Shown: positions 1-32,973 of the stretch, piece by piece
Layout: the number at the start of each line of letters is the position of its first letter
Numbering within the stretch: position 1 is the first letter of the stretch
DNA from: a virus
DNA: 32,973 nt
Virus record (IMG/VR): IMGVR_UViG_3300030106_007250
Span: 1-32,973 of that record
Direction: 5' to 3' (one strand)
Position numbers and translations under genes: made by a program
The notes under the pieces: generated by a model
Database searches by the model: none
The model's input: only the letters and a program-made list of their open reading frames with translations
What the model was told of the DNA's origin: nothing

Positions 1-651
1 CTTATTACTCAGTTGTCCAAGAGCGTTGCTTCCGCAGTGAAGGAAGGCTCTGAGGCTAAAACTGTTAGCGAGACTATCCGCGATACTCTCGTAGAACACA
101 ACGAGTCTTGGACAGCCAAGATGGACGTTGAGAAGGAGGCTAAAGCGAAAGCTGAAGCAGAGCTTGCAGAGTTGAAAGACTCTTTCAAGCAGACGAAAGA
201 AGAATTAGATACCCTTAAGAGCGATGTAGAAGCGAAAGCTGCGGTCGATCTCTTTAATGATCGCATGAACTTCATTGACAGCGACTATGACCTTAATGAA
301 AAGGAATTAGCTCTTGTTACCGCTGAAGTTAAGGATCTTGGTTCTTCTGATGAAGATTTTAATTCCTATAAGGAAAAGCTTGAGGTTATTTTTGCTCATA
401 AGCTGAAAAAGAATATCGAAGCCAAAGAAGCTGAGATTAAAGCTCGTATTGACGAAGCTGTAGCTAGCCGCGAAGAAGGGGATGACCCTGATGAAGAGGA
501 AGCTGCGGAAGAGGACGAGCCAGCAGAAGAGCTTGAAGTTGAGGAGGATGAGGCAGAGGCATCTATCCCAAACAATAACGCAGAAGCAAGCGAACAGATT
601 TCTTTTGTCGAGAGGCTTAAGAAGAACTTCTCTGTAGAAGTATCAAATTAA
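1..651 (+). CDS. Capsid scaffold / prohead core protein, C-terminal part (5' end outside window)
   Basis: The reading frame is open from the first base (Leu-Ile-Thr-Gln precede the first possible TTG start at 13), so the gene most likely begins upstream and only its C-terminal 216 residues are visible. The protein is highly charged. It has a long Ala/Glu/Lys heptad-like stretch (window residues about 35-85) that should form a coiled coil, a middle part with a DLFNDRMNFIDSDYDL motif, and a very acidic low-complexity tail of Glu/Asp/Ala before a basic C-terminus (VERLKKNF). This composition, and its place directly before the decoration and major capsid genes, fits an internal scaffold or prohead core protein that is lost during maturation. 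It could equally be the C-terminal scaffold half of a protease-scaffold fusion, because the N-terminus is not seen. The role is inferred from position and composition, not from a recognised family signature. Confidence 0.55.
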   Translation, partial: LITQLSKSVASAVKEGSEAKTVSETIRDTLVEHNESWTAKMDVEKEAKAKAEAELAELKDSFKQTKEELDTLKSDVEAKAAVDLFNDRMNFIDSDYDLNEKELALVTAEVKDLGSSDEDFNSYKEKLEVIFAHKLKKNIEAKEAEIKARIDEAVASREEGDDPDEEEAAEEDEPAEELEVEEDEAEASIPNNNAEASEQISFVERLKKNFSVEVSN

Positions 652-670
652 TACAATCAACTAATCAATT

Positions 671-1300
671 ATGGCTAACGAAATTACACGTTTATTGCCG
701 TTTCGTCAATACGACGAGAATGATGTTATCAACTTCTATTCTCTCGATACCGAAACGGGCGAAGCGGGTTCTGTTGTTAAGGTAAGCTCGGCTAACCTTA
801 GCACTGATCCTGTCAAGTATGTCCAGCGAGGCGATTCAGACTCGTTCCAGACTACTTTAGGTAACGGTCTTTCCATGTATCCAGAGGTGCCTTACAAGGT
901 CACCAAAATGTCTACAACTGGAGGCAATGAAAAGGCTTTGGGAATCCTTTTGCGAGATGTTCGCAACAAGGACGAGAATGGAGAAAATCTTCTTTACTAT
1001 CCGCAGAAAAAAGAAGAGCTTCAGTGTGTTGTATCTGGTGAAGCTGTTCCTGTCGCTACGAGAGGACTTTTCACTATCAATGTAAAGGGATTAACTAACG
1101 GTGTTGCACCTGCAATTAACTCCTTTGCTGTTCCTTCTCAGAATGGAACTGTTAGTGGAATTGCGAGCACTGCTGCTAATCATCACGCACATCACGCACA
1201 TTCGGTCGGCACCTTCATCGCTACTGGCTTGAGGGAATCACAGGGTGGCACTACCGATGCATTCGCTGGTGCTTACGCAATTCTTAAACTCCGCTGCTAA
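671..1300 (+). CDS. Putative head decoration protein
   Basis: This 209-residue protein lies between the scaffold-like gene and the major capsid gene, the usual place for a capsid decoration or stabilisation protein. The ATG at 671 (MANEITRLLPFRQYDEND) is the first in-frame start after the previous stop. It has no Shine-Dalgarno sequence; the 19-nt leader is AT-rich. The sequence is beta-rich, with Gly, Val and Thr and no membrane segment or signal peptide. A histidine cluster, NHHAHHAHSVG, lies at about residues 170-180 in a region that otherwise looks like a trimer-type beta domain. Codon use is as GC-rich as in the neighbouring capsid gene, which fits high expression. I recognise no family signature, so the function rests on gene order. 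A minor capsid or head-fibre protein is an alternative. Confidence 0.5.
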   Translation: MANEITRLLPFRQYDENDVINFYSLDTETGEAGSVVKVSSANLSTDPVKYVQRGDSDSFQTTLGNGLSMYPEVPYKVTKMSTTGGNEKALGILLRDVRNKDENGENLLYYPQKKEELQCVVSGEAVPVATRGLFTINVKGLTNGVAPAINSFAVPSQNGTVSGIASTAANHHAHHAHSVGTFIATGLRESQGGTTDAFAGAYAILKLRC

Positions 1301-1312
1301 TATTTTACGATC

Positions 1313-2476
1313 ATGAAAATCACAATTAAAAGAACTGAAGATCAGTTGGCTCTTATTAGAGCTATGGGATCTAATAATCGTGAAGAGGCTTATGAGGCAC
1401 AGGCAGCAGTTGCAGAACTGCTTGGACCTGTGGTGTCAGAGGTTATCAACAACGCTCCTACTATAGCAAATCTGTATAGCACGATTTCTTATGGAGAAGA
1501 TGATAATCCATCTTTGCCTTTGGATCTTTTCTACGATATCACTGATGAGGATTACATCGAGGTGTATTCTCAGCAGGTTGCTGGTGGGCTTCCTTATAGT
1601 CAAGTCTTTCCTGCTCACAACGAACTCAAGTTCACGACTTACACCTTGGACAGCGCCCTTGCGTTTGATCGCAAGTATGTCCGTAAGGCTCGTCTTGATG
1701 TTGTTAGCAAGACTTTCACTAGGATGGCCCAAGAGGTTATGCTCAAGCAGACCAAAACTGCTTTCAACGTCCTTGCGACTGCATTAGCAAAGGGAACTGG
1801 AACTAGCGGAAGTGCTGGAGACCAGATTATCTCTGCTGTTGCTGGCGGTGGCGTTGGTAAGACAGGTAGGTTTGTTCTTGCTGACTTGAACAACTTAATT
1901 ACAAAGAGTAAGCGCATCAACAGTTCCTTCAGTGGAGGGACTCCTGTTGGTGGTGTTAAGTCTGGACTCACTGACCTTCTGGTTTCCCCAGAAATGGTTG
2001 AGGAGCTTCGTGGAATGGCTTACAACCCAATTAACGACAAGAATGCACCTGCTGGTGGAACTGTCGCTGATGGTCAGCTTGCACCAGAGGCTCTTCGCCA
2101 AGAGCTTTACAGTGCTGCTGGTCTCCCTAGTTTCTATGGTATTAACATCATGGAGATTAACGAAATGGGTGTCAACCAGCGTTACAACAAACTCTTTGAT
2201 GCTATCTTGACTTCTGAGGGTCTCACCCCTGAAGGTCCTGCTGGCAGTGGTAACTGGACTCAGACTACTGATGAGATTCTCATCGGGGTTGACCGCTCTA
2301 AGGACGCTCTTATTCGTCCTACGGTTGTTGGTGAGGGATCACCTTCTGAATTCCAAGTTCTTGTGGACGATCAGTTCTCTGTTCGTCAGAACAAGATTGG
2401 TTACTACGGTAAAGTTGAAGAGGGTCGTATCTGCATCAACAATAAAGCCCTTATCGGCTTGGTTGCTGGAGCGTAA
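1313..2476 (+). CDS. Major capsid protein (HK97-like fold)
   Basis: This 387-residue protein begins 12 nt after the decoration gene, and a strong terminator follows it at once. The layout is as expected for an HK97-fold capsid protein. There is an N-terminal helical arm (residues 1-50), an E-loop/P-domain region around YSQQVAGGLPYSQVFPAHNE, a long spine-helix segment (VSKTFTRMAQEVMLKQTKTAFNV is too long to be a loop), and an A-domain-like stretch with LLVSPEMVEELRGMAYNPIN, typical of capsid proteins of this fold. The C-terminus, VLVDDQFSVRQNKIGYYGKVEEG followed by a short hydrophobic tail, matches the usual beta-strand ending. GC content is clearly above that of the later tail genes, consistent with codon optimisation of the most abundant virion protein. 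No Shine-Dalgarno sequence precedes the ATG. Assignment is by fold pattern and gene order; no sequence search was possible. Confidence 0.8.
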   Translation: MKITIKRTEDQLALIRAMGSNNREEAYEAQAAVAELLGPVVSEVINNAPTIANLYSTISYGEDDNPSLPLDLFYDITDEDYIEVYSQQVAGGLPYSQVFPAHNELKFTTYTLDSALAFDRKYVRKARLDVVSKTFTRMAQEVMLKQTKTAFNVLATALAKGTGTSGSAGDQIISAVAGGGVGKTGRFVLADLNNLITKSKRINSSFSGGTPVGGVKSGLTDLLVSPEMVEELRGMAYNPINDKNAPAGGTVADGQLAPEALRQELYSAAGLPSFYGINIMEINEMGVNQRYNKLFDAILTSEGLTPEGPAGSGNWTQTTDEILIGVDRSKDALIRPTVVGEGSPSEFQVLVDDQFSVRQNKIGYYGKVEEGRICINNKALIGLVAGA

Positions 2477-2500
2477 GCGATATAATGCTTCATATAAAGA

Positions 2501-2530
2501 GAGTCGCCTCGAAAGGGGCGGCTCTTTTTT
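2501..2530 (+). terminator. Rho-independent terminator after the capsid gene
   Basis: A 10-bp stem (2501-2510 with 2515-2524) closes a GAAA tetraloop (2511-2514) and is followed by six T residues (2525-2530). One T-G wobble lies next to the loop-closing pair and a second G-T pair lies in the lower stem; the rest is Watson-Crick and GC-rich. It starts 24 nt after the capsid stop codon and should end or attenuate the capsid transcript. Confidence 0.92.
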
Positions 2531-2531
2531 A

Positions 2532-2560
2532 TTGATATTTTATAAAAATTTTACTATCAT
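2532..2560 (+). promoter_or_regulatory. Sigma70-like promoter for the connector genes
   Basis: TTGATA (2532-2537), a 17-nt spacer and TATCAT (2555-2560) each match the sigma70 consensus at 5 of 6 positions. They lie directly between the capsid terminator and the next gene. The predicted start site, 6-8 nt after the -10 box, falls at 2566-2568, on the ATG itself, so the transcript would be leaderless. A short ATG-TTA-TGA frame at 2561 is not a gene. Confidence 0.6.
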
Positions 2561-2565
2561 ATGTT

Positions 2566-3018
2566 ATGAGTAAGAAAAAATCTGCTAAAAAGAAAACTAC
2601 AAATAAAGAGGTTTCTCCAGAAATGCAAGTTTCTAAGGGGGTAGAGAAAAAGCACTTAGAGGAGTTTGATGTTACAGACGGGAAAGATAGGACTGAGAAG
2701 GAGAAGCAAATCGAAAATGTAAAAGAGTTGGAGGAATTACTAGGAATGCCTCAAATGAATCCTTATGGGACTTTGCATAGAGATGTTTTCAGGCACCGCA
2801 TAGATGCCTGTTCTGTTGCTGAATTGACTGATCTAGCGGCAAGAGTTGGTATACCTAGAGAAAGAAATATGAACTTGCTCAGAAAATCTCTTTTAAAATC
2901 TTTTGATTATTATGTGCAGAAACATAACGTGACTGTGCAGGGTTCTGCTAAACCAATTATAGATCCAAGTTCCCCAGACTACGAATCTACTGTAAAGTTA
3001 TTTAAAGAAGGTTTTTAA
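2566..3018 (+). CDS. Hypothetical protein of the head-tail connector region
   Basis: This 150-residue protein starts a new transcription unit after the capsid terminator. The first 60 residues are very rich in Lys, Glu and Ser (MSKKKSAKKKTTNKE), probably disordered, then helical and charged. The C-terminal half is compact, with VAELTDLAARVGIPRERNMNLL, a helix-turn-helix pattern that recalls SAP/Rho-N-like small helical domains, although I cannot assign it firmly. The ATG at 2566 is preceded by a promoter rather than a Shine-Dalgarno sequence. It is separated by 3 nt from the next gene and is probably co-transcribed with the next four. Its place suggests a head-completion or packaging-adaptor role, but that is inference only. 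Confidence 0.6.
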   Translation: MSKKKSAKKKTTNKEVSPEMQVSKGVEKKHLEEFDVTDGKDRTEKEKQIENVKELEELLGMPQMNPYGTLHRDVFRHRIDACSVAELTDLAARVGIPRERNMNLLRKSLLKSFDYYVQKHNVTVQGSAKPIIDPSSPDYESTVKLFKEGF

Positions 3019-3021
3019 ATA

Positions 3022-3510
3022 ATGAATGATCTTGGTGTGATAGCTAGTGGAATCGTAACTTACGATTTCCCTAATGATACTGGCTCATATAATATGAGCT
3101 TTGTTTCTGGTTGGCTGGAAACAAATATTGGTGAATTAAATGGCTACATACATGAAGAGTTTGAGGTTGATTCTACTGGCGCGATCAGGATGGACGGAAC
3201 TGGGCTAGCCCCAGTTGAAATAAATATTTTCGGAACACTCTATGAGCTTTGGTATTATAGTAAATCAGCAAGAGAGTCGTTAAGGTCTTTTACTTATTCT
3301 GATTCTGTTGATTGGGTTACAATTAAGGAGGGAGACACAACCCTCCAAAGACAAAATAAAAACTCTGTTGCTAAAACATACAAAGACTTAGCAGAAGAGA
3401 CCTCAAATAGATTAGACGATCTTATATTTCAATACAACTATCAAAAATCTTCTCCGTTACAAGTCGCTGGAACGGATGGAACTTATAACTTATCTGGCCA
3501 ATTAGTGTAG
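3022..3510 (+). CDS. Putative head-tail connector / head-completion protein
   Basis: This 162-residue protein, MNDLGVIASGIVTYDFPNDT onward, begins 3 nt after the previous stop and ends 1 nt before the next ATG, so it belongs to one tight operon. The N-terminal half looks beta-rich and the C-terminal half helical: YSKSARESLRSF, a Trp-containing strand, then a Lys/Asn/Glu-rich helix with KTYKDLAEETSNRLDDLIFQ. There is no signal peptide, membrane segment or catalytic motif. Small proteins of this size directly between the capsid and tail tube genes usually form the connector (adaptor, stopper or terminator rings). I cannot say which ring this is. The real gene status is supported by uninterrupted coding and spacing, the function only by context. 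Confidence 0.6.
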   Translation: MNDLGVIASGIVTYDFPNDTGSYNMSFVSGWLETNIGELNGYIHEEFEVDSTGAIRMDGTGLAPVEINIFGTLYELWYYSKSARESLRSFTYSDSVDWVTIKEGDTTLQRQNKNSVAKTYKDLAEETSNRLDDLIFQYNYQKSSPLQVAGTDGTYNLSGQLV

Positions 3511-3511
3511 T

Positions 3512-3958
3512 ATGGCTTCACTTCTTACAGACGCGGAAAAAACTGCCATAAATTCGGCTCTTAGCGATGTTCATGATACTTTTGCTAGGAACATATATGT
3601 TTATGTAGAGGAGACCGCCTCTGTGCCTGTAGAGCTTAATTACAACCCTTTATACGGTAGGAGAAAGGATGCAACGAAAATCTCTTCTGAGCAGACGCTA
3701 ACTAAGTATACTTATGCTGCCCGCATTTATTACAAGAACGAGCAAAAGGAGGATATTCTTGATGGTAATGGACAAATGAGCCTCATGGCTTCTGAGGGGC
3801 AGATAAGAATCAAAGTTAAGTCTGATGCTTATGAAAAGATTAAGATTTGTTCTAAAATAGAAGTTGATAATGAATTATTTATTGTTGACGGAGATGCCAA
3901 AGTGATTGGTCCATTTGATGCTCAATTTTACTCTATTTTTCTGAAGCGTGAGAACTAA
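3512..3958 (+). CDS. Putative head-closure (stopper) protein
   Basis: This 148-residue protein starts 1 nt after the previous stop and overlaps the next start by one base. It has an N-terminal helix (LLTDAEKTAINSALSDVHDT) followed by a beta-rich body with YVYVEETASVPVELNYNPLYG. It ends with a strand pair containing IEVDNELFIVDGDAKVIGP and then FDAQFYSIFLKREN. The C-terminal pattern, strand-turn-strand followed by an aromatic strand with FYSIFLKR, resembles head-closure or stopper proteins of siphoviruses that cap the portal channel. That resemblance is by eye and weak, so a neck or tail-terminator role is also possible. No Shine-Dalgarno sequence is present; translation is likely coupled to the previous gene. 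Confidence 0.55.
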   Translation: MASLLTDAEKTAINSALSDVHDTFARNIYVYVEETASVPVELNYNPLYGRRKDATKISSEQTLTKYTYAARIYYKNEQKEDILDGNGQMSLMASEGQIRIKVKSDAYEKIKICSKIEVDNELFIVDGDAKVIGPFDAQFYSIFLKREN

Positions 3959-4599
3959 TGGCTGGGGGAAAATTTATGTCGGTGTCAAAGCCCGTGGTGA
4001 CCATAAACGCCAAGGAGCTTTTGAGAGAGTTAACTGTAGATAGCCCAAACCATAAAAGAATGGGCATGGCCATAAGATCGGTCATAGAACCCAAAATACA
4101 AGAGAGACAAAAAGAGTTACAGCAGAATTTTGCATCTCATCCAATCACTATTGAGTTAAACGCAGGGCCAAGAGCTTCAAACACTAGTGGGACTTTAGGT
4201 GGGTATGGTAACCTTTTTTCTTTTATAGGATTTTCTTCTGGAGATCGTCCCACAGAAGTAATATCTCAGATATTTAAGGAAAAAATTAAATTCAAAGTTA
4301 GAAGAAAAAACAATAGAGGTCAATATACGGTTACATTCTTTATACCATCTGTTGATGAGATATATGGATTAACCCCGATACCTTGGATGACTGGCAAAAG
4401 CTGGGCGCAAAGCATAGAAGAGGGCGGTTTAACCAACTTGGGTCAATATCTGTTTAGCAGTTCGGGATTTGGTGGGTCTAGCTCTGGGACGGGTATACAG
4501 GTCAAAAATAGATCTTCTAGTGTAAGTTTTAGTAGGACTCCATATATTGAGAAATTAATACAAAATTTTACAAAAAGATTATTGAGATTAGATAAATGA
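3958..4599 (+). CDS. Putative neck / tail-completion protein
   Basis: This 213-residue protein overlaps the previous gene by 1 nt and the next by 4 nt. The ATG at 3958 gives MAGGKFMSVSKPVVTINAK; an alternative start lies six codons later. The N-terminal part is helical (MAIRSVIEPKIQERQKELQQ). The middle has a Gly/Ser-rich linker, a basic strand (KIKFKVRRKNNRGQYTV) and a Trp-containing loop (IPWMTGKSWAQSIEEGGL). The C-terminus is Ser-rich and ends with a basic helix (YIEKLIQNFTKRLLRLDK). This layout recalls HK97 gp10-type neck proteins, which also combine a helical N-terminus with an Arg-rich end, but the match is not certain. Its place before the tail tube gene supports a neck or tail-terminator role. 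Confidence 0.55.
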   Translation: MAGGKFMSVSKPVVTINAKELLRELTVDSPNHKRMGMAIRSVIEPKIQERQKELQQNFASHPITIELNAGPRASNTSGTLGGYGNLFSFIGFSSGDRPTEVISQIFKEKIKFKVRRKNNRGQYTVTFFIPSVDEIYGLTPIPWMTGKSWAQSIEEGGLTNLGQYLFSSSGFGGSSSGTGIQVKNRSSSVSFSRTPYIEKLIQNFTKRLLRLDK

Positions 4600-5480
4600 A
4601 GGCTCAGTTTGACCAGAATATTTTATCCAGTTTCTACCTATGGTTTGAAAACCGTTTATTAGGTAGTTCTGCGAAAGCTTATAAAACAGATTTAAGCAAT
4701 GCTTTTACTTCTGGGTCTTTTCCTGATGTCCCGCCTAGCCATATTGCTTTCCAAGGAAAATATAGATCATTGGTTGGTGAATATGGAGTAGACCAACCTA
4801 ACTCTGGATTTTTTTTAAATAATGCTTTTATTAGTGGTAATTATGATCAAAACGGCGGGGTCTTTACAGATTATGAAAATGGCAGGTTAATTTTTCCGAA
4901 AGCTTCTGGAGCTTCTATAGCTGGTAAGGAATTGACTGCGAATTCGACAGTAAAGGAAGTAAATACCTATATTACAAATGATACAGACGCGCAAATAATC
5001 CTCCATTCTGACTTTAAGGATAGCGCAACAGAACTACCGTATCAATATGGCAAAACTGGGGAGTATGATGAAACAACATATTTTTTACCTGCTTGTTTTA
5101 TATCTGTAGCCTCCTCTGATAACAAAGAATTTTCTTTTGGGGGAGAGGAAGATACCAGAACCAGAATGAGGGTAATGGTCCTATCTTTCGATAATTACAC
5201 ACTAGATTCTGTTCTTTCTCTATTCAGGGATACAGTCAGAAGAGATATTACGCATATTCCGTATGAAGACTTTCCGTATGGGTTTTCCTTTTCAATTAAA
5301 GATTTCCCCTACAGTTACGACAATTTAGTTGATGCTCAGTCTAGCCCAGTCAAATCGCATATTGAGAGCGTTTCTGTGTCAAAAATAGTCTCAGAAAGAA
5401 TCAGGGAAAATTTAAATAAAAATATCTCAATTGGCTATATAGACTTTGAATTATGCACTTATCGTTTCCCTAGACTCTAA
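4596..5480 (+). CDS. Putative tail-completion / tail-terminator protein
   Basis: This 294-residue protein overlaps the previous gene by 4 nt (ATGA) and is the last gene before a gap with regulatory motifs and the tail tube gene. It begins MKAQFDQNILSSFYLWFENR, a helix typical of tail-terminator proteins, and has a large central Gly/Ser/Asn-rich insert (about residues 50-130). It continues with a beta segment (TRMRVMVLSFDNYTLDSVLS), then an aromatic stretch with repeated DFPY elements (YEDFPYGFSFSIKDFPYSYD), and ends with IGYIDFELCTYRFPRL. The beta-helix-beta ends suit a ring protein of the neck, but no family signature is clear. The insert makes it longer than usual tail terminators (about 130-180 residues). 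Confidence 0.5.
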   Translation: MKAQFDQNILSSFYLWFENRLLGSSAKAYKTDLSNAFTSGSFPDVPPSHIAFQGKYRSLVGEYGVDQPNSGFFLNNAFISGNYDQNGGVFTDYENGRLIFPKASGASIAGKELTANSTVKEVNTYITNDTDAQIILHSDFKDSATELPYQYGKTGEYDETTYFLPACFISVASSDNKEFSFGGEEDTRTRMRVMVLSFDNYTLDSVLSLFRDTVRRDITHIPYEDFPYGFSFSIKDFPYSYDNLVDAQSSPVKSHIESVSVSKIVSERIRENLNKNISIGYIDFELCTYRFPRL

Positions 5481-5484
5481 ATCC

Positions 5485-5511
5485 GTGTAAGAAAGTGTAA
5501 ACATTTCACTT
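5485..5511 (+). promoter_or_regulatory. Tandem GTGTAA elements with dyad before the tail tube gene
   Basis: GTGTAA occurs twice, at 5485-5490 and 5495-5500, in the 46-nt gap before the tail tube gene. The second copy lies in a dyad of AAGTG and CACTT arms (5493-5510). The same hexamer lies before four other unit-starting genes, so this is probably a promoter element or operator. A downstream TTTAAT (5511-5516) could serve as a -10 box, but no matching -35 box is seen. Confidence 0.45.
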
Positions 5512-5526
5512 TTAATTTAAATTAAC

Positions 5527-6798
5527 ATGGCTTCTAGAACTAGAGTAATCTCACAAAGCAAAGCTGTTTATATAGCTCCCACAGGCACTATTAGTGGTTT
5601 GGGTGCTGTAGGAATGCACAAAACTGGCGTTATGCCACAACAGCTTCATCGCGTTGACACTTTCTCTTTTGATGTTGACATCGCTGGAGGGCGACAAGAC
5701 ATTAGGGAATTTGGGCAATTAGCGCGAATTGGAACAATCACACTTGGTGATTTAAACCCGTCATTTTCATTAGGTTATTATCTTGGTAACGGCGAAAATG
5801 AGGCGAACATAGGATTTAACCCACTTGGGCAAACAGCAGCAGGTTTACAAGATCAATTTATATCTGGTATTCTCTCAGAAGACCCGCAGAAAAGGGAGAA
5901 AAACTTGTTTGTGTTAACGGTAAAAGAGGGAGAAGATGCATTCGCTGCAACAAGTTCTTTTATTGATAACCCAACAGGAAGATTTACTACCGCCGAAAGA
6001 GCGGGACATGATGTCGTATCTTTTGGAAACTGCAACTTCGAAAGTTACAATGTGAATTTTGCTGTAGGAGAAATTCCAAGGGTAGATATTGAGGGAACAG
6101 CAGAGAACGTAACATTCGACACAACCAGTTCTGGATTGTATAATCCATCACTTAACAAAGAAGGTGGACGAGCAGATACTGGGCAGTTTATGCTTGGAAC
6201 TCCAACAACTGGAAACATGGATGTTCTTGTGCTTAGGCCAGAAGATGTGACTCTTAGTTTTGACAACACCTCCTTTACCTTTGGTGGAACCGACTTAAGT
6301 GACATGCATGTTCAAAGTGCTTCTATTGAAGTTCCTCTTTCAAGGACTCCTATTGAGGCTCTTGGTTCTGCTAAAGCAGTAGCCAAGCCGTTAGACTTCC
6401 CAATTAACGTCACAATGAATGTTAGTGCGTTACTGAAGAATTTCAGTGCAGGTCAAATTGACAAAATTCTAACTGGTGCTGCTGGTAACGAGACTACGAA
6501 CATTACCCTTAAAGTGAAGGGCGACGATGGGGCGCATAGGCATATCTATACAATGCAAAAAGCAGTGATGGACTCGCAAGGTTTCTCACAAGGGCTAGAT
6601 GATAACGAGACTCTTGATCTTGTCTTCTCAACTCAAATTGGAGGTGTGAACCAAACTGATCAAGGATTCTTCTACTCTGGTGCAGCAGGAGCAACGAGGG
6701 ATAAATACTCTGCCACTGCCGCCAGTGATGTCTTCCAACAGGGTTTCTTATACTTTAAGAACAACAGTAAGGGCAAGTATTCCGCTTCGGACGGTTAA
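5527..6798 (+). CDS. Major tail tube protein
   Basis: This 423-residue beta-rich protein starts its own unit, between GTGTAA elements and a strong terminator, and has GC-richer codons like the capsid gene, as expected for the second most abundant virion protein. It seems to consist of two tube-like halves. The N-terminal half has HRVDTFSFDVDIAGGRQDI followed by a REFGQLARIG strand. The C-terminal half has SIEVPLSRTPIEALGSAK, then INVTMNVSALLKNF and NITLKVKGDDGA. The C-terminal half is clearly paralogous to the 282-residue protein encoded next (shared TP-x3-LG strand, a K-x-KDxDGA-like strand and an LDDNxT motif). The ATG is preceded by an AT-rich leader without Shine-Dalgarno sequence. It is longer than most siphoviral tube proteins (about 150-250 residues), which fits a two-domain form. 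A sheath protein was considered, but no sheath features are seen. Confidence 0.7.
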   Translation: MASRTRVISQSKAVYIAPTGTISGLGAVGMHKTGVMPQQLHRVDTFSFDVDIAGGRQDIREFGQLARIGTITLGDLNPSFSLGYYLGNGENEANIGFNPLGQTAAGLQDQFISGILSEDPQKREKNLFVLTVKEGEDAFAATSSFIDNPTGRFTTAERAGHDVVSFGNCNFESYNVNFAVGEIPRVDIEGTAENVTFDTTSSGLYNPSLNKEGGRADTGQFMLGTPTTGNMDVLVLRPEDVTLSFDNTSFTFGGTDLSDMHVQSASIEVPLSRTPIEALGSAKAVAKPLDFPINVTMNVSALLKNFSAGQIDKILTGAAGNETTNITLKVKGDDGAHRHIYTMQKAVMDSQGFSQGLDDNETLDLVFSTQIGGVNQTDQGFFYSGAAGATRDKYSATAASDVFQQGFLYFKNNSKGKYSASDG

Positions 6799-6820
6799 TA
6801 CTTTGTTAAAATATCAACAG

Positions 6821-6850
6821 AAAAGCCTCGCAGAAATGCGGGGCTTTTTT
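6821..6850 (+). terminator. Rho-independent terminator after the tail tube gene
   Basis: A 12-bp stem (6821-6832 with 6837-6848) closes a GAAA tetraloop (6833-6836). The 3' arm runs into a six-T tract (6845-6850). Apart from one T-G wobble the stem is Watson-Crick. It begins 22 nt after the tube stop codon. Loop and overall design match the terminator after the capsid gene. Confidence 0.92.
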
Positions 6851-6864
6851 GTGTAAACTATTAT
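6851..6864 (+). promoter_or_regulatory. GTGTAA element before the second tube-like gene
   Basis: GTGTAA (6851-6856) directly abuts the T-tract of the terminator and lies 8 nt before the ATG at 6865. TATTAT (6859-6864) touches the start codon and is too close to be the -10 box of a transcript containing the whole gene. If GTGTAA is a -10-like element, transcription would start about 2 nt before the ATG. Confidence 0.4.
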
Positions 6865-7713
6865 ATGCCAGATAGGATACATTCTAGCGACATCCAACTT
6901 TTTGTGGATGACGCAAGAGTTCCAGCCGTCACAGCCGTTGATGTTAACTCCTCTAAAGGTGTGACAGACATTCAAAGGCTGGGGACTTCTCATGTTGTTG
7001 ACAGGGTGTTAACGGCTAATCAATCCTCTACTGTTAATATAAGTATAAATTTAACTACTGGAAATACAGGTGCTGAACCTATTTATACCTATCAAGAAAT
7101 GGGTTCTGGGTTTCTTTCTACAGGAAACTTTAATCTAAAAATAAAAGACAAAGTTGGGGTTACGACTGTTTCTGGAGGTTCTTTGACAAGCTACTCAATA
7201 GACGGTTCTGTGGGAGATATTGTAAAGGGGCAAACATCATATGTGGGCGATGGGGCTATATTTACGTCTGCTGGAGCATTGACTGATAATGATGCCTCAA
7301 ATGATATATTTGACGGATTCTTTAGGCCAAAAGATATAGAAATAACCAGCACACATGAAAAGGAGGGGATTAGCACAGCTAGTTTCAATATCCAAGATTT
7401 CTCCATATCTGTCTCTATGGAAAAAACTCCTGTCACTAGATTGGGGACTAGGGTTCCTAGATTTAGATATCCGACAATGCCAGCTAATGGCAGTTTGTCA
7501 TTTAATGCAATTAAAAATCAAGTTACTGGTTTAGATTTGTCTAGTCTTATTTGTGATAGCGGCGTAATTAAAATTAAATTAAAAGACCAAGATGGAGCTT
7601 CTGTAATGGAGTTTGATAATAGTGGTTGTTGCCTAGAAACTGTTGATGAATCAACTTCTCTAGATGATAATACAACAGTAAGTTTTTCTTACTATTTCCC
7701 AATAATGAAATGA
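6865..7713 (+). CDS. Tail tube-like protein (paralogue of the major tail tube protein)
   Basis: This 282-residue protein repeats the design of the 423-residue tube protein before it. The N-terminal half has VTAVDVNSSKGVTDIQRLGT, matching the DI-x2-(F/L)G strand of the tube protein. The C-terminal half has FSISVSMEKTPVTRLGTR, a downstream strand IKIKLKDQDGASVMEF and SLDDNTTVSFSY, aligned with the same elements in the tube protein. It probably forms a specialised ring of the tail, such as a tube initiator or a ring close to the tip, or a minor tube subunit. It starts after the tube terminator and overlaps the next gene by 4 nt (ATGA). The role beyond tube-like fold is inference. Confidence 0.6.
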   Translation: MPDRIHSSDIQLFVDDARVPAVTAVDVNSSKGVTDIQRLGTSHVVDRVLTANQSSTVNISINLTTGNTGAEPIYTYQEMGSGFLSTGNFNLKIKDKVGVTTVSGGSLTSYSIDGSVGDIVKGQTSYVGDGAIFTSAGALTDNDASNDIFDGFFRPKDIEITSTHEKEGISTASFNIQDFSISVSMEKTPVTRLGTRVPRFRYPTMPANGSLSFNAIKNQVTGLDLSSLICDSGVIKIKLKDQDGASVMEFDNSGCCLETVDESTSLDDNTTVSFSYYFPIMK

Positions 7714-8099
7714 TGACCACGGGAGAGATAGCCAATTATAAAAACGCTGTTTATGATTTAGATATAACAGTTAATGATCCAGCGAATGGTTTTAGGCTTG
7801 ATTTAATGGAAACAGGGTCTTCTAGCCAAAGGACTTTAGTCACTTTTTCTGGCTATCAAGGATATCTCTTTGATCAGAGCGGCAATTTCTTTGGCGGCTA
7901 TGACAGTGGTGTTCCGTTTGAGTTAGTTGTTCAATACGATCACACAAACAAAACTTTTTCGTATTATCATGATACTGTTTTAATGGCTAACGGACTAGAT
8001 ATTACGGGGTATGTAACTGATGGAAAAGTCAATGTTGTTCGCTTCGATGGGTATAACAACGGCTCTTTATCATTCTCTGTTAGCGGAGTAAAAAGTTGA
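7710..8099 (+). CDS. Small beta-rich tail-region protein, unknown function
   Basis: This 129-residue protein is translationally coupled to the gene before it through a 4-nt ATGA overlap; the start is a double ATG (MMTTGEIANYKNAVYD). It consists of alternating aromatic and polar strands, such as LVVQYDHTNKTFSYYHD followed by GLDITGYVTDGKVNVVRFDG, a pattern seen in concanavalin/LamG-like jelly rolls (strand, turn with D-x-T-x-K, strand). It is too short for a complete LamG domain of about 180 residues, so it may be a minimal jelly roll or decoration of the tail tube. I know no specific family. The stop is at 8097-8099, and the promoter of the next unit starts inside its last codons. Confidence 0.5.
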   Translation: MMTTGEIANYKNAVYDLDITVNDPANGFRLDLMETGSSSQRTLVTFSGYQGYLFDQSGNFFGGYDSGVPFELVVQYDHTNKTFSYYHDTVLMANGLDITGYVTDGKVNVVRFDGYNNGSLSFSVSGVKS

Positions 8100-8123
8100 T
8101 TTTATTCTAAATTTTAATATAAT
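8096..8123 (+). promoter_or_regulatory. Sigma70-like promoter for the tail chaperone genes
   Basis: TTGATT (8096-8101), a 16-nt spacer and an exact TATAAT (8118-8123) precede the GTG start at 8130 by 6 nt. The predicted transcription start is 8130 itself, giving a leaderless mRNA with a GTG start. Confidence 0.6.
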
Positions 8124-8129
8124 ATTCTT

Positions 8130-8936
8130 GTGAAAGAAGTATATTCATTTGATGTAAAGAGGCAGATAGTCAAAGAGGTTCCTTATATGAAAAAGACCAA
8201 GGACGGGGAAGAGGTTGAAGCTATTAAAAAATCAAAAAAAACAATTAAAAATAGAGTTGTTTTTGCAAAGCCTAATATTTCTGCAATTGAGGATGCCGAG
8301 TTCTTTTATGGGCAAAAATTCAACGAGTATATTAATGCTGGGTTTTTAACCAAGGCGATGTTGGCGAAAAAGATGGGAGACAACGGGGGTTTAAACTCTG
8401 AGGTCGCGTCAGACAGGATGGCAGATATTGTTAAGAAGAACATGGCTGCTTCCAAGGTTATTGAATTTTTTGCTGGAGCCAAAGATCTAACTGAAGAGCA
8501 AAAGCAGCAACTAGAAGAAGCAGAAGAAGACTTTATAGCTACGCAAGCGGAGGTTCATGAATATGAAGTTGCGCTAGCTTCTCAATTCAATCAAACCGCC
8601 GATGCAAAAGCGGAGCAAAAACTAATAGAATGGCTTGTTTTAAAATTTTCTTTTTATGAGGAGGAGGCAGAAGATAAGAAAAAACTATTCCCTCTCTTTG
8701 AGGGGGAGTCTTATGAAACGAAAAGAAACAGCATGATCATGCTTCAAGAATTAGAAGATGAAGATATTGAAGATGCTGTCTTGCATAAACTTAAAGCGGT
8801 TTTTGATAAGTCTTTTGATACTTTAATTAGGGTCGTTAGTATTTGGTATAACAAGCTAGGAACCGATCAAGAGTCTATAGATAAAGTATTAAAGGATCTG
8901 TTTAATGAGTCAGCAGACAAAGAAGAAGAAAAATGA
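8130..8936 (+). CDS. Putative tail assembly chaperone, first frame (G-like)
   Basis: This 268-residue protein uses a GTG start (MKEVYSFDVKRQIVKEVPYM) immediately after a TATAAT box, with no Shine-Dalgarno sequence. It is charged, helical and rich in Glu/Lys, with an acidic helix around LTEEQKQQLEEAEEDFIATQ and a C-terminus ending DKEEEK. The pair of overlapping genes directly before a tape measure gene is the standard place for tail assembly chaperones (G and GT in lambda), which bind the tape measure protein during tail assembly. Here the second frame overlaps by 32 nt. Both proteins are larger than lambda G and T (about 140 residues each). The family is not recognised; the role is inferred from order, overlap and composition. 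Confidence 0.5.
   Translation: MKEVYSFDVKRQIVKEVPYMKKTKDGEEVEAIKKSKKTIKNRVVFAKPNISAIEDAEFFYGQKFNEYINAGFLTKAMLAKKMGDNGGLNSEVASDRMADIVKKNMAASKVIEFFAGAKDLTEEQKQQLEEAEEDFIATQAEVHEYEVALASQFNQTADAKAEQKLIEWLVLKFSFYEEEAEDKKKLFPLFEGESYETKRNSMIMLQELEDEDIEDAVLHKLKAVFDKSFDTLIRVVSIWYNKLGTDQESIDKVLKDLFNESADKEEEK
8905..8936 (+). other. Overlap of tail chaperone frames, possible +1 frameshift site
   Basis: The first frame ends AAA-TGA (8931-8936). The second frame is +1 relative to it. A +1 slip at this AAA-TGA stop would continue directly into the second frame (GAT-TCC onward). The second frame also has its own ATG at 8905, with an AAAGGA-like sequence about 8 nt upstream, so simple re-initiation is equally possible. 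Confidence 0.35.
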
Positions 8937-9783
8937 TTCCTCCCAAGTTGATCTATTAGATATAACTCGCGGTTACAGCATTCTTTCTCTTGAGGATAAG
9001 AAATACTATTTTAGACATCCCACGGTTCTCCAGACACTAGAGAATGAGTCTCTCTTTTTTTCTGACATAGAGGAGTCGGCTAAATCTGGGATTAAAACAG
9101 AAGAAGAAATTCTTTCTCGCGCAATTGAATTGGGGTCTTGGTCTAAAGCAGAAGGGGAAAAAATAGAATCCCTGAAATGGATGTTAAAAAAATCCATTAC
9201 TGCCTTGTCAAAAATTGAAGATCCAAAACAAAGGGAGCTTTTTAACAAGCAGATAAAAGATCAAGAAAAAGAGCTACAGGATATCAAAGATAAAAGAAGC
9301 AAACTTGTTGAGTTTAGTGCAGAACACCTTGCAGGTGTTAAGAAGACTAAAAGAATTTTAACTAATTGTTTGTTTAAGGATAAAGAGTTTACAGAGGGTT
9401 TAGATAATTTAAATGTGGTGGCAGCTTTGTTGTTTGCCTCATACGCAAGGTTTCTTTCTAAAGAAACTATACTAAACGCATCTTTCCACGGAGGTTTTTT
9501 TGATTTGTATGTTCCTCAAAATTCTAATCCATTAGCTTTATTTGGTAAAACTTTTTATGATATTACTCTTTTTCAAAAAAGTCTTATATCTCTTTCTAGT
9601 AGTTTATTGAATAAGATGAAAAACACTAAAATTCCAGATGAAATCTATGGAGATCCTCTCAAAATGCTGGAATATGAAGAGAAAGAAGAGAAGGACTCAA
9701 AGGTAAGTCATGGGGTAGGTGATTTAAAAGCAAAAATGGCTATGAGGGGTGGAAAGCTGAAAGCAGAAGACTTTTTAAGCTGA
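8905..9783 (+). CDS. Putative tail assembly chaperone, second frame (T-like)
   Basis: This 292-residue protein lies between the first chaperone-like gene (32-nt overlap, different frame) and the tape measure gene. It starts MSQQTKKKKNDSSQVDLLDI. The middle is a long charged helical region (residues about 85-140, with RELFNKQIKDQEKELQDIKD) that should form a coiled coil. After that come hydrophobic helices (LNVVAALLFASYARFLSK; LISLSSSLLNKM) and a basic end (DLKAKMAMRGGKLKAEDFLS). The helical, partly hydrophobic content suits a chaperone that coats a hydrophobic tape measure. It may be made separately from its ATG or as an extension of the first frame by frameshifting. No enzymatic motif is seen. 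Confidence 0.45.
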   Translation: MSQQTKKKKNDSSQVDLLDITRGYSILSLEDKKYYFRHPTVLQTLENESLFFSDIEESAKSGIKTEEEILSRAIELGSWSKAEGEKIESLKWMLKKSITALSKIEDPKQRELFNKQIKDQEKELQDIKDKRSKLVEFSAEHLAGVKKTKRILTNCLFKDKEFTEGLDNLNVVAALLFASYARFLSKETILNASFHGGFFDLYVPQNSNPLALFGKTFYDITLFQKSLISLSSSLLNKMKNTKIPDEIYGDPLKMLEYEEKEEKDSKVSHGVGDLKAKMAMRGGKLKAEDFLS

Positions 9784-9785
9784 TA

Positions 9786-9800
9786 AGTGTAATTTACACT
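9786..9800 (+). promoter_or_regulatory. Perfect palindrome GTGTAA-T-TTACAC before the tape measure gene
   Basis: Positions 9786-9800 read AGTGTAA, one T, then TTACACT: seven-base perfect dyad arms around a single base, ending 2 nt before the ATG at 9803. The arms contain the GTGTAA element found before other units. It is too short to be a good terminator (no T-tract, AT-rich), so it is more likely a protein-binding operator, a promoter element, or an RNA hairpin that masks the start codon. Confidence 0.5.
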
Positions 9801-9802
9801 AT

Positions 9803-12800
9803 ATGGCTACAAGTCTAAATGCATCCCTAAATGTAAGCCTTAATCCGCAAAGTTTAAATGCTTCTACAAAGCAGATATCACAAGCTTTAGGCAGGATTAC
9901 TGGGCAAGCTTCTGAGTTCCAGAAATCTCTGGATGCTTCGACTGCCCGTGTTTTTGCATTTGGAGCTACTACTGCCGTTTTGAACGGAGTAACACAATCA
10001 TTTAAAAAGTTAGTTTCGACAACAATTGAAGTTGAGAAAAGGTTAATAGAGATTAACTCTATTTTTCAAGCTACTGATGTTCAGTTTAATAAATTTAGAA
10101 ACTCAATATTTCAGGTAGCCAAAGAAACAGGGCAAGCTTTTAATACTGTAGCAGAAGGTGCTGCTGAGTTAGCTCGACAAGGTTTAAGTGCAGAAGAAAC
10201 TGCCAAGAGACTCAAGGCTTCTCTCGTTTTAACTAGAATATCAGGTTTAGATGCAGAAAAGTCGGTTAAAGCTCTTACGGCGGCAATTAACGGTTTCACA
10301 TCGGCTGGATTAAACGCGAACCAGATAGTCAACAAAATGGTTGCGGTTGATACCGCTTTTGCTGTTTCAGCCCAAGACTTAGCAGAGGCTTTTAGTCGAG
10401 CGGGTTCTACAGCGGAAGATGCGGGTGTTAGTTTTGATCAATTGCTTGGTCTTGTTACGGCTGTAGAGCAAAAAACAGCTAGGGGAGGTGCGGTTATTGG
10501 TAACGCATTTAAATCAATTTTTACAAGACTCCAAAGGGGAACAACAATTGAAGAGCTTAAAGAATTAGGAGTTCAGATTGATGCGTCAATGAGCGGGGTT
10601 CAAAAACTCAGTGCTCTTTCTAATGCTATAGAAAACATAGCAGACCCTACAGTTGTTTCTAAGATAAAAGAATTAGCTGGTGGAGTCTTCCAGATAAACG
10701 TGGTTAGTGCCGCATTAAAAGATTTAAGTTCTGACACTTCTATATTCCAAAAAGCCGCTACCACAGCTTCTAAAGCCACTAATGAAGCTTTCGAAAAAAA
10801 TGAGGCTTTGAATAAAAGCTTGGCTTCACAAATTAACGCTTTAATACAAGGTGTTACTAGTTTGGCTGAAAAGATAGGCAAACTAACATTCGGGCCTCTT
10901 TTAGAAAACTTAGTAGGTATAGCTACAAAGTTTACGGAATTTTTAGATAAAGCTTTAGATCCAGAAAAAGGTAATATTTTTATAAAAGGTATCTTTAAGG
11001 CAATAGGAGCTTTCATGGGTGGTCCTGCTGTTGTTTTAGTTACTGCTGCGTTTGCAAAAATAGCAAAGTTGGTTGCTAAGTTCGCTATTGAAGGTTTGAG
11101 ATCCCTTTTCGCGATGGGGACTCAGGCAGAGAAGATAAAGAACATTGAGGCGGGTCTTGTTGGTCTTTTGCAGAAAGATGAAAGTCTCCGCAATATGATT
11201 CTGAGCACTACTGCTACTCAGGCTCAAAAAGAACAAGCGGTATTAGCTGCGATACAAAGAGAAAACCAACTGCTGACAACTCAAGCTGCTCTTATGAGAC
11301 AGATAGCTACTTCTGCTGCCGCTAGAGGCGTAGGAGGTTTCAGCGCAGGAACTGGGATATTTGGCGGTAAAAAAGGTAAACCTTTTGCTGTCGGTGGTAG
11401 AGTTACTGGAGGATCAGGAACAAAAGATGATGTTCCAGCGATGCTTACTGCTGGTGAGTTTGTCATGCAGAAAAGTGCGGTTAATAAATTTGGCCAGCCT
11501 TTCATGGAGGATATAAATCAGGGTAGGCTTAGTTTTAATAGAGGTGGATTTGTCCCTAATTATGCAAAGTTCGCTCGGAAGGGGGAAGGCAAAACGCTTA
11601 GAACAAGCACTAGCACTAAAAATTTAGAGAAGGATCTAGAAGCTGGCAGATATGATAAAGATGATGCCACAGCAGCGAAAGCTTTAATAGCAAAAAGAAA
11701 AAAGGGGAAGAAAGGTGCTACAAAGCCCATAGATGTTCTCGCTAGTAGTTTCGCATTTATAGTTCCTTCTCCGAGTGCAGGTAGAGGCGCTAATTCCTAC
11801 AAAAAGGGCCAAACTAAAGTAGGTGGAGTTTGGTATCCCTACAAAATAACAGATAGCATTAAAACTTTTTCTCCAAGTATTAAAGGATTAGATGCTAAAG
11901 CAGAACCCTATGATTCAAAAATCGAAAAAAAGATTTCTAGCTCAGTCACTGACGCAGCAACACAATATGCAAATTTAATAACAGTCCCCAAGGGTGTCAA
12001 CAAAGCAGATAGAGGAGATATAAAAAGGAGACTGGGGCAAGGTGGGCAAAGGGGCGCTTTTGGCGCTATAAGAGGTGCGGTCGGAGCCGCGTTTGAGGCT
12101 GCTGTATTTTCTGCTTTAGGTTTAGATGAGTTTACAGCGGCAAAAGGTGGTGCGGATTGGGATGTAAGAAATTTAAACACTGTAGGTAATGGAGAGCTTG
12201 CCCAACTACTTGGGACTGGAGCAATGGTTCATGGTGACATGAAGGTTGGTTCATCACCAGATACAGTAGCAAGTTTTGTAGGTAAAATACTTAGGCATCT
12301 CGATAGATATGAACCCGAGATGGAGAGGGTTAGAAGGGAAAAAAAAGCTGCCAAAAATAAAAAAGCTAAAGGAGGTATTATTCCTAACTACAATGCAAGA
12401 AGAGGTTATGGGGTTCCAGCTTCTCAAGTAAGAGTTCATTTAGATAAAAATAAGAATGCCTTTGCGGTAACTAATACTTCAGATGAGCGCCCTAATTCTA
12501 TCGAGGAGAGAGCGGCTTTAGACGATGCGATAGGAAGAGAGAGAGCGGGCATACCAATGGCAAGAGGGGGATTTGTTCCCAACTATAGATTTGGTGGTAT
12601 CAAGAAAATTTTTGGAGGTGGAAAAAAGAAAAAATCTTCTAGCGGTGGAGGAGATATTCAACAAGCAGAAGGTGGAATGGGTTCTTTTGCAACTAATTTG
12701 CTATTGTTGGGGACTATGTTGGGAACAGGTAGTGCTGCTGTGGAACAAAACACTGTTTCTCTTGATACAGAAAGGGAAGAAAGAATTGCAAATGCTCATG

Positions 12801-14956
12801 CAGCAGAGAAAGAAATTGGAGCAAGGATGAAGCTTATTGCTTCTATAGAGGCAGATATTTCCGCAAGGAAAGCGAGTCAAGGTGGTGGAGGAGGATTGAA
12901 GAGCATGTTAACATTTGATAATGCTTTAATGGCCCTATCAATAGGAAGTATAGGTGCGCCTCTTCTGAAAAAGTTTGGTGGGAGTAAAATGGGGCAAGGA
13001 ATTGCTGGGAGTAAAATGGGGCAAGGTGTCGGAGGCTTTTTTCAGGGAAGCTCAAAGAAAGGAGTTGGGGGATTCGTGGCACGAAACGCTCCAACTAGAA
13101 ATTTTGCGACAGCACAAAGAATGGGTAAAGGTGCTTCGATTGGTGTCAGGGGCGCGGGAACAATTGGTGCTGCTATTGGAGCTATAGAGCTTTTGCCTAA
13201 ATTATTTGGAGACGAATTAACAAAACACGAAAAAAAGGTAGCAACGGGTAAAACAATAGGGCAAGTAGGTGGGGCTATAGCTGCTGGCGCTGCTATAGGT
13301 AGCGTTGTCCCTGTGGCTGGGACAATAGCTGGTGCGGTTGTCGGTCTTTTGGCAGGAGTGGGAGGAGCACTCCTTGGGGGTTTTTTAGGAGAAAAAGGAA
13401 CTGAGGCAGTTTTAGGAGATGACGAAGAGAAGGGAGAGTCTAAGGCAGATAAACGGCGACGAAATGTGCAAAATCTAGTTTCTAGAAGGGTCGATCAGGT
13501 GGGAAAAATAGGGTTTGATGAAGAGACTTTTGGGGCGAAAGCTCAAGCTGGTGCTGATATAATATTTCAACAAGCAGGAGGTGAGAAAGATGCAGAAGCG
13601 GGAGAGAAAGCGGTTAATCAAGCTCTAGAAGATTATACTACAGCAAGACAAGATTATGCGGAGGCTGTTATGGGCCACTTAGCGGCTGACGTAAATGATG
13701 AAAAAGCATCACAAGCGGCACATGAGAAGATGATTAAAGCGGAGCGTGAGTATGCTAAAGCGGCAATGCATCTAACTCAGTCTACTCATGATAACCAAGC
13801 AGATAGAGATGCAAACGATGCCTTATTTGATGAATTAACCTCAAAAAGAAACTCTTTACTTGAGCGATCAAATGCAAATCAGGAAAAATTAAATAAAGCT
13901 TTATTAGAAACAGAGGTAGCCCTACTTGAACACAGGAATAACATGGCAGCAAGGCTTGCTATGGGAGGAAATTTGCAGGGTCCATTTGGAGCGGCTGTTC
14001 AAGATGCCAATCAGTTTGGTGCAGACATGGCGGGCATCAATGATGCTAGGAATGTGAGAAATCAGGAGCAGAACAAACTAGATGCATTTTTAAGAGCGAA
14101 CACGGACAAGAAGACGGGCGAGTTTACTGGCGATGTTGGTCAACGTGGAGTATTTGAAGCGGCAGTTGCGAAAGCTGGCATTGATTTCAAAAGTAAAGTT
14201 GGAGAGTCTGCTACAAGACTTCAAAACTTAATTGGTAGTCTTAAAAAACAACAGGAAGACCTCAAGACCAAAAGGGCAGATATAAAAGCCCAAGAGGATC
14301 AAAATAAAATAGACTTTGGAGGAAAGTTCCAAGGAACTGGATTCAACAAAGTTGATCCTACTTTCTTAAAAGCTCAAATGGATGAGTTACAGAAAACTTT
14401 CTTAGATCCAAAAGCAACAGAGCACGATAAGGCAAAGTTATTAGAAAACTTTAATCCTCAAGACTTAGGCTCAGTAACTGAGGTTATTAAAGGTTTAGGT
14501 AGTCCTGAGCTTGTCGAAGCTATAAACAGCTTTAAGTCAGCAGGAGTAAACAAAATGAAAGATGCTGGCTTCTCTGACGAGCAAATAAAGAATCTTCAAG
14601 AGGAAACTGGTGTTCTAAAAACAGATGAATTAGCTGGTGTTGATAAAGAAATAGAAGCAGTAAAGGCTAGGATTTTAGGGGCTGAAAAAGCATTTAAACA
14701 ACTAGAAACAAATACTGACACAGCATCAGTCGCAAAAGAAATGAAAGATTTAAAAGCCGCAATGGAGGCAGCAGCAGGAAGTTTTGATGGGGTAACAAAT
14801 TATATTGATGCTCAAGTAGATGCCGCAAAAGAAGTTACTAAAGTTGTAGAGGGCAATAATGAAATTGTTAAAAGTGCGACAAAAATACAAGAAGACCTAA
14901 GCGGAAGACTGGCTAATGTTGAAAAGGAGCTTGGACAGATGAAAAGGAATCCATAA
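9803..14956 (+). CDS. Tail tape measure protein with embedded nuclease-like cargo domain
   Basis: At 1717 residues this is the longest gene in the window. It sets tail length and is threaded inside the tail tube. The N-terminal third carries a TP901-type tape measure core (TGQAFNTVAEGAAELARQGL, then GLDAEKSVKALTAAINGFT, and AVEQKTARGGAVIGNAFKS, with a following LQRGTTIEELKELG). A hydrophobic segment lies at about 400-427, then the common tape measure motif GTKDDVPAMLTAGEFVMQ. Next come three GGxxPNY motifs (residues 581, 857 and 922) enclosing a domain with E765, D785/D787 and D812-M-K814, suggestive of a PD-(D/E)XK nuclease fold. A glycine-zipper membrane segment follows at about 1150-1197 (GGAIAAGAAIGSVVPVAGT). 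The last 500 residues are a charged helical region and end KELGQMKRNP. The start ATG follows a GTGTAA palindrome and has no Shine-Dalgarno sequence. Confidence 0.9.
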   Translation: MATSLNASLNVSLNPQSLNASTKQISQALGRITGQASEFQKSLDASTARVFAFGATTAVLNGVTQSFKKLVSTTIEVEKRLIEINSIFQATDVQFNKFRNSIFQVAKETGQAFNTVAEGAAELARQGLSAEETAKRLKASLVLTRISGLDAEKSVKALTAAINGFTSAGLNANQIVNKMVAVDTAFAVSAQDLAEAFSRAGSTAEDAGVSFDQLLGLVTAVEQKTARGGAVIGNAFKSIFTRLQRGTTIEELKELGVQIDASMSGVQKLSALSNAIENIADPTVVSKIKELAGGVFQINVVSAALKDLSSDTSIFQKAATTASKATNEAFEKNEALNKSLASQINALIQGVTSLAEKIGKLTFGPLLENLVGIATKFTEFLDKALDPEKGNIFIKGIFKAIGAFMGGPAVVLVTAAFAKIAKLVAKFAIEGLRSLFAMGTQAEKIKNIEAGLVGLLQKDESLRNMILSTTATQAQKEQAVLAAIQRENQLLTTQAALMRQIATSAAARGVGGFSAGTGIFGGKKGKPFAVGGRVTGGSGTKDDVPAMLTAGEFVMQKSAVNKFGQPFMEDINQGRLSFNRGGFVPNYAKFARKGEGKTLRTSTSTKNLEKDLEAGRYDKDDATAAKALIAKRKKGKKGATKPIDVLASSFAFIVPSPSAGRGANSYKKGQTKVGGVWYPYKITDSIKTFSPSIKGLDAKAEPYDSKIEKKISSSVTDAATQYANLITVPKGVNKADRGDIKRRLGQGGQRGAFGAIRGAVGAAFEAAVFSALGLDEFTAAKGGADWDVRNLNTVGNGELAQLLGTGAMVHGDMKVGSSPDTVASFVGKILRHLDRYEPEMERVRREKKAAKNKKAKGGIIPNYNARRGYGVPASQVRVHLDKNKNAFAVTNTSDERPNSIEERAALDDAIGRERAGIPMARGGFVPNYRFGGIKKIFGGGKKKKSSSGGGDIQQAEGGMGSFATNLLLLGTMLGTGSAAVEQNTVSLDTEREERIANAHAAEKEIGARMKLIASIEADISARKASQGGGGGLKSMLTFDNALMALSIGSIGAPLLKKFGGSKMGQGIAGSKMGQGVGGFFQGSSKKGVGGFVARNAPTRNFATAQRMGKGASIGVRGAGTIGAAIGAIELLPKLFGDELTKHEKKVATGKTIGQVGGAIAAGAAIGSVVPVAGTIAGAVVGLLAGVGGALLGGFLGEKGTEAVLGDDEEKGESKADKRRRNVQNLVSRRVDQVGKIGFDEETFGAKAQAGADIIFQQAGGEKDAEAGEKAVNQALEDYTTARQDYAEAVMGHLAADVNDEKASQAAHEKMIKAEREYAKAAMHLTQSTHDNQADRDANDALFDELTSKRNSLLERSNANQEKLNKALLETEVALLEHRNNMAARLAMGGNLQGPFGAAVQDANQFGADMAGINDARNVRNQEQNKLDAFLRANTDKKTGEFTGDVGQRGVFEAAVAKAGIDFKSKVGESATRLQNLIGSLKKQQEDLKTKRADIKAQEDQNKIDFGGKFQGTGFNKVDPTFLKAQMDELQKTFLDPKATEHDKAKLLENFNPQDLGSVTEVIKGLGSPELVEAINSFKSAGVNKMKDAGFSDEQIKNLQEETGVLKTDELAGVDKEIEAVKARILGAEKAFKQLETNTDTASVAKEMKDLKAAMEAAAGSFDGVTNYIDAQVDAAKEVTKVVEGNNEIVKSATKIQEDLSGRLANVEKELGQMKRNP
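11543..12589 (+). repeat. Three GGxxPNY motifs in the tape measure protein
   Basis: The motif occurs at residues 581-588 (GGFVPNYA, nt 11543-11566), 857-864 (GGIIPNYN, nt 12371-12394) and 922-929 (GGFVPNYR, nt 12566-12589). Each is preceded by basic or small residues (NR, AK, AR). They bracket a 268-residue nuclease-like segment and a 57-residue segment. I infer they are domain borders, perhaps processing sites or docking points in the folded tape measure. Confidence 0.75.
11567..12370 (+). other. Embedded PD-(D/E)XK-like nuclease domain in the tape measure protein
   Basis: This is the segment between the first two GGxxPNY motifs (residues 589-856). The core lies at about 740-830: a glycine-rich helix with GAVGAAFEAAVFSALGL holding E765, then a strand with GGADWDV (D785, D787), and 25 residues later a strand HGDMKVG (D812, K814). 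The order Glu-helix, Asp-strand, D-x-K strand matches PD-(D/E)XK nucleases. It precedes a basic helix (RVRREKKAAKNKKAK). The assignment is by motif only; structure prediction would decide. Confidence 0.5.
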
Positions 14957-14959
14957 GAC

Positions 14960-16501
14960 ATGGCATCTTTAATAGTAAATAATGTTCTATCTTCATCGTT
15001 GGATGTAACCTACGATTATCAAGATACCGTAGAGCTTTTTGCATATACAGTAAAAGGTAGTTATACAATAGATGTTTCTGATATAAATATTCAGCTAAAC
15101 GATACTACTTTAATAGCTGGCAGAACAGCCATAACAGACGCTTACGCCCGCCCGAACATAACAGCAAGAATAGGTGCTGATGATTATATTAATGGCAGAA
15201 TAACAAGTTATAGTTTTGATGCTAACACATTGGTTGGCAAAGAGACTGTTTCTATAACAATAGAAGAGTCAAGAAGACTAGATGATTATAGCTCTTCTCA
15301 ATTTGCAAAATATATACCCAATCCTCACGCGCTAGCTAGCTTTTCCGAAAATTATACTTTCAGCAGAAATGGTGCGACCTACTCATCAAATAGAAATATT
15401 TCTATATCTTACAAGCAGATGGCGGGAGATCAGTTTCTCGACAATGCTAGAACATTTTTAACTAATTATTATTTCGCTAATAGGCCAAGTCTTGGGTATC
15501 AGGAAGATGGTATATCAGAAAACGCAAAAATAGATAAGAATTTTAAAGGGTTAATTAGCGAGACTTACGATATATTAGGCTTAAGTGTTTCTTTGTCAGA
15601 AAAAGTAGACTCTTCATTCATTGATGAACCTAACAATGTCAGCAAGCAAGAAACTCAATCAATAAACATTGATGAGAGGGGCTATAAGACAAAGAGAATA
15701 AATTTTAATTTAAAATCCTTAAGAGAAGACTCTCAGAATGTTCTGAGTAAGGCGATGGCTCAGATCATAGATCAAGCCAAGACTGATAACGAGGCAGAGT
15801 TTGGCACTCCTTTCTCTATATCGAAAACAATAAACAAACACGGCGATGAAGGCACCCTCAACTTATCGTTCACTACAGACCCTAAGAAATCTCAGGATGA
15901 CACGGTTTCTTATTCTGGCGCAGAGAATAAAGCTAAAAAATTTAAAGAGTATGTATTAACCATCTCTTATACGTCTAAAGGCAAGACAAATTTTGAAAAA
16001 TTCGAAAACTCTAAAAAGTCTTGGGTAAAAGAACAGTCTACTTATCCGCAAAAAATTAAAAGATTATTTCACCCAGTTTCTGACTTTTTTGAAAAAAGTA
16101 GAAGCACTAGTTTTGATAAAGCAGACGGGAAAGTGAATGAGAATGTGGTATTTACCACAGACCCAGCATATAATACAACAGACGATGGTCTTTTAAAATT
16201 GAAAAAAACTCTCTCCAAAACCCATCAGATAAATAGAGTGGGAAAATTTTTAGATTTATCAAATTTAGAGGAACAAATTAGTTTCAAGGCTTTAAAAACA
16301 GTCGGTCAAGCCTCGGTGAACGCGGAGGCAACAGTTAGTCAAAGTATGGGATTATATGAAGCAAAAAGAATTTTAGAATCAAAAACAGAAGAGTTTAAAG
16401 ATTTTGTTAATGAAGATGTAGTTCATATGATTAATGATACCGTCACCATTTCTCTTGGCAGGGGTCAGGCGCGTAGGACAATGCAATTTTTATTTTTATA
16501 A
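14960..16501 (+). CDS. Putative distal tail / baseplate protein 1
   Basis: This 513-residue protein begins 3 nt after the tape measure stop. In siphoviruses this is the place of the distal tail protein. It is beta-rich at the N-terminus (LIVNNVLSSSLDVTYDYQDT, then ITARIGADDYINGRITSYSF). In the middle (about residues 246-305) it has a repeat also found twice in the next gene, with the signature FSISKTINKHGDEGTLNLSF. The last 170 residues contain Lys-rich helical parts (KKFKEYVLTISYTSKGKTNF). An AAGGA sequence 11 nt upstream is a weak ribosome binding site. I do not recognise a specific family; the virion role follows from position and beta content. Confidence 0.55.
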   Translation: MASLIVNNVLSSSLDVTYDYQDTVELFAYTVKGSYTIDVSDINIQLNDTTLIAGRTAITDAYARPNITARIGADDYINGRITSYSFDANTLVGKETVSITIEESRRLDDYSSSQFAKYIPNPHALASFSENYTFSRNGATYSSNRNISISYKQMAGDQFLDNARTFLTNYYFANRPSLGYQEDGISENAKIDKNFKGLISETYDILGLSVSLSEKVDSSFIDEPNNVSKQETQSINIDERGYKTKRINFNLKSLREDSQNVLSKAMAQIIDQAKTDNEAEFGTPFSISKTINKHGDEGTLNLSFTTDPKKSQDDTVSYSGAENKAKKFKEYVLTISYTSKGKTNFEKFENSKKSWVKEQSTYPQKIKRLFHPVSDFFEKSRSTSFDKADGKVNENVVFTTDPAYNTTDDGLLKLKKTLSKTHQINRVGKFLDLSNLEEQISFKALKTVGQASVNAEATVSQSMGLYEAKRILESKTEEFKDFVNEDVVHMINDTVTISLGRGQARRTMQFLFL

Positions 16502-18130
16502 ATGTCAGAAAATATTACATATGGTTCTTATACTTTTCCATCTCCCACTCCTTTTGTTGGTTATGGAGTAAACCCTGTGTATATTGGTGGCAAGGTTGAC
16601 CACATTATCGAGTCCGTAGAGTTAGTTGGTAATTTAACTGGCTCAAATTTGAGTGGTTTACATTTGCAAAAGATGCAAATGATGAGCGGGTTGATGTCTG
16701 AGTTTCAAAATTTAACAATTACTCACAAGGACGGAACCACTGGTTATAATTTTGCAAAACCTGAAGGTATTTCTTTTGGTGATTCAGATTTAACTACAGT
16801 TTTACCTTACTCTGCTTCTTTTACTTGTTATGAGTCGGGGTCTTTTTCTGAGTTTGTTGGGATTACCGATCCTGTTGATACTTGGTCTTATAATCAGGCA
16901 GATAGAAAAATCACAGATGTATCCCACACGGTATCAGCTAAAGGAGTTAAAGTGGGTCCATCTAGTCCTCTTCAAAACGCAATTGATTTTGTAACTGGGA
17001 GAGTGACTGGCTGTAGAAATATCAGTGTATTCCAAACAGGTGTTTCAAGTGGAGATTTTGTCAAAAAGGCATTCCTCACCTCAAGAACAGAGGATATCAA
17101 CAGGGCTAATAACACTTACAAGATAACAGAAAATTATAAATATAACACTTATGAAGAAGGTTCTTTGACTGACTTTGGAGTGTTTACTTCTGATGTCCAA
17201 GTTGGTTTTGATAAAGATGCTGGATTAAAAGTAAATGTAAACGGAAAGATTCAAGGTGCCTTTGATGCCAATAAAAACAACGTAGCAGGATTGGTTACAA
17301 CAGGTCTTTTTACTTCAGGGCAAGCTACTGAGATGGCTTTGAATGCCGTAGCTTCTTCCTTGTCTGATTACGAAAGTGGTGCTTATACTTTTATTGATAA
17401 GGGGCCGAGAACAGCGAGTTACAATATAGACACTGGGACCAATACAATTTCTTTCTCATATGGATATTCTGATCCAAGCAATATAGATCAGGAGGGAGAT
17501 ATTTTGCACAAGAAAAAAGCAAGTATTGCCGCCTCTAAAGACAAATCCACTATTGATGTATCTATCAACGGGGAGATTGTATATAATGGTATGGGTAAAA
17601 TCATAGGAACTGGAGATCCAGCTACGGGCGAAAGATTTAAAGAGGTTGATGCTTTTTACAGTGGGGTAGAACAAAATTCTGGATTTTTAAATTTAGCAAT
17701 TGAAGCACTCCAAGATTTTAGAATGGATGCCACTGGTTATCATATTAGTGGGGATTATTTAAACGAAGTTCCTTTGACTAAGAGTATAAATAAAACTCCA
17801 GAAAATTCTACTATAAATTATTCTTTAACATTCGATAATAGAATAGATCTATCTTCTGGAACTCTCTCTGGTTTGACAATTGATATTACTGATAAAAAAC
17901 CACTACAGGTAAGCGGAATAGTTCCAAGTTTAGCTGGGTTTAGTAAGCAACTATTAATGAATAGAACTGCTGGAGAATATGGAGTAACTGCAAATTGTGA
18001 GTCTGATTCAGGTGATTTACAGCAGATGAAAAATGTGGTTAGTGGAAATATGACGGGCTTCTATACTTTCGAAGAAAGCAGTAGCATAAATAATGATACT
18101 ATTACTTTTAACACAAAAAGATATTATTAA
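16502..18130 (+). CDS. Putative distal tail / baseplate protein 2 with internal repeat
   Basis: This 542-residue protein starts directly after the previous stop (TAA-ATG without spacer) and has no Shine-Dalgarno sequence. The N-terminus (GSYTFPSPTPFVGYGVNPVY) is aromatic and Pro-rich. Two copies of a roughly 95-residue repeat follow, at about residues 241-325 and 350-447. Each has an opening strand (KVNVNGKIQG; DVSINGEIVY), a helix (LNAVASSLSDY; LNLAIEALQDF) and a closing strand with S-x-S-Y or YSLTFD. The second copy shares KSINKTPENSTINYSLTF with the previous gene. The remainder is beta-rich with SG turns, typical of tail tip proteins. It is probably a baseplate or tail-tip ring component. 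Family not known. Confidence 0.55.
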   Translation: MSENITYGSYTFPSPTPFVGYGVNPVYIGGKVDHIIESVELVGNLTGSNLSGLHLQKMQMMSGLMSEFQNLTITHKDGTTGYNFAKPEGISFGDSDLTTVLPYSASFTCYESGSFSEFVGITDPVDTWSYNQADRKITDVSHTVSAKGVKVGPSSPLQNAIDFVTGRVTGCRNISVFQTGVSSGDFVKKAFLTSRTEDINRANNTYKITENYKYNTYEEGSLTDFGVFTSDVQVGFDKDAGLKVNVNGKIQGAFDANKNNVAGLVTTGLFTSGQATEMALNAVASSLSDYESGAYTFIDKGPRTASYNIDTGTNTISFSYGYSDPSNIDQEGDILHKKKASIAASKDKSTIDVSINGEIVYNGMGKIIGTGDPATGERFKEVDAFYSGVEQNSGFLNLAIEALQDFRMDATGYHISGDYLNEVPLTKSINKTPENSTINYSLTFDNRIDLSSGTLSGLTIDITDKKPLQVSGIVPSLAGFSKQLLMNRTAGEYGVTANCESDSGDLQQMKNVVSGNMTGFYTFEESSSINNDTITFNTKRYY

Positions 18131-18132
18131 TA

Positions 18133-19566
18133 ATGAGTTCTGATGCTTTAAGTTTTAGTTTAGATGATACTTACGGAAGCAATACAAGGCTTCTAATTCA
18201 CTATGATTTTAATGCTGGCGCTGTTACAAGTGGCACAGCAGCAGCACAAGATGGTTCTTATTATTGGGGCTATATTCCAAATGGAACACCAGCAAACAAT
18301 ACTGGTCTTTGGAGTGGTAAAGTTTTAGATTCTCAAAGTCCCTCTATTGGAGGAGCTATTCAGAGAGTCACAGGAGATTTTTTAAGTGGGTCTATAGCTC
18401 GATTGGACGATTCTAATATAGAAGTTAATACTGCTGGATCGGCATCAATTAATTATAGCAGTCTCTCTGCTGTTTTTGATATGGAATTTACTGGGCAGCT
18501 TAATGACGCTGTGTTGTTTGGATCTCTGGAAAAAACATCTACGACTATAAACGGCGTTACATACACTGGGTCAAAAGGATTTAACTTTGGCATTACAAAA
18601 AGAGGTCAATTATTTTATCAAAGTTTTGATTCAAACGGGGATTTTATACACTCGTTTAAATCAACAGAGCTTTCTAGAAGAAATGTAATAGCTTTTTCTC
18701 ATGGGGAAACAAACATTGGTTTGCATAGGTTTGATATGTTGAATGGAGAGTATCATTCAGAATATTTAACCAGAAATGATTCTCCCAAAATGGCAGATAG
18801 TGATAGCTTTTTTATAGGCGGCTCTAAAAATTGGTATGAAAACCCAAACTCTACACAAGATGGCTCTTTTAAAACAAGCATACCTCTCTCTAGTGTTTAC
18901 ATAAATTCCTTTGCTCTTTTATCTGGAGAGACATCTCCTAGTTCTTTGTTTTCTATCGCAAGCGGGCTTGTTGGAGAATACTCTACCACCGAGATTCCAA
19001 GAATACTTGGTGAAAGACTTACTGGATATCAGCAAGAAATAATTTATAAAACTGGGATAACTGGCTATGACTATACTAGCACTGGAAGCATATCTTTAGC
19101 TACAGGTAGAAATATGTTTACTGGTAATTTCTTTGGTGCCAGCACTGTTAACACTGGAGAAGGAGATAGATACTTCCTCTATAGATCTTTTGATGATGCA
19201 TTGTCTGCAAGCGGAGTTAAAACATTTGTAAAAGAAGAAGTTGGTTATTTACATCCAAATTCTGGTTATCAATATTCTCCAACAGGAGAAAATGCTTTTG
19301 ATACATTAGGTCTACAAAATGTAGATGGTGCTGTAACAGAATATATTGAACAAAGGGGTATATCGGGCGCAGCTACGGTTGGTGTTACTCTTTTCGGTTC
19401 TAGATTTTTAACGGGCGTTACATCTGGAATAAGTGGTGTAAGGCAGGTTCCTAAATATGAAACGACTATAGAAAGAGAAGCTAGAATCGAATCTGGTATT
19501 TCTGTATCGGTTCCTGCGAACTTATTTAAAAAGAATTTTATTTACTACTTGGGAGAAAGATTATGA
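18133..19566 (+). CDS. LamG/concanavalin-like tail protein
   Basis: This 477-residue protein lies 2 nt after the previous stop and overlaps the next gene by 4 nt. Residues about 15-265 read as a concanavalin-like jelly roll. They contain an opening strand TRLLIHYDFNAG, a middle set of strands (VFDMEFTG, VLFGSLE, FNFGITKRGQLFYQSFDSNG, VIAFSHGETNIGLHRFD) and a closing strand set FFIGGSKNWYENP and SSVYINSFALLSGE. The motif of short strands separated by G-x-T/S-G turns is the LamG pattern, seen often in tail fibre and baseplate proteins that bind carbohydrates. The C-terminal part (from about 290) has no assigned domain and ends with hydrophobic IYYLGERL. A host-receptor or glycan-binding role is plausible but inferred. 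Confidence 0.55.
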   Translation: MSSDALSFSLDDTYGSNTRLLIHYDFNAGAVTSGTAAAQDGSYYWGYIPNGTPANNTGLWSGKVLDSQSPSIGGAIQRVTGDFLSGSIARLDDSNIEVNTAGSASINYSSLSAVFDMEFTGQLNDAVLFGSLEKTSTTINGVTYTGSKGFNFGITKRGQLFYQSFDSNGDFIHSFKSTELSRRNVIAFSHGETNIGLHRFDMLNGEYHSEYLTRNDSPKMADSDSFFIGGSKNWYENPNSTQDGSFKTSIPLSSVYINSFALLSGETSPSSLFSIASGLVGEYSTTEIPRILGERLTGYQQEIIYKTGITGYDYTSTGSISLATGRNMFTGNFFGASTVNTGEGDRYFLYRSFDDALSASGVKTFVKEEVGYLHPNSGYQYSPTGENAFDTLGLQNVDGAVTEYIEQRGISGAATVGVTLFGSRFLTGVTSGISGVRQVPKYETTIEREARIESGISVSVPANLFKKNFIYYLGERL

Positions 19567-20396
19567 TTTACGAAAGTGTTATATCTAACGGAGATTCTAC
19601 TATCTCAGGTTGTCGTTCTGATGAATTAGGAACAAATGTTTTTATTTCAATTAACAAAACCGCTTCTCAAACGGCTGGTGAATTCTATTATGATAGAAGC
19701 CTTAGCACTGGAGAAATTAATTTAAAGCTTGCGGCTAATGGCCAAATGTTATTGCAAGAGAAGCCAGTAACAGGCAGTGCTTTAAATGAGGTGGTGTATC
19801 AAATTTCAACAGGGGATTTTTTTACAAAATTAGATGATCAAGTAGCTGACGAGTTTGAAAAATCTAAAATACAATTCGACTCAACAACTCCTCACAAATC
19901 AAATTACAATTTAAAATACGATGTAACTACAGGTGGAATTTTTGCAGCTACGGGTGATTTTGGTCAATCCCTCAAGACAAGTATATTGGCTAGATACCCT
20001 GCTTTTGCATCAGCAGCAGAAAATTTTGTAGATTTCGAATATTTTTTAAATGGCCAAAAGGTTTATTCTGGCCTTGGGATTGGAGCTTCTGCTTTGAATC
20101 AGCCTAATTTTTCTCAAGACGGTGGAGTGGTTACTAGTAGCAACAAGGATAATTTCAAATACACTGCTTATAAGAAAGAGCCTAGAACAGCTTCTGTTAC
20201 AGGAGAAAGTCCAGATATTGTTACTGGAGATGGATTTATTGAAAAAAGGACAAAATTTTACATTAATGGAGTGCAAGAATTTCCCGATAGCTATTTAGAG
20301 CTTTATTCTGGTGTAAATATGATTAAAGCGGGTTCTAGCGCGTTAGTGAGCGGGAACCAGATTTTGAACTTTTCTACAGACTCATTAAATTTATGA
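19563..20396 (+). CDS. Putative minor tail protein, unknown family
   Basis: This 277-residue protein starts within the last codons of the previous gene (4-nt overlap). Unlike most genes here it has a clear ribosome binding site, GGGAG about 8 nt before the ATG. The protein is beta-rich, with repeated Gly/Ser/Asn turns (NGDSTISGCRSDELGTN at the N-terminus; LNGQKVYSGLGIGAS near the middle). A C-terminal piece, KFYINGVQEFPDSYLELYSG, has the YxNGx-V motif common in repeated beta domains of tail tip proteins. It overlaps the hub-like gene by 4 nt. It has no catalytic motif, so I regard it as a structural part of the tail tip, without a known family. Confidence 0.5.
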   Translation: MIYESVISNGDSTISGCRSDELGTNVFISINKTASQTAGEFYYDRSLSTGEINLKLAANGQMLLQEKPVTGSALNEVVYQISTGDFFTKLDDQVADEFEKSKIQFDSTTPHKSNYNLKYDVTTGGIFAATGDFGQSLKTSILARYPAFASAAENFVDFEYFLNGQKVYSGLGIGASALNQPNFSQDGGVVTSSNKDNFKYTAYKKEPRTASVTGESPDIVTGDGFIEKRTKFYINGVQEFPDSYLELYSGVNMIKAGSSALVSGNQILNFSTDSLNL

Positions 20397-22909
20397 GAGA
20401 GACGATAGAGACATTAGATATGAATTTTACCAACCAAGCTGGTGGACACACAGCTACGGTGGGGACTGTAGCTAATGCTAAAAACATAGATGGGACAGAT
20501 GGGTTGGGAACTGTTATTGGCAATCTAGGAGAGCTTAATGAATTCTCTAATACAAAAATAGCAGAGAAAATGAAAAATTTTATCTGTGTTAGTATAACAA
20601 ATTCGTCAGACGCTAATAGAGATACTGTAACAAGAAATTATATTGATAGAAGCACCTTACTGCTAGAGTCTCATCTTGTTTTACTTAGAGGGGAGAATGC
20701 ACCACCCGAAGGTGGATCTAGTTATGAGGGTCCAGTGCCTTATTTTACGGAGGTGGCTGGAAGCCCTTTAAAATCATTTAAAAAGAGTGGGCCTAAAAAA
20801 GTGGGGCATGTTATATATGCTGGATCAATTTATAATGTAGAATCAGCACAAAGGTTTGATGGAGTAAAGATAAAATTAATCTATCAAAATAAAAAATTAA
20901 TAGAAAAGCTATGTTTGAATAGTGATTTTGCTAGCCCAACTTACAAAGGCTCTCCCGATTTATCTCAATATAATTTAAGCTTTGGTTATACCATAGCTGA
21001 TTTTAGAACAATGCTGGAGATAGTGGGCCTTAAAGTTAATGGCTTACCTAGTGATTCAGACATATTACTAACGGAGAGCGGCAATCTTTCAAGTGTTGCC
21101 ACTGCAATAGCTTCCAAGTTGGGTTTTTTCTGGTATGTTAATCCTGAAGATGGATCTATAAATTTTATAAATACTGCCGTTGCTGCTTCAATAAAATTAG
21201 ATGATTTTTCTAAAACGGCAGATCAAGACATAACTACCTCTTCTTTTACTAAAAGTTTAAGAAAGAATCTAGTTGTTAATACATATACAGGCTCTGCTGA
21301 AAAGAAGCCAGACGAAGAAGAGAAAACTGCTACTACAGAAGATAGACCAAGACCTATCTTTTTTAAAAGAATAATGTGGGACAGAAGTGCGTCTTTCCGA
21401 AAAATAATGACAGGAATGGAGCTTAGTTGTTTTTATGCCCTCTATCAACAAAATGAAAAAAACAAAATAAAAGATACATTTACTTTTTTCTTATTATATT
21501 TAAATAGAAAAGGATTGGTTAAGAAAATCCTTGGATTAAAAAGGAATATAAATATAACAAACATGTATCCTTATAGATTCACCAGTCTTCAGTTGAGAGA
21601 TTTTTATAAAATAGATGGTGTTAATTATGATGGTAATGACGAGAGAGGTTATTTGCTTCCAAAAGCAACAGCAGAGGCTGAAAAATCTGGATTCAGAAAA
21701 TCTAACATAGTAGATGGTAAAAATAAAAAACTTGATCGCTTTGTTGAGAAGTTTCAATACATCAGATTAAATAGTGTAAGGCTTGATAGTCCTTTTGAAA
21801 AAAAAGATCCAGATGAAGAAGATCAAGTGGATATTCCAAATGGTGAAATAGGAATAAAGCCTAAAAGACCTACCGATACTGTTCTTGATAGATTCTTAAA
21901 AGCTTACTTCGCTGTAGCAGGAGGAATATATATAACAAACTCTTACAGCAAATATAAAGCGGAGCGCATCGATTTTCAGAATACTGCTGACTTAGCAATT
22001 AGTGGTCCGTTTAAAAAAGATGAAACAGTCGCTGAAATTGATGAGCTTTCAGATCTTGCTGATCTTATGAACTCGATCAATATAGATCCAGAAAAAACAG
22101 ACATTGAAACTCTAGCGAAGCTGACCAGAGGAGAGTCTGTAATTGGTAATGATTTTTATTTTCTCGGCATGAGACCGCTCAAACAATTAGAAAGAGTTCA
22201 AAAAGATAAGCCTATTAATTTTGAAGATTTGGAATTGGTGACTGAATTTGCTGAGTTTGATGCGTCCCCAAGCTTAAAAGGAAAGGAGTTCTTAGGGGGG
22301 ACAGAAAGGTTTATGAAAAATAGCATCGAAAAGTTTTTTCAAAAAGCTCTTATTCAATCAAATATTCTTTTTAACAATGCTATTGATTTTCAATCAAAAA
22401 TAAAATGCACATATTTGAGAGGAAAGACTAGAGTAAACCCAGTCGGAGAAGATGATGAAGAACAGGAAGATAACAATTTGTCTGGCAGTTCAGAAGACGA
22501 TCAGGCTTTATCTGATCTTTTTGATAGATATGATCTCAAATATTATTGTGTTGAAAGTCCTTCATATAATTTAATGAACAAAATTAGCCACAGTTCTTCT
22601 AGTGGATCAACAATGGATATGAAACTGTTGAAGTCGGTAAGAGGAAGCATGGCTCAGGACAGTGGGGAGCAGATAAGTTCGTCTAGAACTTTATATGGAT
22701 TGCATCTACCTACATTCAAGCCAACAATGAACTCAGTTTCTGTATCAGTAACAAGTTCAGGTATTACTACCTCAATTAAAGAATCTACCATAAAACTGGT
22801 TCCACCAGATCAAACGGTTCTTATTGATAGGGCTAATAATGCACTTCGTCCTGACAGTCCATTATCGACGCAAATATCTGCAAGTCAGAAGAACTTTATG
22901 GGATTATGA
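20393..22909 (+). CDS. Baseplate hub / tail tip-like protein
   Basis: At 838 residues this is the last gene of the structural module; it overlaps the gene before it by 4 nt and converges with the next leftward gene, overlapping it by 6 nt. A middle part (about 200-275) reads FGYTIADFRTMLEIVGLKVN, then SVATAIASKLGFFWYVNPED and GSINFINTA. This pattern of a domain that searches a strand, with DG and FI at a turn, is typical of hub proteins of the gp27/late-control type. The N-terminus has a DG-rich start. Later parts (about 300-720) are charged with acidic inserts (EDDEEQEDNNLSGSSEDD). The C-terminus is a Ser-rich beta piece. A tail-tip hub that starts tail assembly is the likely role, but the sequence is too diverged to be sure. 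Confidence 0.55.
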   Translation: MRETIETLDMNFTNQAGGHTATVGTVANAKNIDGTDGLGTVIGNLGELNEFSNTKIAEKMKNFICVSITNSSDANRDTVTRNYIDRSTLLLESHLVLLRGENAPPEGGSSYEGPVPYFTEVAGSPLKSFKKSGPKKVGHVIYAGSIYNVESAQRFDGVKIKLIYQNKKLIEKLCLNSDFASPTYKGSPDLSQYNLSFGYTIADFRTMLEIVGLKVNGLPSDSDILLTESGNLSSVATAIASKLGFFWYVNPEDGSINFINTAVAASIKLDDFSKTADQDITTSSFTKSLRKNLVVNTYTGSAEKKPDEEEKTATTEDRPRPIFFKRIMWDRSASFRKIMTGMELSCFYALYQQNEKNKIKDTFTFFLLYLNRKGLVKKILGLKRNINITNMYPYRFTSLQLRDFYKIDGVNYDGNDERGYLLPKATAEAEKSGFRKSNIVDGKNKKLDRFVEKFQYIRLNSVRLDSPFEKKDPDEEDQVDIPNGEIGIKPKRPTDTVLDRFLKAYFAVAGGIYITNSYSKYKAERIDFQNTADLAISGPFKKDETVAEIDELSDLADLMNSINIDPEKTDIETLAKLTRGESVIGNDFYFLGMRPLKQLERVQKDKPINFEDLELVTEFAEFDASPSLKGKEFLGGTERFMKNSIEKFFQKALIQSNILFNNAIDFQSKIKCTYLRGKTRVNPVGEDDEEQEDNNLSGSSEDDQALSDLFDRYDLKYYCVESPSYNLMNKISHSSSSGSTMDMKLLKSVRGSMAQDSGEQISSSRTLYGLHLPTFKPTMNSVSVSVTSSGITTSIKESTIKLVPPDQTVLIDRANNALRPDSPLSTQISASQKNFMGL

Positions 22910-23683
22910 TTTTTTGCAGATTGCTATAAGCTTCCTACACTCTTTGGCTGGGATATCGTCATAAGACTTCCAATTTGCCGCTTCCTCATTTTTGTAGATT
23001 TCTTCCTTCCAGAACGTCCTCAGAAGCGATTTGAAGTCATCAAAGGACTTTACCCCATTATCTTCGTCCAAAGCCTTCTGGAGCGTTCCTGCTGGCGTTA
23101 ATGGGAGCATAGCAGAGTCGCTAGAGGCATCATACTCCACGGTATTGGAATTATTAGCTCCTTTTGACTTATCTATCTCGTCTGCTCCTACAATGTGGAT
23201 ATTGAGATAATTACGCACACAACGGACAAAAGCGCGGTTACAGGCTATTGTTTCTAGGAATTTAGCGCAGAAATTGTCTGTATTTGCAAGAGTGGCATTA
23301 GCTACATCTGTGTAGCGGGAGCTAATACCTCCAAATGAACACTCATAATTTTCTATCCAGTCTATCTGGCATTTTGCAGTAACGTAACCATCTGAGATAT
23401 TATCTACTTTGAAATCAATGGTGTGATAGCCTCTCATTTTAGCTAGCTCTTTGATGCCTCCAAGCATAATGAGAAGCTGCTTATCAGAGAGACCCTCAAC
23501 AGAAGTAGGGACATCTTTCTTCCTAGATGCAAACCAATCTTTGTTAGGGTAGAGAAACTCTTCCTTGATCATGGCTCTCCAGTTGACAGAGCCGTCCTCG
23601 TTAAATTCATAGTCTACATTTTCAAGCAGTCCATGCTCGTTACGCTTGTAAACATCTGGCCCGTAGATTTTTTTCTCACTCAT
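22904..23683 (-). CDS. Possible Rad52/Sak-type single-strand annealing protein
   Basis: The ATG at 23683 (MSEKKIYGPDVYKRNEH) gives 259 residues and an 8-nt overlap with the gene before it; an upstream GTG at 23692 would add three residues. The middle carries SDKQLLIMLGGIKELAKMRG, then YHTIDFKV and YVTAKCQIDWIENYE, followed by a conserved-looking helix TLANTDNFCAKFLETIACNR and AFVRCVRNYLNIHIV. The beta-beta-beta-helix order and the helix with N-R-A(F/L) resemble phage single-strand annealing proteins of the Rad52/Sak type, where N-R-A lies near the DNA-binding groove. I have moderate trust in this. Its operon also contains the SSB-like gene, which supports a recombination role. GC content is clearly higher than in the glycosyltransferase genes beside it. 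Confidence 0.4.
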   Translation of the reverse strand: MSEKKIYGPDVYKRNEHGLLENVDYEFNEDGSVNWRAMIKEEFLYPNKDWFASRKKDVPTSVEGLSDKQLLIMLGGIKELAKMRGYHTIDFKVDNISDGYVTAKCQIDWIENYECSFGGISSRYTDVANATLANTDNFCAKFLETIACNRAFVRCVRNYLNIHIVGADEIDKSKGANNSNTVEYDASSDSAMLPLTPAGTLQKALDEDNGVKSFDDFKSLLRTFWKEEIYKNEEAANWKSYDDIPAKECRKLIAICKKS

Positions 23684-24800
23684 CGTTGTCACTGTATATA
23701 AAAAGCCAATCTAAGTCAAGAAGAATTTCGTCTTTATTTTCTTCTCCATTAAACTCATAAATTGTTTCGTATGTCTTGTCTCCACAAACAACTTTCTTTC
23801 CGCTTTTTATTTTTAATCCATTTAAATTGCAATCAAATCTATCTTTGTTTTGTTCTATGATTTTGTCTTCATTACATTCATGAACAAAAAGATCAAAAAA
23901 ATCAGCCCTAAGTTTAGGTATGTTTTCTTTTTCTGTGCAGATTAACCCTAAGGAAACGCCATGCTTTTTGGCTTTTGATATAAATTCTGAGTCAAAATTA
24001 TCGCTTTTGTATAAAATCTTTTTTATTTTTTTTGTGGCTAGAACATCTTCTGAAATCGGTTCTTTTAGAATGACTTCGACATTGTTTCTTTGAATTATAT
24101 TTCTTAATACGTCTTCATTGTGGGACATGTCCATCCTAACTGTCATGTGGTCTGAGACAATATCTGTATTCTCTTTGGGTATTACTTCGACTTGTTGTTG
24201 TCTGCACATTTCACCCATAAAAATAGTCTTATGTTTTACTGGGTCTAATCCTAAAAGTTCTAAGGCTGAGTTAGCGATTTTTTCTGGCTTTATTCTATTG
24301 ACTGTTTTGGGGTTTTCATTAAAAGAGAATGATGGCTTTTCCCCGTTAGGTCTTTCTGTTTCAATAATTTTTTGATTTGATTGTTCTCCCCAATAAGGTC
24401 TAACACATGCCGCGAAAGAATTAGAATAAATTGATACCATTTTTCTATTAAAGAAACCTGCAAGATGAGCGGGAAAAGAATCTACTCCAATAAAAAGATT
24501 ACAGTTCTTTACTATATAAGACATCTGTCTCATATTTGTTTTGCCCCTTAAGTCGATATCGCAACTTAGGCTTGGATCTTTTTCTAGACCTATTTGAAGA
24601 GTTTTAATATTTAATTTATTAAAGTAAGGATCTAAAAGTTTTTTTACCTCCATCCAGTAATCATAATCTCTTAGATTGTCCTTAGAAGAGGCGTGAAAGC
24701 AAACATATTCCTGACAAGATGTGGGAAAAAATTGTTCAGAGATTGTTGGGTTATCTATTTCAAGTCCTGTTGACAGAGCATATCTTTCAATTAGGTGCAT
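23676..24800 (-). CDS. GT9-like glycosyltransferase, C-terminal half, plus unknown domain
   Basis: This 374-residue protein contains what should be the second half of a GT9 (heptosyltransferase-like) GT-B fold: a CxxFHASSKDN strand, then LKTLQIGLEKDP-type elements, and the donor-site motif FIGVDSFPAHLAGFFNRK (about residue 103-120), the hallmark of this family's C-domain. The N-terminal Rossmann half is missing and is found at the end of the gene upstream. The start MHLIERYALSTGLE matches the interdomain helix of GT9 enzymes. After about residue 190 comes an extra 180-residue region of unknown fold ending LLDLDWLFIYSDNDE. The gene overlaps the upstream one by 14 nt in a different frame. It may be coupled translation of two subunits, programmed frameshifting, or a broken gene. 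Confidence 0.65.
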   Translation of the reverse strand: MHLIERYALSTGLEIDNPTISEQFFPTSCQEYVCFHASSKDNLRDYDYWMEVKKLLDPYFNKLNIKTLQIGLEKDPSLSCDIDLRGKTNMRQMSYIVKNCNLFIGVDSFPAHLAGFFNRKMVSIYSNSFAACVRPYWGEQSNQKIIETERPNGEKPSFSFNENPKTVNRIKPEKIANSALELLGLDPVKHKTIFMGEMCRQQQVEVIPKENTDIVSDHMTVRMDMSHNEDVLRNIIQRNNVEVILKEPISEDVLATKKIKKILYKSDNFDSEFISKAKKHGVSLGLICTEKENIPKLRADFFDLFVHECNEDKIIEQNKDRFDCNLNGLKIKSGKKVVCGDKTYETIYEFNGEENKDEILLDLDWLFIYSDNDE

Positions 24801-26529
24801 AATTTTTATTATAATTATCTGAATGTAAATTAAACATTATTTTATCACCGTCACCTTGATGTAAATAGTCTAAATGCCTTTGTGTTCCAATGTGGGGCAA
24901 GAAGCATATATGGAAATACCCTTTGTTCTGTAATCTTCCTTCCATAAGTGGTAGATTTTCCATTTGAGGAGAATATTCTAAAGCTTTATGAATGTGAATA
25001 TTGCCGTCTAATATTGGCATATATTCTTTTTTTGTGGCAAAATATATATCCTTATCAGGGTAAGTTTTTCTAATTGAAGGTAATAAAGATGTCGCCATAA
25101 ATACGTCTCCAGCGGATTCTGGCATAACAAAAAGGATTCTATCTTCTGATTCCTTGTCCAATAAAGAAGACAAATCAACGGGTTGTGGTTTATTTTCTTC
25201 TTCTTCTTGTTGTTCTTTCGCTACAGGTTTTTTAAGAGAAAAAAGAATTTCTTTTAATTTATTTGTGATAGACTCAACTGAAAATTCTTCTTTTACATAT
25301 CTTATACCTTTTGTGATTAAATTGTATTTTTCAGTTTCGTCCATATAATAAACCCTGCTTAGTTTTTGAGCTATATCATAAGGACAAGTAGAAGCCTTGA
25401 TAAATTGAGTGTGGGGTTCTCTATATTCATTCCACTTGAGAGGGATACCCCCTTGTTCTTCGTAACATGAGTCAGTTCCGCAAGAATATTCTGTGACAAG
25501 AGTAATCAGTCCAGCAGACTTAGCCTCTTGCACTGGAAGCTCTTGACCACCACTAGTAAAAGGGTGGCAATATACATCCATGCAATTATAGATTTCATTT
25601 AATTCTATTTCACCGACACCTTTATTACTTGTTTTTGTTTTAAATGATTTTTCTTTACCGCATTTTGGACAATTATGATCTTCACCTTGGTAGGGTCCGA
25701 TGTGATAAAAGTCACAAGAGTGACAGACATATGTAGATAGAATATCTTTGGGATCTAATTCTAACTCTTTTATATATCTAGGTATATCCCAGCCGCGCTC
25801 ACCCCAGTCTGTGTGTAACAATAATTTGCTTTTTATTTCTGGATTTTTTTCTTTAAAAATCTTAAAGCCTTGCAAAAGATTTGGAACAGACTTTCTTAGT
25901 TGGTTTTTGAAAACAAATCCAATAACATACTGGTCTTCTAGTCCGAATTTTTTTCTTATTTCGTCTCTGTTTTCTAAGGGTTTAAAATTTTCGTAGTCAA
26001 CTGCCCCATGTAGAGTTTCTACATTTTTGTGACCAAGCTTTTTCATTTCTTTTTCTGCGAAAGATGCCCAAACCAACATTTTATCGCAATGCGGTTCCAT
26101 TTGGATGGCTTGATCTAAAATTGGAAGACTGTCCAAGGTGGTCCAAAGAACTTTATTTATTTTATTCCACCAAGGTTTTTTATGATAATCTGGGAAGGCC
26201 CATATATCTTCGATTCCTAGATATATGTCTGGTTTGCATTTTTCTATAATTTCATCTATTCCATAGAATCCATATTGAGCCATTCTTTCTTTGTTGCCGT
26301 CTCCATTTATAGCCTCCAACACAGAGGGGTCTGATGGGTGAGTGCCGTAAGATTCCCAAGGGGTAAATAAGTCTGATCCAAGCCTAACTCCGTTCCCAGC
26401 TTCTATAACTTCAATGTCTGGATCATTGTAAAGAGCTAATAAAATATTTTTAGCATTCTTTCCAAATCCAGTAACAAGTCTGCTATGGTTCGTATGAACC
26501 AATACTTTTAATTTATTAGAACGGGACAT
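24787..26529 (-). CDS. GT4-family glycosyltransferase with zinc-ribbon insert, fused to the N-terminal half of a GT9 domain
   Basis: This 580-residue protein overlaps the SSB-like gene by 14 nt (weak GGAAG upstream). Residues about 1-430 form a GT-B fold of the GT4 type: an N-terminal domain with LVHTNHSRLVTGFGKNA, the linker VGFVFKNQLRKSVPNLLQGF, and a nucleotide-sugar site HPFTSGGQELPVQEAKSAG, in which the first acidic residue of the usual E-x7-E pair is absent. A zinc ribbon, C269-x2-C272 and C287-x2-C290, is inserted in the C-terminal domain. After an acidic Gln/Glu-rich linker (about 432-458) residues 465-580 resemble the N-half of a GT9 enzyme (ILFVMPESAGDVFMATSLLP). The substrate is not known; host LPS or virion sugars are both possible. 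The GT4 call is firm, the substrate open. Confidence 0.75.
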   Translation of the reverse strand: MSRSNKLKVLVHTNHSRLVTGFGKNAKNILLALYNDPDIEVIEAGNGVRLGSDLFTPWESYGTHPSDPSVLEAINGDGNKERMAQYGFYGIDEIIEKCKPDIYLGIEDIWAFPDYHKKPWWNKINKVLWTTLDSLPILDQAIQMEPHCDKMLVWASFAEKEMKKLGHKNVETLHGAVDYENFKPLENRDEIRKKFGLEDQYVIGFVFKNQLRKSVPNLLQGFKIFKEKNPEIKSKLLLHTDWGERGWDIPRYIKELELDPKDILSTYVCHSCDFYHIGPYQGEDHNCPKCGKEKSFKTKTSNKGVGEIELNEIYNCMDVYCHPFTSGGQELPVQEAKSAGLITLVTEYSCGTDSCYEEQGGIPLKWNEYREPHTQFIKASTCPYDIAQKLSRVYYMDETEKYNLITKGIRYVKEEFSVESITNKLKEILFSLKKPVAKEQQEEEENKPQPVDLSSLLDKESEDRILFVMPESAGDVFMATSLLPSIRKTYPDKDIYFATKKEYMPILDGNIHIHKALEYSPQMENLPLMEGRLQNKGYFHICFLPHIGTQRHLDYLHQGDGDKIMFNLHSDNYNKNYAPN

Positions 26530-27082
26530 CTAAATCTTCCAGTTCAGACTCTTCTTTTGCTTTTGGGGTCTCTTGTTTGGGTGCTTGGTTTTTATAAGAG
26601 TCTGCAACTACAAAAGATTCTAAAATGTATTTTTTGAGCAATTCTGACAAGACTTCTGTCTCCCCTGCTTCAAGTGGTAATTTGTATACCTGAGATGAAT
26701 TTCTGCTTACGCTTATTCCGAAGGCTGGTGTTTCATGCCACTCGTCTCCATCTTTACCCATAATTTTTCTTTTTTTATCCCAAGGAGTAAACTTTATAAT
26801 TGTTGTATCTTCATTGTTTCTATGAAAAGCAACAAATGGTATTCTTGTTTTAAAAGAGGATAGGATTTCTCCAGCTTCGTTCGCAGAAAGTTTAATTGTG
26901 CCTGATTTCTCAGGATTTTTGGCGTTTTCTTTGAAAGACCCGCTTTTGGTCTTATCATTCCAGCTATGTTGCTGGATCATTGATACATACATAACAGCGT
27001 TATCTTTCTTGTCTTTAGCTAGGTCAAAGCTAAAGGCAGCGCCTGTATTTTTAGAGTTTGGCTTATAAAGAGTAAATTTCAT
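26516..27082 (-). CDS. Single-stranded DNA-binding protein (SSB-like)
   Basis: This 188-residue protein opens a leftward operon. It has a beta-rich N-terminus (MKFTLYKPNSKNTGAAFSFD), a central sheet with basic and aromatic residues (IPFVAFHRNNEDTTIIKFTP), a disordered Lys/Gln/Pro-rich linker (about 155-175) and an acidic tail ending LEDLDVPF. An acidic tail ending D-x-P-F is the protein-docking tip of bacterial SSB proteins. The N-domain resembles the PC4/Whirly-like single-strand binding proteins found in some phages, but it does not show a textbook OB fold. The start ATG (27082) has no Shine-Dalgarno sequence. It would protect single strands during replication and recombination and recruit partners through its tip. 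Exact family is uncertain. Confidence 0.6.
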   Translation of the reverse strand: MKFTLYKPNSKNTGAAFSFDLAKDKKDNAVMYVSMIQQHSWNDKTKSGSFKENAKNPEKSGTIKLSANEAGEILSSFKTRIPFVAFHRNNEDTTIIKFTPWDKKRKIMGKDGDEWHETPAFGISVSRNSSQVYKLPLEAGETEVLSELLKKYILESFVVADSYKNQAPKQETPKAKEESELEDLDVPF

Positions 27083-27120
27083 TGAATTCGTGTAATCTAT
27101 TAAAGATAATCTATTGTATC
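27082..27120 (+). promoter_or_regulatory. Divergent promoter/operator region between ssb-like and fibre genes
   Basis: This 38-nt gap separates two divergent genes. Rightward, TTGAAT (27082-27087), a 17-nt spacer and GATAAT (27105-27110) form a sigma70-like promoter; its start would be near 27117, 3-4 nt before ATG 27121. The -35 box overlaps the start codon of the leftward gene. GTGTAA lies at 27090-27095. AATCTATT is repeated at 27094-27101 and 27108-27115 (14-nt period), an operator-like direct repeat. Confidence 0.5.
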
Positions 27121-27990
27121 ATGCCTTATAACAAAATTCAACCTGAACAAATTCAATTAGCCACTTTTTTTAGTGACGAAGGGGATATTTTGATCAATCA
27201 GACTGATACTGGTGTTAAGGTTAATTTGTCTCCAACGCTGACAGGCTCTTTCGCCATTACTGGCTCTCTGAGTGTTGATGGTAAAGATACTTTTGGGTTA
27301 CCTAATACTGGAACCAACGTATTTAATATTGATAGCGGGAATTTACTCATTCAGGGAACAGACACTCAAATAGGTGACGGGCCTAGTGATGGTTTTAATG
27401 TTGCGATAAAAGCTAACGATTCCACTATTAGTGGTTATAATAACGCTATTATTCACGGCTATGGCGCGACCTTCGCGACAGGTTCTCAGCAAAACACTCT
27501 TCTAGCTGGCAGAAATGCGACTTTTCAAACAAGCAATACGGGCGTTGTTGTTATAACGGACACCTTATCAAGTAATGCCATAAGTCCTGTTGTTGAGCAG
27601 TCTTTATACATATCATGTTCTTCAGGTCACTATTTTGGAGAAGGCAAAAATTATTTTGCCGACCATGTTATGTTGGACGAAACTTCTTCTGGCATATTCT
27701 CTGGTAACCTAGAGATTTTAGGGGAAGGAACCCTAACAGGAGAAGAAATAATCACAAACCGTCAAATGACGGGATACTGTAGCGGAGAATTTGTAAGGAA
27801 TAAAGGCAATCAAACTGTTTCAGGTCAAAAAACCTTCAAAGATATACAGATTTTTGAAACTGGATTTCAACTTCCAGACTTTAGACACGTTAGACAGGGC
27901 GGGGTTTCAGGTATGTGCGCTGTTTCAGGAAATACACTCTGTGTGTATATGGGTAGTGCTTGGTATGGTGTTGGATTGACATCACTTTAA
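27121..27990 (+). CDS. Tail fibre-like / virion surface protein
   Basis: The ATG at 27121 (MPYNKIQPEQIQLATFFSDE) is preferred over an upstream TTG at 27082, because it fits the promoter and gives a typical N-terminus of fibre-like virion proteins. The 289-residue product is a repetitive beta-rich protein with G-x-T and S-G turns (LTGSFAITGSLSVDG; ITGSL; GNLLIQGTDTQIGDG; GYNNAIIHGYGATFATGSQ) as in beta-helix or fibre shafts. It ends with a compact domain (FQLPDFRHVRQGG; LCVYMGSAWYGVGLTSL) that could be a tip domain. It is the only rightward gene in a leftward block and overlaps the FmdB-like gene at the 3' ends by 4 nt. Host recognition or capsid surface attachment is plausible; no family is certain. 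Confidence 0.5.
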   Translation: MPYNKIQPEQIQLATFFSDEGDILINQTDTGVKVNLSPTLTGSFAITGSLSVDGKDTFGLPNTGTNVFNIDSGNLLIQGTDTQIGDGPSDGFNVAIKANDSTISGYNNAIIHGYGATFATGSQQNTLLAGRNATFQTSNTGVVVITDTLSSNAISPVVEQSLYISCSSGHYFGEGKNYFADHVMLDETSSGIFSGNLEILGEGTLTGEEIITNRQMTGYCSGEFVRNKGNQTVSGQKTFKDIQIFETGFQLPDFRHVRQGGVSGMCAVSGNTLCVYMGSAWYGVGLTSL

Positions 27991-28370
27991 TCCAAGTCTA
28001 TTTTAAATCCATTTTTATTTATAGATTTAGGTTTATCAAGAGGATGTTTGGCTCCCTTTCTTTCCTTTGAATACTGCTCAAAGAATTTCCTTTTAACAGG
28101 GTCTTCTCCTCCAGTTTTTTCTGCCCTCTTTGCACTTAGTTCAGCGGAATAATCTAAAGCTTCTCCTACAGTTCCTTTCATATTTGCAGTCTTATCTATA
28201 TAAGCGTTTTTATTGAATGGATCTATATCTCCAGCTATTGTGGCGTTTGGGGCTAAGAAAACTCTATTCCACTCAACTCCATCTTTAGAAAATACATGAG
28301 GGTCATTCATCCCCTGAAAGACCTCTTCATATATATCCTCATCGGGATGCTTATAGACGTATATAGGCAC
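27987..28370 (-). CDS. FmdB-like small protein lacking the zinc-binding cysteines
   Basis: This 127-residue protein uses a GTG start that shares one base with the stop of the hsp20 gene before it, so it is translationally coupled. The N-terminus MPIYVYKHPDEDIYEEVFQG followed by WNRVFLAPNA copies the layout of FmdB-type regulatory zinc-ribbon proteins (MPIY-x-Y... F-E-x6 ... K-R-V-F-S), but the four cysteines that bind zinc in that family are absent. The rest is a charged, likely disordered tail (KRKFFEQYSKERKGAKHPLD). It could be a structural or regulatory protein that keeps the fold without metal. The N-terminal likeness is suggestive, not proof. Confidence 0.5.
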   Translation of the reverse strand: MPIYVYKHPDEDIYEEVFQGMNDPHVFSKDGVEWNRVFLAPNATIAGDIDPFNKNAYIDKTANMKGTVGEALDYSAELSAKRAEKTGGEDPVKRKFFEQYSKERKGAKHPLDKPKSINKNGFKIDLD

Positions 28371-28696
28371 TACTTAAGTTCAATTGTTCTTTTTTCGCTG
28401 ACACATTTTTTAGGCATCGTTACTGTCAACAATCCGTTTTCTGTATCACAAGAAATGTCTGCTACAGACACTGCACCATATAAATTTAATTTAAAATCCC
28501 TTTGGCGCTTTTCATTTTTTGCTTTAATGATTAAGTTATCATTAGTTGCTGTGATCTCAATATCTTCTTTAGCAAAGCCAGCAAGCTCAAACTCTGCGGT
28601 GTATACATCTCCGCAATCTTTTACATCTGCTTGTTTGGTTGTTCCAAACGCATCAAAAAAATTATCCAATAAGTGTGTGTTTAATTTGTAATTCAT
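28370..28696 (-). CDS. hsp20: Small heat-shock protein, Hsp20/alpha-crystallin family
   Basis: This 108-residue protein has a compact alpha-crystallin domain: DVYTAEFELAGFAKEDIEIT, then a strand with NLIIKAKNEKRQRDF, then CDTENGLLTVTMPKK, the usual G-x-L-x-(V/I) strand followed by a proline, and a final I-E-L end. Hsp20 proteins hold unfolding proteins in a refoldable state; they occur in T4-like and cyanophage genomes and probably help capsid or replisome assembly. The N-terminal arm (MNYKLNTHLLDNFFDAFG) is short. The ATG at 28696 has a consensus sigma70 promoter right before it and no Shine-Dalgarno sequence. The FmdB-like gene follows with a 1-nt overlap. A canonical I-x-I tail is represented only by the end IELK. 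Confidence 0.85.
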   Translation of the reverse strand: MNYKLNTHLLDNFFDAFGTTKQADVKDCGDVYTAEFELAGFAKEDIEITATNDNLIIKAKNEKRQRDFKLNLYGAVSVADISCDTENGLLTVTMPKKCVSEKRTIELK

Positions 28697-28704
28697 AATA
28701 TTAT

Positions 28705-28733
28705 ATTATATAACATTAACTGTGCCATTTCAA
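28705..28733 (-). promoter_or_regulatory. Consensus sigma70 promoter for hsp20
   Basis: On the minus strand, TTGAAA (28733-28728), a 17-nt spacer and exact TATAAT (28710-28705) precede the hsp20 ATG (28696). A second overlapping TATAAT spans 28705-28700. The predicted start near 28698 lies 1-3 nt before the ATG, so the mRNA would be practically leaderless. The -35 box overlaps the end of the glycosyltransferase gene upstream. Confidence 0.65.
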
Positions 28734-29821
28734 GAATCACTGTAAATACAGTCTAAAATGGAATCTATTGTTTTAGAATAAGTAAATTTGTCCCGTAATT
28801 TTGTCCCTTCGGTGTTTTTTTGTCCCACTTTACTTAAAGCCTGTTCGAAGCTTTTTGAGATTGCATCTGCCGAAAGTTTATAGAAATTGCCTTGATTATA
28901 TGGCATACCTTCTTTAAAGAAAAAATTATCATAGCAAGGTTGTTTTCCTTCTGGTTCAACTAGTATACAATTGTTTTCATTAGCCCAATCCTTGTGAGAT
29001 GAGCAGTTGCTCACTATTGACCATTTACCCAATGCTGTTGCATTGAAAGATGGTAAATTCCAACCTTCTCCGTTCGATAATCCTGATAGGTCAATGTCTA
29101 TAGAATTAATTAAGTCATTAACTTCGGAATTTGTTTTTAAATGAGGTAAAAAATTAATATTACTTATGTTTTGCCCTCTTAGTGTATCCCGTAATACACT
29201 TGTCATTTGTTCTTCGTTGAAGAATGGGTTTGTGACTAAACAGCTTAGTTGATATTTTGGATCGTTGGCAAAGTGATTTGCCCAAAGCTGGATTATTGCT
29301 TGAGTGTTTTTTCTTCTTTCAAACTTGCCTATTAGCCCGAAGTGAACAACATCTTCGCCTAGATATGTTTTATTTGTTTCAAAGAAATCTCTATCAAAGC
29401 CAAGGGGAACATAAGATACATTTTCACACCCTTTTTCTAAAAAGGCGTTTGCTGACTCAGAAGAAGAAAAGAAAGTGTGCTTTTGTAAATTTACAGTATT
29501 TATTTCCTCTTCAGTAGGAGAGTCTACTTCGTAAAATGTATATAAGTATTGGTTTGGTAAGGATTTTTCTGATCCCCCTATGTGCCAAACTCTCAAGGTT
29601 GAGGTTTCTGGTAAGAGATTTTTAAATCTGTTTACAGAACAATTTTCACACCACTTTTTAAATTCCTCTGTTAGTTTATCAAAAGCAGAAAAGTCTGCCC
29701 TGTCATGTGTGGGGAATATACTTAAATTAATATCCTTTTCCCTCAGTTCCCTTAAAAAATTTACGGAAACATTACCTAAACTTAAATTATTAATTGGGCC
29801 ATCAAAATTTAATCTTTTCAT
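28730..29821 (-). CDS. GT4-family glycosyltransferase
   Basis: This 363-residue protein is a GT-B enzyme of the GT4 group. The N-terminal domain (about 1-150) has LSLGNVSVNFLRELREKDIN, then TLRVWHIGGSEKSLPNQYLY and the helix YVPLGFDRDFFETN before the linker. The C-domain begins VVHFGLIGKFERRKNTQAII, the standard start of the nucleotide-sugar domain. It continues to LSNGEGWNLPSFNATALGKW (about residue 245-265), where the E-G-x-N-L-P-S-F-N motif takes the place of the usual E-x7-E; the second acidic residue is Asn here. The start overlaps the sigma factor gene by 20 nt, and hsp20 follows after 33 nt with its own promoter. Acceptor and sugar are not known. It has no zinc ribbon and no GT9 part, unlike the other GT4 gene. 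Confidence 0.75.
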   Translation of the reverse strand: MKRLNFDGPINNLSLGNVSVNFLRELREKDINLSIFPTHDRADFSAFDKLTEEFKKWCENCSVNRFKNLLPETSTLRVWHIGGSEKSLPNQYLYTFYEVDSPTEEEINTVNLQKHTFFSSSESANAFLEKGCENVSYVPLGFDRDFFETNKTYLGEDVVHFGLIGKFERRKNTQAIIQLWANHFANDPKYQLSCLVTNPFFNEEQMTSVLRDTLRGQNISNINFLPHLKTNSEVNDLINSIDIDLSGLSNGEGWNLPSFNATALGKWSIVSNCSSHKDWANENNCILVEPEGKQPCYDNFFFKEGMPYNQGNFYKLSADAISKSFEQALSKVGQKNTEGTKLRDKFTYSKTIDSILDCIYSDS

Positions 29822-30398
29822 TATTGATTTTATAATTTAATTCTTTTACAGCCTTATCGTGAAGATTAATACAACCTTGAGCAGACAGATTTATTTTCTT
29901 TGCAACCTCTTTCCAAGGCTTTAGCTTCCCCTTTGATCCGCAAAAATAGCGTTCGTGGAAAATTGTTTTAAGTCTTTTATCCTTGTGTTTTTCTATTAAA
30001 TTTAAAATCCTACTAAAAGAGTCATTTATTTTACAAGACTCATCGGGAGTTTTTGATTTGTCTTTTTGGCAATATTGAATTTCATCAAAATTACCAGAAA
30101 TTTTATTATTCTTGTTTTTAGTTTTCTGAGTCAAACACATGTATTTAGCTTTGTTAGCTAGATGGGTCGAAAACTTAGCCTTAGTATGATCATACTCAAG
30201 GGCCGCTTTGTAGATAACGTAGTCCTTTTCTTGCATGATATCTTGGATTTGGTTGTGTGTCAAACATTTAAATCCAAACTTTTTGAGCATGTCAACATAA
30301 ATACCAGAATGCCTAGAGATTAACTCTCCCAAGGCACTGTCATCATTAGAATCTCTTACTCTTTCCGTAAGGTCTGTATCTGTTAAACTCTCAATCAA
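29802..30398 (-). CDS. Phage RNA polymerase sigma-70 family factor
   Basis: This 198-residue protein is a small sigma factor that would redirect host RNA polymerase to phage promoters. Region 2 lies at about residues 20-95: ALGELISRHSGIYVDMLKKF, then YKAALEYDHTKAKFSTHLAN, matching the canonical F-D-x4-(K)-F-S-T strand-helix of region 2.3-2.4. Region 4 is C-terminal: LKTIFHERYFCGSKGKLKPW, then the helix-turn-helix EVAKKINLSAQGCINLHDKA. Regions 1.1 and most of region 3 are absent. The start is a TTG at 30398, forced by an in-frame stop eight bases upstream; no ATG can replace it without cutting region 2. A weak leftward TATAGT (30415-30410) may be its -10 box. The next gene overlaps it by 20 nt. 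Confidence 0.8.
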   Translation of the reverse strand: MIESLTDTDLTERVRDSNDDSALGELISRHSGIYVDMLKKFGFKCLTHNQIQDIMQEKDYVIYKAALEYDHTKAKFSTHLANKAKYMCLTQKTKNKNNKISGNFDEIQYCQKDKSKTPDESCKINDSFSRILNLIEKHKDKRLKTIFHERYFCGSKGKLKPWKEVAKKINLSAQGCINLHDKAVKELNYKINNEKIKF

Positions 30399-30451
30399 AG
30401 CTTGTTATTACTATAACGATATAAACAGGAAAAATCCAGAATTTTTTTTTC

Positions 30452-30479
30452 TTGACACACTCAATTTCCCTGATATTAT
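30452..30479 (+). promoter_or_regulatory. Strong sigma70 promoter for the nrd operon (extended -10)
   Basis: Exact TTGACA (30452-30457), a 16-nt spacer and TATTAT (30474-30479), with TG at 30471-30472 forming an extended -10 box. It is preceded by a T-run (30442-30450) that could serve as UP element. It points to the nrdB start at 30642, so its transcript would have a leader of about 155 nt containing the iterons and hairpins, unlike the near-leaderless promoters elsewhere in the window. Confidence 0.75.
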
Positions 30480-30491
30480 CTAATTTAAGGG

Positions 30492-30559
30492 CGTATGGGA
30501 TACGAACGTATGGGATGCGTATTAAAATAATATTCCATACGTTACCCATTCGTTCATAT
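30492..30559 (+). repeat. Four CGTATGGGAT-type iterons forming a long inverted repeat
   Basis: CGTATGGGAT occurs exactly at 30492-30501 and 30508-30517. Related copies lie on the other strand at 30533-30542 (CGTATGGAAT) and 30543-30552 (CGAATGGGTA). The segments 30500-30522 and 30537-30559 form a 23-bp imperfect inverted repeat (18 matches) around a 14-nt AT-rich centre. The array begins about 6 nt after the predicted transcription start, so it could be an operator, a structured leader or an initiation site for replication. Confidence 0.75.
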
Positions 30560-30567
30560 TAATTTAA

Positions 30568-30585
30568 TGCCTTCGGCACTTTTTT
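30568..30585 (+). terminator. Weak terminator-like hairpin in the nrd leader
   Basis: TGCC (30568-30571) and GGCA (30575-30578) pair around a TTC triloop and a T6 tract follows (30580-30585). The four-base stem is short, so it is at best a pause or attenuator element. It lies between the iteron array and nrdB. Confidence 0.25.
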
Positions 30586-30597
30586 CACAAAAAGGGG

Positions 30598-30639
30598 TTG
30601 ACCCAGTTCTTAGCCCCCCCTAACATGTGTAACTTTACA
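30598..30639 (+). promoter_or_regulatory. Second possible nrdB promoter with GTGTAA/TTACA dyad
   Basis: TTGACC (30598-30603), a 17-nt spacer and TAACAT (30621-30626) form a modest promoter. GTGTAA (30627-30632) follows at once and is part of the dyad TGTAA-CT-TTACA (30628-30639), which ends 2 nt before the ATG at 30642. It echoes the palindrome before the tape measure gene. A gene-proximal promoter or operator for nrdB is likely. Confidence 0.4.
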
Positions 30640-30641
30640 AG

Positions 30642-31613
30642 ATGATTTTTGACGAGCAGATTTCCAGAAAACCAGACCACTACCCTTGGGCGCAAGAATT
30701 CATAGAAGCCATGCATAATGGGTTTTGGACTGACAAAGAGTTTAGTTTCACCAGTGATGTCCAAGACTTTAACGTAAATTTAAACGATACAGAAAAAGAG
30801 ATTATAATCAGAACGCTTTCCGCTATTGGCCAAATTGAGGTAGCTGTTAAAAAGTTCTGGAGCAAGCTGGGAGATAACTTGCCCCATCCCAGTTTAACGG
30901 ACCTCGGCTATGTTATGGCTAATGTAGAGGTTATTCACAACAATGCTTATGAAAGACTACTTAAGGTTTTAGGGTTAGAAGACATTTTCGAGGAGAATTT
31001 AAAATTAGATTTTATTGAGGGTCGTGTTAATTACCTAAGAAAATATAACCATAGGTTCTACAAGGATTCTAAGAAACAATATGTTTATTCCATTATTCTT
31101 TTTACTTTATTTGTAGAGAATGTGTCGTTGTTTTCTCAGTTCTACATTATCAACTGGTTTAATAGATACAAAAACGTCCTCAAGGATACTGGCCAGCAAG
31201 TGAAGTATACTAGGAATGAGGAAAACATTCATGCTTTGGCAGGGATAAAAATAATCAATACGATTAGAGAAGAGCACCCAGAGCTATTTGATGAGGAACT
31301 AGAGAACAGAATAATTCAAGAATCTGAAGCAGCATTTAAAGCAGAATCGCAGATTGTTGACTGGATGATAAACGGATATCAAGAAAAGGGGTTAACAGCG
31401 CCGATTTTAAAAGAATTTATAAAAAACAGAATTAACGAATCATTAGAACAAATTGGGTTCCCTAAAGCTTTTGATGTTGACAAAGGTCTTTTAGTGAATA
31501 CAATTTGGTTTGAAGAAGAACTGCTTGGCAATAACGCTACAGACTTCTTTCATACTCGACCTGTTGAATACGCGAAAAATTCGCAAACATTTGACGCAGA
31601 GGATTTATTCTAA
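30642..31613 (+). CDS. nrdB: Class I ribonucleotide reductase, small (beta) subunit
   Basis: This 323-residue protein makes and stores the radical needed to reduce ribonucleotides to deoxyribonucleotides for phage DNA synthesis. The metal-site layout is complete: E66 in LSAIGQIEVAV (the place of the usual Asp), E96 and H99 in VEVIHNNAY, E159 in FVENVSLF, E194 and H197 in RNEENIHA. The radical tyrosine aligns with Y103 (four residues after H99). The C-terminus ends DAEDLF, the tail that docks in the large subunit. The ATG at 30642 has no Shine-Dalgarno sequence. It shares one base (TAATG) with the nrdA start, so the subunits are made together. Family assignment is firm; the Glu in place of Asp at the first ligand is noted. 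Confidence 0.92.
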   Translation: MIFDEQISRKPDHYPWAQEFIEAMHNGFWTDKEFSFTSDVQDFNVNLNDTEKEIIIRTLSAIGQIEVAVKKFWSKLGDNLPHPSLTDLGYVMANVEVIHNNAYERLLKVLGLEDIFEENLKLDFIEGRVNYLRKYNHRFYKDSKKQYVYSIILFTLFVENVSLFSQFYIINWFNRYKNVLKDTGQQVKYTRNEENIHALAGIKIINTIREEHPELFDEELENRIIQESEAAFKAESQIVDWMINGYQEKGLTAPILKEFIKNRINESLEQIGFPKAFDVDKGLLVNTIWFEEELLGNNATDFFHTRPVEYAKNSQTFDAEDLF

Positions 31614-32973
31614 TGAAAGATTATTATTGGTTAAACGAAGATTCGAAACAGTTCCTTGAGAGGGGCTATTTACAAAAAGGAGAGAGTCCCAAAAAAAGAA
31701 TAAGGGCTATTGCGGAGGCGGCTGAAAAATATCTCAGGCAAAGCGGATTTGCAGACAAGTTTGAAGATTATATGAAGAGAGGATTCTACTCTCTCTCAAG
31801 CCCAGTGTGGTCTAACTTTGGTAAAGATAGAGGACTACCCATATCTTGCAACGGCGTATATATTGATGACAAGATGGACTCCATTCTCCGCAAACAAGCG
31901 GAAGTTGGGATGCAAACCAAACACGGTTCAGGAACGTCTGGTTACTTTGGCGATTTAAGGGGAAGGGGTGTCCCTATTAGTGTTGGTGGAGTTTCTGCTG
32001 GAGCAGTATACTTCATGGAGTTGTATGATAAAGTTGCCGCGATTGTCTCTCAAGGTCATGTAAGAAGGGGATCTTTCGCAGCCTACCTTCCAGTTGATCA
32101 TCCCGACATAGAGGAGTTCTTGAGAATAAGAAGCGAAGGAAACCCTATTCAAGAAATGTCCTTTGCTGTCTGTATTGATGATAAGTGGATGGAATCAATG
32201 GTTGAGGGAGATAAAGATAAAAGGAAAGTTTGGGCAAACATCATAAAGAAAAGATTTGAAACAGGCTATCCCTACATTTTCTTTACGGACAACGCTAACA
32301 ACAATGCACCTCAAGCATATAAAGATAAAAAGCTTAAGATTCACGCTTCTAATCTTTGTAGTGAGATTGCGCTCCACTCATCAGAAGATGAATCCTTTGT
32401 CTGCTGTTTATCTTCTCTAAACTTGCTCAGATGGGATGAGATTAAAGAGACAGATGCCGTAGAAACACTTGTTTGTTTTCTTGATGCAGTTATGGAGGAA
32501 TATATCTACAAAACAGAAAATATTCCCTTCATGAAGTCTTGTCATAACTTTGCCAAAAGACAAAGGGCATTAGGTCTTGGTGTTTTGGGCTGGCATTCAT
32601 TACTGCAATCTAAGAGTATTGCATTTGAGGGCTTAGAAGCACAATTTTTAAATGCAGAAATCCACAACATTATAAGAGAGCGTTGTGACAGAGCTACTTC
32701 AAAACTGGCAGAGGAGTTCGGAGAACCAGAACACCTTCGCGGTTATGGCAGACGTAATATGACTACTATGGCGATTGCGCCGACTACATCTAGTTCGTTT
32801 ATTCTTGGTCAGGTTTCTCCTTCTATAGAGCCATTAAATAGTAATTATTTTACCAAGGATTTAGCCAAAGGCAAATTTACATATAAAAACCCTCAACTAG
32901 AAAAACTTCTTGAAGAGAAGGGTAAAAATAATGCGACCACTTGGAAGTCGATTTTAGTAAAAGGAGGATCGGT
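31613..32973 (+). CDS. nrdA: Class I ribonucleotide reductase, large (alpha) subunit, N-terminal part
   Basis: The gene starts at the ATG that overlaps the nrdB stop (TAATG) and is still open at the window end; 453 residues are visible. It forms the catalytic barrel: C79 in LPISCNGVYID is the first redox cysteine, N247-L-C249-S-E251 holds the thiyl-radical cysteine with its Asn and Glu, and C264 or C265 in FVCCLSSLNL is the second redox cysteine. APTTSSSFILGQVSPSIEP is the phosphate-binding loop. The protein begins directly with the helical region (MKDYYWLNEDSKQFLERGYL), so the ATP-cone, which in cellular enzymes mediates dATP inhibition, is missing. This short form occurs in phage and class Ib enzymes and would not be shut down by dATP. 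A weak GAGG lies upstream. The C-terminal Cys pair is outside the window. Confidence 0.93.
   Translation, partial: MKDYYWLNEDSKQFLERGYLQKGESPKKRIRAIAEAAEKYLRQSGFADKFEDYMKRGFYSLSSPVWSNFGKDRGLPISCNGVYIDDKMDSILRKQAEVGMQTKHGSGTSGYFGDLRGRGVPISVGGVSAGAVYFMELYDKVAAIVSQGHVRRGSFAAYLPVDHPDIEEFLRIRSEGNPIQEMSFAVCIDDKWMESMVEGDKDKRKVWANIIKKRFETGYPYIFFTDNANNNAPQAYKDKKLKIHASNLCSEIALHSSEDESFVCCLSSLNLLRWDEIKETDAVETLVCFLDAVMEEYIYKTENIPFMKSCHNFAKRQRALGLGVLGWHSLLQSKSIAFEGLEAQFLNAEIHNIIRERCDRATSKLAEEFGEPEHLRGYGRRNMTTMAIAPTTSSSFILGQVSPSIEPLNSNYFTKDLAKGKFTYKNPQLEKLLEEKGKNNATTWKSILVKGGS

Follow-up and report, generated by a model that had tools for sequence, protein, structure and literature searches.

A motif-bounded exchangeable cassette, probably nuclease-like, in the tape measure protein of uncultured marine phages

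The tape measure protein of a group of uncultured marine phages contains a cassette between GGxxPNY-type motifs that is replaced as a unit, keeps a characteristic set of residues and is under purifying selection. The order of these residues and the predicted structures make it likely that the cassette domain is a very divergent PD-(D/E)XK-type nuclease. On the whole we lean towards a modular enzyme cassette, probably a divergent nuclease of this kind, that would be carried into the host by the tape measure protein. An earlier reading of one member, i.e., a nuclease-like domain inside the tape measure protein (the first-pass annotation), is partly supported.

The tape measure gene and its repeated motifs

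The window, i.e., the whole stretch of 32,973 nucleotides analyzed here, is the first part of a 79,668-base virus record (IMG/VR IMGVR_UViG_3300030106_007250). The features discussed are listed below, with coordinates in the window unless a contig is named.

9803..14956, + strand: tape measure protein gene, 1717 aa (open reading frame; Pfam and PHROG matches)
10115..10681, + strand: TP901-type tape measure core PhageMin_Tail, residues 105-293 (Pfam, 2.6e-24)
11543..11563, + strand: motif 1, GGFVPNY, residues 581-587, left cassette border (DNA homology with relative L002 ends at 11566)
11567..12370, + strand: exchangeable cassette, from motif 1 to motif 2 (type differs from that of L002; non-aligning stretch)
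11714..12361, + strand: nuclease-like domain as modelled, residues 638-853 (AlphaFold2 model and type-A alignment)
12095..12097, + strand: E765, predicted helix acidic residue (sequence, alignment, pattern test)
12155..12163, + strand: D785-W-D787, predicted strand acidic residues (sequence, alignment, pattern test)
12236..12244, + strand: D812-M-K814, DxK motif (sequence, alignment, pattern test)
12371..12391, + strand: motif 2, GGIIPNY, residues 857-863, right cassette border (homology restarts here in other pairs)
12392..12565, + strand: short conserved module (found in most relatives)
12566..12586, + strand: motif 3, GGFVPNY, residues 922-928 (sequence)
24790-26529 and 28733-29821, - strand, with L211:630-2174 and L211:8565-9758: sugar-modification genes

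The PhageMin_Tail match (2.6e-24) is above the Pfam cut-off and identifies a TP901-type tape measure core, and the N-terminal part of the protein matches many PHROG tape measure families. The three GGxxPNY motifs of the first-pass annotation are present in this reading frame, starting at residues 581, 857 and 922, and the translation confirmed E765, D785/D787 and D812-x-K814 at their positions between the first two. A degenerate DNA pattern for GGxxPNY occurs three times, against 0.10 expected from shuffles. The modelled domain (residues 638-853) includes a conserved N-terminal strand, the last residue of which is P655. An intein was considered and discarded, as no splice residues were seen by eye at the cassette borders.

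The module between motifs 2 and 3 (consensus VPxSxIRVHxDxxGxPLAVTNxRDEPxGLxDAIxRERxG, also with the variant TNTRDEP) is conserved far above the cassette and is present in two copies in L039. Elsewhere, the phage encodes sugar-modification genes (glycosyltransferases, a carbamoyltransferase and a C-methyltransferase) and, among its replication genes, a separate PD-(D/E)XK nuclease gene (L211:16374-17411; PDDEXK_1, 2.4e-15).

Cassette types, conserved residues and predicted fold

Relatives were collected from IMG/VR viral contigs, i.e., eight near ones and then about 60 more via N-terminus alignments. Among the nine proteins first compared, the first 500 residues are 74-99% identical; in the segment between the motifs, identity is 7-51% in most pairs for the first half and 21-66% for the part with the putative catalytic residues. 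Among related tape measure proteins, ~65 lie on contigs that extend to the slot; it is filled in all of them, and none is empty. At least eight sequence types of cassette occur among them. Five types were defined by profiles, i.e., A (n = 31), B (n = 9), C (n = 5), D (n = 4) and E (n = 3), and together cover 52 of 52 proteins reaching the slot; 13 further proteins carry types A, B and C as well as F, G and H, the last three assigned by motif and position only. Two tape measure proteins with 24-26% identity (L147 and L149) have neither the motifs nor the domain, so the cassette is confined to this branch and is not general to tape measure proteins.

The types share a common order of residues, i.e., an acidic residue in a predicted helix, then a D within a strand or adjacent to one, and finally [D/E]xK. 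Examples are FEAAV...GGDFDV...DYK (type A), FESII...LDV...GDFKNS (type B), FESAI...PFDFE...ADAKRS (type C), IQELGL...FDLN...GEVKGS (type D) and FESGV...MDFRG...IEAKHS (type E). Across the 30 rows of the type-A alignment, the D-x-D keeps its two D residues without exception (100%), the E is conserved in 97% (D in a single row) and the K in 97%, the exception being a row that ends at a contig end; the D of DxK is conserved in 87% and is otherwise E. A regular expression for the full pattern, composed after the sequences were known, matches 43 of the 52 slots; it also matches 7% of slots after shuffling and, in the same proteins, 2% of N-terminal and 9% of C-terminal windows. Profile comparisons between types with hhalign placed the conserved residues in register (A-B, 3.4e-18; A-C, 3.3e-7; A-D/E, 2.4e-5); type A detects the others clearly, and B, C and D/E detect one another weakly or not at all.

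The domains of the window and of L005 were modelled with AlphaFold2 (pLDDT 80.4 and pTM 0.73 for the window; pLDDT 82.5 and pTM 0.73 for L005). Both models have N-terminal strands and helices followed by a long helix (E), a short strand (D), a helix, a strand (DxK) and a helix, and the L005 model adds one strand after the last shared helix. Compared with the alpha-beta-beta-beta-alpha-beta of the PD-(D/E)XK reference core, the models read helix-strand-helix-strand-helix(-strand). The predicted secondary-structure order is compatible with this core, lacking an evident first strand, and the stretch with D787 in the window model, where the D strand is short, is of low confidence (pLDDT ~56-63). 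The PD-(D/E)XK residue order (helix E, strand D and (D/E)xK on the next strand) is conserved in all types. An ordinary tube-filling helix, the alternative that the first-pass annotation had set against its own proposal, is refuted, since the conserved residues are the acidic ones and K814 and the models are mixed alpha/beta.

The probable family assignment draws on the residue pattern between the motifs and on the order of helix E, strand D and DxK in both models; the predicted fold itself found no match. Foldseek returned nothing significant for either model (best E 0.5 in BFVD and 1.3 in PDB), and a VIA structure search gave Z ≤3.9 for both, with helical stretches, given no weight, in the top rows. 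In a profile comparison, hhalign against the Mrr, NERD and UPF0102 families of PD-(D/E)XK proteins was not significant and not clearly above RNase H and NUDIX controls, and in the alignments inspected the active residues were not paired; this family test is weak, because Mrr and NERD fail to detect each other in it. The cassette domain has no Pfam or PDB sequence match. A single hit in a PDB sequence search was judged chance, and Pfam searches with the 31 type-A members returned chance matches only, including a discarded one to the restriction enzyme ThaI at 0.17.

Outside the group, neither the cassette nor the extra L052 and L190 domains (described below) had a match in annotated phages and plasmids, and a viral scan with the window domain as a single sequence returned nothing. 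In 198 bacterial genomes of the class of G002 the cassette is absent, and a pattern scan was likewise negative. Tape measure genes of this family are present in two metagenome-assembled genomes labelled Flavobacteriaceae and Flavobacteriales (L209 and L210), and these phage-like genes are a hint at a Flavobacteriales host.

Some relatives have more GxxPN[FY] motifs and more segments between them; the protein of L052 (2787 aa) has eight motifs. The P-loop segments between GxxPNF motifs are located as follows.

L052:6685-7251: P-loop segment, GPSGAGKST (AAA_33 at 0.0014, below Pfam's cut-off)
L042:8756-9241: similar P-loop segment, GPAGSGKST

L052 also has a second E...PDIT...EAK pattern. Apart from these, L191:9875-10336 contains IFDVDDTL after a GLVPNL motif and resembles HAD phosphatases (Pfam HAD_2 at 0.2, not significant), and L190:11138-11806 and L190:12359-12919 contain GxG..K..DLHGxN..VDxG or IDTG, kinase-like by eye and with no Pfam match. 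Second patterns of the acidic/xK kind, perhaps nuclease-like, were seen by eye in segments between other motifs at L190:9638-10246, L192:10847-12025 and L052:5989-6456. The window has one enzyme-like domain, and L052, L190 and L192 appear to have several, by motif only. We treat the extra enzyme-like segments of L052, L042, L190 and L191 as leads, not results.

Exchange of cassettes between phages

The closest relative, L002, is 98% identical to the window protein over the first 500 residues and, at the DNA level, 92% identical over the N-terminus of the tape measure gene, yet the two carry cassettes of types A (window) and B (L002). Their DNA alignment spans about 20 kb (2417-22965) except for the cassette region, with 89.6% identity over 2417-11566 and 86.5% over 12518-22965. 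The only non-aligning stretch is 11567-12517, within which a 36-base match (12355-12390) lies at motif 2. Two other pairs likewise break at both motifs, i.e., L090/L093 (96% in the N-terminus; types C vs F) and L060/L065 (86%; types C vs A). Judged from these alignments, all three pairs are recent swaps.

The same borders recur across the group. Motif 1 is clear in 137 pairs that differ in type, which are not independent because many share lineage. In 67 of them the left homology break falls no more than ten residues from where motif 1 ends, mostly at 0-2 residues; in the remaining pairs homology fades before motif 1, as expected for older pairs. On the right side, homology restarts within ten residues of motif 2 in 33 of 56 pairs. 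Where types A and D occur in one clade, a worn form of the motif, QIPRFN, at residue ~595 marks the border.

On a quick tree of the N-terminus, for which support values are approximate, the five types need 12 changes, so type does not track the backbone, and the starred branches alone require at least 10 changes for type A versus the rest. In this tree, old swaps between diverged backbones are as frequent as recent ones. Several pairs have cassettes far more alike than their backbones, with dS of 0.27-0.7 for same-type cassettes within backbones at 1.7-2.7 (L061/L065: 0.27 in the slot vs 2.69 in the N-terminus), which indicates that cassettes travel between backbones. The alignments, the N-terminal tree and the break positions together show a swap between the same motifs in related phages, one of the outcomes for which the first-pass annotation had proposed to look.

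For pairs of one type, the slot has a dN/dS of 0.05-0.48, below 1 in every case, indicating purifying selection on the domain despite its fast evolution, with values mostly 2-5 times those of the N-terminus. No immunity gene that changes with the cassette was found in the window/L002 pair, which aligns throughout 2417-11566 and 12518-22965; since no neighboring gene changes, this pair gives no sign of a cassette-specific immunity gene. Neither an immunity gene nor a DNA-modification gene linked to the cassette was found. Compared with polymorphic toxins, the exchangeable domain on a constant carrier is present, and in the window/L002 pair a covarying adjacent immunity gene is absent.

Possible delivery at infection and alternative explanations

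As discussed in PMC11126660 and PMC13277306, tape measure proteins are believed to exit the tail during infection and either to form the DNA channel or to contribute to it. The protein described here would, by the known fate of its kind, be ejected with or ahead of the DNA; because such proteins leave the tail at infection, the cassette, likely a very divergent, metal-dependent PD-(D/E)XK-type nuclease, would reach the host envelope or cytoplasm before phage gene expression. With less certainty, its substrate there may be nucleic acid of the host or of a competitor, and the diversity of types may reflect an arms race over the target or over host counter-measures. The motif DNA could provide the short homology for the recombination that exchanges cassettes. 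Cassette-specific immunity might be dispensable if the enzyme were inactive until ejection, if its target were absent from phage DNA, or if protection lay elsewhere. Delivery plus action in the host is, on our analysis, less likely than the nuclease assignment.

That cassettes are swapped at a short repeated motif suggests that the protein serves to deliver enzymes at infection. In its widest form, to which we give tentative credence, the tape measure protein would be a general platform for the nuclease and, in relatives, possibly for P-loop, HAD-like and kinase-like domains; these would sit between GxxPN[FY] motifs, recombine there and be injected as polymorphic host-directed enzymes without linked immunity genes.

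The cassette might instead be a folded, non-catalytic part that meets a variable host partner (e.g., an inner-membrane protein) as the DNA enters; the acidic residues and the lysine would then be conserved for binding metal or holding the fold. The tape measure protein of HK97 does interact with host membrane partners, and structure and profile searches have not confirmed a nuclease fold; however, E, D and [D/E]xK are kept by types with little else in common, as an active site would be, and the P-loop or DxDDT-like motif between the same motifs in some relatives hints at enzymes, so that we consider this explanation rather unlikely. Chimeric contigs joined at the conserved motif are far less probable still. 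Short repeats can give rise to chimeric contigs in metagenomes, but here the reading frame is kept across the joins, contigs with different metagenome identifiers (e.g., L012, L014, L057 and L070) show the same combination of backbone and cassette, and old swaps, between diverged backbones, occur as often as recent ones.

A serious rival is homing, since nucleases and exchange coincide at tape measure genes elsewhere: homing endonuclease genes often interrupt these genes in phages (PMC10448857). A self-spreading nuclease would cut tape measure genes with other cassettes during co-infection, repair would copy its own cassette in, and the cassette would persist by spreading rather than by use at infection. 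Movement between backbones with short flanking homology is in keeping with this. Homing elements are, however, expected to leave empty sites, and no relative that reaches the slot has it empty; the cassette is read in frame with the rest of the protein and shows no sign of an intron or intein, the domains it replaces are of the same kind, and relatives also hold segments of other kinds between the motifs. We regard self-spreading as improbable, somewhat more so than a structural role. The homing endonucleases of PMC10448857 resemble the cassette in associating a nuclease coding sequence with tape measure genes and exchange borders; they differ in that they are encoded separately or within introns and do not form part of a virion protein's reading frame.

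The reading we prefer, an enzyme cassette delivered by the tape measure protein, has several partial counterparts. Polyvalent proteins of phages and conjugative elements (Iyer et al. 2017, PMC5512222) are likewise large, multi-domain, thought to enter with the DNA, and carriers of enzymes for early conflict; the terms "tape measure" and "REase" are absent from the main text, and no tape measure protein with motif-bounded swappable nuclease cassettes was found there. MuF polymorphic toxins of temperate phages (Jamet et al. 2017, PMC5576092) also join variable toxic domains to a constant phage-encoded part, with a MuF carrier, a variable C-terminal toxin and immunity proteins, whereas here the variable domain sits inside its carrier, a tape measure protein, and a linked immunity gene was not found. 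Tme of the contractile injection system of Streptomyces davawensis (PMC11126660) is a tape-measure-like protein with an active endonuclease domain, but it belongs to a domesticated injection system, not a phage, and its nuclease is C-terminal and EndA-like, with DRGH and H-N-N motifs rather than a D/E/K active site. Sle1-type effectors of actinobacterial contractile injection systems (PMC13277306) similarly combine a constant tape-measure-like part with structurally diverse functional domains, which are C-terminal and not of a phage; the word "nuclease" is absent from that text. Tape measure proteins were also flagged as mosaic by sequence in a survey of mosaic phage proteins (PMC10684548), which could not confirm recent mosaicism in them, whereas some of the swaps described here are recent and have defined borders. 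The open-access literature searched contained no motif-bounded exchangeable nuclease-like cassette inside a phage tape measure protein.

The cassettes yield a set of very divergent nuclease-like domains without a Pfam match, and their compatible borders form a natural series for studying how such proteins are rebuilt. They also pose a concrete question, i.e., whether the tape measure protein brings an active enzyme to the cytoplasm. If the delivery reading is true, the "ruler" protein would be loadable with exchangeable cargo at defined borders, and another part of the particle, beside internal head proteins and MuF, would deliver variable enzymes into the cell.
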